The position numbers were made by a program, and so were the translations under genes. This document shows positions 1-64,000 of a DNA stretch of 64,000 nt, one piece after another. The first letter of the stretch is position 1; each line of letters opens with the position of its first letter. The stretch covers positions 2,108,001 to 2,172,000 of the forward strand of contig NC_015578.1 in assembly GCF_000214375.1 (NCBI RefSeq). The letters are read 5' to 3'. The notes beneath the pieces were generated by a model, which searched no databases, was not told the DNA's origin, and was given only the letters and a program-made list of their open reading frames with translations. This stretch comes from Treponema primitia ZAS-2. GTDB taxonomy: Bacteria > Spirochaetota > Spirochaetia > Treponematales > Breznakiellaceae.

Positions 1-1
1 T

Positions 2-499
2 GGCATAGTCGATGGCGCCTTGCCCGCTGTCCGCTATGGGGCGGAGGAGGATGGGTATGTTCTGAACCCCGGCTTCAGCGCTAACCGTAAAGGGTGTGGC
101 GATGCTCTCTCCCACCAGCTGTTCATGATCCGCGTCGAGGTAGGCCTTTGCGGTCACCGCCCAGTCCCCGGTTTCCAGGGTATACACGCCGTCCCCGTCT
201 GCTGCGGGGGTCTTGCTTTCGCCGCCCTTGGTAAAGGTATACGCCGGGAAAAGCCCCGCCGGTGCCGGCGCTGAGGGAAAGACGGTCCGCCCGGGCCCGG
301 CCTGCAGGGCCGGGGAAGAGCGGAGCGCCGGCGAGGCCTGGGCGCTGCTGCCAAAGCCCGGGGCAAAGCGCACCTGCGCCGTCCCCCCCGGGGCCTGCGG
401 CGGCGGCGACGCCGGGTTGGCGCACGAGAGGGCCAAGGCGGCCAGAAGCGCCCCAAAGGCCGGGAAAACCGGCATAAAACCTTTCACTATCTTGCTCAT
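2..499 (-). CDS. Lipoprotein, N-terminal part (runs off window)
   Basis: The frame is open from an ATG at 499 to the window edge, giving about 166 residues with no stop. The N-terminus is a lipoprotein signal: basic MSKIVKG, a hydrophobic stretch, then LALSC with Cys at residue 26. The mature part starts with a Pro/Ala/Gly-rich linker and continues with a beta-rich segment (VYTLETGDWAVTAKAY) typical of Ig-like or carboxypeptidase-regulatory-like folds; that fold is a guess from appearance. The start is supported by GGGGAAGGT just upstream. Only 9 bases separate it from the stop of the preceding lipoprotein gene, so it is the third gene of a surface-protein operon. The product is probably lipid-anchored in an outer or periplasmic membrane. 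Function unknown. Confidence 0.75.
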   Translation of the reverse strand, partial: MSKIVKGFMPVFPAFGALLAALALSCANPASPPPQAPGGTAQVRFAPGFGSSAQASPALRSSPALQAGPGRTVFPSAPAPAGLFPAYTFTKGGESKTPAADGDGVYTLETGDWAVTAKAYLDADHEQLVGESIATPFTVSAEAGVQNIPILLRPIADSGQGAIDYA

Positions 500-508
500 A
501 CCTTCCCC

Positions 509-2230
509 CTATTCCTCAACCGTAATGCTAATCGTCGTGGTATAGGGCACGCCGCCCTGCACCACCCGGAGCGTCAGCCGGTATATCCCGGTGTCCCGGC
601 CGGCGCTGTCAAAGGTATAGGACGCCCCGGTCTCCCCCTCCTGCACCACGCCGCCTATGCTCCACTGGTAGCTGTCGCCAGAGCCGCCGCCTGTCACTGT
701 AACGGGGAGGGTCTTCGCCGTGCCGCCCGCCCCGGCCCGCGAAAGGGCCGCCGTATTGCCCGGCAGGTCGGTAACGATGGCATGGTTCGCCACCCACGCG
801 GTGATTCCCGGTTTCCCGGCGGGGTATATAGTTACCGTGGTGTTTGCAATGCTCCCCGGCGCGGTGTAGTTGCCCGCCGCCGCCCCGGTCAGGGCGATAT
901 TGCTGATGGCAACGTCCTTGTCATTACCGGGGGCGGTATCCGCCATGGTCCCGGTCGCCGTGATGGTGACATCATCACTGCCCACCTTGTTTGTTGGCGT
1001 AATGGTGACAGTCACCGTTTTCGTGTCGTTATAAACCCGGTCCGTGGCCGTTGCCGTGGCGGTCAGGGGGCGCGGGACAACGGTTACCGTCAGGGCTGCG
1101 GTGGCCGCAGCCCCGCCGTCATAGCTCACGGTAATGGTCGCGGCATAGGTCCCCGCCGCAAGGCCCGCCGCAGGCTGCACGGTCCGCGTAGCAATACTGC
1201 CCCCGGCGCTCACCGCATCCCCGGAACCGCCCAGCACAAAGGCGTCCTTCCCGTCGCCGCTCAGGGCAACCGAGCTGATAGCCGCATCCGCAGTCCCGCT
1301 ATTGGTAATAGTAATAGTCTTCGCCCCAGGCCGCTCCCCGCCATAGACCGCCCCGTCAAAACTGGGGGCCGCCACCCCAAGGATGGAGGCCGGGGGCGGT
1401 ATCAGTAGCGGGTTCGGGTCCGAAACCACCGCGCCTGGAGCCAAGCCCCCGTCAGCGAGCTTGTCCAGGCCCACCAGGGTAAGGGTCCCATCATCGCCGA
1501 TGGCAAACCCCAGTTCCGCATCCCCGCCGCCGCTTCCGCCGCCGGCCACGATGATAGTATCCCCGGTAATGGTATAGGGGTACTCCCGTGGAACCCCGTC
1601 AATGACAATAGTGATCCGCCCGTCCTCGCCAAGGGTAATGCCGACCTGGGCGCTCCCGCCGCCGGCCCTGGGCGCCGTAAGGGTGATTTCCCCAGCCGCT
1701 ATCAAGGCCGCCTCGTTCTGTTCAGAGCGGTCCTTTGCGGGATTAGCCCCCGTATGCCGGGGGCTAACCGGGATATCCAGAATTGCCGAAAGGTTCCCCG
1801 CCGCGTCCGCCACCACGATATAAACCGTGTAACCAGCCCCCGCCGCAAGCCCTTCCAAAAGAATAGCGTTTATCCCCACCACCGCCGTGCCGCTCGCCCC
1901 GTCAGCTTGTATCGTCTGTGGGGAAGGTGCGCTATCAGCTTCGGGGAGTACTATGTAGTAGAAAGTCCCCCCCTCATCGGCGCTGAATTTGATGGTTGCA
2001 GTAGTTCCCGCCGCGCTGGCCTGGTCTATCGCCCGGCCACTGGGCAAACCGGGGGCCGTAGTATCCGTCACCGGATCTACCAGAGGCCCCTGGGCCCCCG
2101 GTTTCGGTTCAGTACTCCAGATATCTCGCAGTATAGGATTCCCGCACCCTGCCACGCCGAGCAGTACCAACGCCAGAAAAGGCGCCTGGCGCCATTTTGG
2201 GCGCCATTGTGCGATTTGTTTCGTTTTCAT
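509..2230 (-). CDS. Ig-like/MBG-domain lipoprotein
   Basis: 573 residues. A long basic N-region is followed by a hydrophobic stretch ending LLGVAGC, with lipobox Cys at residue 29. The mature protein begins with a proline-rich linker, then a fibronectin/Ig-like domain (residues about 60-160, ending in VADAAGN). A Gly-rich middle part follows, then an ASH-like segment around 295-390 (TITITNSGTADAAISSVAL), an MBG/YDG-type domain at about 390-470 (PRPLTATATATDRVYNDT), and a C-terminal PKD/Ig-like domain. The domain names are inferred from motif style. The ATG lies 3 bases after the stop of the OmpA-like gene, with GAGTGAG as ribosome site, so the two are coupled. Likely a surface-exposed adhesin or scaffold; no enzyme motif seen. 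Confidence 0.8.
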   Translation of the reverse strand: MKTKQIAQWRPKWRQAPFLALVLLGVAGCGNPILRDIWSTEPKPGAQGPLVDPVTDTTAPGLPSGRAIDQASAAGTTATIKFSADEGGTFYYIVLPEADSAPSPQTIQADGASGTAVVGINAILLEGLAAGAGYTVYIVVADAAGNLSAILDIPVSPRHTGANPAKDRSEQNEAALIAAGEITLTAPRAGGGSAQVGITLGEDGRITIVIDGVPREYPYTITGDTIIVAGGGSGGGDAELGFAIGDDGTLTLVGLDKLADGGLAPGAVVSDPNPLLIPPPASILGVAAPSFDGAVYGGERPGAKTITITNSGTADAAISSVALSGDGKDAFVLGGSGDAVSAGGSIATRTVQPAAGLAAGTYAATITVSYDGGAAATAALTVTVVPRPLTATATATDRVYNDTKTVTVTITPTNKVGSDDVTITATGTMADTAPGNDKDVAISNIALTGAAAGNYTAPGSIANTTVTIYPAGKPGITAWVANHAIVTDLPGNTAALSRAGAGGTAKTLPVTVTGGGSGDSYQWSIGGVVQEGETGASYTFDSAGRDTGIYRLTLRVVQGGVPYTTTISITVEE

Positions 2231-2233
2231 AAC

Positions 2234-3649
2234 TCACTCCCCCTGCAAGATAATTATGGTTACCCGGCGGTTTTTCTCCCGTCCGGCATACGTCATATTC
2301 GAATCCAAAGGCTGTTCCGCCCCCAGAGCCTGTAGTTCAATCTGGTCCCGGCGTACATATTCCCCGGCGATAAGGAAATCCGCCGCCGCCTCTGCCCGTT
2401 CCCGTGAAAGCTGCGCCCTGGCCCCCGGAGTCCCCGCCAAGGCGGTATGCCCCTGGATAACGACCCGGCTGTCCGGGAACCCCTTAAGGGTCTCCCCAAT
2501 CTCCCGCAGCCGCCCGGCAGCCCCCGGCCCCAAGCTGCTCAGATCCGCCACAAAGGGTACGGTGATACGCAGCGCAAACCCCCGTCTCCCATCCGCCAGC
2601 GCCACCGATTCCGCAATATCCTCAGACGGAACACCCGCCACATGCCGGGCCGCTTCCCGCCGCGCCGCTTCTTGCCGTTGTGCTTCCGCTTGTCGCTGTG
2701 CTTCCGCTTGTCGCTGTGCTTCCGCTTGTCGCTGTGCTTCCGCTTGTCGCTGTGTTTCCACTTGTCGCTCTGCTTCCGCTTGCTGTCGTTCAGCCTCTTG
2801 TCGCGCCGCTTCCTGCCGGGCCGCTATCTGCCGTGCAGCTTCTTGTCGAGCCGCTTCCTGCCGTGTCGTTTCTTGCCGTTGCGCTTCTTGCCGCGCCGCT
2901 TCCTGTCGAGCCGTTTCCTGCCGTTGAGCTTCTTGCCGCGCTGCTTCTTGGCGTTGCGCTTCCGTTTGCTGTACTATCTCAGCCTGTCGTTTTGTCTCAG
3001 CTTCCTGCCGGGCTGTTTCTTGTCGTTGCGCTTCCGTTTGTCGTTTTGTCTCAGCTTCCTGCCGAGCGGCTTCCTGGCGGGCCGCTTCTTGTCGCGCTGT
3101 TTCTTGGCGTGCTGCTTCTTGGCGTTGCGCTTCAGCTTGTCGCTTTGCCTCAGCCTCTTGTTGCGCCGCTTCTTGCGCCGCTTCTTGGCGTTGCACTATC
3201 TCAGCTTGTCGTTTTGCCTTAGCCTCTTGTCGAGCCGCTTTTAATTCCTCATTCTTTTTAGGCCGCCATCCCGCCGCAACACCCGCCCCGGCGATAAAAG
3301 GGTAACCCCCTCGTATCCGTGGCTCCACATACCAGCCCCCCTTGCCCAGATTTAAGCGCAGCCCCAGTTCCAGGCCGCCCATGAGCATAGTTTTCATATC
3401 GTCGCTGCCCCACATAAACGCCGCCCCACCCATACCCTGGGCAAAGAGCCCGGATAGAGGGCCGGCAGTCTTGGCAAGGGGATACCACCGGAGGAAGGCC
3501 CCCGGCTCAAAAGTGGAGTAATCGGTAAAGTCATAAAAAAAGCCCAAGGAGACCCCGGCAGCCAGGGCCGGCGAAAAGCGGTATTCTCCCGCCAGACCGG
3601 GACCAAACGCCATACCCTCCACGGAGTACCAGTTAGCCTCAAGTCCCAA
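2234..3649 (-). CDS. OmpA-family protein with long coiled-coil insert
   Basis: 471 residues from the TTG given here. The real start is uncertain. The first ~130 residues look like an outer-membrane beta-barrel (alternating aromatic strands, repeated GLELGLRLNLG-type segments). Residues about 130-335 are a highly charged helix of RQEAARQE/RQAEAQ repeats, an extended coiled coil. The C-terminus is an OmpA peptidoglycan-binding domain with LSRERAEAAADFL and a closing NRRVTIII. The frame stays open upstream of 3649 and encodes a clear signal peptide (GIFCLILLALSFPAFS before QEP), but no ATG, GTG or TTG is in frame before the poly-C tract at 3774-3788. An ATG at 3845 would join this frame only with 14 or 17 C. 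The protein probably links outer membrane and cell wall. First gene of a three-gene operon. Confidence 0.8.
   Translation of the reverse strand: MGLEANWYSVEGMAFGPGLAGEYRFSPALAAGVSLGFFYDFTDYSTFEPGAFLRWYPLAKTAGPLSGLFAQGMGGAAFMWGSDDMKTMLMGGLELGLRLNLGKGGWYVEPRIRGGYPFIAGAGVAAGWRPKKNEELKAARQEAKAKRQAEIVQRQEAAQEAAQQEAEAKRQAEAQRQEAARQETARQEAARQEAARQEAETKRQTEAQRQETARQEAETKRQAEIVQQTEAQRQEAARQEAQRQETARQEAARQEAQRQETTRQEAARQEAARQIAARQEAARQEAERQQAEAERQVETQRQAEAQRQAEAQRQAEAQRQAEAQRQEAARREAARHVAGVPSEDIAESVALADGRRGFALRITVPFVADLSSLGPGAAGRLREIGETLKGFPDSRVVIQGHTALAGTPGARAQLSRERAEAAADFLIAGEYVRRDQIELQALGAEQPLDSNMTYAGREKNRRVTIIILQGE
2680..2787 (-). repeat. 18-bp tandem repeat encoding RQAEAQ units
   Basis: On the plus strand the unit TGTGCTTCCGCTTGTCGC repeats head to tail about five to six times, four copies exact and the later ones diverged. 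It encodes RQAEAQ hexapeptides in the coiled coil of the OmpA-like protein. The unit is a multiple of three, so copy-number change would alter helix length and not the frame. Confidence 0.85.
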
Positions 3650-3751
3650 AGAAAGGCTTAAAGGGGAGCGGTCCCCGGATGGTTCCTGGGAAAAAGCTGG
3701 GAAGGAAAGGGCAAGAAGGATGAGGCAAAAAATTCCGCGATAGACCGGACT

Positions 3752-3757
3752 ATTATA
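3752..3757 (-). promoter_or_regulatory. Candidate -10 box (TATAAT) of the surface operon
   Basis: A perfect TATAAT reads on the minus strand here. Sixteen bases separate it from the poly-C run, so the -35 position falls inside or at the edge of that run and no good -35 hexamer is visible. This matches a promoter whose strength depends on tract length, but it is also compatible with a chance TATAAT inside a coding leader. Confidence 0.45.
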
Positions 3758-3773
3758 TCCTAGTAAACCTATC

Positions 3774-3788
3774 GGGGGGGGGGGGGGG
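3774..3788. repeat. Poly-G/poly-C tract of 15 bases
   Basis: Fifteen consecutive G on the plus strand (C on the strand of the OmpA-like gene). It is the only such long homopolymer in the window and sits directly upstream of a surface-protein operon. Such tracts change length by slipped-strand mispairing. Confidence 0.95.
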
Positions 3789-3939
3789 TACTAATTCGTT
3801 GCTATATAAATAATTATGTCCATTTATCGGCACAAAATACCTCATTTTACTAGAATCCATAAAGAGTATACACCCATTTCTTATAAAATCCCATAAAAAA
3901 TATACCTTTTTTTGTAATAAAAGGCAAAAACGGCAAAAA

Positions 3940-3952
3940 GGTGACTGTCACC
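3940..3952 (+). repeat. REP-like palindrome, copy 1
   Basis: GGTGACTGTCACC. In this copy the flanks extend the symmetry: GGCAAAA lies before it and TTTTGCC after it, giving a 30-bp imperfect inverted repeat (3932-3961). It lies about 155 bases before the RAYT start. Confidence 0.9.
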
Positions 3953-4004
3953 ACTTTTGCCTAGTGTCGCCGGTGCCCAAAAAAAAGGTGACAAAAAGGA
4001 AAAA

Positions 4005-4017
4005 GGTGACTGTCACC
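4005..4017 (+). repeat. REP-like palindrome, copy 2
   Basis: GGTGACTGTCACC, preceded by an A-rich flank and a half-copy (AAGGTGACAAAAAGG at 3986-4000). Second of three copies upstream of the RAYT gene. Confidence 0.9.
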
Positions 4018-4078
4018 ATAAAGCAAAAAACAGGGCTGCCCCATATAGCTATCAAACGGTGTCATCAAAAAGCAAAAA

Positions 4079-4091
4079 GGTGACTGTCACC
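4079..4091 (+). repeat. REP-like palindrome, copy 3
   Basis: GGTGACTGTCACC, ending 14 bases before the RAYT start codon and only 5 bases before its ribosome site GGAGG. A hairpin here in the mRNA could affect RAYT translation. Confidence 0.9.
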
Positions 4092-4105
4092 GATTTGGAG
4101 GTTGT

Positions 4106-4621
4106 ATGCGGAAGAAACGGGTGTTTGAGGAAGGGGCGGTTTATCATGTTACGTCCAGGACGAACAATAAGCGGCTGCTGTTTGGGGATAGGTTAGGGAA
4201 GAAGATTATGCTCCTGACCCTGCGGAATGCGAAAGAACGGTACGGGTTTGGGCTGTTTAACTTTTGCATTATGCCGAACCATGTTCATTTGCTTATTCGG
4301 CCTGGGGATGGCGATCTTTCCCGGATCATGCAATGGATTAAGACCGGTTCGGCTAAGTGGTATAACCATATCCGGGGTACTTCCAACCATGTCTGGGGCG
4401 AGCGGTTTTTTGCGCGGGCGGTTCGGTCCCCGGAGGATTATATCACGGTTATGGGCTATATCGACCGGAACCCGGTAAAAGCGGGACTTGCCCCCGCTGT
4501 GGGGGATTGGCAGGAGTCGGGGGCCTACCATATCCAGCGCCGACTTACAGGGCTTGTGGACTATGATGAGTTTACGGAACAGCTCTATACCCCTCAGCGG
4601 CTGCTACTCGGTGAAAGGTGA
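4106..4621 (+). CDS. REP-associated tyrosine transposase (RAYT, IS200-like Y1 family)
   Basis: 171 residues, complete for this family. The HUH metal-binding motif is in MPNHVHLLI (His59, His61). The catalytic Tyr is most likely Tyr118 in GYIDRNPVKAGL, the family's conserved helix. RAYTs are single-copy domesticated relatives of IS200/IS605 transposases that nick single-stranded REP hairpins. The context fits closely: three copies of GGTGACTGTCACC lie upstream, and two more start at the gene's end, where the TGA stop is itself part of copy 4. The ribosome site is GGAGG at 4097-4101. It could have moved in with the prophage next door, but the repeats also occur outside the prophage, which favours a chromosomal RAYT-REP system. 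Confidence 0.9.
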   Translation: MRKKRVFEEGAVYHVTSRTNNKRLLFGDRLGKKIMLLTLRNAKERYGFGLFNFCIMPNHVHLLIRPGDGDLSRIMQWIKTGSAKWYNHIRGTSNHVWGERFFARAVRSPEDYITVMGYIDRNPVKAGLAPAVGDWQESGAYHIQRRLTGLVDYDEFTEQLYTPQRLLLGER

Positions 4622-4629
4622 CTGTCACC
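4617..4629 (+). repeat. REP-like palindrome, copy 4 (overlaps RAYT stop)
   Basis: GGTGACTGTCACC. Bases 4619-4621 are the RAYT stop codon TGA. Flanked by AAA and TTTT. Confidence 0.9.
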
Positions 4630-4640
4630 TTTTAGAGATC

Positions 4641-4653
4641 GGTGACTGTCACC
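4641..4653 (+). repeat. REP-like palindrome, copy 5
   Basis: GGTGACTGTCACC followed by ACTTTTGCC, the same right flank as copy 1. Copies 4 and 5 form a pair 11 bases apart, like a BIME behind the RAYT gene. Confidence 0.9.
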
Positions 4654-4666
4654 ACTTTTGCCGGAT

Positions 4667-4680
4667 AGGGCGGCGGCCCT
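4667..4680. promoter_or_regulatory. Left copy of a duplicated prophage hairpin motif
   Basis: AGGGC..GCCCT inverted repeat followed at once by ATGTTTCGGCCTGAAA. An almost identical block is at 16656-16687, at the head of the HTH-terminase module. Each copy sits just before the first gene of a phage transcription block, so a shared regulatory site is likely. Confidence 0.5.
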
Positions 4681-4720
4681 ATGTTTCGGCCTGAAATTTC
4701 GGGCGTATTCTTTCTGCACT

Positions 4721-5329
4721 ATGGGTATTACACCAAAACAAGAACGGCTCTTTTCTCTGGTCCCTCTGGGGGACTTTAAGGCTTTGCTCGGCATTGATGA
4801 CCGGGAGGATGCCTTGGCCCGGTACTGTCTGGTAACGGCTTCCTACACCATCGAGGAATACTGCCGGAGGCGGCTGCTGTGCAGGAAACGGACAGAATTT
4901 CTGCACTATTCGGGCGACCCGGTTATCCCTCTGGGGGATTATCCGGTCAGGAAGATTTTGGCGGTATACAAAATAGGCCGCCAAGGGGAAGAGCCGATCC
5001 TGCCGGGCCTATACCGTACTGTCCCGGAATGCGGGCCGGAGGATATCCCGTTTTGCCTTTCAGTGGACCCGGCTGCCGGGCTGGAACGGCGGGTTGTAGC
5101 GATAAGGGCGCTGTATCTGGCGGGGTATAGGCAGGGTGAAGTCCCCGCTGACTTGGCTTCGGCGTGCCTGGAGCTGGCGGCGTGGAATATGAGCCGCTTC
5201 CGGGGAAAGCGCATTGGGATGGCTGGGGCGGCGGTGCGGGGGAAGGCGGGGGTCGGGGAATACCTGGAGGCTTCAATGCCGGAGAACGTGAAGGCGCTGC
5301 TGGAACCGTACAGGCGGCGGATGCTGTAA
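4721..5329 (+). CDS. Phage head-tail connector protein (gp6-like)
   Basis: 202 residues from the ATG at 4721. A longer frame from a TTG at 4658 reads through the hairpin motif and is unlikely. The pattern is that of HK97 gp6/YqbG-type DNA-packaging connectors: an N-terminal helical part (DFKALLGIDDREDALARYCLVTASYTIEEYCRR, written here only as a pattern of helices), a middle beta part beginning YPVRKI, and a C-terminal helix with LASACLELAAWN. In the virion this protein forms a ring below the portal. It opens the left transcription block, right behind the duplicated hairpin motif. There is no strong ribosome site at 4721, so the start is less certain than the gene. Confidence 0.7.
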   Translation: MGITPKQERLFSLVPLGDFKALLGIDDREDALARYCLVTASYTIEEYCRRRLLCRKRTEFLHYSGDPVIPLGDYPVRKILAVYKIGRQGEEPILPGLYRTVPECGPEDIPFCLSVDPAAGLERRVVAIRALYLAGYRQGEVPADLASACLELAAWNMSRFRGKRIGMAGAAVRGKAGVGEYLEASMPENVKALLEPYRRRML

Positions 5330-5332
5330 AAA

Positions 5333-5345
5333 GGTGACTGTCACC
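5333..5345 (+). repeat. REP-like palindrome, copy 6 (inside prophage)
   Basis: GGTGACTGTCACC between the connector stop and the next ribosome site. This copy is inside the prophage operon. Confidence 0.9.
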
Positions 5346-5360
5346 TTTTAGGGAGGGGGG

Positions 5361-5807
5361 ATGGATTACACAGAAGATACTATCTTGCGGGGCGTTAAGA
5401 GGGTTCTGGCGGGGGCGGTTAATGAGTTGCTGGATGAGGAGCAAGACAATATCCCCCGGATTGAATTTCCCGGCCCTGTGGATGGGTATCTGGCTTTGAG
5501 CCGATTGAGCGGGAGTGTATGCCCGGATATTAGTCTGCTGGGCGGGGAGCGGACGGAAAAGGACCGGATTATTGGGCTTGAGGTGTTTGATCTGGCCATT
5601 ACTTTTTTTGTTCCCGAACTTGATGGCGAGCAGAATTGTTATGCCTATGCTGCTGCGGTGACTGGGGCACTGGAAGATGATCCTACCCTGGGGGGCGTGG
5701 CTGACCGGGCGGTGGTGGTTAAGAAAAAGTATACGCCACCCAGAACGGGGATTTTTGTGGATGGGTGGGAAGCGGTTCTGACGGTGCGGGTTTTTGTTGA
5801 GAAGTGA
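5361..5807 (+). CDS. Phage tail-terminator-like protein
   Basis: 148 residues. Start ATG follows GGGAGGGG. The size, the position after the connector, and the pattern DDPTLGG followed by a hydrophobic strand and GWEAVLTVRVFVEK fit tail-terminator/tail-completion proteins, which cap the tail tube and join it to the head. This is a family-style match with no catalytic motif to confirm it. The next gene begins 6 bases downstream, so the genes are co-transcribed. A REP-like palindrome lies just before its ribosome site. Confidence 0.55.
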   Translation: MDYTEDTILRGVKRVLAGAVNELLDEEQDNIPRIEFPGPVDGYLALSRLSGSVCPDISLLGGERTEKDRIIGLEVFDLAITFFVPELDGEQNCYAYAAAVTGALEDDPTLGGVADRAVVVKKKYTPPRTGIFVDGWEAVLTVRVFVEK

Positions 5808-5813
5808 GGGAGT

Positions 5814-6665
5814 ATGGTCAACGGAAGGGACTGCGTTATCGCTATCGGAACGGTGCCTGTCCCCTATGCGGAGGAAACGATCCGGGAGGCGGTGGCGGCG
5901 CTGATTGAACAGGCTTCTATCGAAGGGGACGGGGTGTGCCGGGGGATACAGAAAAACTGCGGGGTTACGGGGTGTATTGTTACGCCGCTGACTATTGGGA
6001 CTGCTCCCCTGCTTTTGGGCCTAGCCCTGGGGGAAGCGGGCATTCCGGTGTTTGTGAGCGAGACCCGGAATCTGTATCGGCGGGAACTGCGGCTGGTTCC
6101 TTACGAAGACGGCGAGCGTTTTGAACTGTGCCAGGAACGGGGGGAGCGTGGCAAACGCTTTGAGGCTTGCGGGGTATCGGGGTTTGAACTGCGTATCCAT
6201 CAGGGTGAGGCAGTAAAACTGCGCCTTGATATTGCCGGGGAGCATGGGGGAGCGCCCTACCCGTCTGAGGGGGGCAGGGAATTTGCCACCGGGGAACGGT
6301 TCAAGGAAAACGGCGTGAGCTATACGGTGAATGGGCGTGAGCTGCGGGAGATCTACGGGCTGACTATTGCGGCCAAAAAGATAGGGGGGACGAAAACGGA
6401 GGTTTGGATTCACCGGGTATTGGAAGAATCGGCTGATATCCCTCAGGCGATAGAAAAGCTGGAAGTTACGGCGCGGCTGTACCGGGATAGGTATGAACAG
6501 GGGAACCAAGGTTCTGGGAACCTTGGGCTGTTCCGGCTTAGGCTTTCCCGGCTGGTGATGATGTCTGATGAAACGGCGGTAGACGCCGCTGATGCGGTTA
6601 TCGGCCCCTTGCGGTATTACTGTGCCGGGGATTTCACGGCTGAAGTTTTTTCAGAAGGGAATTAG
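5814..6665 (+). CDS. Probable phage tail tube/major tail protein
   Basis: 283 residues, beta-rich, with no membrane segment or signal. Position between a tail-terminator-like gene and a tail-hub-like gene argues for a major tail (tube) protein. Internal patterns (GVTGCIVTPLTIGTAP, ending in an ...AGDFTAEVF strand) are compatible but not diagnostic. Start ATG lies 6 bases after the previous stop with GAGGGAG as ribosome site. No tail-assembly chaperone pair follows, as it would in most siphophages. It could alternatively be another structural tail component. Confidence 0.5.
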   Translation: MVNGRDCVIAIGTVPVPYAEETIREAVAALIEQASIEGDGVCRGIQKNCGVTGCIVTPLTIGTAPLLLGLALGEAGIPVFVSETRNLYRRELRLVPYEDGERFELCQERGERGKRFEACGVSGFELRIHQGEAVKLRLDIAGEHGGAPYPSEGGREFATGERFKENGVSYTVNGRELREIYGLTIAAKKIGGTKTEVWIHRVLEESADIPQAIEKLEVTARLYRDRYEQGNQGSGNLGLFRLRLSRLVMMSDETAVDAADAVIGPLRYYCAGDFTAEVFSEGN

Positions 6666-6668
6666 AAA

Positions 6669-8156
6669 ATGAGGTTTTATGCCATTGACGATTCTCTGAA
6701 AGAGGCGATTGACAAGGGGACAGCGGCAGTAAAGGTGCGGGTTGAAATAGAACGGGGCGGACATTTTGAGGCGGTTTTTGAGCGGGACATTATTGAAGCG
6801 TCATTCTATGGGCTGAAAGAAGTTGCGGGTGGGACTTCCGCCCGTGGGGAGGTTTTGCTGGATAATCCTAAGGGGATGTATTCAGCGGAGAACGGGGCGG
6901 GGCGGGAAGTGCGGGTTAGTTTTTCTATTGGAGAGGGGCTGCCCTGGTTTCAGCGGTTTACGTTTTTTGTGGATGGCAAGGGGTTTCAGGACATCCGGGG
7001 GCCGGGGCGGGTGCGGCGGGTACTGCTGGGGCTGCGTGACCGTTCGGCGTTTTTGCGGCGGACTGATGAGAGCCGGGACTGGACACAGCCTGCGGTTTTT
7101 ACCTACTCGGTTATCTGCGATAAGACGCAGCCGGAGAAATCCCTGGTTCACCGGATTGCGAAGCGGGCCGGACTGGCGGTGCAGGATATTGACTGCGCCA
7201 CTATCCCTGTCACGCTGCCCTACGTGAAGCTGACGAAGAATACCTGGGCTGAGCTTTCGGCCCTGGCAACGGCGTACCGCTGCCACCTGGAATGCCCGGT
7301 AGAAAAGCCCCTGGTCTTTGCCCATTCGCCTTACCAGGATGAGCCTCTATCTGCCGACGATGAAAATCCTTCCTACACCTTCACCGGGGTCGATATTTTT
7401 TACTTGCGGGTTACCGAGCGTGCGGACCAGTACCGGAATACGGTGCGGCTTAAAATCAATATTCCGGTAGCTTTGGAAAAACAGGAAATCTGGCGCTATG
7501 AGGATCCGCCTGTTCTGTATGATTCGAGCCTTGCCCCGGTGTACCCCTTCCGGGGTTCCGCTTTGCGGGATATTGAGCAGTACGATTATGAAGCGCTCTA
7601 CACAGTCAAGGATAGTAAGGGGGCGGAACGGCGGGTTATTTTTGCCGACCAGATAGACACCATAGAAGAAGCGCAAGAGCGCTTGAGCTATGAGGGCGGG
7701 CCGTTTGTATACTCCGCTTATGACACTACTACCCACCATGACAAGGCGATTATTACCCTGGGCTCTGACAATGATGGGGATTTGTTTAAGGCGTCCATTT
7801 TTGGGCGGCCTATTGTCCTTGATGTTAATAGGTCTGCGTTTTTGCGGGATAGCAATGCGGTGACCCTGCATGGGACTTGTGCGCTGAACGTTACGGGCTC
7901 CTATTTTTCGGAGGATGTGTTCAATGGGCGCCCTCAATACGAGGACTGGACAGCGCAGGAATTGGCAGAGAGGTTACAGGAGCGGCGGGAAATTACGGTG
8001 AAAACCCACCGGGCTTTGTTCCATGGGCGGGTCGGGGCACGGGTGAAGATCGAGACCAGGGACGGAACTGCCAAGGGCACGGTTAATGCCTTTTCTCTGC
8101 GGTATAAACGTGACGCCGCTTTTGTAGCGGCGTTTAAGGTGACTGTCACCACATAG
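6669..8156 (+). CDS. Phage tail hub/tip protein
   Basis: 495 residues, soluble, mixed beta structure. The C-terminus (RVGARVKIETRDGTAKGTV followed by strands) resembles the beta-domains of phage baseplate-hub and tail-tip proteins, and it ends directly upstream of the lysis cassette, where tail tips usually sit. Start ATG lies 3 bases after the preceding stop. The last codons (V-T-V-T-T) are supplied by a REP-like palindrome at 8138-8150, so the protein's end has absorbed a repeat copy. No tape-measure gene lies between this gene and the tail-tube-like gene. Exact role inferred from position. Confidence 0.5.
   Translation: MRFYAIDDSLKEAIDKGTAAVKVRVEIERGGHFEAVFERDIIEASFYGLKEVAGGTSARGEVLLDNPKGMYSAENGAGREVRVSFSIGEGLPWFQRFTFFVDGKGFQDIRGPGRVRRVLLGLRDRSAFLRRTDESRDWTQPAVFTYSVICDKTQPEKSLVHRIAKRAGLAVQDIDCATIPVTLPYVKLTKNTWAELSALATAYRCHLECPVEKPLVFAHSPYQDEPLSADDENPSYTFTGVDIFYLRVTERADQYRNTVRLKINIPVALEKQEIWRYEDPPVLYDSSLAPVYPFRGSALRDIEQYDYEALYTVKDSKGAERRVIFADQIDTIEEAQERLSYEGGPFVYSAYDTTTHHDKAIITLGSDNDGDLFKASIFGRPIVLDVNRSAFLRDSNAVTLHGTCALNVTGSYFSEDVFNGRPQYEDWTAQELAERLQERREITVKTHRALFHGRVGARVKIETRDGTAKGTVNAFSLRYKRDAAFVAAFKVTVTT
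8138..8150 (+). repeat. REP-like palindrome, copy 7 (within a coding end)
   Basis: GGTGACTGTCACC occupies the last sense codons of the tail hub gene, just before its TAG and the AGGAGG of the next gene. Confidence 0.9.
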
Positions 8157-8165
8157 GAGGTTTGT

Positions 8166-8393
8166 ATGGGAGAGGAATTACAACGGCTTTTAGTTGATAC
8201 CATTGCAGAAATGCGGGAACTGAAAGGGGAACTGCGGGAATTCAAAAAACACGTCATGGGGCGGGTTGAAAAGCTGGAAAAAAAGGAGGGGGAACGGCGG
8301 GGGGACTTGAAGGCTACGGTGAGCGTGCTTATTGCGGCGGCGGCGCTAGCGGTAAGTATTATTGTTAATTTTTTTCGGCATGGAGGTAAATGA
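8166..8393 (+). CDS. XhlA-like membrane-associated lysis protein
   Basis: 75 residues. Residues 1-45 are a charged amphipathic helix/coiled coil (MRELKGELREFKKHV), and residues about 48-68 are one membrane segment (ATVSVLIAAAALAVSIIVNFF), ending in a short basic tail. This is the layout of haemolysin XhlA-type proteins, which accompany holin and endolysin in many prophages. AGGAGG at 8155-8160 is the ribosome site. Its TGA stop overlaps the next gene's start region, giving a coupled lysis cassette. Confidence 0.65.
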   Translation: MGEELQRLLVDTIAEMRELKGELREFKKHVMGRVEKLEKKEGERRGDLKATVSVLIAAAALAVSIIVNFFRHGGK

Positions 8394-8914
8394 TGGGTAT
8401 TAAATGGGACAAGGTTTTTGAGAACGAACAGCGTCAGTTTGAAAAGATGACGGAAGCGGAAAAGTTTATCTACTTTCTGCTTTTGCAGTTTAATTCGCCT
8501 TATGGGTGGGGGAAGGAAAACCCTGAATTGTCGGACTGTTCGGGGGCGGTGTGCCTGGCTTTGTTTGCGGCAACCGGGCACTTCATCAGGACTACTGCGG
8601 ATGATTTGTATAAGCGGGTGTTTACGGCACAGCGCCCTTCACCTGACGGTATCAAGGCGGCGTTTTTTGTTGACGGGAAAACTGGGGCGGCTTCCCATGT
8701 TGCGGGGCTGGTTGGGGACGGCGTGGTGCTTAATTCACAGGAAGGGGGCGCACGGGTCCGCAGTTTGGACTTCCTTTCTGCGTGGTTCTGGAACCGGGGA
8801 TCGTCTACCGCAATCCGGGGGCTGGACCGGGCAGCACTGGTCCGTTTGTCCCATGAAGGATCGCGCTACGATGTAGACCCGGAACTCAGGCGCTATATGG
8901 AAATAGCTTTATGA
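8393..8914 (+). CDS. NlpC/P60-type endolysin
   Basis: 173 residues from the ATG at 8393, chosen over an ATG at 8390 because GGAGGT (8382-8387) then has 5-base spacing. The NlpC/P60 signature is visible: YGWG...SDCSGAV with nucleophile Cys49, and a general-base His in GAASHVAGLV (His102). The third, polar residue is not clear. These enzymes cut cell-wall peptides, usually next to D-Glu or meso-DAP, and here the job is host lysis. No signal peptide, so it needs the neighbouring holin. The stop overlaps the next start (ATGA). Confidence 0.85.
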   Translation: MGIKWDKVFENEQRQFEKMTEAEKFIYFLLLQFNSPYGWGKENPELSDCSGAVCLALFAATGHFIRTTADDLYKRVFTAQRPSPDGIKAAFFVDGKTGAASHVAGLVGDGVVLNSQEGGARVRSLDFLSAWFWNRGSSTAIRGLDRAALVRLSHEGSRYDVDPELRRYMEIAL

Positions 8915-9312
8915 GCGATTCTGACGGGATACAGATTAGCGACAAGGCAAGCTGGGAACATTCGGAAAAAGAACTGTTGGTGATTCTGGGAAAGCGGCTT
9001 ATTGCCCTGCCTTCCAAGATGCTGGGGTTCAAGCCGTTCTGCCTGTATCTGGCAACCTGGCTTTTAGTAAAAGGACTGATTCGGGACTGGATTTGGTTTG
9101 CGGTTATGGTAATGGTGCTGTTTGGGATTGTGGGACTTAAGGTTATTGCACGATCTGGAATTAGGAATGAGGAGGGAGGAAGTAGGAATGGGGGATTTTT
9201 GGCGGGGGGTGGCTGTCGGGGCGGGGGTGGTTCTGCTGGCGGCGGGGATGGTGTTTGCGGTGATTCGGCTCCGGGAACGGGACCGGGCGATTATCGAACA
9301 ATGGGAGGCTGA
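8911..9312 (+). CDS. Holin-like membrane protein
   Basis: 133 residues as read. Residues about 33-80 contain two close hydrophobic segments (FKPFCLYLATWLLVKGLI and DWIWFAVMVMVLFGIVGL), suiting a small phage holin. The last ~45 residues are an abnormal Gly-rich tail that overlaps the next gene in another frame for 125 bases, so the functional protein may be the first ~85 residues and the tail may be only tolerated read-through. It starts inside the endolysin stop (ATGA). Order XhlA-like, endolysin, holin-like, then spanin-like genes forms a lysis cassette. Confidence 0.6.
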   Translation: MSDSDGIQISDKASWEHSEKELLVILGKRLIALPSKMLGFKPFCLYLATWLLVKGLIRDWIWFAVMVMVLFGIVGLKVIARSGIRNEEGGSRNGGFLAGGGCRGGGGSAGGGDGVCGDSAPGTGPGDYRTMGG

Positions 9313-9475
9313 ACATGAGGCACAGGAGTTGCGGGAGGATTACGGCAATCGTGATCCTTATGAATTTCTTGAACTTCCCGGTGTCCGGGGAAGCGCCGAC
9401 AGTAATGTTGAGCGATTCCGGGAGCGGCGGGATGAGATTCTACAGCGATACCGAGATGACGGCACTGGTAGCTGA
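9188..9475 (+). CDS. Rz-like inner-membrane spanin candidate
   Basis: 95 residues from ATG 9188, supported by GGGAGGAAG just upstream; an in-frame ATG at 9167 is possible. A single N-terminal membrane helix (GVAVGAGVVLLAAGMVFAVI) is followed by a charged helical region to the C-terminus (RERDRAIIEQWEAEHEAQEL). This N-in, helix-out layout is that of i-spanins, which act with an outer-membrane partner in the last step of lysis. It overlaps the holin-like gene on the left and an out-of-frame gene on the right (from 9315), as Rz and Rz1 do. Function inferred from topology and place. Confidence 0.5.
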   Translation: MGDFWRGVAVGAGVVLLAAGMVFAVIRLRERDRAIIEQWEAEHEAQELREDYGNRDPYEFLELPGVRGSADSNVERFRERRDEILQRYRDDGTGS

Positions 9476-9737
9476 ACTGTCCGAAGTAGCGGAGGAAGCG
9501 ATTGAAGGGGCGGCGGCAGAAGCGGCGAAGGCTGCATCCCTGGCGGCTCTGGACCGGGAGGGGGCGGCACGGCGGGAAGCTGCGGCGGCATTGGCTGAGG
9601 CTCGGAAATGGGAGGGGCAGTACCGGGATGAAAAAGACGGGGGTATGAAAAAGATGGTTATTACGGGGGTGATTTGCTTTCTTTCCGGGCTTGCTTTAGG
9701 CGCCGGAAGTATTTTGATATTTGGGGGAAGTCTATGA
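9315..9737 (+). CDS. Overlapping lysis-region protein with two hydrophobic ends
   Basis: 140 residues, beginning inside the preceding gene in another frame. GGAGG at 9304-9308 is well placed for the ATG. The N-terminus is signal-like (ITAIVILMNFLNFPVSG), the middle is a long Ala/Glu helix (VAEEAIEGAAAEAAKAASL), and the C-terminus is a membrane segment (MVITGVICFLSGLALGAGSI). The nesting suggests an o-spanin partner or a one-protein spanin, but there is no lipobox Cys. The C-terminal part could also be expressed alone from an ATG at 9645. Function not established. Confidence 0.5.
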   Translation: MRHRSCGRITAIVILMNFLNFPVSGEAPTVMLSDSGSGGMRFYSDTEMTALVAELSEVAEEAIEGAAAEAAKAASLAALDREGAARREAAAALAEARKWEGQYRDEKDGGMKKMVITGVICFLSGLALGAGSILIFGGSL

Positions 9738-10285
9738 AAGACAGGATTAGGGTTAAAGGGATGGTTACGGTTCAGGTTCTGGACAGGGATGGGAATATCA
9801 AGCGGAGGGCGCCGTCCTGGTTTGGAAGGCTCTTTCGTGTGCCGGGACGGCCTATGCTGTACCATCACCACAATATTGTTACGAGAGAGGGGGATGCGCT
9901 GATTGCCGATGCCCTGCTGGTAACACCCACAAAAACGAAGGTGAGCAGTTCCGCCGGGTTTATTCAGGTTGGGACGGGCTGGACCGGGAATAGCGTTAAA
10001 ACTAATGTCCGGTGCAATACTCCTACCGGGGCAATGAAAGCCCTGGACAGCGGGTATCCGGCGTTGAAGGCGGCCTGGGGGAATACCGGGGATACTACTT
10101 TGGTGTACCGGGCCAGTTTTGCTGCGGGTTCTCTGAACGTGAACGGGATAAATGAGGCGTGTTTGCTGAATGGCAACGCTGGGGGTTCTAATTGTCTGGC
10201 GTATGCACAGATTACGCCTGTGGTGAATGTTACGGTCAGCGATACTCTGCAAGTACAATGGGAAATTACTATTTTAGGGCAGTGA
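9734..10285 (+). CDS. Phage structural protein, possible fibre-associated
   Basis: 183 residues from the ATG at 9734, which overlaps the previous stop and follows GGGGGAAG. The central part reads HNIVTREGDALIADALL and then strands with GFIQVGTGWTG and a C-terminal VTVSDTLQVQWEI. This resembles tail-fibre or receptor-region proteins of phages that carry an N-terminal 'no-value/VTREG' segment; I recognise the style, not a named family. No signal or membrane segment. It is followed at once by a strong terminator. Confidence 0.45.
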   Translation: MKDRIRVKGMVTVQVLDRDGNIKRRAPSWFGRLFRVPGRPMLYHHHNIVTREGDALIADALLVTPTKTKVSSSAGFIQVGTGWTGNSVKTNVRCNTPTGAMKALDSGYPALKAAWGNTGDTTLVYRASFAAGSLNVNGINEACLLNGNAGGSNCLAYAQITPVVNVTVSDTLQVQWEITILGQ

Positions 10286-10317
10286 CAGAAAAAACGGCCT
10301 CCATGCCGTTTTTTCTG
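10286..10317. terminator. Strong bidirectional terminator
   Basis: A perfect 13-bp stem, CAGAAAAAACGGC / GCCGTTTTTTCTG, with loop CTCCAT, begins right after the stop of the structural gene. A-run and T-run on both sides make it usable in either direction. Confidence 0.85.
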
Positions 10318-10362
10318 TTCGGAGTTTTTGCTATGCAAAAATTCCACCTAAAGCAAACTAAC

Positions 10363-10380
10363 ACCGCCTTCCATGGCGGT
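10363..10380 (+). other. Small hairpin before the fibre-like gene
   Basis: ACCGCC / GGCGGT with loop TTCCAT, 12 bases before the start of the 653-residue gene. The loop resembles that of the terminator at 10286-10317. It may be an mRNA leader element; function unknown. Confidence 0.4.
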
Positions 10381-10392
10381 AGGAAATAGGCT

Positions 10393-12354
10393 ATGGCGCA
10401 ATTTTTACAATCGCAAAAAGATTTTCCGCTGATGGTCCATCTGGGGCGGAAGGCCCCTTCCTGGGAGTTGAACCGCTGGGGCAGGGATGCCCTGCGGTTT
10501 AGCCCGGCTGTTGGCGGCTCCTACTCCCTGCGGGGGGATAAGAGAACGCTGCACTATTCCGGGGATAGGGAAAGCCACCGCTTTACTATTCTGGATGGTT
10601 CGCATTTTGAATATGATATTATTCTTAACCGGGAACCGGAGGGTAACCGGGTCTATCTGGCTATTGAGGGCTGGGAGCAGTTTGATTTTTTCAGGCAGCC
10701 TGATACCTACGGGCCGGAGATTCTGCGGGGGAGCTATGCGGTTTATAAAAAGGAGATGGTTATTAACTCCCCGGCCTACCATGTGGGGACCGGGAAGATT
10801 TGCCATATCCACCGGCCCAAGATTATTGACGCGCGGGGGCGGGATGTCTGGGGGGATGTGTGGATAGATAAGGGGCTTATGGCTATCACTATCCCTGAGG
10901 GGTGGCTGGGGGAAGCGGCGTACCCGGTGGTGGTGGACCCGATGGTGGGGTCAAATACGGTTGGGGCGTATTCCCAATTTGAATATCTGCCTGAATGGCT
11001 TTATTGGGATTATTTACAGGACTTGGCAAATGACCCGGCTACGGACATGTATGATTACTATTATGATGAAAAAACCTTTTATGATGACGACATCATTCTA
11101 AACCGGTATACAACCCCGGCTGCTATAAGTGGGACCTATAATACCTATGTCTATGTGAATAAAACTGATAACTGGATGAGAAATGGGCAATATGGCATTG
11201 AATGTTGTGCTTCCCCTCTTTTGTATAGTGAATATACTAACAAGCCCAAAAATCTGCTTTGCACGAATTTTACGATTGCCGATATACGGGTTGATTCCGG
11301 AAAACCGGCTAAATGGAATAAGGCTACTTTTACGGTCAATTCAATACCATCCGGAACTGATGTATGGTTTGGCTTTTCCTGCCGCTCTATCGGGCTTCAA
11401 TTTGATTATGGGGTTCCGTTATTTAGGGTATTTAATAACAGTATACCAAAAGACTGGAATTATGGCAATAAAACCCTCACCCAATATTTAAGCGAATATC
11501 ATCTGCTTGATCTGAGTGGAACTATAGATGTATTTGCTGATGATGATGGGAAGAATATGCTCCCCGGCAGCCGGTATGATATGAAATTCAGTATGTATCT
11601 GGAATTGCCTCCCCAGGCATATACCCGGACGCTGACCCAGGGGGTAAAGCTGGGCGATTCCCGAAAACTGGCGGCGGCGTATAAAAAGACGCTGGCTATG
11701 AATGGGAGGAATACTGCTGCCCTGGGGCATGGGTCATCGTATGTACGAAAACAAAATGAAACCGTGCGTGGGATGGACCTGATAAGCCGTATTGCAGGGA
11801 TATGCCGGAACCTGGCCCAGCAGATAAATGTCGGGGAACTGATTGGGGCAAGCCGGGGTTTATTACGGAAGGCTACTGATACCATTAAAACGGTAACAGA
11901 GGAAAACCGTTTTGTCGGCAATGAACGCAGCATTACTGAAACCGGGAATGCTGCTGATGGGGATATAAATACAAAACGGGGGCTTTTCAGGAATATGCCG
12001 ATGACTGTTAAGGGGAACGATGACCTGGGCCGGGCGGCTTTGCTATTGAGGGTTTTGTCCGGGAAGGCGGCGGTTTCTGATGCAGCGGGGCACTGGGGGG
12101 ACTATGTCCGGGGGCTGTATGTGGCGGCGGGGAGCTGTGCGGGGACGGCTCGTCAGGGGGAATATCACCGGGAAGCTTTTGACACTGCGGAGGTTTCGGG
12201 TATGCCCCTGCGGAGCCTGGGGGTTTTTATCAGGCTGGTAACGGTAGGGTTTGTGCGGGATTTTCTTTTGCGGCGGTTTCTGAAAAGCAATGAGGAGCTT
12301 GTTTTGAAGTCGGCGGTTTGCCGGGAATTAGTATTGGAGAGCAAAATTCATTAA
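10393..12354 (+). CDS. Large phage fibre/receptor-region protein
   Basis: 653 residues. The N-terminal ~330 residues are beta-rich with many aromatics. The segment GLMAITIPEGWLGEAAYPV followed by VVDP is of a kind seen at ends of repeat domains in surface and fibre proteins. From about residue 420 it becomes helical, with several loosely repeated blocks (RNLAQQINVGE, GLLRKATDTIKTV, GLFRNMPMTVK). Position after the lysis genes and before replication suggests a tail fibre or host-recognition protein. It is too beta-rich to serve as a tape measure. No enzyme motif recognised. Confidence 0.45.
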   Translation: MAQFLQSQKDFPLMVHLGRKAPSWELNRWGRDALRFSPAVGGSYSLRGDKRTLHYSGDRESHRFTILDGSHFEYDIILNREPEGNRVYLAIEGWEQFDFFRQPDTYGPEILRGSYAVYKKEMVINSPAYHVGTGKICHIHRPKIIDARGRDVWGDVWIDKGLMAITIPEGWLGEAAYPVVVDPMVGSNTVGAYSQFEYLPEWLYWDYLQDLANDPATDMYDYYYDEKTFYDDDIILNRYTTPAAISGTYNTYVYVNKTDNWMRNGQYGIECCASPLLYSEYTNKPKNLLCTNFTIADIRVDSGKPAKWNKATFTVNSIPSGTDVWFGFSCRSIGLQFDYGVPLFRVFNNSIPKDWNYGNKTLTQYLSEYHLLDLSGTIDVFADDDGKNMLPGSRYDMKFSMYLELPPQAYTRTLTQGVKLGDSRKLAAAYKKTLAMNGRNTAALGHGSSYVRKQNETVRGMDLISRIAGICRNLAQQINVGELIGASRGLLRKATDTIKTVTEENRFVGNERSITETGNAADGDINTKRGLFRNMPMTVKGNDDLGRAALLLRVLSGKAAVSDAAGHWGDYVRGLYVAAGSCAGTARQGEYHREAFDTAEVSGMPLRSLGVFIRLVTVGFVRDFLLRRFLKSNEELVLKSAVCRELVLESKIH

Positions 12355-12364
12355 GAGGGATTAT

Positions 12365-12655
12365 ATGCAACGGATATACAAAGGACAGTCGGCCCTGCGG
12401 ATTACGGTCAAGACTTTTACGGATTTGGAGGGGATTGATTCGGCGGTGATTAAGTACCGGAAACCTGACGGGACTACGGGGAGTTTTACGGCGGGGATTG
12501 GGGATGTTGCGCGGGGGGTTATTTACCATGAGTGCCTTGCGGGGGAAATAGACAAGGCGGGGTGGTGGTCTCTGTGGGCGTTCATCACCTTTGCCGATGG
12601 GCGGACTGCTGCCGGGGAAACGGCGCGGGTCTTTGTGTGGAACGAAGGGAAATAG
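12365..12655 (+). CDS. Small Ig-like phage protein (BppU-N-like)
   Basis: 96 residues, all beta: IDSAVIKYRKPDGTTGSF, then GVIYHECLAGEIDKAGWW and WAFITFADGRTAAGETARV. The pattern of strands with 'KPDG' and 'AGxW' resembles the N-terminal Ig-like domain of phage baseplate upper proteins. The role is inferred. It begins 10 bases after the fibre-like gene, with GAGGGA as ribosome site, so it is likely a structural partner. Confidence 0.5.
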   Translation: MQRIYKGQSALRITVKTFTDLEGIDSAVIKYRKPDGTTGSFTAGIGDVARGVIYHECLAGEIDKAGWWSLWAFITFADGRTAAGETARVFVWNEGK

Positions 12656-12657
12656 CT

Positions 12658-13011
12658 TTGCGCACAAAAGACCCGGAAGCACAGTATCAGTATCTGGTCC
12701 GGAAACAGCGGATGGCGCTGGAGGAATATGCTGCCCATGAAATTGAGTGGGCTGATGACCTGCTTACGTGGTACCGGGCGCGAAAACTGGATATGCCCGA
12801 TGACGAATACCGGGTAGTGGTGTTTTTTAAGAACCATGAGTATTTGCGGAAGCCCGGTTCTTTAACTTTACTGCACTCGATGTATGGGCGGATGATGGAT
12901 GAGCTGCCTGAATCTACGCCGGAGATTGCTTTTGATTTGCTGGCGTACCGTTTCAGGATGTACGCAGAAATACTGCGGCAGGGAGGGTATGACCTATGGC
13001 TGAGCCAATAG
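12658..13011 (+). CDS. Unrecognised phage protein
   Basis: 117 residues from a TTG at 12658, two bases after the previous stop and behind GAAGGGAA. Longer upstream reading overlaps the preceding gene and looks non-coding (Cys/Gly-rich), so the TTG start is preferred. The protein is helical and charged (EYAAHEIEWADDLLTWYRA, FLLAYRF-type hydrophobics near the end), with no known motif. It overlaps the helicase gene by 16 bases, suggesting a coupled role in replication or its control, but nothing in the sequence proves this. Confidence 0.5.
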   Translation: MRTKDPEAQYQYLVRKQRMALEEYAAHEIEWADDLLTWYRARKLDMPDDEYRVVVFFKNHEYLRKPGSLTLLHSMYGRMMDELPESTPEIAFDLLAYRFRMYAEILRQGGYDLWLSQ

Positions 13012-14384
13012 GGGATGAATCGGTTTATTTTAGGCTGCAGGGGCTTAAAGAGGGGACTATCCAGTTTACCGATACCAGTAATGCCCTGCGGCTGGTGCGG
13101 GAGCATGGGCAGGATATCCGGTATAATGCGGCATGGAAAAAATGGGTAGTATGGACTGGGGACCATTGGCAGATTGACGAGGGGTACTTGATCCACGAAA
13201 AGGGGATTGCGGTTATTCACAGTATCTATGACGAAATGCTTAAGACTGCGGACTACCGGGACCGTATGGATATTGAGAAATATGCCTTGCAGAGCGAATC
13301 CTTACGGCGGCGCAAAGCGTTTATTGAATCGGCATCCCTGATGAAGGAAATGAACATCACCAGTAATGATGTGGACAAGGACCCCTGGCTGTTTAACTGC
13401 GGGAACGGGACTATTGATATCCGCAAGGGTGAGTTCCGGGAACACCGGCGGGACGATATGATTACCAAGCTGGCAAGGGTGGACTATGACGGGGCTGCGG
13501 ACTGCCCGGTATGGAAGCTGTTTATCCGGGAAATCATGGATTATAAACCGGACTTGATTGAATATGTCCAGCGGGTGGCGGGGTTGGCGCTGACCGGGGA
13601 TACCTCGGAGCAGACCATGTTCATTCTGTTTGGATCGGGGGCCAACGGGAAATCGACGTTTCTCAATGTGCTGATGAAGGTTCTGGGGGATTATGCGATT
13701 GCGGCGCAGATTGATACGTTTATGAAAAAGAAAACGGACCAGATTTCCAACGACATTGCCCGGCTGCGGGGAGCGCGGTTTGTGACGACTTCCGAGGCTG
13801 AGCAGGGGCAGCGACTGGCAGAGCCGCTGATTAAGCTGCTTACGGGGAATGACCCAATGACGGCGCGGTTTCTGTACGGGGAGTATTTTGACTTTATCCC
13901 AACGTTCAAGATTTTTATGGCGAGTAACCACAAGCCTATGATCCGGGGGACGGACCACGGGATTTGGCGGCGGATTAAGCTGATTCCCTTTACTACGACT
14001 ATTGCGCCTGAGAAGCAGGACAAGCATTTGGAGCAGCGGCTTTTGGAAGAAAAGGCGGGGATTCTGAACTGGCTGATTGAGGGGGCCAGGGGGTGGCTTT
14101 CCCTGGGGCTTGCGGCCCCAGCGATTATTACTTCCGCTACCGAGGAGTACCGGTCTGAGATGGATGTGCTGGGGGCGTTTATCAAGGAGCGGTGCATCCA
14201 GGGGCCGGGGGTTTCGGTGCGGGCCAGGGAGCTGTTCAAGGCGTATCAGGAATGGTGCGAGGATAACAACGAGTATGCCTGTGCAGAGCGGTTTCTTGCT
14301 ATGCGCTTGAAGGAGCTGGGGCTTGAGAAGTGGCGGACGGCGGAGGCCCGGTTCTGGCGGGGCATTATGCTTAAGGCCGAATAG
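12996..14384 (+). CDS. Phage/plasmid SF3 helicase (P4 primase C-terminal type, D5_N)
   Basis: 462 residues. D5_N-type region at about 60-200 (DPWLFNCGNGTIDIRKG). Helicase core: Walker A GSGANGKST (213-221), Walker B-like RFVTTSE (261-267), motif C FMASNHKP (307-314), then GIWRRIKLIPF (322-332). The C-terminus has the usual DNA-binding tail (RELFKAYQEWCEDN). SF3 helicases of this group unwind phage or plasmid origins. The N-terminal primase half found in P4 alpha is missing, so priming must come from elsewhere. It is the only replication protein in the prophage. A diverged copy of its last ~33 bases lies 100 bases downstream. Confidence 0.85.
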   Translation: MAEPIGDESVYFRLQGLKEGTIQFTDTSNALRLVREHGQDIRYNAAWKKWVVWTGDHWQIDEGYLIHEKGIAVIHSIYDEMLKTADYRDRMDIEKYALQSESLRRRKAFIESASLMKEMNITSNDVDKDPWLFNCGNGTIDIRKGEFREHRRDDMITKLARVDYDGAADCPVWKLFIREIMDYKPDLIEYVQRVAGLALTGDTSEQTMFILFGSGANGKSTFLNVLMKVLGDYAIAAQIDTFMKKKTDQISNDIARLRGARFVTTSEAEQGQRLAEPLIKLLTGNDPMTARFLYGEYFDFIPTFKIFMASNHKPMIRGTDHGIWRRIKLIPFTTTIAPEKQDKHLEQRLLEEKAGILNWLIEGARGWLSLGLAAPAIITSATEEYRSEMDVLGAFIKERCIQGPGVSVRARELFKAYQEWCEDNNEYACAERFLAMRLKELGLEKWRTAEARFWRGIMLKAE

Positions 14385-14489
14385 GAATGACTTTATTGTG
14401 CCCCACGCCTTGTAGATTTTTATGGGGGGACACGCTCAATGTTTCGCGTGCTTCTTCTGGGCGGGTATTATGTTTAAGGCCGAATAGGG
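14352..14489 (+). repeat. Direct repeat of the helicase gene's 3' end
   Basis: Bases 14352-14385 (through TTAAGGCCGAATAGG) recur at 14455-14489 with a few changes. The second copy is outside any gene, so the 3' end was duplicated. Confidence 0.7.
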
Positions 14490-14589
14490 TTCCCCCCGCG
14501 CCCCCCTTTTGTTTAATGGCGACAGCAGTGGGTGGGTGATTTCCCCTTAAAAACAAATTCCTCTGGTGGTATAGCGAATTCCGATGGTT

Positions 14590-14621
14590 CCGCCCCTACT
14601 ATGGGGCGGTTCTCTTTTTTT
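14590..14621 (+). terminator. Terminator after the helicase gene
   Basis: CCGCCCC / GGGGCGG stem with loop TACTAT, followed by TTCTC and a run of seven T. It ends the left transcription block. Confidence 0.75.
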
Positions 14622-14725
14622 GTAGGCGTGTCAGTAGTTGTTGCCGGGTTACATTTAAGTGAGCAAAATTTGGGGACGCACGCGCCCCCCGTGGCTGAAA
14701 AAAAAGAATGACGGATGACGGATGG

Positions 14726-14837
14726 GTGACACATGGCGGGGGTTTGATGTGTCACTGAAATTTGATGGATGGCGGTTCCGGGGAATAGTCCGGGATTCCT
14801 TCAGTTACTATAAATTCTTCTTGTGACACTTGTGTCA
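14726..14837. promoter_or_regulatory. Cluster of GTGACAC/GTGTCAC half-sites
   Basis: GTGACACAT (14726) and ATGTGTCAC (14747) form a perfect 9-bp inverted repeat 12 bases apart. TGACAC-TT-GTGTCA (14824-14837) is a second palindrome using the same half-site. Two symmetric sites about 90 bases apart look like operators or replication iterons. Confidence 0.5.
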
Positions 14838-14968
14838 TTACAAAAAGGAGACTGTATACTTTTGGGCTCTATAAAAAAGAATGGGAAACTGGGGTCAATG
14901 GTGTCATGCTGTCATTGGGATTTGCGGCGCCCCCGAAGGGGGCGGTTGTTGGGGGTTCGGCCCGGCAT

Positions 14969-15236
14969 CCCCGCAGGGGTTGCCGGGTTATACGGAGGAA
15001 GTGGGCGGAGCCTCTTTTTGGGGATGATGGTTTGCTGCGGGTTCAAGCGTCTCCCGTAGGGTGGCGGTCTTTGCCAGTAATGGTAACGGCAAGCGAGTTG
15101 GGGGAATCGGCCAGCCGCCCGCAGGGGGGCTGGGCTTACGGAGGAAGTAGGCGGAGCCTCTTGTTGGGGATGATGGTTTTTGGTGTGGGTTCAAGCGTCT
15201 CCCGTAGGGTGGCGGACTGGCGAATGATGGTGACGG
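14969..15236 (+). repeat. Two ~120-bp direct repeats, period ~147 bp
   Basis: Unit 1 (about 14969-15088) and unit 2 (about 15117-15236) share CGGAGGAAGT.GGCGGAGCCT, GGGGATGATGGTTT and GGGTTCAAGCGTCTCCCGTA in the same order. Neither unit encodes a recognisable protein. Confidence 0.8.
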
Positions 15237-15310
15237 TAATGGTTCTCTTATGGCTGAACCTACCCGTTTAATGTGCAAAAACTATAACCGATAATGGCGC
15301 CGACTGAGAG

Positions 15311-15334
15311 CCGCCGCATAGCGGCGGGGAGCAT
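15311..15334 (+). terminator. Hairpin with T-run
   Basis: CCGCCGC / GCGGCGG with loop ATA, then GGAGCA and a run of seven T. Shaped like a terminator, though no gene ends here. GCATTTTTTT also has an inverted partner (AAAAAAATGC, 15430-15439) around a G/C-rich core. Confidence 0.5.
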
Positions 15335-15684
15335 TTTTTTAGGGGGCAGGCGTAGCCGGGCGGAGCCCCCCCCCACATACGCTACCATATGCGGGGGGGG
15401 GCGTGGGGGGGGGCGGAGCGTACCCTCGAAAAAAATGCGACTTCTGAGTACTGAGTGGGAGGGGCCGAGAGGGCCCTCCCCGAAGTACGAAATCTTAAAC
15501 GATAGGTAATCTCTCTGCGTTTCTGCTGGCTGCCGCCTGATAGCTCTGCTGTAGGTCCGATTCTGTTTTCTGTCTGATTGTACTGGGCGGGATAAGGTTA
15601 GGAAATGGGCTGGGGGAACTACGGTTTTTACTGGGGTTGTGAGGGCGGCGTGTGCGCCGCTGAATGAAGGCTTTATGCGGTACA

Positions 15685-15728
15685 GGCAGTTCCGGGGGTC
15701 CGTGAGGACTAGGACCCCCGGAACTGCC
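15685..15728. repeat. Perfect 17-bp inverted repeat
   Basis: GGCAGTTCCGGGGGTCC and its exact reverse complement are separated by 10 bases (GTGAGGACTA). Weaker pairing continues outside it (GGCTTTAT on the left, ATAAAGGCC on the right). Confidence 0.85.
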
Positions 15729-16057
15729 CCCGTAGGCACGGATGCCAGGGGGATACGGAATAAAGGCCTGTTGGGATGAAGGCCGAACTGCGGCGGTTTG
15801 GGGGTGGCGGCCCCGGTATGCGGGGGGGCGGGGGCCGGGGTTTTTTCCGCCGACTGCGGGGGGGTCTATGCGGGGAGAGTATGCGGCGGTTGGCGGTGGT
15901 GGTTTTTACTGCGGGATGACGGGGCGGAAAAAAGGGCGGCGGTGGCGGGATGGGAGTGAAGGCCCCGGTATGCGAAGGCCAGGCGGAAAAGACGGGGGCC
16001 GGTGGTGCCCGGAGAAGCGCAGCGCCGGAGGGTCCGCTGGCTGAGGCAGGCTTTAGG

Positions 16058-16125
16058 CGGCCCGGAATTGCCCCATGCGGTTTAGTCCCCATGAGGGCTG
16101 GGCGGTATGGGGCAATGGAGGGCCG
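16058..16125. repeat. Long interrupted inverted repeat
   Basis: CGGCCC-GGA-ATTGCCCCAT is matched by ATGGGGCAAT-GGA-GGGCCG across a 30-base centre, so two perfect stems flank a symmetric GGA/GGA internal loop. It begins with GGCTTTAGGCGG, like the 15685 repeat's GGCTTTATGCGG. Confidence 0.8.
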
Positions 16126-16229
16126 CTGGGAATTATGCCCCGGCTTTGGAGGCTACGGGCGGGGGCTTCATAATGGGGGTTGCGGCTTACAGGGCGAATC
16201 TTCGGGCCAAGCTGCAAGTACGGCTGATG

Positions 16230-16254
16230 CGCCGCTTGCCAAGGGCAGGCGGCG
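16230..16254. repeat. Hairpin, 11-bp stem with one mismatch
   Basis: CGCCGCTTGCC / GGCAGGCGGCG with loop AAG. Confidence 0.7.
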
Positions 16255-16296
16255 GGTGTTGACGGGGTATTGGCTGGCCGGGGTGGTATGGGGGTT

Positions 16297-16392
16297 CAAG
16301 GGGGAAGGCGGGGCTGCCTGGATTGGCAGCTTTGCTGTTGGGTGCAAAGGCTTACGGTTTGAATGATGGTGTCCCCGCCTTTATCCCCCTTG
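16297..16392 (+). ncRNA. Candidate structured RNA (closing stem with two inner hairpins)
   Basis: The outer stem pairs CAAGGGGGAAGGCGGGG (16297-16313) with its complement at 16373-16392, 17 pairs with one 3-base bulge. Inside are GCTGCC/GGCAGC (16313-16330) and TTTGC/GCAAA (16331-16348). This multi-branch shape is unlikely by chance in 96 bases. A further stem follows at 16403-16466 (AAAGCGCCA/TGGCGCTTT), one at 16516-16536, and a terminator at 16567, so a transcribed RNA ending there is plausible. No known RNA family recognised. Strand inferred from the terminator. Confidence 0.35.
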
Positions 16393-16402
16393 GTTAATGG
16401 GT

Positions 16403-16466
16403 AAAGCGCCATGGGCCGTGGAGGGAGCGGAGTTTACGGAGCGACCGGAACGGCTTGTGGCGCTTT
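16403..16466. repeat. 9-bp inverted repeat
   Basis: AAAGCGCCA (16403-16411) and TGGCGCTTT (16458-16466), with inner GCCGT/ACGGC pairing. Confidence 0.6.
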
Positions 16467-16566
16467 GTCCTACGGATTCATCGTATACGGTTATAGGCGG
16501 CGGACTGCGGGGCCAGGCGTACCAGGCGGCTACGCCGGGGAAGAAAATTACGGTAAGTTTGATTGT

Positions 16567-16601
16567 GCCTCTCTGGTTTATTGCCGGAGCGGCTTTTTTT
16601 G
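16567..16601 (+). terminator. Terminator upstream of the packaging module
   Basis: GCCTCTCTGG / CCGGAGCGGC stem then seven T. This ~42-base block, with its upstream TTTGATTG, is nearly identical to the reverse complement of the integrase terminator at 22828-22861. Confidence 0.7.
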
Positions 16602-16655
16602 TTTTCAGCTCTGGTGACCTTTCCCTTCCCAATGAACCGGGGCCTTTTCGTTTAT

Positions 16656-16687
16656 AGGGCCGTGGCCCTATGTTTCCGGCTTAAAAA
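16656..16687 (+). promoter_or_regulatory. Right copy of a duplicated prophage hairpin motif
   Basis: Perfect AGGGCC-GT-GGCCCT followed by ATGTTTCCGGCTTAAAA. It matches the block at 4667-4697. It lies about 60 bases before the HTH gene that opens the packaging module. Confidence 0.5.
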
Positions 16688-16745
16688 TCGGTGGACACTA
16701 TCGGTGTACGCAGGAGAGCGTTTCTGCGCTGCAAAGGAGCCGGAT

Positions 16746-17018
16746 ATGGGAAAGATGCTGAACATCAACGAGGTTGCGGAAAGAACGCTGGTTGCGGTTT
16801 CTACGCTCCGCAAATATACGATGCTGAACCGGATTCCGTATAAAAAATTCGGCTCGAAAGTGGTTTTTGATTCTGAGGAAATCGAATTGTGGATAAAAGC
16901 GAATTCCTTTGGGCTTGAATCAATTACGCAAAGCGGCGCAAGCGGGACCGTTACTGCCGCTTCCTCGGCGCCTGCCCCTGGCGAGCTGTTCCCGGTGGCG
17001 GGGAAACGGGGGAAGTGA
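16746..17018 (+). CDS. Small helix-turn-helix protein (excisionase/AlpA-like)
   Basis: 90 residues from ATG 16746 behind AAAGGAG. Residues 4-50 form a MerR/excisionase-type winged helix: LNINEVAERTLVAVSTLRKY, a turn, then KKFGSKVVFDSEEIELWI. The C-terminal 35 residues are a low-complexity Ser/Ala/Pro tail. Such proteins bind short DNA sites as excisionases, activators or terminase-associated factors. Being first in the packaging operon and overlapping the next gene's start, it could control late genes, excise the prophage with the integrase, or assist terminase. It is the only classic DNA-binding protein in the prophage besides the LuxR-like one. Confidence 0.75.
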   Translation: MGKMLNINEVAERTLVAVSTLRKYTMLNRIPYKKFGSKVVFDSEEIELWIKANSFGLESITQSGASGTVTAASSAPAPGELFPVAGKRGK

Positions 17019-17560
17019 TGGCCGATTTTGAAAAAATCATCGAGGCAGCTAAGGCAGAATTGCTGCCCTTTGAAAGCTGGGAACGGCTGCCGGGGGAAAC
17101 TTCTTCTGCGTTTGCGGCGTTTGGGGAGTACCGGGATTCCGGGCCGGGCCGGACTATCAAGAAGGCGGTGGATGGCTATTGCAAAAAGCAGGGGGTGGAC
17201 CCGGTTCTGGCGGGGAAGCGGTACCGGGCCTGGCGGGCATGGTCCATGCAATTTAAGTGGCGGGAACGGGCGGCGGACTATGACCGCTACCTGGACAGGC
17301 TGAAACAGGCGGAGCTTCGCAAGCTTATTGAGGCGCGGGGCGAGGTTCACCGGCAGGTGACGGACAAAATGTTGCAGGTGGTTTCCAAGAAGCTGGACCT
17401 GATGGACCCGGCGGACTTGGCGCAAGGTACCGTTACTGCATGGGTTGAAACAGCAATACGGACGGAACGGGAAATGGCGGGGCTAACTAACGGCAAGGAA
17501 AGCAGGATGGAACCAAAACAGGATGAGCTTCCCTTTGCCAATGAATTTGAAGGGCTTTAG
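17018..17560 (+). CDS. Terminase small-subunit-like protein
   Basis: 180 residues from the ATG at 17018, which overlaps the preceding TGA (a GTG at 17015 is also possible) and follows GGGGGAA. Helical throughout, with the block YRAWRAWSMQFKWRERAADYD and a long charged helix after it, features common to small-terminase-like proteins upstream of PBSX-type large subunits. It ends with KQDELPFANEFEGL. Small terminases recognise phage DNA and load it onto the motor. Assignment rests on position and style. Confidence 0.65.
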   Translation: MADFEKIIEAAKAELLPFESWERLPGETSSAFAAFGEYRDSGPGRTIKKAVDGYCKKQGVDPVLAGKRYRAWRAWSMQFKWRERAADYDRYLDRLKQAELRKLIEARGEVHRQVTDKMLQVVSKKLDLMDPADLAQGTVTAWVETAIRTEREMAGLTNGKESRMEPKQDELPFANEFEGL

Positions 17561-17574
17561 GGAGCAGAAGGGAT

Positions 17575-18795
17575 ATGCGGTATACGCTGACGGGGGCACA
17601 GAAAAAAGCGCTTGACCTGCTAAAAAGCGGGGCAAAACATATTCTGCTGTTTGGCGGTTCCCGGAGCGGCAAAACAACGGTACTGGTGCTGGCGATACTG
17701 TATCGTGCCTGGCACTATAAAGGCTCCCGGCATTTGATATGCCGCCTCAGGGCGAAGGATGCCCGGTCATCGGTATTGCAGGAAACCTTGCTGCCGATGT
17801 TGCGGAAAACGCTTGCGAAAGGGGAATTTCGTTACCTGGCCCATGAAAGCAAGGTTACCCTTTCTAACGGGTCTGAGATTTGGATTGGCGGCCTGGGGGA
17901 CCGGGAACAGGCTGACAAGATTCTCGGCCATGAGTACAACACGATTTATTTTAACGAGATTTCACAGCTTTCCTATGCGGCGGTTACTACGGCCTATTCA
18001 CGCCTTGCTATGCGGGTTCCCGGCTGCCGGAACCTGTTCTTGTACGACTGCAATCCTGGTTCGCCTCTACACTGGGCGTATAAGATTTTTATCCGCAAGC
18101 AGCAATTTCTGTGTGGGGAACCGCTTGTAAAACCGGAGTTGTACGCTTCAATGCTATTGAACCCGGCGGACAATAAGGAAAACCTGGCTGAGGATTATAT
18201 CGCCGATATTCTTGACGCGCTGCCGGATAAGCAGCGGGCACGGTTCCGCGATGGCGCCTGGGTGAAGGCCGAAGGGGTTATCTATGAGAAGTTTGACGAA
18301 ACCATGATTCTTTCCCCGGAAGATTTGCCGGAAAACTTTGACCGGATTTGTGCAGGGCAGGATTTTGGCTTGAATATTACGAATGTAAAGATAGGAATCT
18401 GTAACGATATTATTTATGTGCTTTCCGATTACGGCGCCTATAACATGACTACAAAATCATTCAACACGGAATTGCTGGCCCGTGGCTTGTTTCAGTGGAA
18501 TGGGGATGATGTGGACTTTCCGGTGTACTGCGACCCGGCGGGGGGCGAGCGGATACAGGAAATTACGAATGGAACCAAGGCAAATAACAGTGTTGAGAGC
18601 GGCATTGACTTTATCAATGCAAAGATAGAACGGGGGCAGTTTTTTATTGCCAATAGCTGTATTGGCACACTGTCAGAGGTATGGGATTACTGCCGGGATG
18701 AGGCGGGGGAAATAGTAAAAGTGAACGATCATTACATGGATGCGCTGCGCTATGCGGTGTTCAGTGATGCCCAGCAGGGGGTTATTGCCCAATGA
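17575..18795 (+). CDS. terL: Phage terminase large subunit
   Basis: 406 residues, the usual length for the PBSX/XtmB type. ATPase: Walker A GGSRSGKT (27-34), adenine-side YTLTGAQK at the N-terminus, Walker B TIYFNE (123-128), coupling region YDCNPGSPLHWAY (157-169). RNase H-like nuclease: Asp263 in GQDFG, Asp320 in CDPAG, and Asp385/Asp389 in NDHYMDALRYAV. It pumps DNA into the prohead and cuts it. It follows the small-subunit gene by 14 bases with GGGAGCAGAAGGG as ribosome site, and overlaps the portal start (ATGA). Confidence 0.92.
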   Translation: MRYTLTGAQKKALDLLKSGAKHILLFGGSRSGKTTVLVLAILYRAWHYKGSRHLICRLRAKDARSSVLQETLLPMLRKTLAKGEFRYLAHESKVTLSNGSEIWIGGLGDREQADKILGHEYNTIYFNEISQLSYAAVTTAYSRLAMRVPGCRNLFLYDCNPGSPLHWAYKIFIRKQQFLCGEPLVKPELYASMLLNPADNKENLAEDYIADILDALPDKQRARFRDGAWVKAEGVIYEKFDETMILSPEDLPENFDRICAGQDFGLNITNVKIGICNDIIYVLSDYGAYNMTTKSFNTELLARGLFQWNGDDVDFPVYCDPAGGERIQEITNGTKANNSVESGIDFINAKIERGQFFIANSCIGTLSEVWDYCRDEAGEIVKVNDHYMDALRYAVFSDAQQGVIAQ

Positions 18796-20021
18796 GCCTT
18801 CTAAGAAAATTTATTTCCGGAATAAGGATAGCTACTGTAAGGAAGAAAAGCACGGAAGCGAATTTGTCTATTTATGATGATTTTAGTAATTTATTGGAAA
18901 CACCCGGCGAACCGGATGGGTACTCCTGCAATGCCTGGGTGCATATTGCGGTACAGATTTTGATTCGCAATATTGCCCGCGCAGATTTTATGGTGCTGCG
19001 GGGAGGGGACGAAGTAACGGGCGGGCCATTGTTTGAACTGTTCAGAAGGCCGAATGAAGGCTTGAGCCGGTTTGAGCTCTGGAAAGAAACCGCCGCATGG
19101 TGGCTTTTGGAGGGGGAGGCGTTCTGGTGGTTCGGGGCTGAATATGCTGGTGGCGTGCCACAGCATATCTATATCCTGGACCCCCGGCGTATGCGGAATG
19201 AAGGCATGGACGGGTATGCCGGGCAGTCTTTTTGTTCAGGGCGGCAGCGCTGGTTTTATCAGGGCGATGCAGAGCTAATCCCCATTTTTCAGGATGAGCT
19301 TATTCACTTCCGGGACTGGAATCCGTGGAATCCCCTGCGGGGGGTTAATCCGCTTATCTCCCTGTCCCTGGAATTGGAACAGGATTTCTACGCGAATAAG
19401 GCCAATTCGCGTTTGTTAAAGAACAACGCCGTTCCTCTCGGCGTTCTGAAAACTGAACAGACTATCCGCCCTGAGGAGGCGGATGCTTTGGAAAGGAGGT
19501 GGGAACAGAAATACGGCGCTGACCGGGGTTACCGGAAGGTTGCCGTGTTGGGAAAAGGGACTGAGTTTAAACCGCTAAGCTTTACTCCGGATACGGTTCG
19601 ACTCTTTGACCTTAAACGGTGGAATTTGCATGCGATACTGGCGAAATACGGCATTCCTCCCAGGGTGGCGAACATTAACGATAAAACCGCAAGCCTGTCC
19701 GGCAAGGATACCATGGAACAACACGCCGCACTTTGGAAGTTCACGATAATTCCGCTGCTGAAAAATTTTGAAGACATTCTGGAAACCCAGTTTTTTTTAC
19801 GGCTGGGTTTCCGGGAAACGGGTGTTTTTGACCTATCCGATATCCCGGAATTGCAGGAAAGCGAAGATGCGCAAAGCAACAGGGATATTGCGGAGATCAA
19901 TGCGGGGCTTAAAACGATCAATGATGTGCTGCGTGAGCGTGGCAAGGATACAAAGCCCTGGGGCGATATCTGGTACATGCCAAAAGGCCTGGTTCCCTAC
20001 AAGGATAGCACAAGGAGTTAA
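18792..20021 (+). CDS. HK97-family portal protein
   Basis: 409 residues. Family features: CNAWVHIAVQILIRNIARAD near residue 45-65, a central block with LIHFRDWNPWNPLRG and GVNPLISLSLELEQDFY, and the C-terminal stem helices (KYGIPPRVANINDKTASLSG then FEDILETQFF). Portals form the dodecameric ring through which DNA passes. It overlaps terL by 4 bases and is followed after only 3 bases by the response-regulator-like gene, whose ribosome site (AAGGAG) lies inside the portal's last codons. Confidence 0.9.
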   Translation: MSLLRKFISGIRIATVRKKSTEANLSIYDDFSNLLETPGEPDGYSCNAWVHIAVQILIRNIARADFMVLRGGDEVTGGPLFELFRRPNEGLSRFELWKETAAWWLLEGEAFWWFGAEYAGGVPQHIYILDPRRMRNEGMDGYAGQSFCSGRQRWFYQGDAELIPIFQDELIHFRDWNPWNPLRGVNPLISLSLELEQDFYANKANSRLLKNNAVPLGVLKTEQTIRPEEADALERRWEQKYGADRGYRKVAVLGKGTEFKPLSFTPDTVRLFDLKRWNLHAILAKYGIPPRVANINDKTASLSGKDTMEQHAALWKFTIIPLLKNFEDILETQFFLRLGFRETGVFDLSDIPELQESEDAQSNRDIAEINAGLKTINDVLRERGKDTKPWGDIWYMPKGLVPYKDSTRS

Positions 20022-20024
20022 GTT

Positions 20025-20726
20025 ATGAAACAGCCAAGCATTGTTATTGTGTCCGATTCCCGGACCGTTGCGCATATGTTGATGTCCCATATTGGGGGCG
20101 TGGACAGGGATGCTATCAGCATTACAGGGAGCAAAACGGAACTGAACTACCTGCTGCGGGTATACCGGCCCCGGTTTATGTTTATCGAAAACTGCTTTGA
20201 GGGCCGGGTCACCAATGCCCTGGTGCATCGGCTGATGGAGCGGGACCCGGATTTGCTGATCAGCGTGTTTACTATTCAGGAGTATGCGGCGTATGAGGTT
20301 GCGAAATTCATGTACTGGGGAGCGGCTAGTTTCTTGAGTATCCGGGATGATCCTGAGGCTATTGCGGCGGGGATGCGGAAAATACTGAAAGGCGAATCCT
20401 GCTACCCTGACGGCGCGGCAGAGGCGGTTGAACACGCAGAGAACCGGGCGCAGCTCAATACCCGGTCACTGACTATGCGTGAAGGGGAGGTGCTGCAGCT
20501 TGCGGCGGACAATAAAAGTAACGGGGAGATTGCAAAGGTTCTGGGTATATCGGTCAGAACGGTGCGGAACCACCGGGACAATATCCTGCGGAAGTGCGAG
20601 GGGCACAGTCTGATGGATATGGTGAAGTTCGGGCTGCGGGAAGGGATTTTGCAATATGACGAATTGGTTGGCGAAGATCGCCATTCGTTCAAAGAGGGAG
20701 GAGTTAGGAGGGCGGGAGTATGTTGA
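20025..20726 (+). CDS. LuxR/NarL-type response-regulator-like protein inside the head operon
   Basis: 233 residues. Residues 5-128 follow the receiver fold (SIVIVSDSRTVAHMLM, then PRFMFIEN, then GAASFLSIRDDPEAIAAGM). Residues 148-205 are a GerE/LuxR helix-turn-helix (LTMREGEVLQLAADNKSNGE, then GISVRTVRNHRDNIL). The phosphoacceptor Asp is replaced by Glu55 (FIEN where families have LLDI), and the conserved Lys near 106 is lost, so phosphorylation control is probably absent and Glu may mimic the active state. Translationally coupled to portal upstream and overlapping the protease start downstream, so it is a true phage operon member. It may regulate late phage genes or host genes; its target is unknown. 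Confidence 0.85.
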   Translation: MKQPSIVIVSDSRTVAHMLMSHIGGVDRDAISITGSKTELNYLLRVYRPRFMFIENCFEGRVTNALVHRLMERDPDLLISVFTIQEYAAYEVAKFMYWGAASFLSIRDDPEAIAAGMRKILKGESCYPDGAAEAVEHAENRAQLNTRSLTMREGEVLQLAADNKSNGEIAKVLGISVRTVRNHRDNILRKCEGHSLMDMVKFGLREGILQYDELVGEDRHSFKEGGVRRAGVC

Positions 20727-21388
20727 TACGGACTAAGGGCGGGGAATTCAGGGCTGATACATCATCAGTGCTGCTGGATTTTCTTGGGGTGAAAAAGGAA
20801 GCGGCTGGGGTTCAGAAGCTTGCAGGTGACCTGGAATTGATCGCTGCTGTGCCGTTTTGCCTGGCGCTTGATTCTGAAAACAGCAATGGTATCCCCTGGA
20901 CATTCAGCACTTTCGACCTTGACCGTTTTGACGAGCGTATTGACCCGGCTGGATGGGACTTTAAGCGGTACGTGCAAAACCCGGTCATTGAATGGGCGCA
21001 TTGCTACTCGATTCCGGCGATTGGGAAGGCTGACGGGCTGTACGCCGATGACAAGGGCTTGCACGGGTCTATCATCTTTAATGGCAAGGACTATGATCCC
21101 TTTGGCTGGGCTATCGGGGAGCGGGTCAAGAATGGGGTTATCCGGGCAGGTTCAGTAGGGTTTCGGGTACTGGAAGTTGAGATTCCTTCAAAGAAGGATG
21201 GTGAGGACGGGACGGCGCTGATTTTCCGTAAGCAGGAGCTATTGGAATTTTCGGTGTGCAATGTTCCGGCGAATCCCTTTGCCCTGGCAAATCCTGTGCT
21301 TACTAAGGCAGCCCCGGCGGAACCTGGGCCGGTGTCGCTTGACTTGCAGGCATCCCGGCAATTCTGGGCTGGGCTTATTCAGGGGTAA
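20720..21388 (+). CDS. Prohead (head maturation) protease, HK97/S78-like
   Basis: 222 residues from an ATG overlapping the previous stop, behind AGGAGG. Catalytic pattern of HK97-type serine proteases: His94 in EWAHCYSIPAIGKA and Ser145 in IRAGSVGFRV, followed by ELLEFSVCNVPANPFAL, the family's conserved strand. It removes scaffold segments from the capsid protein during head assembly. It sits directly before the capsid gene, as usual. The C-terminal ~35 residues are variable. Confidence 0.85.
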   Translation: MLIRTKGGEFRADTSSVLLDFLGVKKEAAGVQKLAGDLELIAAVPFCLALDSENSNGIPWTFSTFDLDRFDERIDPAGWDFKRYVQNPVIEWAHCYSIPAIGKADGLYADDKGLHGSIIFNGKDYDPFGWAIGERVKNGVIRAGSVGFRVLEVEIPSKKDGEDGTALIFRKQELLEFSVCNVPANPFALANPVLTKAAPAEPGPVSLDLQASRQFWAGLIQG

Positions 21389-21456
21389 CCAGGGGGCGTC
21401 CGGCTGTCAGTTGGATTGCTCATTATGGCAGTAATACTATTTTTTGGGAGTGTGGT

Positions 21457-22758
21457 ATGGATGAACTGATTAAGGCGATTAAAAAAAAGCTGGCGGATAT
21501 GCAGAAAATTGAGGCTGCAGGATTCCGGGACCAGGAGAAGGCGGCGGACTATTTCCGGGAAAAAGAGGAGCTGCTTGAGGATATTGTAAAAGCCCTGGAA
21601 GCGGTTGCCGTGGGACAGGCGCAGGAAACAGAAGCGTTGAAAAGCACGGTCAAGTCGCTGCGGGGGGAACTCAAGGGGCAGGCGGCAAATCCCCGTGAAT
21701 TGTCCCGGAAGGAATTGCAGTACCGATTGGGCAAAGCCCTGGCGGCGGCCTGGACGGGGAACCATGGGGCCTTGGCGGAATTAAGTTTTACGCCGAACTT
21801 GAAAACGGATAACTGGACGAATCCCCGTGACGTGTCCTGGGGCGAAAAGGGATGGAAGGTTGACCGGGCGGCGCTGGGGGAACCGATGGGCAATCTGGCT
21901 ACGAATGACCAATACCTCATCAACCCAATTTATGAAAACGAGATTATGCAGGATGCTGCAAAAAAATCGAAGATGATGAAATTGGTTCATAATCGCTCAA
22001 TGATGGGACCGTCAATATTTTTGCCTACACGGGACCGGGGCGGGGTGCAGCTTCACTGGCTGACGGCTTACGGGCAACAGATTACCGGGAGCAAGCCCCA
22101 GGGGTCGCAGCGCGTTGAGCTTAAAGCCTACACCCTTGCCGGGTTTATCCCGTGGTTTGACGAATTCGAGGAGGATGTGTTTACTGACCTGGGCGCCATG
22201 TTCATAGACGAATTCTGCGAAGCGTATGGGCAAGAATTTGACCGTCAATGCCTGCTTGCCGATGATGATCCCTTTACCGGGGCGCTGGCGAAGGATGGGA
22301 CAGAGGAGATTGAGATTGCCGGGGCGGATATCAATGCCTTGACCTGGAAGGACTTTCGGGATGCGGTGTATAGGGTTCCTGAGGAAGAGCGCAAGGATTG
22401 TGCGTGGTTCCTCCATGAGACTGTGTTGAACCATATTGCCAATATCGAGGATGCTAACGGGAACCCGATTTGGCGGCGGCCAACTGAGGCTATGCCGGGG
22501 AAACTGGACTTGTACCCGTATCATGAGGTTTCCATCATGCCGCAGATCGGGGCGGTCGAAAACGACACGGCGTTTGCGATATTCATGAACCCGAAACGGA
22601 TCAAACACGGCAACCGAAAGGGTATTGAGATAAAGAAGTTTGACGGGACCACAGAATCAATGGAGAACGGAGAACTGTTCCTGCGGTTCCGCAAGCGGGA
22701 TGGATTTTTAGTAACCAGGCCGCAAGGGAATATAGTTGTTCTGAAAACTAAAGCGTAA
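21457..22758 (+). CDS. Major capsid protein, HK97 fold
   Basis: 433 residues. The N-terminal ~110 residues are a charged coiled coil (delta/scaffold domain, KKKLADMQKIEAAGFRDQEK) that the upstream protease would cut off. The rest has HK97 capsid features: SMMGPSIFLPTRDRGG, an E-loop with WLTAYGQQITGSKP, KAYTLAGFIPWFDEFEED for the spine helix, and a C-terminal A-domain ending RKRDGFLVTRPQGNIVVL. It is the last gene of the packaging block, ahead of a clear terminator. In most phages the connector and tail genes would come next; here those are at 4.7 kb. Confidence 0.9.
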   Translation: MDELIKAIKKKLADMQKIEAAGFRDQEKAADYFREKEELLEDIVKALEAVAVGQAQETEALKSTVKSLRGELKGQAANPRELSRKELQYRLGKALAAAWTGNHGALAELSFTPNLKTDNWTNPRDVSWGEKGWKVDRAALGEPMGNLATNDQYLINPIYENEIMQDAAKKSKMMKLVHNRSMMGPSIFLPTRDRGGVQLHWLTAYGQQITGSKPQGSQRVELKAYTLAGFIPWFDEFEEDVFTDLGAMFIDEFCEAYGQEFDRQCLLADDDPFTGALAKDGTEEIEIAGADINALTWKDFRDAVYRVPEEERKDCAWFLHETVLNHIANIEDANGNPIWRRPTEAMPGKLDLYPYHEVSIMPQIGAVENDTAFAIFMNPKRIKHGNRKGIEIKKFDGTTESMENGELFLRFRKRDGFLVTRPQGNIVVLKTKA

Positions 22759-22771
22759 GAAACTTGGAAAA

Positions 22772-22798
22772 GCCCCCGGTTTTGTCCGGGGGCTTTTT
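22772..22798 (+). terminator. Terminator after the capsid gene
   Basis: GCCCCCGG / CCGGGGGC stem with a short T-rich loop, followed by TTTTT, 13 bases after the capsid stop. Confidence 0.85.
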
Positions 22799-22827
22799 GT
22801 TTCTGCTGTGCGGGAAAATTCGTTTGG

Positions 22828-22861
22828 AAAAAAGCCGCCCCGGCTATAAACCAGAGCGGCG
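22828..22861 (-). terminator. Terminator after the integrase gene
   Basis: On the minus strand: GCCGCTCTGG ... CCGGGGCGGC then six T, 22 bases after the integrase stop. Nearly the same sequence occurs on the plus strand at 16558-16601. Confidence 0.8.
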
Positions 22862-22882
22862 CAATCAAATTACCTTTTTATA

Positions 22883-24121
22883 CTATGCTTGCTTTCTTGC
22901 CGCAGCTTTCCTACTCGGTTTAGCTGTCGGCGCAGCCTTGGGCTTTCCGGTTTTTTTTACTGCTTTCTTTGTTTCCCTTTTCTTCCGGGTTATAAGGATA
23001 CTCTGCTGGGCGGCTACCACATCTTTGAATTCTTCGCTCTTCAGGTGGGTATACCGTTTATTGACATCAATTGAAACTTGCCCGGTTACTTCCAGTACCT
23101 TCCGATCAGAAATATTTTCCATCACCAGCTTGGTATTCAGGAAGTGCCGCCAGCTATGGGGGCTCAAGCCCCGGCGCTGCCGTTCAGTGTCGTCTATCCC
23201 AATCTTCTTAAGGGCATTTATATAGCCGGAACGAAGCGTAGACCGGGAAAGCGGTGTTTCCCCGCCATCCTCTGAAAACAGAAAGGCTGTGCCATTTTTC
23301 TTGATAAGGTCATAGAGGTCCTCATAAATTAAGCCTGTAATCGGTACATTACGGGACTTTTTGGTTTTTGTTCCCGTCAGCTTTTTTTTAGCGGTATATT
23401 GCCATTCTACACGAATATACTCTGGGAATACACAATCGCCCCGCAGTCCTAAAAGCTCCCCGGCACGCATCCCGGTGAAGGCCGCTACTTTATTCAAGAG
23501 ATATAAGTAATAGGAATCCCATATTAAATTCCATCGTGCCGGAAACAGCTTCCGTACTTCCGGGATAGTCAAAATTTCTATGCTCCGGCAATTCTCTTTT
23601 AGTTGCTCAACCTTCATTGCAACATTCTCGTGCAGGATCTTCCGGCGTACTGCTTCGCTCAGCATAACCCGTAGGGTGTAATAATGGTTATTGATATAGG
23701 TATGCTTGTATTCCTTGTCAGCTAACTCAAGCATCCAGTTTTCAATATCTATTTCGGTAATGGTATCCAGCCGCATATCTCCGAAGTAGGACAGAATATG
23801 TCCTCTCAAGTGCCCTGCAGAAGTATCAATAGTCCCATCAGTAAGGGGATCATGCAATTCCCGCCATTTTGTGTACGCGCAGGTTTCGCGGTTAAACCAC
23901 CCCTCCGCATACTGCCGAAAAATAGGAATCCGCTTTGAAGGAACCAGATACCCCAGTTTCAAAAGCCGGTTGCATTCCTTCCACGCCTCGGTGCGCAGGG
24001 ATTTTCCGGTAGAATGGGGAACCGTCCTCCGGCCTTTCTCGTCGTAGGTCTGGTAGTAGTACACTACTTTTCCGGAAGGCATTTTCCGGGGGAATATGGT
24101 GTAATCATTCTTGATTCTCAT
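22883..24121 (-). CDS. int: Tyrosine-family phage integrase
   Basis: 412 residues. N-terminal AP2-like arm-binding part (about 8-60, with VYYYQTYDEKGRR), SAM-like core-binding part (about 65-170), catalytic domain (about 180-365): Arg219 in TGMRAGELLGL, Lys near 255 (TKTKKSRNVP), His322 and Arg325 in HSWRH, Tyr357 in RYTHL. The second His position reads TGQVSI, Gln for the more common His, which some integrases tolerate. A Lys/Ala-rich tail (residues 375-412) follows. It reads toward the capsid gene and has its own terminator. It would integrate and, with a partner such as the HTH protein, excise the prophage. The att site is expected just upstream of its start. Confidence 0.92.
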   Translation of the reverse strand: MRIKNDYTIFPRKMPSGKVVYYYQTYDEKGRRTVPHSTGKSLRTEAWKECNRLLKLGYLVPSKRIPIFRQYAEGWFNRETCAYTKWRELHDPLTDGTIDTSAGHLRGHILSYFGDMRLDTITEIDIENWMLELADKEYKHTYINNHYYTLRVMLSEAVRRKILHENVAMKVEQLKENCRSIEILTIPEVRKLFPARWNLIWDSYYLYLLNKVAAFTGMRAGELLGLRGDCVFPEYIRVEWQYTAKKKLTGTKTKKSRNVPITGLIYEDLYDLIKKNGTAFLFSEDGGETPLSRSTLRSGYINALKKIGIDDTERQRRGLSPHSWRHFLNTKLVMENISDRKVLEVTGQVSIDVNKRYTHLKSEEFKDVVAAQQSILITRKKRETKKAVKKTGKPKAAPTAKPSRKAAARKQA

Positions 24122-24375
24122 AGTGCCCCCTTGCCCTGTGCCGGGGACAGTGTCCGCCCTGCCTTTTTCATAAAACCGCTATTCTTTCCCATAAAAACCT
24201 CTTTCGGGCTCTGCTAACACAAGTGCTAACAAGCCCTTTTGCAGATTTGTAGGCCCTTAGAATTAGCAACGCTAATTCTTTACAGGGTAAGGAATAGCAC
24301 GGTTTTTCAAGACCGTGGTATAGAGCAAAGGCCCTAGCAAATAGATGACTGTCACCTTTTCTGTCTGATCAACTG
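24122..24375. other. Integrase upstream region, candidate attachment-site area
   Basis: No gene. Contains TGCTAACACAAGTGCTAACA (two TGCTAACA half-sites, possible arm sites), GAATTAGC-AAC-GCTAATTC (24260-24278, perfect 8-bp inverted repeat), CACGGT/ACCGTG (24298-24317) and two near copies of AGGCCCTTAG. These repeats suit integrase arm and core binding, but no matching core was found near the left prophage edge. Confidence 0.4.
24344..24356 (+). repeat. REP-like palindrome, copy 8 (one mismatch)
   Basis: GATGACTGTCACC followed by TTTT, 19 bases beyond the stop of the giant lipoprotein gene. Confidence 0.75.
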
Positions 24376-27300
24376 TTACTCATTCACCGGGTAAGAGAAC
24401 TCGATGAAGTCACTCAGGTAGCCCAGCACGGGCTTGTAGCCATTTGTTGAGCTGGTAAAGTCCAGGTTTACCTTTTGGAACTTCGTGCTGCCGCCCTGGG
24501 GCTCGGTCATGGCCGGGACGGTCATGTATTCCCAGTCGCCGGTGGTATAGCCGTTAGCGTCCACCCCGCCTTTGACAGAAGCCAGACTTGTAACGGCGTC
24601 CTTCGCGTAGGCCATCTTGATACTATCATGGCCGCCGGTTTCAGTGGCGTTGTAATAAGCGATATAGGGTTTCTTCGTCGAGGGGTGGAGTTTAATCTGG
24701 GTCCAGTTTCCTACCGACGCATACTGATCCACCGTTACCGCCGTAAAGGAGTTGGCGGTATGGTCGGGGATGTAGATGTATTTCAGATCGCTGTCTATGG
24801 CATCGAAGGCGGCAATGTGCAGGCCGTCATTGGCGTCCATTACCATGGAGACATGGGTGCCCACATAGTAGGGCAGGCTGGCATTTACCGGCGAATTGGT
24901 CCAGGTTACCGGCGCAGTCGGATTACTTCCGTCCACAGGCCCGGAGGAGTACTTGATTTTTAAGCGCCCATCGGACTTGTCGTAATAGGCAATAACTACA
25001 ATGTTAGTGCTGGATGTTACTGCCATATCAAAATAATTGGACGCCCCAGAAGCAGCCTCAAGGCGGCCTGTGCTCCAGGTGGTGTTTCCTGTCCCGGTAT
25101 TCTCTGTAAGATTGGTGCGGGATTGGGCGCCAAATCCAATACCTTTGTTATCCAGCCCGCTGTGGTACAACTGTCTGGTTTCAGTAACATCTGTAGTAAC
25201 ACCTATTCTGAAATTACGGAAAATCAGCTGATTGCTTTGGTTGTCGAAATAGGTCATGTAATACCTGGCATAGCTGGTAGCGGAATTCCCTTTGGCAATA
25301 ATTTTGGGGTACTGATACCGGTCAAGTAAGAGGGCGTTTAAATTGACGGTTTCCAGGGCAATCGCATTATTAGTGTTGTCAAATGCCCAGTTATAACCAG
25401 TGTAGGCATTATAATCGGAATAGCCGGTACCGCTTCCCCATCCTAATCCAGAACTTGTGTGTAATTCCGCATACCGGTCATAAATGAGGTGGAATGTCGC
25501 GCCGTCCCGGTTATAGGTAGTGGCATGGATGTACCTGCCCGATTCATCCCTGGCCATACCCATGGTGTCCCAGATAGACGCCTTGATCAGATATTCCGTA
25601 TCCTGCCGCGCTCCGGTCCCAAGGTCAAATCTTGTACGCTGGGGCATGGCATGAGTGGGTTGATAGGTACCGGCATATTTGTTCGCTCCTATTGCGGGGG
25701 TTCCACTGGAACCGCCGGTCAAATCAAGGTACCCGAATACCGGATTATCCCCTTCCATAAGCATGACCGGGTAATACCCGTTTTTAACGTCGGTCTGTTT
25801 AACCGTATAGAACTGCAGGTAACGGTCATCGGTGAGGCGTATGTTCTTGGTGTTATAGCGGTCAGCTTCGCGGTTGGGCATATTTTCCTGGTCCAGGCCG
25901 TTGGTGCTGGAAGTAAGCGTATATGCCCCATGGGAATCGTTGGCGTTGATGTTATTCAGGGTACCCACCGGCGCCGTAGTAGTTCCGCTGTATACTGCCA
26001 GGTATCCTGACTTGGTGGAAGCATTAGTGGCTGAGAACCCGGTTGCAGTAGCGCCGGTAAAGGTCAAGGCTGTTCCCACTGTAGCATAGCCCGTTGTCGC
26101 CGGGTTATAAGTGTCATTCTGAGCAGCAGTAAGGATCCGTACCCCGTTGGCTATGGGCCTAAGGTTAAAGCCTGTAACGGTTATAAAGTTGGCATTGGAG
26201 CCTTGAATTACCGAGTACTTGCCGTCGGCGGAACGGATGTTATTGTCCTTTAAGCCGCCCTGATTCCGCACACCGGTACTAATCTTCGAGATATAGGGTA
26301 CCACGTCCATGCGGTAATAGGGTGTTTTGGCAGCAGCCGTCGTGGTCTGGGTAGCAGTTCCCAGGGAAGGGGTATTTGAAGAATCCCTGGCAATAACCCT
26401 GAAGGCCCGGTCAGAGGCAGCATAATCGGCAATTTTACTGGTATCCAGATCGAGCCGCCAGTTTACCTTATGGCCTTCCTGATCGTGGGACAGGGGCTCC
26501 ACCGTAAGATGCCAACCGTTTGTTGCCCAATTACCGGCGCCGGTAAGGACGCCTCCTGTGTAGGAAGCAGCCTGGGCATAAATTCTGCCATTATCACTGA
26601 TAGTGTTCGCAGCCCCGGTAAAGCTAAACCCTTCCATATAGAACCAGAGAGAACCGAGTATGTTGTTGTCCTCGGCGCTTCCCCGTATGCTTATCTGCCC
26701 TGAAACCTTGGGATCCTTGTCCAGAATACCCGTAGTACCAGTAAATTTATCGGAGGGCAGATCCGCTTCCAGCTCTATGTGGCCGTTATCTTTACTGTTC
26801 CCGTAGAGGGAATTATCCGAGGCATTGTTCCAGTAGAAGGGGTTTACCACCACTTTGGGGGGCGTTTGGTCCACGTTATCCACATCAATACTGAAGACAG
26901 CCGCCTGGGCAAGCTGCTGGGCTTCAGCGCCCCCTGTTGTCGAATCATAAACCTTGACGATGAAGAGCTTGTTACGCATAAGCGTTGTAGTATCTCCAAT
27001 GAGAGAATCGCTAATGCCGGTAAAATCCGTACCGGTACTATAGGAAACTGTCACATCATGGGTGGTGGAACTGGCAAAATTCCCTGCCTTGGGGGTTGTA
27101 GTGGCTACCTGGGTATAGCCGTAGGCGTCACCGCTGGTCCCGTCGGAAGCAGACGCGGACTTCAGGGCAACAAAGGTGGTTCCCGCAAGGTTACTGGGAG
27201 CGCCCAGCCTGGTCCAGCGGGTATTCCCCTCGGTATTAATGGTATAGACCTGACCCACCGTAAGGGCGCTTGCCGCTGTAGCGGTACCATTCTGTGTTAC

Positions 27301-30300
27301 ATGGGTAACATTGTAACGCTTGAGCCCGTTTCCGTAAAGGGTTTTCAGGTCTATCTGCAGCTTCAGGTTCCGTACCGTAAAGTTGGTAGTGATTTTACCA
27401 AAGTTGCTGCTGTCAGGATCAAGCTCCCCTCCTACAATGGCGCTCACCGTCCAGGGGTTTCGGTTGAATTCTCCGGGACTGGTGGCACTCACCCAGGAGC
27501 TTACGGCTGCGTCGCCATTGATATCCGTACCCAGGTTGAATTCCCTGATGATGGGCGGATTGTTCCGTATGTAAATATCCTCTTGATAATGGCTTGCATT
27601 ACCCGCAAGGTCCATCACCACATAGTGAACCGTCAGGGGGCCATCACCAAGGGCATTAATAGTGGTATCGAACCGGGCCTGCCATTCCTTGTCTGGGGTG
27701 CCGTCAAACATTTCAGCAAAGGTACCGTCACCATCACTATCCGTAGTGGCGCCGATTTCCTGTTTGTCGATCACCATGGCATGAACCGATTTCCATACCT
27801 CACCGACCTGGGTCAGTACCGGGAAATTGTTGAAAGTCGGCACAATGGTCCCACCGGCAGCAAAATTCTTCACATTGGAGTAGCTGGTCATGGTGGAACT
27901 CACCTGGCCTGAGGCGTTGAGGTAATTGGTTCCCCGCTGGAAGTAGACCAGCACCCGCTCAACTCCCTGGACTGGCCCGGAAGAGGCGGCGGGTGGGATG
28001 CTATAGTCTCTGGCTATACCGGACACGTAGAACTGACTGGTGGAGGCGCTGTACTGGGTAGTAATCGTCGTCTCAGGGTAGAAGTTATCGATAGCGATAT
28101 TGATAGTTGCGAGTGTAACAAAGGGTGCGGGTATCGTATTGTTGTCGGTTACCTGGAGATCCAGGATGTAATTCCCCGTGGGAAGCTTAGTGGCGTGGGT
28201 AAGGGGGAAGAAGCTGGTAGAATCCACTATAAAGGAGATTGAATACTTAAAGAACTGACCATCCCAGTTTGAATCTGTCGGAGAAGCGCTTGCGGTGGTT
28301 CCTATTGCCTCATAGGCCGTTGCTGAACCGCCGGCGGGCCATGAGCTGCCATCAATTTTTGCCCGTATCATGGTCCCGTCTGCATAGACCTTATCGACAG
28401 AATAATCCAGGTCAATGGCCTCCCAGTCAGCCTGTGAGGCGCTGCCGGGAGTGATAATATGGTATTTCTTCCCAAAAGCCCAACTAGCACGCCCAACATT
28501 TGTGGGGGGCGTAACCTGCCAGCCTGTGGGCAGGGTTACGAGCATATCCGTGAAGAGGGACTCCCCGTTTTGACGGGCCTTTATACTTTTAATGCCCCCT
28601 TCGTCGGTGACATCCGCAGTAATCGTAAAGGTTCCGCCGGCACGCATTCCCGCGCCGTATGGCCGTTCTACGAGGCCCTTGGTAACCTTGATATTAGTGA
28701 TGGTGGGAACGCCGCCGTCAAATTCAACGTTTATCCCCTTGGGGAACCCTACCCGGGTAGCTGCATTATGTTCCGGGACCTGGGTATCCACCGCCCTGAC
28801 CTGTATGGTAACCGGGCGCAGGGCGCCTGTGGGTGGGCTCAATGCACCGTCGGCATTAACATTGTAGTACCATGCTACTACCCTATCGGTATTACCTACT
28901 ATGGTAGCCCATACCCAGCCATCTTCCTGGTTCCCCGCGGTGGGAGGGCCAACAGGATCACCGTTGATCCAACTGTCATCGGGGTCCCTGTAATAAGCAT
29001 TTGAGGTGGTGTCAATAATCCGGATCTGTACCCCGTATATCCAGTCATCGTCAGTGGCGGTGCCGGAAATCCGGACCTCGCCGCCTACCTTGGTCCCGTT
29101 GCTTGGGTTGGCGATGGCAACCTGGGGTATATCCAAATCAGGATCCACCGCTACATTGTAGCGCAGCACCCGTATATTGCCCGCCTGATCGCTTACCTTG
29201 ATGTAGAAGGGAAGGAAAAACGCGCTTCCGACGGCAGGATTGACATCAGAGGGATTGGCTGAATAGCCGCTGAAGTTACTATTTTGGTAGGTCCAGTAGT
29301 AGAGCCCGCCGGACCAGCCTGAGGCGTGAGTGGCACTGGTAAGCAGGGTATCGGTCCATGAGGCTGCATTATAGACCAGCTCATTGGCGGCATCGGTAGC
29401 AGTTTCGCTGTCCCCCAGTTTACCCAGGTGATAGGCGATGGATGCGACGCCGCTTATGGCGTCTTCACTGACACCCCGGAGTTCCGCGCTGCCGTTTATC
29501 CAGGTTTCCGAATCTATGATCTGGTAAATGCCCCCGGTGAGAACGCCGCTTCCCACTGTAAGGGTCACGTTGTTTCCCGTGTCCGGGGAGTTAAAGGACG
29601 CGGTGGGCGGGGTCTTGTCATAGGTGATCTGTCTGGCTACGGTGCTGATCTTACCCGCACCGTCGGTGGCGCTTACGTTCAGGGTATGGCTCCCTTCGGG
29701 GAGGGTACTGCCGCCAGTGACAGGAATGGTAACTTTCCAGGTAGCGTAGGTGGAGTCACCGGTGGAAGTCGCATTCGTTGCGGTCCAGGGCTGGCCATCC
29801 AACTCGGCTTTAACGCTGGCAATACCGTTCAAGTCAGAAGCGGTACCGGAGATGGTTATGGCGCTATTGTAGAAGGATTTTATAGGATCAGTCCCCGCAG
29901 GTACCGATAGTGCCGTGTCTATGGCTACAGTTGGACTCTGCCTGTCGATGCGGAAATCCCGAACCACCGGGGTAATGGCGTTACCCGCCATATCCGTGGC
30001 ATTGATAGTTATTCTGTAATAGCCGTCAGCAACTACTAATCCTGTAGGGCCTAAGTCCTTAGACCAGTTCACCACCGTGTCCCCTATGTTTGAATCCGGG
30101 GGCGCTATGAGGGTTGTAGCTGCCTGGATGACATCAGTAAAGTTACCGGTGCTTGTACCGTCGCTGCTCTTCGCAAGCGTACTGGTGAGGGTCTGTACCC
30201 CGTAAGTATCCCGGGCCAGGCCCAAAACTATGGGATTCGGGTCCGCGAAAGTAGTGAGCGGGGTGGCTGCCACGTTGCTGAATTCCACCACCGGGGGGGC

Positions 30301-33300
30301 AGTATCCTTGATGAAGACCCAATCCACGCTGGCGGTACGTCCCGCATCGTCGGTTGCTTTGATAGTAATGGTGTGGGTACCCTGGGCAAAAGTAGATGCG
30401 TCAAACACGGGTTTTGTTACCCCAACATAACTCAAGGTTTTTGTCCTGTCCGGGGTTCCGAAGGGACCGGCAACGGTTGTGGCAGAATTCCCGTCCCGGG
30501 TAAAAGAGACCTCTTTCAGGTTCGCGTCAAAGGCCGTTCCCGTCAGGGTGAACATCGGGGTAGTGGTCTGGGTGGAGTATACGGTCCCCGAAGCCGGACC
30601 GATGATGGTAATCGTCGGAATCGTGGTGTCTATCTTGAAGCCCATCCAAATGGGGTCATCGCCGACAGTGACAACTTCAAGCGGGCCCGGGGTACTCCCC
30701 TCATTGCCCAGAGCGTCCAATACCTTGATCTGAATCTTGTGGGGCCCGTCGGCTAAGCTCAAACCGGTCAGGGGGATGGCCCAGCTCACATTCTTGCCTG
30801 AGCCGGCGGAAGTCCCCGGGACCCAGTCACTGGCTCCGTCAAAACGGTAGCTAAAATAGCCGGCGCCGGTGGGAACCGTTGAATAGTCATCGGTAAAGGT
30901 CCCCCGCAGTATGGGGTTGGCATCCGCAAGAATCGTTTCACCGTTCTGTGCAGTCGTTAAAGTGTTTCCGGTATAGCTATTGGGAATTAGCACTTCGTTA
31001 ATATTGTTGAAAGAAACTACCGGGCCTGTGGTATCCTTGTAGAAGTTCCATGAGCGGGTAAAAGTCAGGCCCACCTTATCGGTTGCTTCCAGGGAAACAG
31101 AATGGAGCCCATCGTCAAGGGTGTCAAAGACTGCGGCAGGAATGGTAAGGGTCCAGTTTTTGGTATCACCACCGGCAACCAGGTGCAATTCAACGGCTGT
31201 GGTAGAATCATTGTGAGTGCCCACCGAATTAACAGACTGGTCCGTGTCAAGCTTGACACGGAAAGTATCCAGGTTGTGTTCCGTTACGGTCCCGGTAATA
31301 GCGAAGTGGGCTTTATAGGTTTCAGCCTGGCCAGGGGTTATGGCTATCGCCGGAGGTGTGATATCCCAGTTAAAGTTTTGGAGAACGATTATGTTCGTTG
31401 TATCAGGAGTTGTGTCAGGATCCGTAACCAGCTTTACAGCACTATCATCGGAAACCTGTATCTCAACCCGCTTAACAAAGCTATCACCACCCATGCCTGT
31501 GGCAGGAATAGTATAGGTAAAGGATTTTTCCCGATCTGTTCCGGTAATATTAGCTACCGGTATGGTCGTCCAAAGGCCGGTACCGTTTTGCCAACCAGAA
31601 GCACCAGTACCGGTTCCATTGTGGAACCTAATTTGAAGTGAACCACCCAGTATCCCGTCGTCGTCCCGCACTATGCCCCGTACCGTTGTACCGGCACCCA
31701 GCACGGACAGCTCGGACCCCATGGCGGGGCTGCTCAGGGTTACTACCGGGCTATCGGTACGCTGATCCACAAAGACGGTCAGGGGGGTAGAAACGCTGAT
31801 ATTGTGCGCCCTGTCCTGGGCCATGACATAGAGTTTGTACTCGGTAAGATCATCCAGGTCCGTAGTGGTATTAACAAAGGCCGCATAGGTTGAATCGAAA
31901 TCTGCCCCATAGGAATCGGCGTAGAAAGTCGTCAATTCGGTCTGCGTAGAAGCCGGAATGGGATTAAAGCTGCTATAATAGGTGGAGGGTATAAAGAAGT
32001 ACCTGACCCCATCTATACCGTTATTATCCATAGCCGAGGCGGCAAATTTGATAACCCCGTTTATGTTGTCCAGTCTTGTTGTCGGAACTAAGCCGAGCAG
32101 GGGCGGAATATTCATGCCCTCGTTGCTGACCATTGCCGGGGCCATGGTCAGGCTGGTGGTCGGCGGGGTTGTATCCACAATGACCGTAAAGTTCTTGTGA
32201 TCATCCGAAGTATCACCTGGTGTATTATTGTCCAGGGTGTTTTCCTTCCCCGTAACATCATACACAGCGATATTGTAGGTATAATTCCCATCTGCCTGGT
32301 CTTCGAAGGCTACAGTAACCGGCTTTGACTGATCCGAACCTGTGCCTACGTTAATCGATATACCGGTGCCGCTGGTGATTTCCGCGCCGTTTCTGAAGAT
32401 CTTTACCGTATCGGTTGCCCTCAGGGCATTGGAATCAGTCGCGTTAAAGGCAAAGGTATAATCTTTCCCTGCATAGGTATACCCATCAATAGTATTAAGG
32501 CCAGCGGGCGTCCAAGCTTGTATCTGGGGCGGACTGGCATCCACAAAGAAGGGCCGGTCCACATGGGTGGCACTTTGATTCTTCAACTCATCATAGGCAA
32601 CCAGGTGCAGGTAGAGGTTCCCTTCGGTACTCGTATCTATCGCGGGATTACCACCCCAGGTTGCCCCGCCCACAAAAGTCCAATCTGTCAAGGTTGGATC
32701 AGGACTCGCAGTGAGGTCCAAGTTACTTATAGAAGGATTAATAAAGGTGCTGCTCGAATCAATTTTGTAAAATACCGCTATGCCTTCGGGGCTATGGGTA
32801 TCCGAGGCGGTCCCGTTTATGTACAGGGTGGTCCCGGTGGCGGTGGCTCCGGAGCTGGGATTCTGCACCGTTATGACCGGCCCGACAGTATCAATGGTTA
32901 CGGTAAATACCTTCGTAACCGTGCGATCCGTGCGGCCGGTAACGTCCCTGACGGTCAGAGTATAGGTATAGACCCCGTTCGCAGCAATTGTGCTCAGGTT
33001 AGCCAGGTTAGCAGGGTTTGACTCATCCCTGGGAAGGTTTTTAATACCCAGATCCCAACTTGTGTTGAGGATTGTCTTGATATAATCCGTTGTAACAGCA
33101 AGGGGTATAGTCACAATGGCCCCGCCGTCTTTCCTCTGGGTCAGGGTTATGGAATCCAACTTGTTAGTATCAGTAACCGCACCGGTAATGGAGAAACCGG
33201 TTTTAAAGTGGGGACTCACATCATTGTCATAGTAATTTGCCCCAGTGGTGCTGGCATCGACTTTATCGTTCACTTTAACTGCGGTAGCTCCGGGGGGGTT

Positions 33301-36300
33301 GTTGTCCAGCCCAAAGGTGAAGGGGGTATAGGGGTATGCGGAGGAGGTCGCCGGGTTAGTGGCAGGAGTCCAGTTATTGTTCTGGTTTCCTGCGGCGTCA
33401 AAGACCACTACATAGACTTTGTACTCCCCTTCGGTACTGCTTATGGGGAGGGCGGTCGGATCAAGGCTGGTGTTCCAGTCGATGCGGGCAGCGGGGGAAT
33501 TGGGCAGTTTTGTCCAGTTCGTAGTATCCGCCTCGAAAAGGGCCTGGTTAGCATGTAGGGTTGGTAATGTCGCACTTCCTACCGCTATTCTATAGAACAC
33601 TGCGGCAACCTGGTCTTCATCGGAGACGGTACCCCGGAGGGTGTTCACGTCGAGGTTAATGTAGTTATTGGATTGGTTGGCCAGGCTGATAGTTGCCGGG
33701 GCGGTGTTTGCCGCTCCCTGGATAGTCAGTTTCGGCGGGGTCTTATCCACGGTCACGGTCCGGGTGAGCTGGCTTGTCTTTCCGGCAATATCGGTCACGG
33801 TGATGGTATAGGTGTAGGTTCCGGAAGGATCCGCAGGGGTTGAACTTCCGTCAGCGGCTTTGGGCAGACCGATGACGTGCCAGGCATCGTTTTGAGCCCC
33901 GCTGGGGAAGGCGGAGGAGCTGGTAGAGGTATAGGTAATAACTGTACTGGCAAGGATTACCTCAGCGCCGCCTTGCTTTTGCTGTTTTATTTCCAGGCTT
34001 GCCAGACCGTTGGTATCGCCAATCGCGCCGTCCATAGCAAAGCTGCCGGTTACCACTTTGGTTGCGGTGGTATTGATTGTAGTTTCCGTCACAGTCGGCA
34101 GGGCTTTATCCAGCCCGAATTCAAGAGGGGCATAGGTATAGGGCGAATGGGTCGTCCAGTTGTTGTTCTGGTTTCCTGCGGCGTCAAAGACCGCCACATA
34201 GACCTTGTAGGTCCCTTCTACAGCGCTTCCGGCAGTGCCCGCTCCTATGGGAGCGTCGTTAGGATTAAGGATGGCTTCCCAGTTAATTTCGCTGCTGGGG
34301 GTAATTGTCAGCTTTTTCCAGCCATCGGCCTCCGCCTCAAAGATAGACTGAGCGGTGCTGAGGTTGTAGGTTGTCGTGCTGAGAGGGTTCTTCTGCACAT
34401 TATAGAACACCGCAGCGATACGGTTGTCGTCGGAGACCGTGCCCCTAATGGCGTTCGTGGCATCGTTAATCCAGGTAACGGAGCCTACGGTGCTGCCCGG
34501 GTTACGCAGGCTGACATTTGCTGGGGCGGCGAGCGCCGCCGACAGGTCCCCCAGTTTCGGGGGAGTGTTATCCACGGTCACGGTTCGGGTGAGCTGGCTC
34601 GTCTTTCCGGCAAGGTCCGTGAGGGTGATAGTATAGGTGTAGGTTCCCGGAAGATCGGCGCCCGTAGCAACGTTGGCCGGGGTGATCGGATCTCTGGGCA
34701 GGTTGGTGACGCTCCAGGTAGTGGCGGTGATGTTAGGGTTAGTGGTGAAAGTTTGAGTATCAATGGTTACCGTTGTACTGCCCTTGGTTTGGGTTATCAC
34801 CAGGTTTTTCAGGCCGTAGCTGTCGGAATCAGCCCCGCCCATACTGAATGCGCTGGGCTTTACCTGGGCGGTGGCGCCGACGGTGGTTTCCGTAAGGGTC
34901 GGCGGAGCCAAATCCAGCCCGAATTCCAGGGGGAGATAATTGGCTGTATACGGGTTTGAGGTCGTCCAGTTATTATTCTGGTTTCCTGCGGCGTCAAAGG
35001 CTACCACATAGACCTTGTACTTTCTTTCTACCCCATTTATGGGGATTGGTAGGGTGTTTGTTGTAGGATCAAGGACATCGGCCCAGTTAATTTCATTGGT
35101 GGGGCTAATGTTCAGAGTTTTCCAACCAGTATCCGCAACGAAGGCAGCTTTGTTGGTACCCAGGTTATAGGTCGGGGCGAGGTCACCAAAGGGCTGTATT
35201 CTATAGAACAGCGCGTCAACCTGATCGTCGTCGGAGACGATACCCCTGAGGGTATTCCCTGTACCGCCAATCCAGTTAACGCCGCCATCCAAGGTAAAGG
35301 CGGCCAACTTGACATCCGCCGCAGCACCGGTTCCGGCTCCCAGGGCGCCCAGTTTCGGGGGGGTAGTATCCACCGTGACCGTCCGGATGATTTGGGTGGT
35401 CTTGCCGGCAATATCAGTGACGGTGATGGTATAGACGTAGGTTCCGGAAGCGGCAGTACCGCTCAAGGGAGTTGAACCGTCCGAGCTCTTGGGCAGACCG
35501 TTGATGGTCCAGCCTATAGTACCGGAGTCCCCGGGGCTCCAAACGGTATCATAGTTTATAGCCGAAGGGTCAATGTCTACCACAACGCCGGTCTTTTCCT
35601 GTTTTACCGTCAGGATTTGCAGGCCGTTAGTATCCCCAATTGTCCCCGCCAGGCTAAAGCCGCCGGGCATCATCTGAGTTACGGTGGTATTGATAGTATC
35701 CGTAAGAATTGGCGGGGTCTTATCCACCCCGAAGTGAAGGGGCGTATATGGGTAAAGTGAGGCGGTACCCGGGATCGTTGCGGGGTCCCAGTTGTTGTTC
35801 TGGAGTCCTGCGGCGTCAAAGACCGCCACGTAGGCTGTGTACTTCCCTTCAGTGCTTATGGGGAGAGCCGAAGTCTGAAGGATGACGGCCCAGTTAATTT
35901 CGTTGCTGGGGTTAATTTCCAGCTTTTTCCAGCCATCGGTACTCGCAGTGGCAGTATCAAAGTTAGCCTGGGTGGTGCCAAGGTTATAGGTTGTTGTATC
36001 GAGGGGTGTCTCACTGTCCGGCACTATGTTATAGAACAGCGCAGCAATACGGTCGTTGTCGGAAACGTAACCCCTGAGGGTGTTCGGAATGCCGTCAATC
36101 CAGCGGACCCCGGATATGGTGTTGCCCTCGGTGGCCAGGCTGACGTTTGCCGGGGCGCTGTCTAAGGCGGACCTGTCTACCAGCCTCGGGGGGCTGACAT
36201 CCACGGTCACTATCCGGGTGAGGCTAGCCGTCCTCCCGGCAAGATCCGTGAGGGTGATAGTATAGGTGTAGGTTCCCTCAGCGCTGGTGCTGGGCATGGA

Positions 36301-39300
36301 GGGAACAGACCAACTATTAGAACCGGGATTAGTAAATGAGATTATATTTAATACCGTTACGGGGGTCGAGACTCCGGCTTCTTTCTCCGTAATAATCAGG
36401 CTTTTCAGCCCAACCGTGTCAGAGGCCGTACCGCCCAGAGCAAAGTTTAGGGGCTTCCTTACCTGGTCATTTGTGTTTATTACATTTTCTACCAGAGTCG
36501 GATAACCCGTATCCACACCGAAATCAAAGGCGGCGCCCATGTTGTTGTTCTGGTTTCCTGCGGTGTCAATGACCGCCGCATAGATTTTGTACTCCCCTTC
36601 AACAATAGCGCTACCACTCCAAATGGGGGCGTCTGTTGCAGGATTAATCGTGATGCTCCATTCGTCGGAGGTTCCGCTGCTAAGCTTCCTGGTAAAGCCT
36701 TTGCTTAAAAAGTCGGAGTCCCCGGATGCTGCGTTAATTAAAGGAGCGTCGTCAGTCGCTTTCTGTATCTTGTAATACAGGTTAGCTAAACTGTAGTTAT
36801 CGGCAGCGGGTATCTTAAAGGTAAAGGTACCGCCCACCCAGGGGGTGGTTGACGCCGGATCTATAACCCCGGCGAGTACAGCTATGGTCCCCAGGGTCGG
36901 CACGGTATCGTCCACCCGGACCGTCCGGGTCAACAGGGTTGTCCTACCCGCTTTATCCGTGGCGGTGATCACATACTCGTAGGTTTCGTCGCCAGTAACG
37001 GTCGGCAAGTTAGATATAGACCAGGTATTAGAACCGCCAGTGAAGGCGGTCGTCGGATTAGTCGGCTGATCGTATATCACCATCGGCGTGCCCGAGCCTT
37101 TTTTCTGTGTAATAACCAGGCTTTCCAGCGCATTGCTATCTTCCACATTGCCGTTCAGGGTAAAGCCGCTTTTACTTACCGCAGCCGGAGTGTTTGCAGT
37201 CAGGGTAGGCGGAGTGGCATCCACCCCAAATGCCAGGGGGGCATAATTGTTATAGGCCAGGGGAGGATCCCAGTTGTTGTTCCAGTTTCCTGCGGCGTCA
37301 AACACCGCTACATAAACCTTATACCACCCTTCAGTGGTGATGGCAGCAGTAGTGGCGGTCCAGCTCTTCTGCCCAGGCCCGGTGGTGTCCAGCTTTATCC
37401 AGTTATTAGGCGTAAGAGCCGCAGCTTCAAAAGCTGCCCGCGTGGTTTCACCGGGTGCGCTGTCTAAATACGGCAGTATCTTATAAAATACCGCCCCTAT
37501 CTCGTCATTATCATAGACGGTTCCCCGGAGCAGGTTTGCATCGCCGTTAATCCATATCTCAGTAGGGGCGAATGCAGGGGAAACTAATTTCGCGTTCAGG
37601 TCTATGTCTGCCTTGACGTTCACCGACAATTCTGTTTCCAGTTTCGGGAGGGTGGTATCCACCTTGATCTTCCGGGTTTCCGTAGCGGTTCTTCCGGCTA
37701 TGTCAGTGACGGTAATCTCGTAGATGTAGGTCCCGTCCACACTGGGAGCGGGTGTGGTAATAGATGTATAAGGGCTAAGAGGATCCCTGGGCAGCCCATT
37801 GGCGATTGACCAAGTACTGGATGTGGGAGAAGTAAAGGGGGTTGTCGGGTTAGTCGGTTGATTGTATATGGTCACCACGGGACCTGAATCTTTTTGCTGG
37901 GTAATAACCAGGCTCTTCAGTGCATTGCCATCCCCAACGGTGCCGCTTAAGCCAAAGTTCAGCCCCCGCCTCTGGGTATCGGAGGTATTTATGATTTCGC
38001 TCACCGTCGGAAGTTCTTTGTCCACCCCGAATTCAAAGGGAGTGTAATTAGTTCCCGAGTACGGAGTACCGGGAGACCCTGTCCCTGGGATTACAGCCGG
38101 GACCAAGTTGTTGTTCTGGTTTCCTGCGGCGTCAATGGCCGCCACATAGATTTTGTACAGGCCCGAAGATGCAGGAAGGGCAACAGTAACGGTCTGGTCG
38201 AAGTTGGTTCCGGTAAACGCTATTTTTGTAAAGCCGGCGCCGGTTAAAGCACTATCGCCGGAAGTTGCCGTAATAGAGGGATCAGCATTAGCTACCTTAT
38301 AGTACACCGCAGCTAACTTGTTGGTATCCTGTACGGTTATGTTGAAAGTAAAGTTAGCGGCATCTAAGTTATTACTCAACCAGGGAGGTGTGATCGCGCT
38401 GTCTATAACCCCGGTCAGGGTGTTTATAGTGCCCAGGGTTGTTGTCCCCAGGGTCGGTACGGTATCGTCCACCTGGACCGTCCGGGTTTCCACGGCGGTC
38501 CTGCCCGCTTTATCCGTGGCGGTGATGGTATAGGTGTAGATTCCGTCGCCGATAACCGTAGAGGGCAAGCTGGGGGTTGTCCAGGTCCCTGTAGTGGTTT
38601 GGGTTAAAACAATTGTACTGCCAGTCACGCCCGCCTTAGTTTGGACTACCACCAGGTTGTGCAGGGCGTTACTATCCGACACATTGCCGTTCAGGGTAAA
38701 GCCGCTTTTACTTACCGCAGCCGGAGTGTTTGCAGTCAGGGTAGGCGGAGTGGCATCCACCCCGAATGCCAGGGGGGCATAATTGTTATAGGCCAGGGGA
38801 GGATCCCAGTTGTTGTTCCAGTTTCCTGCGGCGTCAAACACTGCTACATAAACCTTATACCACCCTTCAGTGGTGATAGCAGCAGTATTGGCGGTCCAGC
38901 TCTTCTGCCCAGGCCCGGCGGTGTCCAGCTTTATCCAGTTGTTAGCCGGAAGATCAAAAGCTGCCCGCGTGGTTTCACCGGGTGCGCTGTCTAAATACGG
39001 CAGTATCTTATAAAATACCGCCCCTATCTCGTCATTATCATAGACGGTTCCCCGGAGCAGGTTTGCATCGCCGTTAATCCATATCTCAGTAGGGGCGAAT
39101 GCAGGGGAAACTAATTTCGCGTTCAGGTCTATGTCTGCCTTGACGTTCACCGACAATTCTGTTTCCAGTTTCGGGAGGGTGGTATCCACCTTGATCTTCC
39201 GGGTTTCCGTAGCGGTTCTTCCGGCTATGTCAGTGACGGTAATCTCGTAGATGTAGGTCCCGTCCACACTGGGAGCGGGTGTGGTAATAGATGTATAAGG

Positions 39301-42221
39301 GCTAAGAGGATCCCTGGGCAGCCCATTGGCGATTGACCAAGTACTGGATGTGGGAGAAGTAAAGGGGGTTGTCGGGTTAGTCGGTTGATTGTATATGGTC
39401 ACCACGGGACCTGAATCTTTTTGCTGGGTAATAACCAGGCTCTTCAGTGCATTGCCATCCCCAACGGTGCCGCTTAAGCCAAAGTTCAGCCCCCGCCTCT
39501 GGGTATCGGAGGTATTTATGATTTCGCTCACCGTCGGAAGTTCTTTGTCCACCCCGAATTCAAAGGGAGTGTAATTAGTTCCCGAGTACGGAGTACCGGG
39601 AGACCCTGTCCCTGGGATTACAGCCGGGACCAAGTTGTTGTTCTGGTTTCCTGCGGCGTCAATGGCCGCCACATAGATTTTGTACAGGCCCGAAGATGCA
39701 GGAAGGGCAACAGTAACGGTCTGGTCGAAGTTGGTTCCGGTAAACGCTATTTTTGTAAAGCCGGCGCCGGTTAAAGCACTATCGCCGGAAGTTGCCGTAA
39801 TAGAGGGATCAGCATTAGCTACCTTATAGTACACCGCAGCTAACTTGTTGGTATCCTGTACGGTTATGTTGAAAGTAAAGTTAGCGGCATCTAAGTTATT
39901 ACTCAACCAGGGAGGTGTGATCGCGCTGTCTATAACCCCGGTCAGGGTGTTTATAGTGCCCAGGGTTGTTGTCCCCAGGGTCGGTACGGTATCGTCCACC
40001 TGGACCGTCCGGGTTTCCACGGCGGTCCTGCCCGCTTTATCCGTGGCGGTGATGGTATAGGTGTAGATTCCGTCGCCGATAACCGTAGAGGGCAAGCTGG
40101 GGGTTGTCCAGGTCCCTGTAGTGGTTTGGGTTAAAACAATTGTACTGCCAGTCACGCCCGCCTTAGTTTGGACTACCACCAGGTTGTGCAGGGCGTTACT
40201 ATCCGACACATTGCCGTTCAGGGTAAAGCCGCTTTTACTTACCGCAGCCGGAGTGTTTGCAGTCAGGGTAGGCGGAGTGGCATCCACCCCGAATTCAAAG
40301 GGGGTATAGGTATATGGCGAAGGGGAAGACCAGTTTCTGTTCAGATTTCCCGCAATGTCAAAGACCGCCACATAGAGCGTATGCCGCCCTTCGGGGGCGG
40401 TAATGGAGCTGCTCCAGGTAGAATCGGGGTTGATAGCTACCTTTGTCCAGCCATTTATTGCAGCCCCGGCAGGATTTTCAAAATCGGATTTGGTGCTTCC
40501 AGTGGGGGCAGAACTTGCTATCTTATAAAATACTGCGCTTACCGCATCGTCATCGTAGACTGATCCACCGAGAATGTGAGCGGCATCATCAATCCAGACA
40601 TCACCGGTAACAGGCGGGGTGGTCAACAAGTGAGGTAACAAGTTTATGTCCGCCTTATTAGTTGGCCCGGTCGCTATGGTCAGTTTCGGTGGAGTGGTAT
40701 CCACCCTAACGATAAATTTTCTATAGGGGTCAAGTTCCTGGGTATTATGTTTGTCGACGATATCCTTTATATCAAAAATGTACTCATACTCTCCCTGTGC
40801 CGGGGCTGTGACATCCAATTTAACATGGACTGATGTAGTATCCGTAGGAGTTGGCATGGGAGAAATAGTAAGGACATAGTCGTTTACGGACCACGGCAGG
40901 TTTTCGCCGTTTCTGGTGATAGTAACGCTATTAGGTGTATTAAGGGCATTGGAATCGGTGGCGTCAAATTCAATTATGTAATCGCCATGGGCGTAGTTTT
41001 TCACACCGATAAGAGTTGTGTCCAGAGATTGAAAGTGATCTATTACCGGCGGAGCAGTATCCAAATAGAACTGCCGGTCCACAATATCGACGCTCTCATT
41101 ACCCAGCCTATCGTAGGCGAACACATGCAGGTAGCGTACTCCTTCAGCCCCCCCTGGGGTCGATGCGGTCGGATCAACCCAGCCTGGGTCGATCTTGTGC
41201 CAAACAATATTAAACGGCGATACGGATGTTGGGGATGGTTTTGTGCCTGAGTAAAGGGGGTTACCGTCAATAGTGTACCAAACAGCATCTGGTTCGCTCA
41301 GGGCATCCAGGTTCGTCCCGCTTATACGCAGGGTAGTGTCGCCGATACCAATGCCGGCGGTGGGGGTACTTATGGTTACTACCGGCCCGGTGGTGTCCAC
41401 AATGGCGGTGAAGGTATAGGTGGAGGTTCTGGGGTAAGCAGCAGTAGCAGTACTAACGGTAATATCCGTTACAGTAAAGGTGTAGGTGTAGGTGCCGTCA
41501 TAGGTATGGCTGCTCAGATTGGCCAGGCTGGAAGGAGAGCCAGGGTCCCTGGGCAGACTGGGGATATCCAGGGTCCAGGACGTATCACTCCCGAAAGGCG
41601 TTTGAGTATAAGTGGCGCTTATCGGAATGTTATGGCTCGGCGTCGAGCTGCCGGGGGCGGGTACAAAAACCTGGCGCAGGGTTATGGACGCCAAATCGTG
41701 GGTATCGCTGACGGTCCCGCCTACGGAGAAACCTGTATTACGGTGTACACCGGTAGCCAGGTCGTTCAAGGTGACGGTGTTGGTGGGGTCATCTTTAAAC
41801 TTGATGGTTGAAACTGTGGGCGCAGCATAATCCACACCGAATGGATAGGCAGCATAGTTGTAATACTGTACCGGGGAAGTACCCGGAATTTCTGCCGGAG
41901 CCCAGTTGGCATTCCAGTTTCCCGCAGCGTCAAAGGCCGCCACGTAAGCTACATGTCGGCCCTCAGGCAGCGGAGGAGTATTAACGGTGTCGCTCCAGTT
42001 GGATTCCCCTGAGCTGGCGATAGTTTTCTTTGTCCAACCATTTATGGGATTTTCAAAATCGGATTTGGCGCTTTCTGTGGGGACGGCAGCGGGGACTGCA
42101 ACTATCTTATAAAATACCGCGCTCACCTCATCCGCATCATAGACCTTTCCCCTGAGGGTGTTCGATTCTCCGCTGATCCAGTTTCCGGTGCCATAGGCAC
42201 CCAGGTCGCGGATGACGGCAC
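24376..42221 (-). pseudogene. Giant Ig-repeat lipoprotein, body and C-terminus (cut off from its start by an inversion)
   Basis: About 5948 codons, open without interruption, continuing the frame of the 42352-44667 gene. As the DNA stands, the only start for this part is an ATG at 42243 inside an inverted segment, with no signal peptide, so it is probably not made as a surface protein in this orientation. It is a chain of Ig-like beta-sandwiches of two alternating types: one ends TDxAGRTxxxTRxxxVD, the other has xAVFYxI and FDAAGNxNNN. The last ~330 residues differ, with repeated [ILM]-[AST]-Y-[YF]-D style blades (IAYYDKSDGRL, IAYYNATETGG), like a small beta-propeller. It holds a 1.5-kb tandem duplication (37146-40293). 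Likely adhesin or cell-surface scaffold when intact. Confidence 0.85.
37146..40293 (-). repeat. Recent 1.5-kb tandem duplication inside the giant gene
   Basis: Unit A (37146-38681, 1536 bp) and unit B (38682-40208, 1527 bp) are nearly identical, and a partial third unit runs to about 40293. The units differ by one 9-bp indel near 37410/38945 and a few substitutions. Each encodes about 509 residues, several Ig-like domains, and keeps frame. Confidence 0.92.
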
Positions 42222-42442
42222 TGAGCTTGTGGTATACAACCATCCAAGCTTTTCTCCCGGCTCAAACACATGGGGTGTCGGCAGTTTGCCCTCCACCGGC
42301 GTGGACGGGACCTATACCTATAATATTCTCGCCACGGATATTTCCGGAAGATCAACCCCCGTGACCCGGAAGATCAAGGTGGATACCATCCCCCCGAAAC
42401 TGGGAGCCGAACTTGGCCTTGCTTCGGACATTTCCCTGCTCA
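42222..42442. other. 221-bp inverted segment within the giant gene
   Basis: Bounded by TGAGC (42222-42226) and GCTCA (42438-42442). Inside, the plus strand encodes typical repeat sequence of the minus-strand gene (VDGTYTYNILATDISGRS, then RKIKVDTIPPKLGAELG). Flipping it back joins ...SLVIS-ELVVYNHP... on one side and ...ASDISLL-SAVIRDLG... on the other, both in frame, making one frame from 44667 to 24376. Confidence 0.95.
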
Positions 42443-44667
42443 CTAATAACCAGGCTTTTCATTCCGACCAAGTCCGACACCGTACCGCCCAAACTAAAGC
42501 CCATCGATTGCCTTGTGACAGCATCGGTGTTTATTATAGTTTCCGTCAAAACCGGAGACTTCGTATCCAGGATAAAGTAGACGTGCTGGGAAGCAGCCGG
42601 GCTTGCATTTAATACCGTGGTTATGGCAGTACCGGTCTGTAGATAATTTTTGGTAATTTTATCGTCCGCAATTCCTATTTCAAAGGAATATATCCCATCC
42701 GGGACATCAGTGGACAATGTAGCCGTAAAGCTCACCTCTTTGCGGGGCAAAGCGGGGGGCACCGGGGTGGGAGCAAGGGGGCTGATCACTACATCTACAG
42801 TTCCGGTAATCGGGGCGCCGTCCTTGTTGTAAAATTTTACGCTGCCCGTATTATCGTTCTTCCAAATAATGTCTTCCAGCCTGACCCCGTCATCGTCAAG
42901 GAAGCTTCCCTGGATGACCCTGGTATTGAGCAGGCGGTTATCGGTGGTGGCCAGGAGTGCAGCTTCGGTACCGATGGTATCGACAAGGCTGGTGAGCACA
43001 ATTTTTGGTTTATCAGTATCCTGATCCGCATCTAAGAGCACTACCGAGCGCTTATAGTTGCCCGCCTTATCCTTGGCGACAATATGCAGGTAGTTCAACC
43101 GGGAGGTAAAGGCGGTGGTATCAATGACTACCGATGCGCTTGTGCCGGCCTTCTTGTATACCGGCGCTTCGGGTGCATCAAAGAATGTGGCGGCGGCATT
43201 GTTGTACAGCGTTACCGGATCGTCTTCTTTACTGGTAGAGATGAGGTATTTGATCTCCCGGTAGTCGCTCTGCTCTTTATCGTATCCGATGTTATTAGCA
43301 TCATTGGCAACAACATCTGCGGCAATGAAGCCGTTTACGATAAACTGCTTCATCTTGTCGGTCGCTTCGCTTTCCTCAACATTCGGCTGTATCCGGGATA
43401 CATCTACCTCAGGCGGGGTCGTGTCTATGTAGACTGTGTAGGCCTTGGAGGATTCGCTGCCCTGGTTACTGGTGGTGGCAACGGTAAATTCATATTCGCC
43501 ATCGGTGAAGGTATAGTCCTCCAGGTCTTCATCGGTATACTTTGGATCAAAGTCGGTTTGTTCATAGGGCGTTCCCGGTGTTATTACATGGGATTTCAGT
43601 ATCCGCTCCATACGCTCAGGCGGATCGGATGCCAGCGTATTAGCCGTAAATTCCGCACGGGCCAGGATAGTTGCTGCAGCATCCCCGGCTTTCCTAACCG
43701 AGAGCGTGGCTATCCCTATCCCCGCCGAATGGCTGAGGTTCGCTTCGATCGTAAATTCTTTATTCTGGTAATCATTAACCAGGGGGGTAAACGTAATTTT
43801 GGGGAGTTCATTGGCTTTTATTATTTCCAATTTCCAGGGGGCATCTTCTTTAGGAGGGTATTGGGCAACGTGGATTTGTTTGCCATCCTCAAGAATCCCG
43901 TCCCACACCAGCAAGCGGTAGGAGTAGGTCCCTGTGGGCAGACCCTGGGGCTTTACCGTGGAGCTGGGCTTGTAGGGGTGCGCATCGGGAGCAATCCCAT
44001 AGTACCGGAAATTGACAAACTTTTTCCCGTCATCAGGATAGTCGGAATCCATGTCCGACCAGTCATCAGGTTCGTCGTTACCGTCAAGCCAAAACTTGAT
44101 TTTCGGGTAGCCCTGGGCGATACCCATATCGTCATTGGCCACGCCCCCTAAATAACCGCCGGAAATCATTTCCGCCAGTTCCTTATCCTCTTCTTTCAAC
44201 GGGGTCTGCACTTCCACTGTGGGGGGGCCGTTCTTAACCCTAAAGGGCAGTTCCTCGGAAACCACTGCCTTGCCTGTTCCGTCCCAGGCCTGGAGTTTAA
44301 CCGTTACATCGCCATTTAACCCTTCAAAACCTAATTCATTCAAGGTATCCAGGGTGACGAGATAGTTGCCCCCATTGGAAGATATATAGCTCGTCGCATC
44401 TTTGGTAATCGAGACATTGCCGGAGCCGTCAGGTTTCTTCCCGGTAACGGTGATGCTTACCCGGCTGATGGACATATCATCGGTGGCGTTTATTTCAAAA
44501 GATACATTCGATCCCCAGATAAAAGGGTTTTTGCTCGGAGACGGGGATACCAGATTTACTTTAGGAGGTTCTATATCAACCTTATTGCCCAAGCCTGCCT
44601 GTATCGGATTTTCGCAAGAAATCAGAACCAGGATTGCCAGACTTACCAATGAAAGTTTTTTATACAT
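42352..44667 (-). CDS. Giant Ig-repeat lipoprotein, N-terminal part (truncated by inversion)
   Basis: 771 residues. Lipoprotein signal MYKKLSLVSLAILVLISC, Cys18. The N-terminal ~340 residues are shared almost unchanged with the giant gene at 46054-61251. Then come Ig-like domains with DTTPPEVD-type joins. The last 28 residues are foreign, from reading the inverted 42227-42437 segment on the wrong strand, and end at a stop at 42352. With the segment reversed the frame continues to 24376 for a 6763-residue lipoprotein. As it stands, a short lipidated surface protein could be made. AGAGGT precedes the ATG. Confidence 0.9.
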   Translation of the reverse strand: MYKKLSLVSLAILVLISCENPIQAGLGNKVDIEPPKVNLVSPSPSKNPFIWGSNVSFEINATDDMSISRVSITVTGKKPDGSGNVSITKDATSYISSNGGNYLVTLDTLNELGFEGLNGDVTVKLQAWDGTGKAVVSEELPFRVKNGPPTVEVQTPLKEEDKELAEMISGGYLGGVANDDMGIAQGYPKIKFWLDGNDEPDDWSDMDSDYPDDGKKFVNFRYYGIAPDAHPYKPSSTVKPQGLPTGTYSYRLLVWDGILEDGKQIHVAQYPPKEDAPWKLEIIKANELPKITFTPLVNDYQNKEFTIEANLSHSAGIGIATLSVRKAGDAAATILARAEFTANTLASDPPERMERILKSHVITPGTPYEQTDFDPKYTDEDLEDYTFTDGEYEFTVATTSNQGSESSKAYTVYIDTTPPEVDVSRIQPNVEESEATDKMKQFIVNGFIAADVVANDANNIGYDKEQSDYREIKYLISTSKEDDPVTLYNNAAATFFDAPEAPVYKKAGTSASVVIDTTAFTSRLNYLHIVAKDKAGNYKRSVVLLDADQDTDKPKIVLTSLVDTIGTEAALLATTDNRLLNTRVIQGSFLDDDGVRLEDIIWKNDNTGSVKFYNKDGAPITGTVDVVISPLAPTPVPPALPRKEVSFTATLSTDVPDGIYSFEIGIADDKITKNYLQTGTAITTVLNASPAASQHVYFILDTKSPVLTETIINTDAVTRQSMGFSLGGTVSDLVGMKSLVISEQGNVRSKAKFGSQFRGDGIHLDLPGHGG

Positions 44668-44781
44668 ACAAATACCTCTTTTATGCGGTTATTATCGAAA
44701 AATACCCAACAATATTGAAAAATACTCTGTTTTATTATAGTATAAAACAAAATAAAAATCATTATTATACGAATTTTCGGA
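44668..44781 (-). promoter_or_regulatory. Promoter region of giant gene 1
   Basis: Reading on the minus strand: an imperfect palindrome TCCGAAAATTCGTA (44768-44781), TATAAT (44734-44739), then two copies of GTATTTTTCRATA (44713-44725 and 44693-44705), and AGAGGT before the ATG. The same order is found before giant gene 2. Confidence 0.65.
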
Positions 44782-44838
44782 GTATTTTACTAAAAAACCT
44801 TGATTATTGTAAATTATTTGGTAATTTTGGAAAAATTA

Positions 44839-45969
44839 TCAGGGGTTAGAGGCTGTTTTTCCGCCCTGTTCCCCCATCTGCCACACAAAACTGCTGCTCA
44901 GCCAGGCCAGGCGGGCTGCCCGGGAAACCGGGTTGTAGGGGGCACCGTTACGGTGGGCGGGAATCCAGCCCAGGGTGTTGGCTATGAGGGTCTGGGTTTC
45001 CGGGGAGGCGAGCCAGGTTTTGACCGGAGACAGTTTTTGTACGTACTTTTCTTTGCCGAAGGGGACGGCCCAGAGTAGATCTGCCTGGAGGCCGAATTCG
45101 TGCCAATCCTCCCGTTCGGGGAAGCGGCTGGCTTCCAGGCTGCTGGTGTCCTGGGGGGGGAGGGATCGGATGCGGCTGAGGGGGGCGTAGATCCAGGCGG
45201 GTGAAGATTGGTAAAACAGGGGGATGGCGTCTATCCAGCCGTAGGTGGAGGCGCCCTGCTGGAAACGGCGGCCTGAAAACAGGGTCTCCCGGGTGCTTTC
45301 CCAGAGATCCGGGTCCAGGGGAAAGACGCCGGGCTGTATCTGCAAAAGTTGGGCGGTCCATGCCTCCACAGAGGGGGCATCCCGGCCAGGCATGATCAGG
45401 TGGCCTTCCCCGCCTGAGGGGGAATCTACCCGGGTACGGGATACCACAGGGTCCTTAAAATCACGAAAAACCATCCAGGGGTCCAGGGCTAATACCTGGG
45501 CGCCCCGATATTCCCCGGTGGCCGTCAGGGTATCCTCCAGGGCGGGGTAGATGGTAATGGGGGGCGCCCAAAAGGCTTCGGTTTCCTCGGATGCCGCCGC
45601 CCCGTCAGACGCAGCCCCGCTGACCGCGCCGGTTTCCTGAGATGCCACCCCGTCGCTTAGGTCGCCCCCGGGCGGTCCCTTGGCGGTGATGATAAACCCG
45701 TAGCGGCGGCGGGGAAGCTCCCTACCCTCCCCCAGAACTACTACCCTGGTAAACAGGGGCGGCGGGGAAGCGGCCAGGACCTGCTCCCAGACCCGTTCGT
45801 AGGGGGCGTCCACCAGCCAGACCGGCTTGGGCCGGGTCAGAAGGACCGCCGCTAAAACGGCGATCGCCAGGACCGAAGAGGCGGCGATTAGGGGGACCCG
45901 GTATTTACGGCCAAAAAGAAAAAGGTGACTGTCACCTTTTTTGTCTTTTTTATCTTTTTTGTCTTTCAC
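44839..45969 (-). CDS. Membrane-anchored extracytoplasmic protein, solute-binding-like end
   Basis: 376 residues from a GTG. The N-terminus is Lys/Asp-rich (three DKK repeats), then GDSHLF encoded by a REP-like palindrome, then one membrane helix (VPLIAASSVLAIAVLAAVLL, residues 25-44). The rest lies outside the membrane. The C-terminal part (PETQTLIANTLGWIPAHRNG) recalls the 'SPExQ..iA...G.iPa' end of type-1 extracellular solute-binding proteins, and WLVDAPYERVWEQVLA recalls a periplasmic-binding first strand; this is a suggestion only. No transporter genes are nearby. It lies between the two giant genes, same strand. No recognised catalytic motif. Confidence 0.7.
   Translation of the reverse strand: MKDKKDKKDKKGDSHLFLFGRKYRVPLIAASSVLAIAVLAAVLLTRPKPVWLVDAPYERVWEQVLAASPPPLFTRVVVLGEGRELPRRRYGFIITAKGPPGGDLSDGVASQETGAVSGAASDGAAASEETEAFWAPPITIYPALEDTLTATGEYRGAQVLALDPWMVFRDFKDPVVSRTRVDSPSGGEGHLIMPGRDAPSVEAWTAQLLQIQPGVFPLDPDLWESTRETLFSGRRFQQGASTYGWIDAIPLFYQSSPAWIYAPLSRIRSLPPQDTSSLEASRFPEREDWHEFGLQADLLWAVPFGKEKYVQKLSPVKTWLASPETQTLIANTLGWIPAHRNGAPYNPVSRAARLAWLSSSFVWQMGEQGGKTASNP
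45924..45936 (+). repeat. REP-like palindrome, copy 9 (inside a coding sequence)
   Basis: GGTGACTGTCACC with A- and T-rich flanks, read on the minus strand as Gly-Asp-Ser-His near the N-terminus of the 376-residue protein. Adjacent are three 9-bp GACAAAAAA-type units. Confidence 0.9.
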
Positions 45970-46008
45970 TACAAAACCTACATAACATGAAATATGGTGA
46001 TAAATGAA

Positions 46009-46036
46009 GCCCGGCGCTCCTTTGGGGGCGCCGGGC
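46009..46036. terminator. Hairpin between giant gene 2 and the membrane protein gene
   Basis: GCCCGGCGC / GCGCCGGGC stem, 17 bases below the stop of giant gene 2. The T-rich side (TGTTTT) is on the plus strand; on the minus strand the tail is only weakly T-rich, so it may be an inefficient terminator for the giant gene. Confidence 0.55.
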
Positions 46037-46053
46037 TGTTTTCGGTTTTGGCC

Positions 46054-49000
46054 CTACTTCTTGATGTAGGCCCGTTCGTAATTCACGTTGGTCTGATACC
46101 CCAGCATTACGGTATTCTTAAGGTCTATGGCAGTACCGGGGAAGGTTCCCCCTGTGGGCACGCCGTTGCAGACGTATTCGTCCACCGGGGTGTTCACCGT
46201 GGGGATGGTCATGGCTTCCCAAGCGCCGGTGTAGGCATCAAGTACCGCGCCGTCCGTAAGGGCGTTGAAGTTGTTTCTCCAAACCACCCGCACGGAGTTT
46301 TGGGTCTGGGGGAATGAGGCGTGGTAGTAGGAGATATAAGGCACTATGACATCGGTACTAGGTACGCCATTTACCGTCCTTTTTTCTTCCCTGGTGTTGA
46401 TCATCAGCTTGGTGCCTGCGGAGAGGTAGGAATCTACGGTAACCACCACAGGGGTGGCGGTGTAGGAACTCATGTACGCATACCGCAAATCCCCGGTGCT
46501 GTTGGCATAGTAGGCCAGGTGGATGCCGTTGTTCTTGTCTACCGTCATATCCACATACCAGCCTGCAAAATCATTATCAATTACCCTGGCGTTACTCTGC
46601 CAGACAGAGGTGGGGGTGTTGCCCTGAGTGGGTGCAAGGCCTGTCGAATAGGAGAACACTAGCTGCCCTGCACTGGCATCGTACCAGGCGATAACCGCCC
46701 GGCCGTCACTTAAGGCGCCCACTGCAGTATACAGGCCGCCCTTGTAGTTGGTGGAACTATCCGCAACCACCTGGAAGCCGGCGGCTGATCCGCCTGCCTC
46801 GTTAATATCGGTAAGGTTGCTCGCTAAATCACCGGTTATAGTATTCGCTGCTGTGCTTTCTCCATACCGGAAGATCACGGGATTATTGGTTTTGTTACTA
46901 TCATAGTAGCTCATGTAGATCTTCGCGGGGCTTGCCGAAGTTCCTGCGCCGATAATAGCAATACGGGGTATCTTAACCCGGTTAATATTGTATATCCCCG
47001 TGTCGGTGTTTAAACTCAATTCCAGCCGGCGCTTATTTGTTCCGGTATTATAATTTCCCGTATCGGTGCCAACCATAGAACCCGGCGCCCTGCTGAAGAA
47101 AGTAAAGGAGGTGGCGCCGGTTATGGTGTCCTGAATACGGTCCGTATTGGTGCCACCACCGTAATAATTCTGGCTGCTATCAATGGCAACGGTGGTGTTG
47201 TGGTATTTATTGTAGGAACTTTCAAAAAGCGCTGAGGTTCCGTTCTTGTTAAAGCGCATTTGTTTAACGCCCTGTCCATAGGACATATACCAGTTACTAC
47301 TCGCATCCATGCGCATAAAGGGGCTGGTAATGTCCGCGCTGCTTATCATGTCCGCGGTGTTCCACACATAGAGGTTGCGGTCATCGGTGAGTATGTTGTT
47401 GTTCACATTGTTCGGCTCCTGGGTATAGGCCGCAGTGGAGCTGTTGCTGTTATTCACCGATGTAACACCGCCGACGGTAACCACCAGTGGGCCGGAAACA
47501 TGGGTGGCGGCGATGGGTAGGGTTATGGTGTTTACATTGGTCACCGTTATAGGCGCCGTAGTCCCCTTTATCGTGGCAGTGGCGCCGGTAAAGTTAAAGC
47601 CCCGCACGGTGACGGTTTCCCCTTCCCGGACCGAATACCAGCCCAGGGCGGAACGGTCAAAGGTCGAGGGAGTGGATACATACGCCGAGGATAGGCGGGT
47701 GGTGAGGCCGGAAATATAGGGCGCGGTCTTTAAGGTGATGGTATTGTAATTGCTGTTGCTATCCGTCGGGTTCACCACTGAGGCGCTTTCATTCCCGTCC
47801 ACCGGGCCGGGGGGAGTATAGTCATCATACGTGGGAATACGGGCGTCCACGGCTATGACCTGAACCGGGGCATTCCCGGCCATGGGGGTTCCACCGATTC
47901 CTGCCTGGGTATCCCAGAGATAGGCCCATTCGACCCTATGGCCGTCCAGGGTAAGCTCATCGTAGACCCAGGCGTTTGCGGTATTAACAGGGGTCAGTTG
48001 TCCGCTCACCGTATTGATGATGGTAACAATAGTAGCATTGGTGAATTTCAGCCTTATTTCGGAAATACGCTGGTTGTCCTCGGCGTAGCCCCGGAGTATG
48101 ACCTTGCCGCTCACTATATCTGTGGTGACGCTCGGCTGGAAAACATAGGTCCCAGCCTCGTCCTTTTCCAAGAAGATATTGGCGTTAGTATCACTGGTTC
48201 CCCGGGGTTCGATATGCCCGGACTTGGAGGCGGTTCCGCCTGAGCCTATCACATGGATGCCGCCCCTGTTCATGTTATTTCCCAAGGCAACGGGTCCTAT
48301 GTTGGTCAGAGTAGTGTTGGTGTTGGTGTCCGGGTTCCTGGCAATGGGATTGAGGTCGTAAAGCCGCGCCGTGGGCAGTTCCACATCTCTGTTTTCCACC
48401 CGCAGTCCCACCACGATCATGTCGAAGAGCTGCTGGGATTCCCCTTCTCCGGGAACCGTGGTGTCCCAAACCTTGATGATGAAGAAGGCCCCGTCAAGCC
48501 CGGTTTCCGGTATATTGTTAAATTCTAGGCCGATATAGTTAGTGGAAGCGGAATTGGCGCTAAAGTTCCCGGTCTTTTGCGGCGCCGTGGTATTTATGGT
48601 ATAGTTCCACACCGAACCGGTTCCGGTGGCGGAAGGCCCGTTGGCGACCGCCACAAAGGTAAGCCCCACAGTAGCGCTTTCCGCCCCGAGGCCCACCCAG
48701 TTGGTGGTACCCACATTATTTATGGTGTAGATCTGTCCGGTTTGGATGGTTGACGCATCGGCGCTGGCCCTGGTGGCATGGGAGATCCGGTAATTAACCG
48801 CACCGTTTCCGCGGTCCTTGGTAACCGCAAAGGAAAGCCGCCGGTTCCGGGCTGTAAAGCCTGAGGTCAGATAATTGGCGGTATAATCCTTGGTCCCGCC
48901 GGCGAAGGTTCCCAATCCGCGAATGTCGGTGCCCAGGGTCACCTTGGTGATCTTGGGGGCGTTGTTCTTAACAAAGAGTTCCTTCTCATAGTACCGGGCG

Positions 49001-52000
49001 TTCCCCGCGTTATCAAAGATAACGTAATGCAGGGTTACGGGGCCATCGGCGAGCTGGTGGGAATTGAATATGGCGTACCATTCCTTATTGGTACCATTGT
49101 CGTACCAGGCTTCAACATAGCCGTCGCCATCGGCATCATGGAAAGAACCGGTTACCTCGTTGTTATTATCAATGGTGATCCCCGACAAATTGTTCGCCGG
49201 GAAGCTGGATATGGTTGTAACACTACCGCCTTGGGTCATGTCTTTTACCAACTGGTTCTTGCTGGTAAAGGTATCGGTGTTCTTAAGGGGCAAGTAGGTC
49301 CTGGCGCCGCTGATTATACGGCTGAAATAAACCGTTACGTGGCTGAGGCCCTGGATGTTTCCCGAACCGGCCCCGTAGTCCCTGGCGAGCCCCCGGATGT
49401 AGTAGTCATCGGTCATGGTATTCGGGGCGGTATAGTCCCCTTCGGGATAGAAGTTATCCACCTGGAGATTCAGGATCTGCTGGGTCTGGTAATGGTACGC
49501 GGAGTTGTCAACACCCTTGATGCTCAGGGAATAGTACCCTGTGGTATCCAGATGGGATAGAAGGCTGTTTACCGAAACCTGGAATTTGTAGACAAAGTTT
49601 CCGGCGCCGTCCGCCGCATAGGCTGTTCCCGAACCGGTTCCTGTGGTGCTGGTGGCTATAAAGGTCTCGCCTACCGTATTGGTAGAGGCGCCGGGGAACA
49701 CAGACCCGGAAGGGGCGGTCACGATCAGGTATTTTTTCCCAACATTAAAGGTACCGCCCGGAAGGCTTACCTGGGTCGGGGTTGTTACAAGGGATGAGCC
49801 AATCAGGTTGGCTCCGTTGTCTTCATAGGAACCGGTATTGCCCCGCCACTGGATGGCGGAAAGGCCGCTTTCGTCCCGGACATCAGCCCGGACCGAGAAA
49901 GTCCTGGAGACCTGCATACCGTCGGTATAGTCTTCCCAGCTACTATCCTGGTTCCGTTTAACTTGCACAAACTCAATTACCGGTATCTCGCTGTCAAAGA
50001 AGATGGTTATCTGCTTATAGGGTGTAATATCATACTTATCACCGCTTGTCCCGTAATTCTTTGAATCCTGGGACCGGGCCTGGACGACTATCTTCCTTTG
50101 CTGTCCCGGAAGGGGGTTATAATCCCCTGTACTGTTGATAAGGGCATACCAGGTTACCTGGGACCCGCTGCTGCTCTTTACTGCGGGTATCCATGGATCA
50201 AAGGTGTCTCCTGCCGCGTCGGGGGTAGGATCAATACGTATCTCGACCCCGTAAATCCAGTCGTCATCCGTGGCGATACCGGATATACGGACCTCCCCAC
50301 CTACCAGATCCCCGTTTTCGGGACTGAGGATGCGCACATCGGGATTATCCCCATCGGGATCGATCAGGAGGTAGTGGATGGTATTGCCGTATGCGGGATA
50401 GATGGTTTCACCGGTATTGCCCGCACGGTCTATGGCCTGGACATTAAAGGGGAAGAGCCAGTAGTTAAAATTAGGATCATTCTGATCCACCAGGGGTCTG
50501 GGTATACCGTAACCATCCACATCTTCGGGATCAACCCGGTAGGAATAGGTTGTGTTGGCGTAGGTAACAACATTGTCGATGGTAAAGTTCCAGCTGTACA
50601 GTCCTCCCTCCCAATTAGTTACGTGGGAGGCAGCATCCAAAGCGGTATCCGTCCAGGTGCTGGCATTTTTTCCAAGTTTAAACATAATTTTAGAAAGGGT
50701 GTTGTTGTCGTTGGCGGTTCCCCGGATCGTTATTTTCCCGTTTACCTTGGCCAGACGCTGGGGGTCTTCCATCCTGACTGTGGGTGCTGTTTTATCCAGG
50801 ATAAAGTCCTTGTACACGGTCTTAACCCGGCCTGCCAGGTCCGTGGCCTCCACATTCAGGGTATAGGAACCTTCGGTAAAGAGACTTAGGTTCACACTCG
50901 CGGTCCAGTTCTTTTGGCCCGGGGTGCCGGAGTCGGTCAGGGAGGCAGTTACCGGAACTGAAGCGGTTCCCGTTGCCGAGACCAGCCAAAGCTTGACCGC
51001 ACTGATGCCGTCGTAGTCCAGGACGGTCCCGCCAAAGCTCACGGTTTCCGCCTTATAGTAGGACTGGATGGTGTTCAGGGTGAGGACAGGGTCCGCCCGG
51101 TCAACACGGAAATACACCGGCACCGAGGAACTTGGGTTAAGCACCTTATCCTTGGCGGTGACGGTAATCCGGTAATAGCCGTCCCCATTGGCCAAAAGGC
51201 CCAGGGCGACCATGTCACTGGTCCAGTTCACCGTGGTCTGCACCGACGGGGTTACGGTAGTCGTGTTGAAAGTGCTCCATGTACCGCCGGGGAGGCCATT
51301 GTTGCTTTTTTCAATTAACCGGGTAATTGTTGATACCTCGTAGGTATCACTGGTTACTCCCAGGACACGGGGGCTGGCATCCATAATAATGGTGGCCCCT
51401 CCGGTTTCAACGTTGCTTAATACCGTCACCGGGGGGGTAGTATCCTTGATAAAGGTCCACTCCGCCGTGGTGGTCCGGCCTGCATCATTTTCCGCCACCA
51501 CCGTGAGGGTATGGGGTCCCTCTGTAAGGGTACTTAGTTCAAACACATTCTTTGTTACGTTGTAGGTAAATGTTACTTTTTTAGGAGGACCAGCGGTAAT
51601 TGTGTTAAATGTTGTGCCGGGAGCTTGTGCGTCAAGCTTTATATTGACATTTTTGATGCTGTTATCCGTGGCGTAACCGGTGAGGGTAAGCACCGGATCA
51701 GAGGGATTGGTAATGCCAACCATGCCGAACACATTTCCCGAAACTTCATTAAGGATCAGGACCGGCGGGTGACCGGCTATCTTAAAGCCTACCCAGGTAC
51801 TTGTCCCTTCGTTTTCCAAAGCATCCCAGACCCTGACTTTTACCCGGTGGGCGCCGTCCCCCAGGGTATCCAGGGGGATGCTCCACTGCACAATCTTCCC
51901 GGCGCCGGTAACCCCCGGACTGGGGGGGTTGGGGGGAGAGGGGGGTGGGCTAATTACCGCATTTGTCCAGGTGGAGGCATCGTCCATCATGTACTGGAAC

Positions 52001-55000
52001 AGGGGGCTAGCGGAAAGCTTTATATCCGAGTATTCGTCCACAAAGGAACCCCGCAGCACGGGAGTTTCGTCAGAGATGATACTGGTTACTGCGTTCAGGG
52101 CAGTGGTGACCGGGCCACTGGACATTAGTCCTTCAGGAATTACTTCACCGGCTATATTGGCAAAGGAAATCGCCGGGCCGGTGGTGTCTTTGTAGAATAC
52201 CCACTGCACTTCGTGGTTCAGGCCGACCGCGTCAATAGCCTCCAGGGTGATGGTATGGGGGCCCTGAGCAAGGGATGAAAAGTCGGCGGGGGTCAACAAT
52301 TCAGGGAGGGTATAGGACCAGACTACATTGGTCCCGGAAGCGACAGCCTTAGTAACCCAGTTCCCGCTGCCAAGACGGGCCCTGAAGGTTTTCAAATGCA
52401 GCTCAGTTACCTTCCCTGTTACGGTGAAGTTGTCCTTATATTTCATTTGCCCGGTGGAACTATCTACGGTTAACACCGGACTGACCGTATCCACCACAAA
52501 GTTTTGTATAACCGGGATTGCGGCTATATCGAGCTCCTCTGCGGGACGGACCTTTTTGAGGTGATCGTCTTTAACACTTATCCTAAGCTGCTTATCACCG
52601 TCATTACCGGAGCCGTAGGGGATGGTGCAGGAGAAATTGACGGACTGGCCGGAACCGGACACGGAACCGGCCTGGGTAACCCAGGTAGAGCCGGCATCGG
52701 AGGAAAACTCGAATAAAAGGCTGCTGTTCAGCACCCCGTCGTCATCGCTTACGGTGCCCCGGAGTATATAACCACCGGACACAATCGGAGGAGTGGGGAA
52801 GTCGTTCAGGGTTATCTTCGGTTTATCTGTGGACTGATCCACATAGAAATTCAGATACGCCTTATTGGTCAGCCCAGTCGTATCCTCTGCCCGGATATAG
52901 AGATAGCAATCCCTCAGATCAGTTAATGCTGCCGTGTTATAATAGATGTCAATGGGGAACCCTGTAAAAGGATCGGATATTACAACATCTGTGGAATTGG
53001 CAAATACAAAGGTCGTGGGATCACTGGAATCAGGATTGAATGCTGAGTTAATGCTCGACGTATGGGGTATCAGGTACCACTTAACTTCTTTTATGCCGTT
53101 ATTATCCCCGCCGGTGGCGCTAAAGCGGATGTACCCGTTTACATTGTCTTCCCTGGCATTGGCGCTTACCATTATGGGCTGCCTGGTGATGCTGACTTCC
53201 GGCGGCGTGGTATCTACCACCACGGTGTATGATTTTTTACTGGCAAAAATAGTTTCATCATCAACATAATCACTGCCCGGCTGATTTTCCTTGCCCGCCA
53301 CATCTTTGATGATTATTTCGTAGCGATAAGTCCCATCGTTTGTATGGCCGCTGGCGTCTACCGCCTGGTTTACCGTAACGGTCTTCCGCTGATCAGTACC
53401 GGTTGCTATGGAAATACCTGAGGTCAAGGCAGTCCCGTTTAATTTCACCACAATGGTGTCCAGCTTGTTGGAGTCATAGGCATCAAACTTAAAGCTATAA
53501 CCCGTCCGGGCGTAATTACCGTCTCCAATGACAGTAATAGAGTTGGGAACAAAGCTTCGTATGTCCGGAGGAGCAAGATCCACGTTGAATTTGATACCTG
53601 AATGGCTGCTTTGGTTACCCACTTCGTCGTAGCCGATCATGTGGAGGTAGCGCACCCCTTCGCTAATTGAACCGGCCGTAAGGGTGTGGTTCCAGGTGGT
53701 ATTACCGCTGACCGTAGCCCAGGGGGTGGCGGGGGGTATTTCGGTGGGGGGGGTGGTGGAGCTGTTGACCGCAAAATAAATGGCGCCCACGGCACTCAGT
53801 GAACCCGGATCACTGGCAGTTCCGTTGATAATCAAGTTACCACCGGTTATGGAACTGGACCCGTCCGGCGCGGGGTACTGCACGGTTATTACCGGGCCGG
53901 TTTTGTCGTACACAATCGTAAATTCTTTTGATATGCTCCGGTCCGATCTGCCGGTTTTATCTTTTATGGTGAGGACATAGCTGTATTTTCCCTCGTCAAC
54001 CGTAGCGCCGGGGTTAGTTACGGCGTTCCAGGGCAGGTTCGGGATATTCAGGGTCCAGGACGTGTCGTTGCCGCTGGTCTGCGGATAGTGGGGCGACTGG
54101 GTAAGGTTTAAGGTCCTGGCGGCCTCTAAATTTTTCCGTTCAGTCAGGGTTATGGTGTCCAGGCCGTTGCTGTCCGTAACTATCCCTTCCAGGGAGAACC
54201 GGGTTTTTTTATGGGGCGCCGGATCGGACAGCTCGGGATCCAGTGACCACCATGACAAATCGGTGTTTTTCAGTTTCAGGGCCGACAAATCCGGCTTGCT
54301 CTGGTCCACCCCGAATATATAGGGGGTGATATAGTCTACCAGGGGAGTCGGGCTTGCCGGGGGGATGGAAGTTACATTGTTAGTCTGATTTAACACATCG
54401 TCAAAGGCCACCACATAGATCCTGTATTTTCCTTCTGTAAGACCAGCTGATGTAGAATTAGGCCATGTAGTACCGGCGCCGCCCAGGGTGACCGAGTCCC
54501 TCCAAGTAGTTCCGCTAAGGGTCGCTGCATTCCAACCTGAGCTGGAAGCATTGAAGGTTGTAAGGGGGGTGGCTTCGGTGATAGACGGGGCAGGATCACC
54601 TTCCGCCTGTATCCTGTAAAATACGTGACTCACTCCCACATTATCCGTAACCGTACCCATGATCTGGGGGGATTCGCCTGAGACCCAGGAATTGGGCAAA
54701 GGATGCTCCACCGGCTGGCTTACGGGCCTTATCCCCAAGGAGGGATTTCCCAGTACCGGAGGAAGTGCATCCACCTTAAGGTAACGCTCGATTATGGTGG
54801 TCCTTCCCGCTTTATCCGTGGCGGTAATCTTATAGTAGTACTCCCCGCCGGGATTAGCTGCTGTAAAGGGCGAACCACCCGTGCCGTCCCAGTTATGATT
54901 AGCAGGCTCCCAAGGTAAGTTGGGGGCTCTCCAGTTAGTAGACCCCGGGCTTGCAGTAAATCCAGTGGTTTTGTTGTAAATGGTATAGATGGTTCCGCCG

Positions 55001-58000
55001 TTCTTTTGCTGGGTTATCTTCAGGCTGACCAGTTCATAGGTATCCCCTACCTCGCTTTGATTGCTGTTGTTCAGGCCACCCAGGGTAAATCCTTTTTTAG
55101 TCGGAGTTGGGTTGCTAAGGCTGCCCGGACCGCCAAAGGCCGTTTCGGAAAGAGTCGGGGGATCGAGATCCATCCCAAAGAGATAGGAAGAGGGAGCACC
55201 TAGGCTCTGGTTTTCTGCGGCGTCAAAGACCACCCAATAGATTTTATACTCACCTTCTTTAATGACAGAACCGCCATCCAGGAAGACCGATCCGGCAGCA
55301 TCGGGAATAATGGTCTCTTGCCACTTGCCGGGAATGCCGTCGATTCCAATCGTCTTTGAGGTAAATTCGGCATCTCCTGTTAAAGCCGCCACATCCGCCG
55401 AATCAAGGCCTGTTAGATTGGGAGCGAGGTCACTTGCCTTCTGTATCTTATAATACAGCTTGCCGGGATTTGGGTTGTTAGAATCAAGGGAGTTATTGTC
55501 GGAGACAATTCCCCCAATTGTAAAGGTGGAGCCCCCTATATAGGGGGTTGGGGTTCCCGGGGGTATGATCCCGCTCAGGGTTATGGTCCCCGGGTTCGGC
55601 GACGTATTATCCACCCGGATATTCCGTGTTTGGACGTCTGTCCTTCCCGCTATATCCGTGAGGGTGATCACATATTGGTAATTTCCTTCCACCGTGTCCA
55701 GGGCTGGACTGGTCCAGCCGAGGGGCGTTGCCGGGGGGTTCGTGGAGAAGCTGCTCGTGTTCCAAAAGGGACTCGGAGAGCCGCTTCCAAACTTTTTGGT
55801 TATTACCAGGCTTGCTAAGAGGTTGGTTTCAGTCACGGTGCCGCTCAGGGTAAGGGGGGGTTGACTTACCTTAAGGGTATCGCTGCCAATTATTTCGGTA
55901 AGTACCGGAGGACTGGCGTCCAGCCCCAATCGTTGGGGGCTGCTTATGTTATTGGCCGCGTTTCCTGCGGCGTCAAAGACCACCGCATAGATATAATACG
56001 TACCTTCGACAAATACAGAAGCTGCAGATTTGAAGGGCGAGGGATAAGCGGTAAGATCCTCGGGTAGTTCCCAGTGACCGTTGCCCCCGGCATCTGGTGT
56101 AACCGTCAGCGGGGCAAAGTACAAGTCCGTTAATTGCGTCACGTTGGAAGGATCTGATATAGCCAGAGAAGGATCCGAGCTTATCAGAACATACGCCGAA
56201 CCAAAACCGTGATCATCATGGGCATTTCCTGTGATTTTAAGGTCAGTGTTTTCAGGCCCTATCCAGGGAAATGGGGTTGATGAGGATAAACGCCAGTTCG
56301 GGAATATGGTCCCCAGAGTCGGAGGGTGAGTATCCACCAGGACCGACCTACCACCCTCCACTATGGAGCTTCTTCCCGCTATATCGGTGACTGTAATCCT
56401 ATAGGTGTAGTTCCCGTCTTCCTCACCTGCATATCCAAAGGGGAAAATGTCGCCGCTGTCCCAGTCTTGGTCCACAGGCACCGAGGAGAAGGAAGTTCTT
56501 TCATAAGCCGTCACAAAGGCTCCGCTGCCCTTCTGCTGTTCTATCAGCAGCCTTGCCAGGCCGTAGGTATCCCTCACCTTCCCTTTCAGGGAAAATCCGA
56601 TGTTTTGTATCGATTGCTGAGTAGTATTGATCTTGGTTTCCGTAACCACCGGCGGATGGGTATCAACCCCGAAACGGAAGGGGGCATAGGGATATGCCCC
56701 GGTATTATATGGCGTAGGGGGGGCTATGTTGTTGTTCTGGTTTCCTGCGGCGTCAAAGACCACCAGGTAGATCAGGTATTCCCCTTCCACAGCGCTTCCG
56801 ACGGCGCCTGTTCCTATGGGAACATCCTTAGGATCTATGGTGATGGACCATTCACCTGCGCTGAGGGGTCCTGAAACCGGCCTTGAGGTAAAGCCAGCGG
56901 CTATCACATTCGCTTCGGTGGACGCAGCCGTAATACCGACACCCGTTGAAGACTCGGGAGGAGGATCTCCTGCCGGCTGTATCTTATAATACACCGAACT
57001 AAAGCGGTAATTATCGCTTATGGTTCCGCTGATGGTAAATGAGTCAGTACCCACCCAGGGCATGGGGTGTCCGTTAGGACTTACCTTCCCGGTGCTAATG
57101 CTTATCCCCTCTATTTTAGGTCTTTCATTGTCCACATAGACGTACTTCTCCACCGTATTGGTTCTTCCCGCCTTATCGGTGGCAATAATCTTATAGCCGA
57201 AGAGCCCATCGGTGTAACCTAAAGCAGGCAGATTATGAGTACCGATTGTCGTCCAGGTGCCATCTTCTAAGGGATTCGGATTGGGGAGGGGGATGGCCAA
57301 TGGGGGAGAAAGCTCGGTATAGGTTCCACCGCCCCACTTCTGTTCTATCACCAGCTTATCCAGGAAATAGGTATCCCCCACAACGCCGCCTAAGGTAACT
57401 GGGCTTTTCCGTACCAACGGGTTTGTGGAGCTTTCGCCGCCGGGGGTCGTTTCGGTAAGCTTGGGATCCTTGGTATCAACACCGAAAAGGAAGGGGACAT
57501 AGGCGGCTCCCGAATACTGCGTACCGCCAGGGTCATTGGCCGGGCTTATGTTGTTGTTCTGGTTTCCGGCGGCGTCAAAGACCACCAGGTAGATCTTGTA
57601 TTCCCCTTGAGTATTGGAGATCGGAGACGCGCTTGGATTTATGGTGGCGTGCCATTCGGCATTGATGGGGCCTCCGGTAATATCCTGCCTGACAAAGCCG
57701 GTTAATGCTATTAACTGCGCCTCGGTGGTCGTAGACGTAACACCGGGAGCAGCACTACCGGGACCGGTGGCCGGCTGTATCTTATAGTACAACGAAGCGG
57801 CAGAACCAAACATGTAGTTATCGGACAGGCTGCCGGTGATGGTAAAGGAAGAACTGCCTACCCAGGGCATGGGGTGTCCGTCAGGACTTACCTTCCCGGT
57901 AAATGTTATTGCCCCCAATTGAGGAGCAAAGGGGTCCACATGGACTACCCGTTCTAGCACGGTAGTCCTTCCCGCTACATCCGTGGCGGTAATCGTATAT

Positions 58001-61000
58001 GTGTAGTCGCCCTCATGGGGACTTTGTGAAGGCAAAGTCAAGGGAAAGGCCGGCCAAGTGTTGCTAGGCGGGATAGGATCCGGATTGGTGGCGAAACTGG
58101 TCTCAGTTAAAACTGTTATCTCAGTCGCGCCCTTCCTCTCTTTTACCACCAGGCTTACCAGGGAGTTGGTATCCCCCACATCACCGGTCATGGTAAAATC
58201 GGTGGTGATGATCCCGGATGAGGAAGGACTAAGCACTACGTCAAGAGCCGGCGCTCTCTTATCCATCCCGAAAAGGAAGGGCTCATAGGGCGCTACTCCC
58301 GTATTATATGGCGCAGGCGGGCTTATGTTGTTGTTCTGGTTTCCTGCGGCGTCAAAGACTACCACATAGAGCTTGTATTCTCCTTCCACAGAATTGATAC
58401 CCGCAGGATCGGTTGGATCTATGGTGACGGTCCATTCACCGTCGTCAGCGGCGCCATCAACCGCCCGGGCAGTAAATTTATTTGTACCGGTTAATAGTTT
58501 TATCTCTGCTTCGGTGGTTGCAGCCGTAATAGGCGGAGGGGTATACGTTGCCAACTGTATATTATAATACACCGTACCAAACCGATAGTCATCGCTTACC
58601 TCGCCCTTGATGTTAAATTTGTCGTTGCTTACATAGTGGACTGGGGCTGTTCTGTCTATAACCCCGGTCATGGATATGTCCCCCAATTTCGGGGCGGATG
58701 TGTCCACCCGGACTTCCCGCCTCTCTGTGGTCTGGTGGCCTACAATGTCGGTGGCGGTAATCACATAGTCATACAGGCCATCCTGGGCGCTATCCAGGGG
58801 AGAATAGGGGGAACCCGTTGCGGGGTTAAAGGGCAAATTGGGAAGGGACCAAAGCTGGGAGTTGGTATTTGTTGGGTCGATGGAAGGCAATTCCCATATA
58901 GGAAGAACCGATTCCGGGGCGCCACGCTTCTGCTGGTATATCACCAGGCTTTTAAGCCCGTTGAGATCCTTCACCGTTCCGTCCAGTGAAAAACTCGCTC
59001 TTTTTACCTTAAGGGCGGAATCTCCCAAGCTGTCCTCGGTAAGTACCGGGGGCTCGGTATCCAGGAAGAAGTAGACCCGCTCAGTGGCGATGGTGGTAGT
59101 AACGGCCTCGATGTCCAGATCTCCGGTGAAACCCTGGGCTGCGGATTTAAGGGCGTTTTTCTTATCATGATCGTCCTGGGCTTTCATTTCAAAGGAATAA
59201 ATCCCGTCGGGAAGATCCGCCTTGGGCGGCAAAGTAACGGTAAAGCTTACCGCGTTACGGTCGGTGGTATTCTGGGCAATGGGCAGGGGAAAGGGAGTTG
59301 CAATGCCGGGCTTATAATAGGAGAACGTTGCGGGGTTAGTGGCGATATCAATGCCGTCGTCGTCCCGGAAAACACCCCGGATGGCCCTTTCGGTGTCCAG
59401 TTTGTTGGGATTGGCTGCGGCCCTAAGGGCGGCTTCGCTGTGGATGGTCACCAGGTCAAAGACGGGAATATCAATTACCGGTAAGTCCGTTTTCTGCTCA
59501 ACCTTTAACAGCGCCGTGGTGTGGTTGTAGTTTCCCGCCCTGTCCTTGGCTACAAGTACCAGGTACTGGTCTTTATTATTGTAGTAAGCCGGTAAAGGCA
59601 GATCGGCGGGCGCCAATTTCCTGGTGTCAATAATGACCGAAGAAGCGGATTCGGTATTTTTGTACACCGGCACCTCAGGCTTGTCAAAATAGTTGTCCCC
59701 CGCAGCCTCGTACAAGGCCGCAGAGACTGTCTGGCTGGGCGCTGCCGGGGAGCTATTCTGGATTAAATATTTGATTTCCCGGTAGGTCTTATCCTCGATT
59801 TTAAAGGTTGCGATATTATTAGCATCGTAGGTACTGATATCCAGGGATATCAGGCCGTTTGCCGTATATTCGGTATAGTTAGTAACGCTGTTGCTATAGC
59901 TCTTATACACGGGGATTACCCGGGCGACATCCAGCTCCGGCGGAGTCGTGTCTATGTACACCGTGATGGACTGGGAGGATACGCTGCTCTGGGCGCTGGT
60001 GACGGTGACGGTAAATTCATAGGTACCATCGGTGAAAGGATAGGGTTCCAGGTCATCCAGGTCATTCTCCTGCAGATACTTATCTTGGTCGGTATCGTTT
60101 TGACTGTAGGGCTTTCCGGGCTCTATTGGCTGGGACTTCAGGATCCGTTCAATCCGTTCCGGATCAAGCACCGTCACAGGATCAGAAACCTCCGCCCGGG
60201 CCAGGATAGTTTCATTGTCATCACCGGCTCTCTTAACCGAAAGGATCGTCTGGCCTATCCCTGCGGAATGGCTGAGTTTGGCTATCAGGGTAAAGGTATC
60301 ATTTTGATAGGGATTCTCCAGGGCTTGTCCAAGCTGATTAATAAAAGTCAATTCAACCTTGGGAACTTCATTGGCCTTTATGATTTCCAATTCATAGTAA
60401 GGCGCCCCCACCGGAATTTCAGTAATGTAGTCGGGTTTTTCCAGCGGGTAATCGGCGATATGAATTGGTTTGCCATCCTCAAGAACGCCATCCCATACCT
60501 GTAAGCGGTAACGGTATTTTCCCGGGGCCAGGCCCTGCGGCTTTTCCGCGGCTTTGTAAGGATGTTCAGTTATCCCATAGTACCGGAAATTGACGAACTT
60601 CTTCCCCTCACCCGGGTATGGGGAATCCATATCCGACCAGACACCAGCAGCAGGCTCAGGGCCATTGGCAGGCCAAAACTGGATTTTAGGCCACCCCGTG
60701 GCGACAGCCATATCGTCATTGGCCACGCCCCCTAAATAACCGCCGGAAATCATTTCCGCCAGTTCCTTACTCTCTTCTTTCAACGGGGTCTGCACTTCCA
60801 CTGTGGGGGGGCCGTTCTTAACCCTGAAGGGTAATTCCTCGGAGACCACTGCCTTGCCTGTTCCGTCCCAGGCCAGAAGCCTAACCGTTACATCGGCATT
60901 TAAATTTTCAAAACCTAATTCATTCAAGGTATCCAGGGTGACGAGATAGTTACCCCCGCTGGCGGACATATAGCTCGTCGCATCTTTGGTAATCGAGACA

Positions 61001-61251
61001 TCGCCGGAGCCGTCAGGTTTCTGCCCGGTAACGATGATACTTACCCGGCTGACGGACATATCATCGGTGGCGTTTATTTCAAAAGCTACATTCGTTCCCC
61101 AGATAAAAGGGTTTTTGCTCGGAGACGGGGACACTAGATTTACTTTAGGAGGCTCTATATCAACCTTATTGCCTAAGCCCGCCTGTATCGGATTTTCGCA
61201 AGAAATCAGAATCACGATGGCCAGACTTACTAATGAAAGTTTCTTGTACAT
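46054..61251 (-). CDS. Giant Ig-repeat lipoprotein 2 (5065 residues, intact)
   Basis: Lipoprotein signal MYKKLSLVSLAIVILISC, Cys18, nearly identical to giant gene 1 for the first ~340 residues. Then more than a dozen alternating Ig-like domains with the joins VDxxPP and the recurring FDAAGNQNNN. Around residues 3850-4200 are two blocks of the 'Y.I...G...VG..F.A....TGTG.AY' kind (e.g. GTTNWVGLGAESATVGLTFV) common in phage fibre proteins. The last ~350 residues carry propeller-like blades (MSYYDSNKTNN, IAWYDASAGQL, LAYYANSTGDL), as in giant 1. No protease or sortase motif. Likely a lipid-anchored, fibre-like surface protein; exact role unknown. Confidence 0.9.
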   Translation of the reverse strand: MYKKLSLVSLAIVILISCENPIQAGLGNKVDIEPPKVNLVSPSPSKNPFIWGTNVAFEINATDDMSVSRVSIIVTGQKPDGSGDVSITKDATSYMSASGGNYLVTLDTLNELGFENLNADVTVRLLAWDGTGKAVVSEELPFRVKNGPPTVEVQTPLKEESKELAEMISGGYLGGVANDDMAVATGWPKIQFWPANGPEPAAGVWSDMDSPYPGEGKKFVNFRYYGITEHPYKAAEKPQGLAPGKYRYRLQVWDGVLEDGKPIHIADYPLEKPDYITEIPVGAPYYELEIIKANEVPKVELTFINQLGQALENPYQNDTFTLIAKLSHSAGIGQTILSVKRAGDDNETILARAEVSDPVTVLDPERIERILKSQPIEPGKPYSQNDTDQDKYLQENDLDDLEPYPFTDGTYEFTVTVTSAQSSVSSQSITVYIDTTPPELDVARVIPVYKSYSNSVTNYTEYTANGLISLDISTYDANNIATFKIEDKTYREIKYLIQNSSPAAPSQTVSAALYEAAGDNYFDKPEVPVYKNTESASSVIIDTRKLAPADLPLPAYYNNKDQYLVLVAKDRAGNYNHTTALLKVEQKTDLPVIDIPVFDLVTIHSEAALRAAANPNKLDTERAIRGVFRDDDGIDIATNPATFSYYKPGIATPFPLPIAQNTTDRNAVSFTVTLPPKADLPDGIYSFEMKAQDDHDKKNALKSAAQGFTGDLDIEAVTTTIATERVYFFLDTEPPVLTEDSLGDSALKVKRASFSLDGTVKDLNGLKSLVIYQQKRGAPESVLPIWELPSIDPTNTNSQLWSLPNLPFNPATGSPYSPLDSAQDGLYDYVITATDIVGHQTTERREVRVDTSAPKLGDISMTGVIDRTAPVHYVSNDKFNIKGEVSDDYRFGTVYYNIQLATYTPPPITAATTEAEIKLLTGTNKFTARAVDGAADDGEWTVTIDPTDPAGINSVEGEYKLYVVVFDAAGNQNNNISPPAPYNTGVAPYEPFLFGMDKRAPALDVVLSPSSSGIITTDFTMTGDVGDTNSLVSLVVKERKGATEITVLTETSFATNPDPIPPSNTWPAFPLTLPSQSPHEGDYTYTITATDVAGRTTVLERVVHVDPFAPQLGAITFTGKVSPDGHPMPWVGSSSFTITGSLSDNYMFGSAASLYYKIQPATGPGSAAPGVTSTTTEAQLIALTGFVRQDITGGPINAEWHATINPSASPISNTQGEYKIYLVVFDAAGNQNNNISPANDPGGTQYSGAAYVPFLFGVDTKDPKLTETTPGGESSTNPLVRKSPVTLGGVVGDTYFLDKLVIEQKWGGGTYTELSPPLAIPLPNPNPLEDGTWTTIGTHNLPALGYTDGLFGYKIIATDKAGRTNTVEKYVYVDNERPKIEGISISTGKVSPNGHPMPWVGTDSFTISGTISDNYRFSSVYYKIQPAGDPPPESSTGVGITAASTEANVIAAGFTSRPVSGPLSAGEWSITIDPKDVPIGTGAVGSAVEGEYLIYLVVFDAAGNQNNNIAPPTPYNTGAYPYAPFRFGVDTHPPVVTETKINTTQQSIQNIGFSLKGKVRDTYGLARLLIEQQKGSGAFVTAYERTSFSSVPVDQDWDSGDIFPFGYAGEEDGNYTYRITVTDIAGRSSIVEGGRSVLVDTHPPTLGTIFPNWRLSSSTPFPWIGPENTDLKITGNAHDDHGFGSAYVLISSDPSLAISDPSNVTQLTDLYFAPLTVTPDAGGNGHWELPEDLTAYPSPFKSAASVFVEGTYYIYAVVFDAAGNAANNISSPQRLGLDASPPVLTEIIGSDTLKVSQPPLTLSGTVTETNLLASLVITKKFGSGSPSPFWNTSSFSTNPPATPLGWTSPALDTVEGNYQYVITLTDIAGRTDVQTRNIRVDNTSPNPGTITLSGIIPPGTPTPYIGGSTFTIGGIVSDNNSLDSNNPNPGKLYYKIQKASDLAPNLTGLDSADVAALTGDAEFTSKTIGIDGIPGKWQETIIPDAAGSVFLDGGSVIKEGEYKIYWVVFDAAENQSLGAPSSYLFGMDLDPPTLSETAFGGPGSLSNPTPTKKGFTLGGLNNSNQSEVGDTYELVSLKITQQKNGGTIYTIYNKTTGFTASPGSTNWRAPNLPWEPANHNWDGTGGSPFTAANPGGEYYYKITATDKAGRTTIIERYLKVDALPPVLGNPSLGIRPVSQPVEHPLPNSWVSGESPQIMGTVTDNVGVSHVFYRIQAEGDPAPSITEATPLTTFNASSSGWNAATLSGTTWRDSVTLGGAGTTWPNSTSAGLTEGKYRIYVVAFDDVLNQTNNVTSIPPASPTPLVDYITPYIFGVDQSKPDLSALKLKNTDLSWWSLDPELSDPAPHKKTRFSLEGIVTDSNGLDTITLTERKNLEAARTLNLTQSPHYPQTSGNDTSWTLNIPNLPWNAVTNPGATVDEGKYSYVLTIKDKTGRSDRSISKEFTIVYDKTGPVITVQYPAPDGSSSITGGNLIINGTASDPGSLSAVGAIYFAVNSSTTPPTEIPPATPWATVSGNTTWNHTLTAGSISEGVRYLHMIGYDEVGNQSSHSGIKFNVDLAPPDIRSFVPNSITVIGDGNYARTGYSFKFDAYDSNKLDTIVVKLNGTALTSGISIATGTDQRKTVTVNQAVDASGHTNDGTYRYEIIIKDVAGKENQPGSDYVDDETIFASKKSYTVVVDTTPPEVSITRQPIMVSANAREDNVNGYIRFSATGGDNNGIKEVKWYLIPHTSSINSAFNPDSSDPTTFVFANSTDVVISDPFTGFPIDIYYNTAALTDLRDCYLYIRAEDTTGLTNKAYLNFYVDQSTDKPKITLNDFPTPPIVSGGYILRGTVSDDDGVLNSSLLFEFSSDAGSTWVTQAGSVSGSGQSVNFSCTIPYGSGNDGDKQLRISVKDDHLKKVRPAEELDIAAIPVIQNFVVDTVSPVLTVDSSTGQMKYKDNFTVTGKVTELHLKTFRARLGSGNWVTKAVASGTNVVWSYTLPELLTPADFSSLAQGPHTITLEAIDAVGLNHEVQWVFYKDTTGPAISFANIAGEVIPEGLMSSGPVTTALNAVTSIISDETPVLRGSFVDEYSDIKLSASPLFQYMMDDASTWTNAVISPPPSPPNPPSPGVTGAGKIVQWSIPLDTLGDGAHRVKVRVWDALENEGTSTWVGFKIAGHPPVLILNEVSGNVFGMVGITNPSDPVLTLTGYATDNSIKNVNIKLDAQAPGTTFNTITAGPPKKVTFTYNVTKNVFELSTLTEGPHTLTVVAENDAGRTTTAEWTFIKDTTPPVTVLSNVETGGATIIMDASPRVLGVTSDTYEVSTITRLIEKSNNGLPGGTWSTFNTTTVTPSVQTTVNWTSDMVALGLLANGDGYYRITVTAKDKVLNPSSSVPVYFRVDRADPVLTLNTIQSYYKAETVSFGGTVLDYDGISAVKLWLVSATGTASVPVTASLTDSGTPGQKNWTASVNLSLFTEGSYTLNVEATDLAGRVKTVYKDFILDKTAPTVRMEDPQRLAKVNGKITIRGTANDNNTLSKIMFKLGKNASTWTDTALDAASHVTNWEGGLYSWNFTIDNVVTYANTTYSYRVDPEDVDGYGIPRPLVDQNDPNFNYWLFPFNVQAIDRAGNTGETIYPAYGNTIHYLLIDPDGDNPDVRILSPENGDLVGGEVRISGIATDDDWIYGVEIRIDPTPDAAGDTFDPWIPAVKSSSGSQVTWYALINSTGDYNPLPGQQRKIVVQARSQDSKNYGTSGDKYDITPYKQITIFFDSEIPVIEFVQVKRNQDSSWEDYTDGMQVSRTFSVRADVRDESGLSAIQWRGNTGSYEDNGANLIGSSLVTTPTQVSLPGGTFNVGKKYLIVTAPSGSVFPGASTNTVGETFIATSTTGTGSGTAYAADGAGNFVYKFQVSVNSLLSHLDTTGYYSLSIKGVDNSAYHYQTQQILNLQVDNFYPEGDYTAPNTMTDDYYIRGLARDYGAGSGNIQGLSHVTVYFSRIISGARTYLPLKNTDTFTSKNQLVKDMTQGGSVTTISSFPANNLSGITIDNNNEVTGSFHDADGDGYVEAWYDNGTNKEWYAIFNSHQLADGPVTLHYVIFDNAGNARYYEKELFVKNNAPKITKVTLGTDIRGLGTFAGGTKDYTANYLTSGFTARNRRLSFAVTKDRGNGAVNYRISHATRASADASTIQTGQIYTINNVGTTNWVGLGAESATVGLTFVAVANGPSATGTGSVWNYTINTTAPQKTGNFSANSASTNYIGLEFNNIPETGLDGAFFIIKVWDTTVPGEGESQQLFDMIVVGLRVENRDVELPTARLYDLNPIARNPDTNTNTTLTNIGPVALGNNMNRGGIHVIGSGGTASKSGHIEPRGTSDTNANIFLEKDEAGTYVFQPSVTTDIVSGKVILRGYAEDNQRISEIRLKFTNATIVTIINTVSGQLTPVNTANAWVYDELTLDGHRVEWAYLWDTQAGIGGTPMAGNAPVQVIAVDARIPTYDDYTPPGPVDGNESASVVNPTDSNSNYNTITLKTAPYISGLTTRLSSAYVSTPSTFDRSALGWYSVREGETVTVRGFNFTGATATIKGTTAPITVTNVNTITLPIAATHVSGPLVVTVGGVTSVNNSNSSTAAYTQEPNNVNNNILTDDRNLYVWNTADMISSADITSPFMRMDASSNWYMSYGQGVKQMRFNKNGTSALFESSYNKYHNTTVAIDSSQNYYGGGTNTDRIQDTITGATSFTFFSRAPGSMVGTDTGNYNTGTNKRRLELSLNTDTGIYNINRVKIPRIAIIGAGTSASPAKIYMSYYDSNKTNNPVIFRYGESTAANTITGDLASNLTDINEAGGSAAGFQVVADSSTNYKGGLYTAVGALSDGRAVIAWYDASAGQLVFSYSTGLAPTQGNTPTSVWQSNARVIDNDFAGWYVDMTVDKNNGIHLAYYANSTGDLRYAYMSSYTATPVVVTVDSYLSAGTKLMINTREEKRTVNGVPSTDVIVPYISYYHASFPQTQNSVRVVWRNNFNALTDGAVLDAYTGAWEAMTIPTVNTPVDEYVCNGVPTGGTFPGTAIDLKNTVMLGYQTNVNYERAYIKK

Positions 61252-61362
61252 ATATACCTCTTTTCTGCCGTTATTATCGAAAAATACCCATTATATCGAA
61301 AAATACTCAAGTTTATCATAGCATTAAACAAACTAAAAATCAATATTTTACGAATTTTCGTA
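61252..61362 (-). promoter_or_regulatory. Promoter region of giant gene 2
   Basis: Minus strand order: inverted repeat TACGAAAATTCGTA (61349-61362), TATGAT (61315-61320), two exact copies of GTATTTTTCGATA (61294-61306 and 61275-61287), AGAGGT, ATG. The 13-base repeats lie between the -10 box and the start codon, where a repressor or leader-RNA factor could act. Confidence 0.65.
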
Positions 61363-61478
61363 TTATTTTACTAAAAAACCCATGTTATAGCAAAATTTTT
61401 GATAAATAATCGCATTAAGAAAGCGCCGGGAAGTAGAAATTCCCGGGAGCTGACTGACACTTTTTAAGCATTTTATGG

Positions 61479-61484
61479 TATACT
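61479..61484 (+). promoter_or_regulatory. -10 box next to the tlyC-like start
   Basis: TATACT ends 7 bases before the ATG, with a TGACAC at 61455 as a possible -35. Transcription would begin at or just before the ATG, and no ribosome site is visible. Confidence 0.45.
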
Positions 61485-61491
61485 CTATAAT

Positions 61492-62757
61492 ATGGACCTT
61501 GACAGCCTTGGCATTATCCTTACTTTGGGCGTGCTGCTTTGCTTTTCTGCCTTTTTTTCCGCCTCAGAGACCGCCTTTTCCTCCCTGAACCGCATTAAGC
61601 TGAAAAATTTAGCCAACCAGGGCAATAAACGGGCTGCCCTGGCGCTGAAATTGGCGGAAAATTACGACAAATTACTCTCCTCAGTCCTGATAGGGAACAA
61701 TATCGTCAATATTGCCTCCTCCGCCCTTGGGACAGTCCTCTTTGTGGGGCTCCTGGGGCGGGCTGGTGTACCTATTTCCACACTGGTCCTGACTATTCTG
61801 GTGCTTCTCTTTGGGGAAATCTCCCCGAAGACCATGGCAAAGGAGGCGCCTGAAAGTTTTGCCATGTTTTGCGCCCCCTTGTTGCAGTTTTTTGTCTTCC
61901 TGTTTCGCCCCCTAAACCGTTTCTTCTCCCTCTGGAAGGCGCTGATCATCAAGCTGTTCCATATAAAGACGGACCGGACGGTCACCGAAGCGGAACTCCT
62001 GACCTTTGTGGAAGAGGTTCGTCAGGAGGGAGGCATTAACGCCCAGGAAGAGGATATGATACGCCGGACCATCGAATTTGACGATCTGACGGCTGCGGAA
62101 ATTGTCACCCCCCGGGTGGACCTGGCAGCGGTAGATATCCAGGATACCCCGGAGCGTATTGAGGCGAAATTCTACGAAACCGGCTTTTCCCGGCTGCCGG
62201 TTTACCGGGGCAGCATTGACAGTATAACCGGGGTTATACTCCAGAAAGACTTTCACTATGGTGTATTAAAGCAGGGCAAATCCCTGGAAAGCATCATGAA
62301 ACCCGCAGTTTTTGTGGTCAAATCCATCAAAATCTCCCGTCTCCTCAAGACCCTCCAGGAAAAAAAGTCCCAAATGGCCATTTTAGTGGACGAATTCGGA
62401 GGCACCGTGGGGATTGTGACCATTGAGGACATCCTGGAGGAGCTGGTGGGCGAAATTTGGGACGAACACGACCAGGTTGTGGAGGCAATCACCGCCCTGG
62501 GCGGGGGCGCCTACCGGGTTTTGGGCAATACCGCCCTACAGGACGTGCTGGATCTCTACGCCATCGGGGAGGATCAGGGGACTAACGCCACCACCGTGGG
62601 GAGCTGGGTCATTGAAACCCTGGGGGGGGTCCCCAAGGAGGGGGAGTCCTTCAGCTTCAGGAACCTGAGTGTCCAGGTTACTAAGGCGCTGCGGCACCGG
62701 GTGCTGGAGGTGGTGGTGCGGGGTAGCGATATAGATCTTATTTTATATTCAAAATGA
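61492..62757 (+). CDS. tlyC: CNNM/CorC (TlyC, HlyC) family membrane protein
   Basis: 421 residues. Residues 5-165 are the CNNM/DUF21 transmembrane domain (ILTLGVLLCFSAFFSASETAF, GNNIVNIASSALGTV, LFGEISPKTMAKE). Residues about 195-325 are two CBS domains (IVTPRVDLAAVD, FSRLPVYRGSID, QMAILVDEFGGTVGIVTIED). Residues 335-418 are the CorC/HlyC domain (GAYRVLGNTALQDVLDLY). The family is linked to magnesium/cobalt export or homeostasis; the older 'haemolysin' name is not well founded. The next gene's ATG overlaps its stop. Confidence 0.92.
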   Translation: MDLDSLGIILTLGVLLCFSAFFSASETAFSSLNRIKLKNLANQGNKRAALALKLAENYDKLLSSVLIGNNIVNIASSALGTVLFVGLLGRAGVPISTLVLTILVLLFGEISPKTMAKEAPESFAMFCAPLLQFFVFLFRPLNRFFSLWKALIIKLFHIKTDRTVTEAELLTFVEEVRQEGGINAQEEDMIRRTIEFDDLTAAEIVTPRVDLAAVDIQDTPERIEAKFYETGFSRLPVYRGSIDSITGVILQKDFHYGVLKQGKSLESIMKPAVFVVKSIKISRLLKTLQEKKSQMAILVDEFGGTVGIVTIEDILEELVGEIWDEHDQVVEAITALGGGAYRVLGNTALQDVLDLYAIGEDQGTNATTVGSWVIETLGGVPKEGESFSFRNLSVQVTKALRHRVLEVVVRGSDIDLILYSK

Positions 62758-63158
62758 AACATCTGGAAGTTGTTGCGGGCATTATAGAATTTGGCGGAAA
62801 AATCCTTTGCCTGCAAAAGAATGTGGGTAAATATGATTATATTTCTTACAAGTTTGAGTTTCCGGGGGGGAAGGTTGAGCCAGGGGAGTCTCATTGTCAG
62901 GCATTGATGAGGGAGCTTAATGAAGAACTAGCCATGGATATTAAGATCCGGGAGCAGGATTTCTACATGACGGTAGATCATAGTTATCCGGACTTTGAAA
63001 TTACCCTGCACAGCTTTTTATGCAGGGTAAATGATTGTACTTTTACACTGAAAGAGCATAAAAGTTTTATATGGCTTAAAAAAATGGATTTACTACGTGT
63101 TGAATGGGCTGCGGCAGATTTGCCCATAGTCAAGAAATTAATGGATGATATAGTCTAA
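62754..63158 (+). CDS. Nudix hydrolase (MutT-like)
   Basis: 134 residues. Complete Nudix box at about residues 38-60: GGKVEPGESHCQALMRELNE, then EL. A start VVAGIIEFGGKILCLQK and a C-terminal FIWLKKMDLLRVEWAAADLP match (d)NTP pyrophosphohydrolases of the 8-oxo-dGTP/CTP type. It would clean oxidised or non-canonical nucleotides. Its ATG overlaps the stop of the CorC-like gene (ATGA), so the two are one operon although their jobs are not obviously linked. Confidence 0.9.
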   Translation: MKHLEVVAGIIEFGGKILCLQKNVGKYDYISYKFEFPGGKVEPGESHCQALMRELNEELAMDIKIREQDFYMTVDHSYPDFEITLHSFLCRVNDCTFTLKEHKSFIWLKKMDLLRVEWAAADLPIVKKLMDDIV

Positions 63159-63209
63159 TCCGCATATACCTAATTAAATCATTACAACGTAAAGAGTTAA
63201 ACTAAGGTG

Positions 63210-63262
63210 CCGGGCGGAATCGCCTTCCATTCGCAAACATCCTGTTTGCTCATTCCAGCCGG
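63210..63262. repeat. Compound hairpin in the gap after the Nudix gene
   Basis: CCGGnnGGAAT (63210-63220) pairs with ATTCCnnCCGG (63252-63262), enclosing GCAAACA-TCC-TGTTTGC (63233-63249). It lies between the Nudix gene and a transposase fragment; it could be a mobile-element end or a terminator without T-run. Otherwise the 190-base gap shows nothing clear. Confidence 0.5.
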
Positions 63263-63347
63263 GGTTTAGTCCTGTCGGCGCCATCCATGGGCGTGTCAGG
63301 AAGTATGTGTAAATGGCCAAAGATGGTAGAATACCAAGGGAGCAAAG

Positions 63348-63605
63348 ATGGCCAAGACACGAAAGACGAAAGAGAAGGATCTGATCGACCAGATGCTGGA
63401 CCAGGTGAACCTGAAGGGATTGTCCCGGGACGAGGTTCTGGGACAGGACGGCTTATTAAAACAGCTTACGGGAAAGTTGTTAAGCAAGATCCAGGAAAAA
63501 TTCAAACAGCTCGGGCGCCGGGCAATCAATGTCGGGGTAGATGTACAAAACTATCGCCCGGTGAGTATAGAGGAAGTAATCAAAAAGGCTGACGCCGCAG
63601 GGTAA
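63348..63605 (+). pseudogene. IS256-family transposase N-terminal fragment
   Basis: 85 residues. Residues about 20-55 (LSRDEVLGQDGLLKQLTGKL, then a helix ending in LG) match the start of IS256/Mutator transposases, which read DGLLKQLTKxLxExxLxxELxxHLGY. The family is about 400 residues long with a DDE domain that is absent here. The last 30 residues (NVGVDVQNYRPVSIEEV) do not fit. It is therefore a remnant, or a short gene that took over a transposase N-terminus. A ribosome site GGGAGC precedes the ATG. Confidence 0.5.
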
Positions 63606-63612
63606 TAGAGAA

Positions 63613-63888
63613 ATGGATATGGAACATGGGAACATAAACCGCTCTGTTTGCCATCTTAATATCATCGGCTTTCGGGCGGCAGTGGCGGCTCAAAAGGATA
63701 CCAGCCTGCGGGGGCGGCCTTTTGTCGTTGCCGGGGCTACGGGGGGCAGAGCTTTAGTTCTTGATCTCTCGCCGGAAGCAATGAAAGAGGGGATTAGCCC
63801 TGGCATGGCAAAAGTCGAAAATCTGTCAGAAATTTTTATTTTTCCACCTAACCCGCTCATCCCATACTGGTTTATTGAGCATATATGA
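63613..63888 (+). pseudogene. Truncated Y-family polymerase-like (ImuB/DinB N-terminal) fragment
   Basis: 91 residues. HLNIIGFRAAVAAQKDTSLR followed by GRPFVVAGATGG and LDLSPEAMKEGISPGMA aligns with the first ~65 residues of Y-family polymerases. The metal-binding Asp residues (family HLDMDAFF) read Asn and Ile here, as in the catalytically dead ImuB group. After FIFPPNP the frame drifts and stops, where a full protein would continue for 300 residues or more. The AT-rich DNA beyond is unlike its surroundings, so the gene was probably cut by a rearrangement. Confidence 0.6.
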
Positions 63889-64000
63889 TTAATATAGTCA
63901 TATAATATGGTATCTCAGATATGTAAATATTCCCTTTATATAAATAACATGATAATATCCTTTCTATGGGTATTTTTATTGTCCTGTTCCTAGTTATATC
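63889..64000. other. AT-rich window end
   Basis: No gene can be supported. A frame from ATG 63966 (MGIFIVLFLVI) is hydrophobic and runs off the window; it might be the start of a membrane protein or signal peptide, but there is no ribosome site. Confidence 0.2.

Follow-up and report, generated by a model that had tools for sequence, protein, structure and literature searches.

A cytosine tract ahead of an OmpA-like gene in Treponema primitia: a probable translational phase-variation switch belonging to a dispersed spirochaetal element

The tract of 15 G at positions 3774-3788 of the window, a stretch of 64,000 nucleotides from the genome of Treponema primitia ZAS-2 (which we take to be a termite-gut spirochaete), reads as C15 on the coding (reverse) strand of an OmpA-like gene, and its sequence context points, with a probability of about 0.74, to a translational phase-variation switch that is off in the deposited sequence. 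The frame opened by a GTG at 3833 crosses the C tract and continues into the signal peptide of the gene only when the tract contains 14 or 17 residues (n = 2 mod 3), and at the deposited length it closes after 26 codons. Under the switch reading, slipped-strand changes in the tract would make cells of the population gain or lose expression of an OmpA/OprF-type protein and, through polarity, the two downstream genes would probably be switched as well. The tract is itself one copy of a dispersed element, composed of a C(n) tract and a conserved 20-mer with TAG in one of the off frames, and the distribution of its copies suggests repeated insertion of the element among these spirochaetes, for the most part ahead of exported proteins.

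The tract is present at the position and length that the preliminary description of this DNA had given, and it lies far above chance expectation: for a genome of 4.06 Mb with balanced composition, simple arithmetic yields about 0.01 G/C runs of at least 15, as against 12 seen. The OmpA-like frame has an in-frame stop at 3793, and its next ATG, GTG or TTG is a TTG at 3649, beyond the signal peptide, which bears out the claim that this frame has no start codon before the tract. ATG 3860, ATG 3845 and GTG 3833 share one common frame, and a frame table covering C10 to C20 shows it meeting the OmpA frame at C11, C14, C17 and C20, and not at C10, 12, 13, 15, 16, 18 or 19; the arithmetic put forward earlier for ATG 3845 (joined to the OmpA frame with 14 or 17 C, not with 15) is hence correct. 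At the deposited C15, the product from the GTG is 26 aa long and terminates at TAA 3755-3753. The locus has the form of a phase-variable one, in which a homopolymer sits between the likely start and the body of the open reading frame, and its length decides the frame. The conserved block that follows the tract (GATAGGTTTACTAGGATATAA, 3753-3773, reverse strand) holds stops in both off frames, TAA 3755-3753 at C15 and TAG 3771-3769 at C16, and is open in the on frame, where it reads IGLLGY. On the upstream half, TTATATAGCAACGAATTAG (3791-3809, reverse strand) codes for LYSNEL and resembles an AT-rich, NSLYYNEL-coding motif found ahead of other tracts. The on-state n-region ahead of the hydrophobic core would be unusually long (about 33 aa), and the deposited tract is a single nucleotide away from an on length, a difference that a fixed mutation or a sequencing error could also explain.

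The genome has another operon of this kind (L050), which encodes a paralogue that is 84% identical in amino acid sequence across the N-terminal domain and from which the tract is absent. Aligned to the window, this operon keeps both GAGGTATTTTGTG and a -10-like TATACT (3865-3870, reverse strand), a candidate -10 element that the promoter scan missed, its own proposal being 3927-3899. Also kept is GAGG-N6-GTG, which in the window comprises the GTG at 3831-3833 and, 6 nt ahead of it, the Shine-Dalgarno-like GAGG at 3840-3843 (both on the reverse strand), and in the paralogue this GTG is open in frame into the signal peptide. ATG 3845 of the window is ACG in the tract-less operon. Relative to the paralogue, the window carries a net insertion that shifts the GTG out of the OmpA frame at C15, whereas at C14 the two frames coincide. 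Given its conservation, the in-frame run into the signal peptide of the paralogue and the restoration of the frame at C14, GTG 3833 is the likely start, with support from one paralogue and a four-base Shine-Dalgarno match. The frame model of the preliminary description, arithmetic included, was right in substance, but it began at ATG 3845, for which the conserved GTG is the likelier candidate. The difference may reflect gain of the cassette in the window or its loss from the paralogue, whose initial residues are similar to those of a further tract locus (MSVNTRNY at 1565052).

The existence of a tract-less paralogue also speaks for a frozen remnant, that is, for an element that inserted or slipped once and left the gene simply off, with the paralogous operon doing the work. 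The deposited length is indeed an off length, but the OmpA frame runs uninterrupted over 518 aa, with 0 internal stops, and tract lengths differ among paralogues elsewhere, and we consider this explanation unlikely. Even less probable is a role in promoter spacing, with the tract at the -35 position and TATAAT 3757-3752 as the -10, as in T. pallidum. The hexamer does lie where the preliminary description had located it, 16 bases beyond the tract, and poly-G within promoters changes the transcription of the T. pallidum tpr genes and TP0126, according to PMC7864442. TATAAT belongs, however, to the repeated block and occurs in only 3 of 54 copies of the element, the scan detects no sigma-70-like pair at this site, and the paralogue, which lacks the TATAAT stretch, still keeps the upstream start. 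Moreover, there is no ATG, GTG or TTG from 3753 to the signal peptide, so that a transcript starting from this promoter would be without an ordinary start codon. The rarity of the hexamer and the want of a start codon tell against the promoter model proposed earlier, and the T. pallidum mechanism is probably not that of the window tract. The systems are alike in the type of repeat and of gene, a poly-G close to an outer-membrane protein gene in a treponeme, but not in mechanism: in T. pallidum the tract lies within the promoter and acts at that level (PMC7864442), whereas the window tract follows the likely start codon and precedes the signal peptide.

The presumed target of the switch (body at 2234-3772, reverse strand, with its stop at 2236-2234; 532 aa from the GTG at C14) encodes an OmpA/OprF-type outer-membrane protein, as judged by a match to the OmpA C-terminal domain and a predicted eight-stranded barrel. 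It is made up of a signal peptide (approximately 3740-3688), an eight-strand barrel, a Q/A/E/R-rich region and the C-terminal domain, which matches OmpA (PF00691 in Pfam) with an E-value of 4.1e-15. Given seven aligned homologues, AlphaFold modelled the N-terminal domain as an eight-stranded barrel (mean pLDDT 90.2), and the nearest PDB barrels found by Foldseek are OprF (4rlc, E 6.9e-6) and OmpA (1qjp, E 1.9e-5). The window protein thus resembles OmpA/OprF proteins in both domains and differs from them in the long Q/A/E/R-rich region that separates the two. Two genes are closely spaced after it on the same (reverse) strand and complete a putative operon: a gene of 573 aa with a YDG domain (509-2230), and a third with a lipoprotein-like start that runs off the window (2-499). 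The other flank holds an IS200-like transposase gene (4106-4621), presumably of the RAYT type, and phage connector and tail-terminator genes (4658-5807) that adjoin the operon; a copy of the same connector gene also adjoins the paralogous operon. The window contains 9 instances of the palindrome GGTGACTGTCACC (1004-8150 and 45924), mostly around the transposase gene, as against 0 in shuffles, while the paralogous operon has GGTGCCAGGCACC beside its own transposase copy, as if there were one palindrome per transposase. A search of positions 3200-4700 against Rfam returned a sole match far under its gathering score, and hence no known RNA family.

With the barrel alignment as query, 64 of 118 genomes gave matches, and most homologues open with an ordinary signal peptide. 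Of the 26 usable loci, 3, the window locus included, have a C tract of at least 7 residues within 260 nt upstream (30 loci were read, and L222, L231, L232 and L234 were excluded); three further homologues with a tract (L103, L106 and L197) fall outside this count. Conservation of the tract across all barrel homologues is thereby ruled out, and its sporadic occurrence suggests that it has often been acquired or lost.

The tract had been treated as a single locus; it is instead one copy of a dispersed and conserved element. The T. primitia genome (4,059,867 bp) contains 41 G/C runs of at least 9 residues, 14 of which reach at least 12, and the flanks of several of these tracts carry the same block after the tract, giving the pattern TA-C(n)-GATAGGTTTACTAGGA(AT/TA)TA. 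The pattern of the 20-base block has 13 matches in this genome at up to 3 mismatches, as against 0 in the reversed control, and at least 5 C precede 10 of the 13, either directly or within a few bases. A sequence model built from 11 copies yields matches in 80 of 118 family genomes at E <= 0.5, many of them at chance level, and in 25 of 118, the T. primitia genome among them, at 1e-3, these E-values being rough. The exact pattern CCCCCGATRGRTTTACYAGGAWWT is found 35 times in 13 of 195 family genomes, representing 11 of 56 genera (reversed control, 0). All 34 exact matches in the GTDB collection fall in records of Treponema, Spirochaetales, Spirochaetaceae or Spirochaetia, most of which we take to be termite-gut metagenome-assembled genomes (MAGs). 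A phage origin of the element was rejected on the basis of 0 exact matches in IMG/VR.

Across 54 distinct copies, the tract varies from 5 to 22 C and the next 20 bases are nearly fixed, with variable flanks on both sides except for a TA before the tract (32 of 52) and a TA ending the block (49 of 54). The block is translated in different frames, as IGLLG(Y/N) in the window and L114 and as DRFTRNYR in L137 and L153, and its conservation is therefore not for the sake of one peptide. It places a TAG directly after the tract in one frame, and the usual form of the block in the T. primitia genome has a TAA at its end in another. A near-perfect palindrome, TAATTCCTT-ATATAGC-AAGGAATTA or a close variant, precedes the tract in L116, L123, L140 and L167. 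The T. primitia genome has related AT-rich palindromes at other sites that lack a tract.

The preference of the element for exported proteins emerges from a comparison of the two orientations: the 420 nt downstream contain a signal-peptide-like sequence, with an open frame after it, in 26 of 45 sense cases vs 3 of 34 antisense ones (Fisher 4.7e-6), the loci being too short for the test in 9 of 54 and 20 of 54 cases, respectively. Random positions in the same loci gave 216 of 2120. The detector is a simple rule set of our own, not SignalP, for which a few of the 26 positives are doubtful and by which at least one lipoprotein (L164) is missed. Where the element is fused to the gene, the deposited length is an on length in 3 loci and an off length in 8 (11 resolved of 13 tried), a count that leaves out L110 and L103 and in which an internal TTG serves as the start for L075. 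In L207 the element lies at the start of a presumably glycosyltransferase-like gene and is out of frame at the deposited length.

Tract length differs between paralogues with similar flanks in three pairs: C8 and C16 (213 of 221 bases identical), C14 and C20 (247 of 260) and C14 and C19 (72 of 84); in two other pairs the tracts are equal, at 12/12 and 15/15. These differences concern loci other than the window copy and lie between copies only, and as such they provide the best available indication that the tracts may be unstable. Slimmer odds than to promoter spacing are given to slippage of RNA polymerase or ribosome on C15, which would maintain a constant mixture of in-frame and out-of-frame products at any genomic length; long homopolymers are known slippage sites (general knowledge), but the off-frame stops would still lower output. 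Least probable of all is an assembly error concealing a true tract of C14 or C17 and a gene that is constitutively on. Homopolymers of this length (15) do invite errors, and a single base flips the verdict, but tract lengths vary widely within the same genome, near-identical paralogues differ by 6 to 8 bases, and 8 of the 11 resolved fused loci are off.

A translational switch of the kind favoured for the window is one of several settings in which copies of the element are found. In a leader group, the tract lies within a short open reading frame, and a hairpin with a T run separates this frame from a gene for an exported protein, as in L111, L141, L166 and two paired lipoprotein loci (577623 and 906032). 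A terminator-like hairpin comes after the element in 19 of 49 copies, vs 6 of 49 shuffled and 7 of 49 on the reverse strand. In all of 15 leader loci one frame or more continues beyond the hairpin, and there is always one that ends at the tract or shortly past it, although these loci were hand-picked after the hairpins had been seen and the 15 of 15 is therefore a biased count. The mean length of the longest open frame downstream is 204 nt vs 129 nt in shuffled sequence (37 copies, with fused loci excluded and in-gene copies still included; Wilcoxon p = 1e-6). In the pil1 system of S. gallolyticus (PMC3894217), a change in repeat number lengthens a leader peptide and the ribosome blocks formation of a terminator. 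The leader-type copies resemble pil1 and pil3 in having a repeat-containing leader frame, a terminator-like hairpin, an exported-protein gene and one frame that runs beyond the hairpin, and translation in the right frame may similarly run over the hairpin at these loci. They differ in the repeat, which is GCAGA in pil1/pil3 and a mononucleotide C tract in the element. The attenuator layout of pil1 does not apply to the window copy, where no terminator hairpin lies between tract and gene.

Other copies lie inside genes. Translated from its opposite strand, the element gives (I/Y)PSKPI-GGGG, and copies are found in frame within the long open reading frames of L108 and L157, and with the frame broken in L142 and L170 (near a contig end). 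The L142 gene, which we take to be cytosine permease-like, and the L157 gene have homologues without the element segment; loop length differs there, which leaves any exact empty site putative. In L142 there is a TA on both sides of the insert and the flanking frame agrees once the insert is removed, and in-gene copies such as this favour insertion as the mode of spread. A clean inverted-repeat structure, of the sort seen in MITE-like mobile elements, is weak, terminal inverted repeats reaching at least 10 of 12 in 4 of 50 copies (shuffled fraction, 0.005). As a tentative and rather less than even proposition, the element could be a mobile homopolymer cassette, TA-C(n)-GATAGGTTTACTAGGAATTA, that inserts at TA sites in termite-gut spirochaetes and makes the entered gene phase-variable, either by frame, when it lies between start codon and signal peptide or within the gene, or by ribosome-dependent attenuation, when it lies in a leader before a terminator.

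Contingency loci of the Neisseria, Campylobacter and Helicobacter type have a homopolymer in the 5' coding region, and the window locus resembles them in its long G/C tract early in a surface-protein reading frame and in a frame set by length modulo 3. Unlike them, it couples the tract to a conserved 20-mer that is repeated across unrelated genes and genera and supplies an off-frame stop. The locus would hence go beyond an ordinary contingency locus, as a repeated module with its own off-frame stop that is common to several genera. Homopolymer phase variation is usually described one gene at a time, and the spirochaete family carrying the element is dominated by termite-gut symbionts. Searches of the open-licence PMC literature yielded no account of this element or of phase variation in termite-gut treponemes, and the main text of PMC13067680 on the family, in the part available, mentions neither phase variation nor homopolymers. 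That a single short and conserved module, complete with an off-frame stop, recurs ahead of unrelated exported proteins across 11 of 56 genera suggests that phase-variable control may spread as a ready-made part, and that surface variation may matter to harmless symbionts as it does to pathogens.

Contigs of MAGs often stop near the element (L137, L144, L146, L149 and L150), as if assembly broke there. The T. primitia genome also contains a C20/C17 pair at G000:C1:253559 and 427767, with related flanks (221 of 258 bases downstream) and without the usual 20-mer, and two much longer homopolymers, a C61 at G000:C1:279759-279819 and a G40 at 2822045-2822084.

Follow-up and report, generated by a model that had tools for sequence, protein, structure and literature searches.

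The window analyzed here, 64,000 nucleotides of the Treponema primitia ZAS-2 genome (2108001-2172000 on a single contig of 4,059,867 bases), contains a phage head operon whose genes run in the order HTH_17 gene, TerS, TerL, portal, regulator, S78 protease, and HK97 capsid (Table 1). The portal gene (PF04860, E 2.4e-61) ends three bases before the ATG of the regulator and contains its ribosome-binding site, and the start of the S78 protease gene (PF04586) overlaps the regulator stop codon; the regulator is thus coupled to both neighbors. A first-pass annotation of this DNA had described a receiver-plus-GerE protein between portal and protease, coupled to both, and the reading frame, the Pfam matches, and the AlphaFold and Foldseek results agree with that description. 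A 42-nt inverted repeat (90%), possibly of terminators, lies on either side of the head operon (16558-16599 and 22828-22869), and a repetitive reading frame of 5955 aa on the minus strand (24376-42243) directly adjoins the integrase gene.

Table 1. Late-gene features and proposed regulator sites in the window
Feature	Position	Strand	Remarks
Tail-operon copy of the element	4665..4702	+	56 nt before the connector ATG; proposed regulator site
Head-tail connector	4721..5329	+	gene 1 of the second late operon
Remainder of the connector/tail operon, as sampled	5361..8914	+	tail terminator (5361), unassigned genes, NlpC/P60 protein
Head-operon element	16654..16691	+	ATAGGGCCGTGGCCCTATGTTTCCGGCTTAAAAATCGG; 7-2-7 dyad TAGGGCC-GT-GGCCCTA; proposed regulator site
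-10-like hexamer	16696..16701	+	CACTAT, 3' of the dyad, chosen by eye
Small HTH_17 (xis/AlpA-like) gene	16746..17018	+	head operon gene 1
Terminase small subunit (TerS)	17015..17560	+	phrog_6299
Terminase large subunit (TerL)	17575..18795	+	
Portal protein	18792..20021	+	PF04860
Regulator, 233 aa	20025..20726	+	degenerate receiver ~1-121, linker helix 129-145, GerE/LuxR-type HTH 148-206
Prohead protease S78	20720..21388	+	PF04586
HK97-type major capsid protein	21457..22758	+	
Tyrosine integrase	22883..24121	-	
Weak third dyad copy	24321..24336	.	2 mismatches, upstream of the integrase; tentative

Pfam detected only the GerE half of the window regulator (E 4.6e-15), and the receiver model gave no match at E ≤ 1. 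Structure prediction of the receiver had been suggested with the first-pass annotation; an AlphaFold model (pLDDT 90, pTM 0.68) contains a five-stranded (βα)5 receiver followed by the linker helix and the GerE HTH. The best solved matches to this model in Foldseek were LiaR, VraR, RcsB, and EvgA, with NarL and VpsT also among the matches. The residues expected of a working receiver are largely replaced. Glu55 and the missing conserved Lys, both noted previously, were confirmed in the window regulator, where Glu55 stands at the end of β3 and the place of the acidic pair is taken by S10-D11. In 145 aligned members of the family, position 55 is D in 49, E in 40, G in 36, and another residue in 20; position 10 is S or T in 117, position 11 is R in 83, and at the site where receivers have Lys, other residues are the common ones. 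The Response_reg Pfam model matched 3 of 84 members, compared with 84 of 84 for GerE (PF00196). Because the acidic pair, the phospho-Asp, and the Lys all depart from the ordinary pattern, the regulator is, as judged by its residues, a pseudo-receiver relative of NarL/FixJ proteins and not a working response regulator. The alignment indicates that the receiver is dead family-wide and that the Asp-to-Glu replacement seen in the window represents one of the states of a site subject to drift; since Asp, Glu, Gly, and Ser replace one another at position 55, Glu55 is no conserved phosphomimic. The earlier suggestion of a constitutively active or ligand-controlled regulator is supported insofar as it implied independence from phosphorylation, and the interchange at position 55 weakens a reading of Glu55 as a meaningful phosphomimic. 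The family is a case of a receiver domain retained after the loss of phosphorylation chemistry.

Related loci were gathered with the portal as bait, because loci are then found with or without a regulator gene, and a few were added from a regulator search. From 160 distinct portal segments, 148 were kept; the other 12 had a bit score <250 (six) or <600 nt downstream of the portal (six). All but one of the 148 loci have an ORF of 206-278 aa directly 3' of the portal, and an iterative profile search identified a regulator homologue in that slot in 147 of 148 spirochaete phage loci. The same 147 of 148 were joined when only the first 140 residues served as the query. The sole miss, L100, was a transketolase on a fragment. 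Record titles give termite-gut, rumen, and other spirochaetes as hosts, along with two contigs binned as other phyla, and the portals of the homologue-bearing loci range down to about 53% identity. In three out-group phages (portal ~25% identical), no such gene is annotated after the portal; the gene there encodes a prohead protein (GBK2) or minor head proteins. With the regulator alone as the query, a viral_contigs search gave no relative, and a search of 50,697 phage records gave only four weak matches. Absence of the gene from related phages had been named beforehand as the outcome that would mark it as a stray host insertion, and the loci compared here point the other way: on this evidence the regulator belongs to the core genes of these spirochaete phages and did not arrive by chance insertion.

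Each of the two late operons in the window is preceded by a copy of one 38-bp element (element A; Table 1). The two copies are 82% alike and belong to one repeat family (D16). The motifs near 4667 and 16656, earlier singled out as possible targets, are real and are the likely sites of the regulator; no element copy was found in a third proposed target region, 14720-14840. Weak element-like sites also precede integrase genes in L034, L104, and the window. A separate palindrome, GGTGACTGTCACC, forms an eight-member family, not all exact, at window positions 3933-5355, 8136-8162, and 24337-24366; these repeats surround a Y1 (IS200-like) transposase gene (4106-4621), an arrangement that resembles a REP-RAYT system adjoining the prophage.

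The pairing of elements recurs in other prophages. In a second prophage of the window genome and in two prophages of a further genome (G032), the head and tail operons are separate and follow one another on a single strand, the head operon first; in the termite-gut elements, the distance is ~15-25 kb. Element B, AATATTACCTTTGTGAAATATCCAGTT, precedes both operons in the second prophage (with small differences) and in one G032 prophage, and element C, AATTAGGGAAAACCCCTAATTACTTC, precedes both operons of the other G032 prophage, again with small differences. Co-resident prophages thus differ in their element (A and B in the window genome, B and C in G032), and a single host factor does not explain them. 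Head and tail shared an element in eight of eight unselected prophages (that of the window, the three just named, and four out-of-sample ones), seven of them on single contigs. In an out-of-sample search, a connector gene was present in 4 of 21 records, and in this blind test the phage's own tail promoter ranked first of 46 tails in all four cases, with a 33/33-nt match in one pair (dyad CTAGCCA-AG-TGGCTAG). Where head and tail lie on separate contigs of a metagenome bin, 5 of 10 heads matched their own tail (L044, L085, L091, L092, and L135, but not L088, L036, L039, L040, or L045); several or partial phages per bin perhaps account for the mismatches. In a 12 × 12 head-tail matrix, own pairs scored ≥16 in 12 of 12 phages, eight of which came from the earlier comparison and four of which (L044, L085, L091, and L092) were kept because they matched, with the five non-matching heads omitted. 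Other pairs scored ≥15 in 8 of 132 cases, all between phages of the same HTH group, and none of 20,000 re-pairings attained the observed sum. A reading of the termite-gut integrase-to-capsid unit as a head-only satellite was dropped, the same-strand tail operon ~15-25 kb away sharing its element. In three rumen and other spirochaete loci (L170, L172, and L138), the genes for integrase, xis-like protein, TerS, TerL, portal, regulator, protease, capsid, and connector lie within ~9 kb, and those beyond look unrelated (HsdM-like in L172). Inspection by eye recognized no tail or lysis genes within 13 kb, and these loci could be capsid-forming satellites. In one G032 prophage (L268 6275-10433), ImuB-like and DnaE-type polymerase genes were seen by eye between the head and tail operons.

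In the 4.06-Mb window genome, exact matches to element A number four: the two in the window, one before the tail operon of the second prophage, and one by a connector fragment at 3457151. All four are located in phage DNA or in what is left of a phage, which gives no support to the idea that the regulator rewires the host. Allowing three mismatches added two genome sites, and the reversed control also gave two. Element B has three genome sites, all in the second prophage, one of which (with three mismatches) precedes the integrase gene. No host sites were found in the 4.06 Mb. The tail start of the second prophage (G000:C1:2196633-2196886, L265) carries its own element B with element A just upstream; there, element A is accompanied by a duplicate of the connector start, the trace of a promoter exchange between prophages. 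A third tail operon of this genome lies at G000:C1:2045566-2048934, where the portal search detected no portal gene.

When 23 promoters were aligned on the element, with anchors set by eye, TATAAT-like hexamers peaked 30-32 nt downstream (mean 5.28; 95% point of the null, 4.70). This spacing places the element near -43, and class-II activators bind around -43. No sigma-70 -35/-10 pair was found near 16650-16750.

Element type also tracks the DNA-binding half of the regulator. When 62 head promoters were grouped by HTH similarity, like elements fell together. Element sharing (score ≥18; 31 of 1485 pairs) was then scored over 55 non-redundant loci, a set to which the rumen and marine members do not belong. 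The AUC was 0.937 for the HTH, 0.924 for the receiver, 0.91 for the xis-like protein, 0.77 for TerS, 0.748 for TerL, and 0.714 for the portal, figures that are not blind since the region used was narrowed after the HTH grouping had been seen. The partial correlation of the HTH given receiver, portal, and TerL was 0.253 (0 of 500 permutations), and that of the portal given regulator and TerL was -0.064. TerL and portal sit between the promoter and the regulator gene and predict element type poorly; linkage alone is therefore insufficient. In an earlier test by rank correlation, on a wider region of 115 nt, the HTH added nothing to the effect of receiver and portal (-0.013; 1168 of 2000 permutations). 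A separate wide-zone comparison and an analysis by connected components were confounded by coding sequence and by the terminator of the integrase gene. In some loci, HTH identity exceeds 0.5 with no clear common element.

Sequence comparison further indicates that the regulator is diverging far faster than its neighbor genes. Among 88 pairs with portals 85-90% identical, median identity was 94% for TerL, 74% for the protease, and 37% for the regulator. Within the termite-gut clade, median identity was 0.36 in the HTH half versus 0.44 in the receiver half, and the receiver half was the more conserved in 80% of 3124 pairs. Control proteins gave the opposite order, with the receiver more conserved in 14% of 43 pairs among 13 proteins, a control slightly weakened in that, beside 11 host regulators, it includes two phage members (L020 and L028). 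Rumen and marine members follow the control order (receiver more conserved in 28% of 173 pairs). In close pairs (14), dN/dS was raised yet <1 in many regulator comparisons, though not in all, which suggests relaxed or shifting constraint and perhaps gene exchange and is no proof of positive selection. Regulators from the same genome were less alike than the portal-matched median in 11 of 13 pairs, which are not all independent and include one strong exception, with two further listed pairs unscored.

Taken with the paired elements, these observations favor a candidate reading, to which we assign a probability of about 0.78, in which the regulator would be a phosphorylation-independent activator of the late operons with a DNA specificity that has been repeatedly re-keyed. 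Its degenerate receiver would serve as a structural or dimerization module. Made from the head operon, the protein would bind a phage-specific, dyad-like element located ~43 nt 5' of the start of each late operon and activate the head and connector/tail operons, two units separated in the prophage; the resulting positive feedback loop would hold head and tail production in step. HTH and elements would change together, and fast, each prophage reading its own late promoters only. The model presumes binding, dimerization, activation as the sign of control, and a first trigger of the operon. The suggestion in the first-pass annotation that the regulator times late gene expression fits the presence of an element before both late operons.

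The regulator might instead bind the same elements and repress, acting as a lysogeny or immunity repressor that shuts off the head and tail operons and perhaps that of the integrase. Rapid, paired change in HTH and operator does resemble heteroimmunity, and the weak third sites upstream of the integrase in several phages would suit such a role. However, the gene would then lie inside the operon to be silenced, the element occupies an activator position relative to the inferred start with no -35 found, and one prophage has a separate CI-like gene (L268 4740-5369, by sequence reading only); we consider repression unlikely. A second alternative assigns the element to the xis-like HTH_17 protein, with the regulator merely traveling with the head genes. 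AlpA-like proteins are regulators in other elements, and xis-like identity predicts element type (partial correlation 0.165, 0 of 500 permutations, beside the AUC given above). But the xis-like gene lies <110 nt from the element, so that linkage is expected, whereas the regulator, encoded 3-4 kb from the element and beyond the poorly predicting TerL and portal, is the better predictor (AUC 0.94; partial correlation 0.311 with xis, TerS, TerL, and portal held). In addition, the xis-like gene was found in only 62 of 113 loci with two search profiles, and in more with other seeds. This alternative appears improbable. A role of the protein chiefly in the virion or its assembly, with a relic DNA-binding half, would account for its constant slot 3' of the portal in 147 of 148 loci; we regard it as very improbable given GerE in 84 of 84 members, the co-variation of HTH type with promoter elements, and the three out-group phages that lack the gene. 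Chance capture of a host regulator, for which the commonness of NarL-family genes in the hosts might speak, is refuted for practical purposes by syntenic homologues in 147 of 148 loci with portals down to about 53% identity.

The activator reading can be set against known systems. The NarL/FixJ regulators LiaR, VraR, RcsB, and NarL share their fold, domain order, and GerE HTH with the phage regulator, and NarL sites have a 7-2-7 dyad geometry akin to that of the element. Unlike these proteins, the phage regulator lacks phosphoacceptor chemistry and holds a fixed slot in the head operon, and, unlike in host NarL/FixJ proteins, divergence in the termite-gut clade is faster in its HTH than in its receiver. 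CsgD, VpsT, JadR1, and ChxR are atypical pseudo-receiver regulators that act free of phosphorylation, possibly under ligand or dimer control; the regulator described here differs in being a phage core gene. Phage proteins that bind and activate several late promoters are already known, among them P2 Ogr and Mu C (PMC4461284). The likeness proposed for the regulator is that one small protein would activate several late promoters; neither it nor its family members gave a Mor/C or Ogr Pfam match, and, unlike Mu C and P2 Ogr, it is encoded inside the late operon that it is proposed to drive. Phage quorum-sensing LuxR-type receptors also bear a GerE DNA-binding domain. Such receptors, encoded by temperate phages, bind host autoinducers (PMC6456758). 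They bind the autoinducer through another N-terminal domain; the window regulator gave no Pfam match to an autoinducer-binding domain at E ≤ 1, and identity with this class was rejected for lack of the ligand domain.

Phage genes of termite guts were reportedly the subject of earlier work by Tadmor et al. in 2011. Searches of the open-access literature listed nothing on this gene for spirochaete phages, nor any putative late activator derived from a degenerate response regulator, fixed in the head operon of a whole phage lineage and re-keyed together with its sites. The analysis proposes a function for a gene that recurs in spirochaete phage head operons and names its likely DNA sites. We give an even chance to the broader view that a response regulator, its phosphorylation chemistry lost, was turned into the core late activator of these spirochaete phages, where it coordinates the split head and tail operons and perhaps the integrase, and that its code is continually re-keyed under diversifying pressure, such that co-resident prophages would not fire each other's late genes. 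The dozens of natural regulator-operator pairs in this one family may serve to test DNA reading by GerE recognition helices and the means by which co-resident prophages keep their regulation separate.

Follow-up and report, generated by a model that had tools for sequence, protein, structure and literature searches.

An inverted coding segment within a giant gene for a putative Ig-repeat lipoprotein of Treponema primitia

The gene considered here belongs to Treponema primitia, a spirochete of the termite gut. It resembles other bacterial Ig-like repeat proteins (Big_13, Big_7, Big_3_2) in its giant size, its repeated Ig-like domains and its lipoprotein-like start, and differs from them in being very long (6763 codons once the segment described below is turned round) and in having several copies within one spirochete genome. 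Two kinds of short inversion offer a comparison for its present arrangement. Intragenic invertons of the Hin, Fim, Mpi and RecV type likewise involve a short flipped segment in a surface-protein gene, and the T. primitia genome does contain tyrosine recombinases; in contrast to these systems, however, our segment has neither inverted repeats at its ends nor an identified dedicated invertase, and it is known in one orientation. Published invertible segments carry inverted repeats that are typically 10-20 nt long (PMC5903667) or span 10-40 nt (PMC11892184). With spontaneous micro-inversions the locus shares a short in-place flip, a broken frame and the lack of a recombinase site, and its left end falls in a hairpin. 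The confirmed spontaneous inversions of Salmonella have short inverted repeats, for which a cut-off of 12 bp was deduced in a study that selected for junctions with longer repeats (PMC3411829), whereas no such repeat can be detected at the homology-pinned ends of the segment described here. Judged against those cases, an inversion without an inverted repeat would not be of the commonest kind (PMC3411829).

The inverted segment and the frame it interrupts

The window, that is, the whole stretch of DNA analysed, comprises 64,000 bp (bases 2108001-2172000); the genome from which it comes is complete, in one contig of 4,059,867 bp. Positions refer to the window unless they are marked as genome positions, and the features are collected in Table 1. 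A literature search returned no paper on the giant gene or on the method by which the genome was sequenced.

As assembled, the gene is divided into two separate ORFs, of which the first is the 771-residue short form described in the original prediction. A computed flip of 42222-42442 confirmed the accompanying claim that turning the segment round removes the stops and leaves one frame of 6764 codons with its stop: the flipped gene is a single frame of 6763 codons followed by one terminal stop. In the present orientation the frame has only two stops besides the last, with their first bases on the minus strand at 42354 and 42264, and both lie within the segment. The claim that the plus strand of the segment carries an Ig repeat of the minus-strand gene was borne out as well. 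When the turned-round domain was used as a query, its middle part matched the plus strand at about 42217-42444 (E 1.5e-44) with no stop, and the remaining repeats of the giant gene were all found on the minus strand in the same search. The inverted coding segment in the assembled sequence is solid and lies far beyond chance. Because the genome holds no second copy of it (the next best DNA match is 77% identical over 111 bp), the segment must have been flipped in place, and a donor copy elsewhere that was inserted backwards is ruled out. No other antisense repeat segment turned up in the giant genes that were examined.

Three Pfam domains score above the cut-off in the giant gene: Big_13 occurs both upstream of 33376, together with Big_3_2, and in the C-terminal part, together with Big_7. 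The N-terminus of the 5' ORF reads MYKKLSLVSLAILVLISCENP, which by eye looks like a lipoprotein signal. Elsewhere in the gene, 37426-38776 and 38953-40303 form a tandem duplication of 1350 bp (99.7% identity, offset 1527 bp) that is evidently recent. The 15-mer TGACTGTCACCTTTT, perhaps a dispersed repeat, occurs four times in the window (4619, 5335, 24346 and 45926).

Table 1. Features of the giant-gene locus (window positions unless marked as genome positions)
Feature	Position	Strand	Description
Giant Ig-repeat gene (putative lipoprotein)	24376-44667	minus	6763 codons with the segment turned; from ORFs, Pfam and paralogues
5' ORF, present form	42352-44667	minus	771 aa: 741 native and ~30 wrong-strand residues
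3' ORF, present form	24376-42243	minus	5955 codons; ATG inside the inverted segment
Inverted segment	42198-42445	plus	Codes for part of an Ig-like repeat belonging to the minus-strand gene; from in-frame-flip profile scan and antisense match
Hairpin GGTGCC-ATA-GGCACC	42187-42201	none	Left end of the inverted segment falls in it
Tyrosine recombinase	22883-24121	minus	Matches phage integrases (phrog_1, 3e-42)
Intact paralogue	46054-61251	minus	5065 codons; 62% identical over the N-terminal 741 residues
Further giant genes	genome 2644851-2647037, 2225911+, 2846810+		

Placement of the ends and the sequences around them

In-frame fusion cannot pin the ends of the segment, because 1431 start/end pairs near 42222/42442 also give one open frame. 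The ends were placed by scoring in-frame flips against a profile of 11 aligned sister repeats. Three pairs score best, at 239 bits (42198/42445, 42199/42444 and 42200/42443, for a length of about 244-248 bp), against 221 bits for 42222/42442, so that the 221-bp segment first proposed falls 18 bits below the optimum. That pair is worse by about 15-18 bits in all profiles. Every leave-one-out profile leaves the best ends unchanged to within one or two bases, and profiles built from small subsets give 42198-42209 and 42437-42445. Being defined by homology only, the ends are uncertain by a few bases (42198-42210 and 42436-42445).

The proteins predicted from the two placements differ in a recognisable way. 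With ends at 42222/42442 the repeat reads SLVISE-LVVYNHP, without the hairpin loop of the sister repeats (SLVITQQKDSGPVVTIYNQP), and has 17 residues from VI to the next tryptophan, where most homologous repeats have about 20 to 35. With the flip at the profile-best ends the protein reads GMKSLVITQVADDGTELVVYNHP, and the hairpin loop (SLVITQVADDGTELVVYN) is regained. A loss of 5-9 codons at one end was considered and dropped, since the loop is present in the adjacent plus-strand frame when the left end is put at about 42199. Models in which end bases may be lost or duplicated improve the score by no more than about 4 bits, and do so with extra free parameters; a near-lossless inversion, about 246 bp long, therefore suffices.

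The exact inverted repeat at the best ends measures 0-1 bp. A search area of 70 x 45 contains two exact inverted repeats that are 5 bp or longer, where a simple calculation gives an expectation of about 2.3; the longest anywhere nearby does not exceed 5 bp, and none of about 10 nt or more lies at the ends. Imperfect arms of 24 bp match at 11 of 24 positions, against a mean best of 12.2 at random. The TGAGC/GCTCA pair, put forward both as the ends and as a 5-bp microhomology through which a one-off rearrangement had occurred, stands at chance level, since 42% of random pairs of stretches within the giant gene reach an exact inverted repeat of at least 5 bp. The microhomology must be given up, whereas a one-off event is still the best fit. 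Homology to sister repeats can, as here, locate the ends of an inversion and expose a tempting chance 5-bp repeat. The hairpin at the left end has the sole stem of at least 6 bp in 42100-42550. It gives no more than a hint at a replication-based mechanism, because stems of this size are frequent in the gene (2.1 per kb across its length).

Explanations for the inversion

We consider it probable that a recent one-off micro-inversion inactivated the giant gene. The part missing from the minus strand is present in antisense and has no second copy, its reversal regains the frame at both ends, and the flip is near-lossless. On this reading a stretch of about 246 bp, from one Ig-like repeat close to the start of the gene, would have been turned round in place by an illegitimate event, for example template switching in replication or the imprecise repair of a break, that used no significant inverted repeat and cost few or no bases. 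Ku-dependent end joining (classical NHEJ) is ruled out among such mechanisms, no Ku having been found in the genome. We infer that function was lost with the flip, as translation would stop after the 741 native and 30 foreign residues; the downstream 17.8 kb retains an open frame, and its 5955-codon product is probably not exported because it lacks a signal peptide. No other stop or frameshift is present, which argues that the inversion is recent on an evolutionary scale, and the core of the original prediction, a recently flipped segment within a giant lipoprotein gene, appears to hold. That no further lesions occur across 20 kb, and no stops in the flipped segment, shows either that little time has elapsed or that parts of the gene are still under selection.

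Second in rank, after a one-off micro-inversion, comes a cloning or finishing artefact, in which a rearranged clone or a finishing error would have left a 246-bp stretch wrongly oriented in the reference and not in the organism. Such an error would account for a segment without decay inside a 20.3-kb frame that is otherwise intact, and the near-identical 1.35-kb tandem duplication some 2 kb away in the same gene makes the region awkward to assemble. However, the duplication and the segment do not overlap, the segment is single-copy and it is not flanked by inverted repeats, so that an assembler would have had no reason to flip it. Since a flip by an assembler needs inverted repeats at the ends, repeat-driven misassembly, which the original prediction had listed as an option for this repetitive DNA, is disfavoured, and we regard an artefact of any of these kinds as unlikely.

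The window had been said to hold no invertase gene, but it does contain a tyrosine recombinase, 255 bp from the stop of the giant gene, albeit one that looks like a prophage integrase. This gene ends a block (12996-24121) that also encodes a phage primase/helicase, an excisionase-like protein, small and large terminase, portal, head protease and an HK97-type capsid protein, with no tail gene among the ORFs scanned; the block may be what is left of a prophage, or else a satellite-like element that forms capsids. On account of the phage-integrase match and the neighbouring phage head genes, we read the recombinase as probably the integrase of this adjoining phage-like element. Across the genome there are eight tyrosine recombinase matches and no serine resolvase/invertase. 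Two recombinases of the Piv/IS110 type score above the cut-off; both are far from the segment, no link to it was found, and they were set aside as flipping agents. A second tyrosine recombinase (genome 2224036-2224566) is found some 1.3 kb away from another giant Ig-repeat gene (genome 2225911-2227209), an arrangement like that in the window which may reflect chance or an insertion preference common to both.

A reversible off-switch, in which a site-specific recombinase would flip the segment and so turn the full-length surface protein on and off, had also been suggested. It would suit a gene for a surface-type lipoprotein, a near-lossless flip and the placing of tyrosine recombinases just past the end of this gene and close to a second giant gene. 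Against it, the homology-pinned ends have no inverted repeat of the kind that published invertible segments possess, the genome is without a serine invertase, the adjacent tyrosine recombinase is grouped with phage head genes, nothing comparable is flipped in the other giant genes examined, and the case is known from one orientation of one sequence. We therefore hold a switch to be very unlikely. Its most specific form, a 246-bp within-gene switch that lacks recognisable inverted repeats and is run by a tyrosine recombinase of the genome, possibly the gene-adjacent one, is more doubtful still. Least credible of all is an old inversion whose two ORFs now work as separate genes, a short lipoprotein and a downstream protein from the ATG at 42243: neither ORF is interrupted anywhere along its length and GGGAG stands about 10 nt upstream of that ATG, but the flipped segment keeps a perfect antisense frame that matches the paralogues and would not have survived in an old inversion, the 5955-codon piece lacks a signal peptide, and the paralogues are single long ORFs.

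Paralogues and significance

Five long Ig-repeat lipoprotein-like genes were found in the genome, the split gene among them. The further copies, at least four in number, have open frames of about 2000-6200 codons, and those of the intact paralogues run to about 5065, 5723 and 6178 codons. Paralogues and relatives from other genera alike are open across thousands of codons. Identity to the relatives in other genera is only about 32%, and five same-genus genomes gave one weak match (36%); no close orthologue of the locus was found in those five genomes or in the genome contig and viral contig collections. The presence of intact paralogues may have relaxed selection on the split copy.

In this spirochete reference genome a small inversion in place divides one of the long surface-protein genes, and an annotation as two genes would mislead. 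Should the inversion be real in cells, a giant Ig-repeat protein would recently have been inactivated in a genome whose paralogues of it are kept intact.
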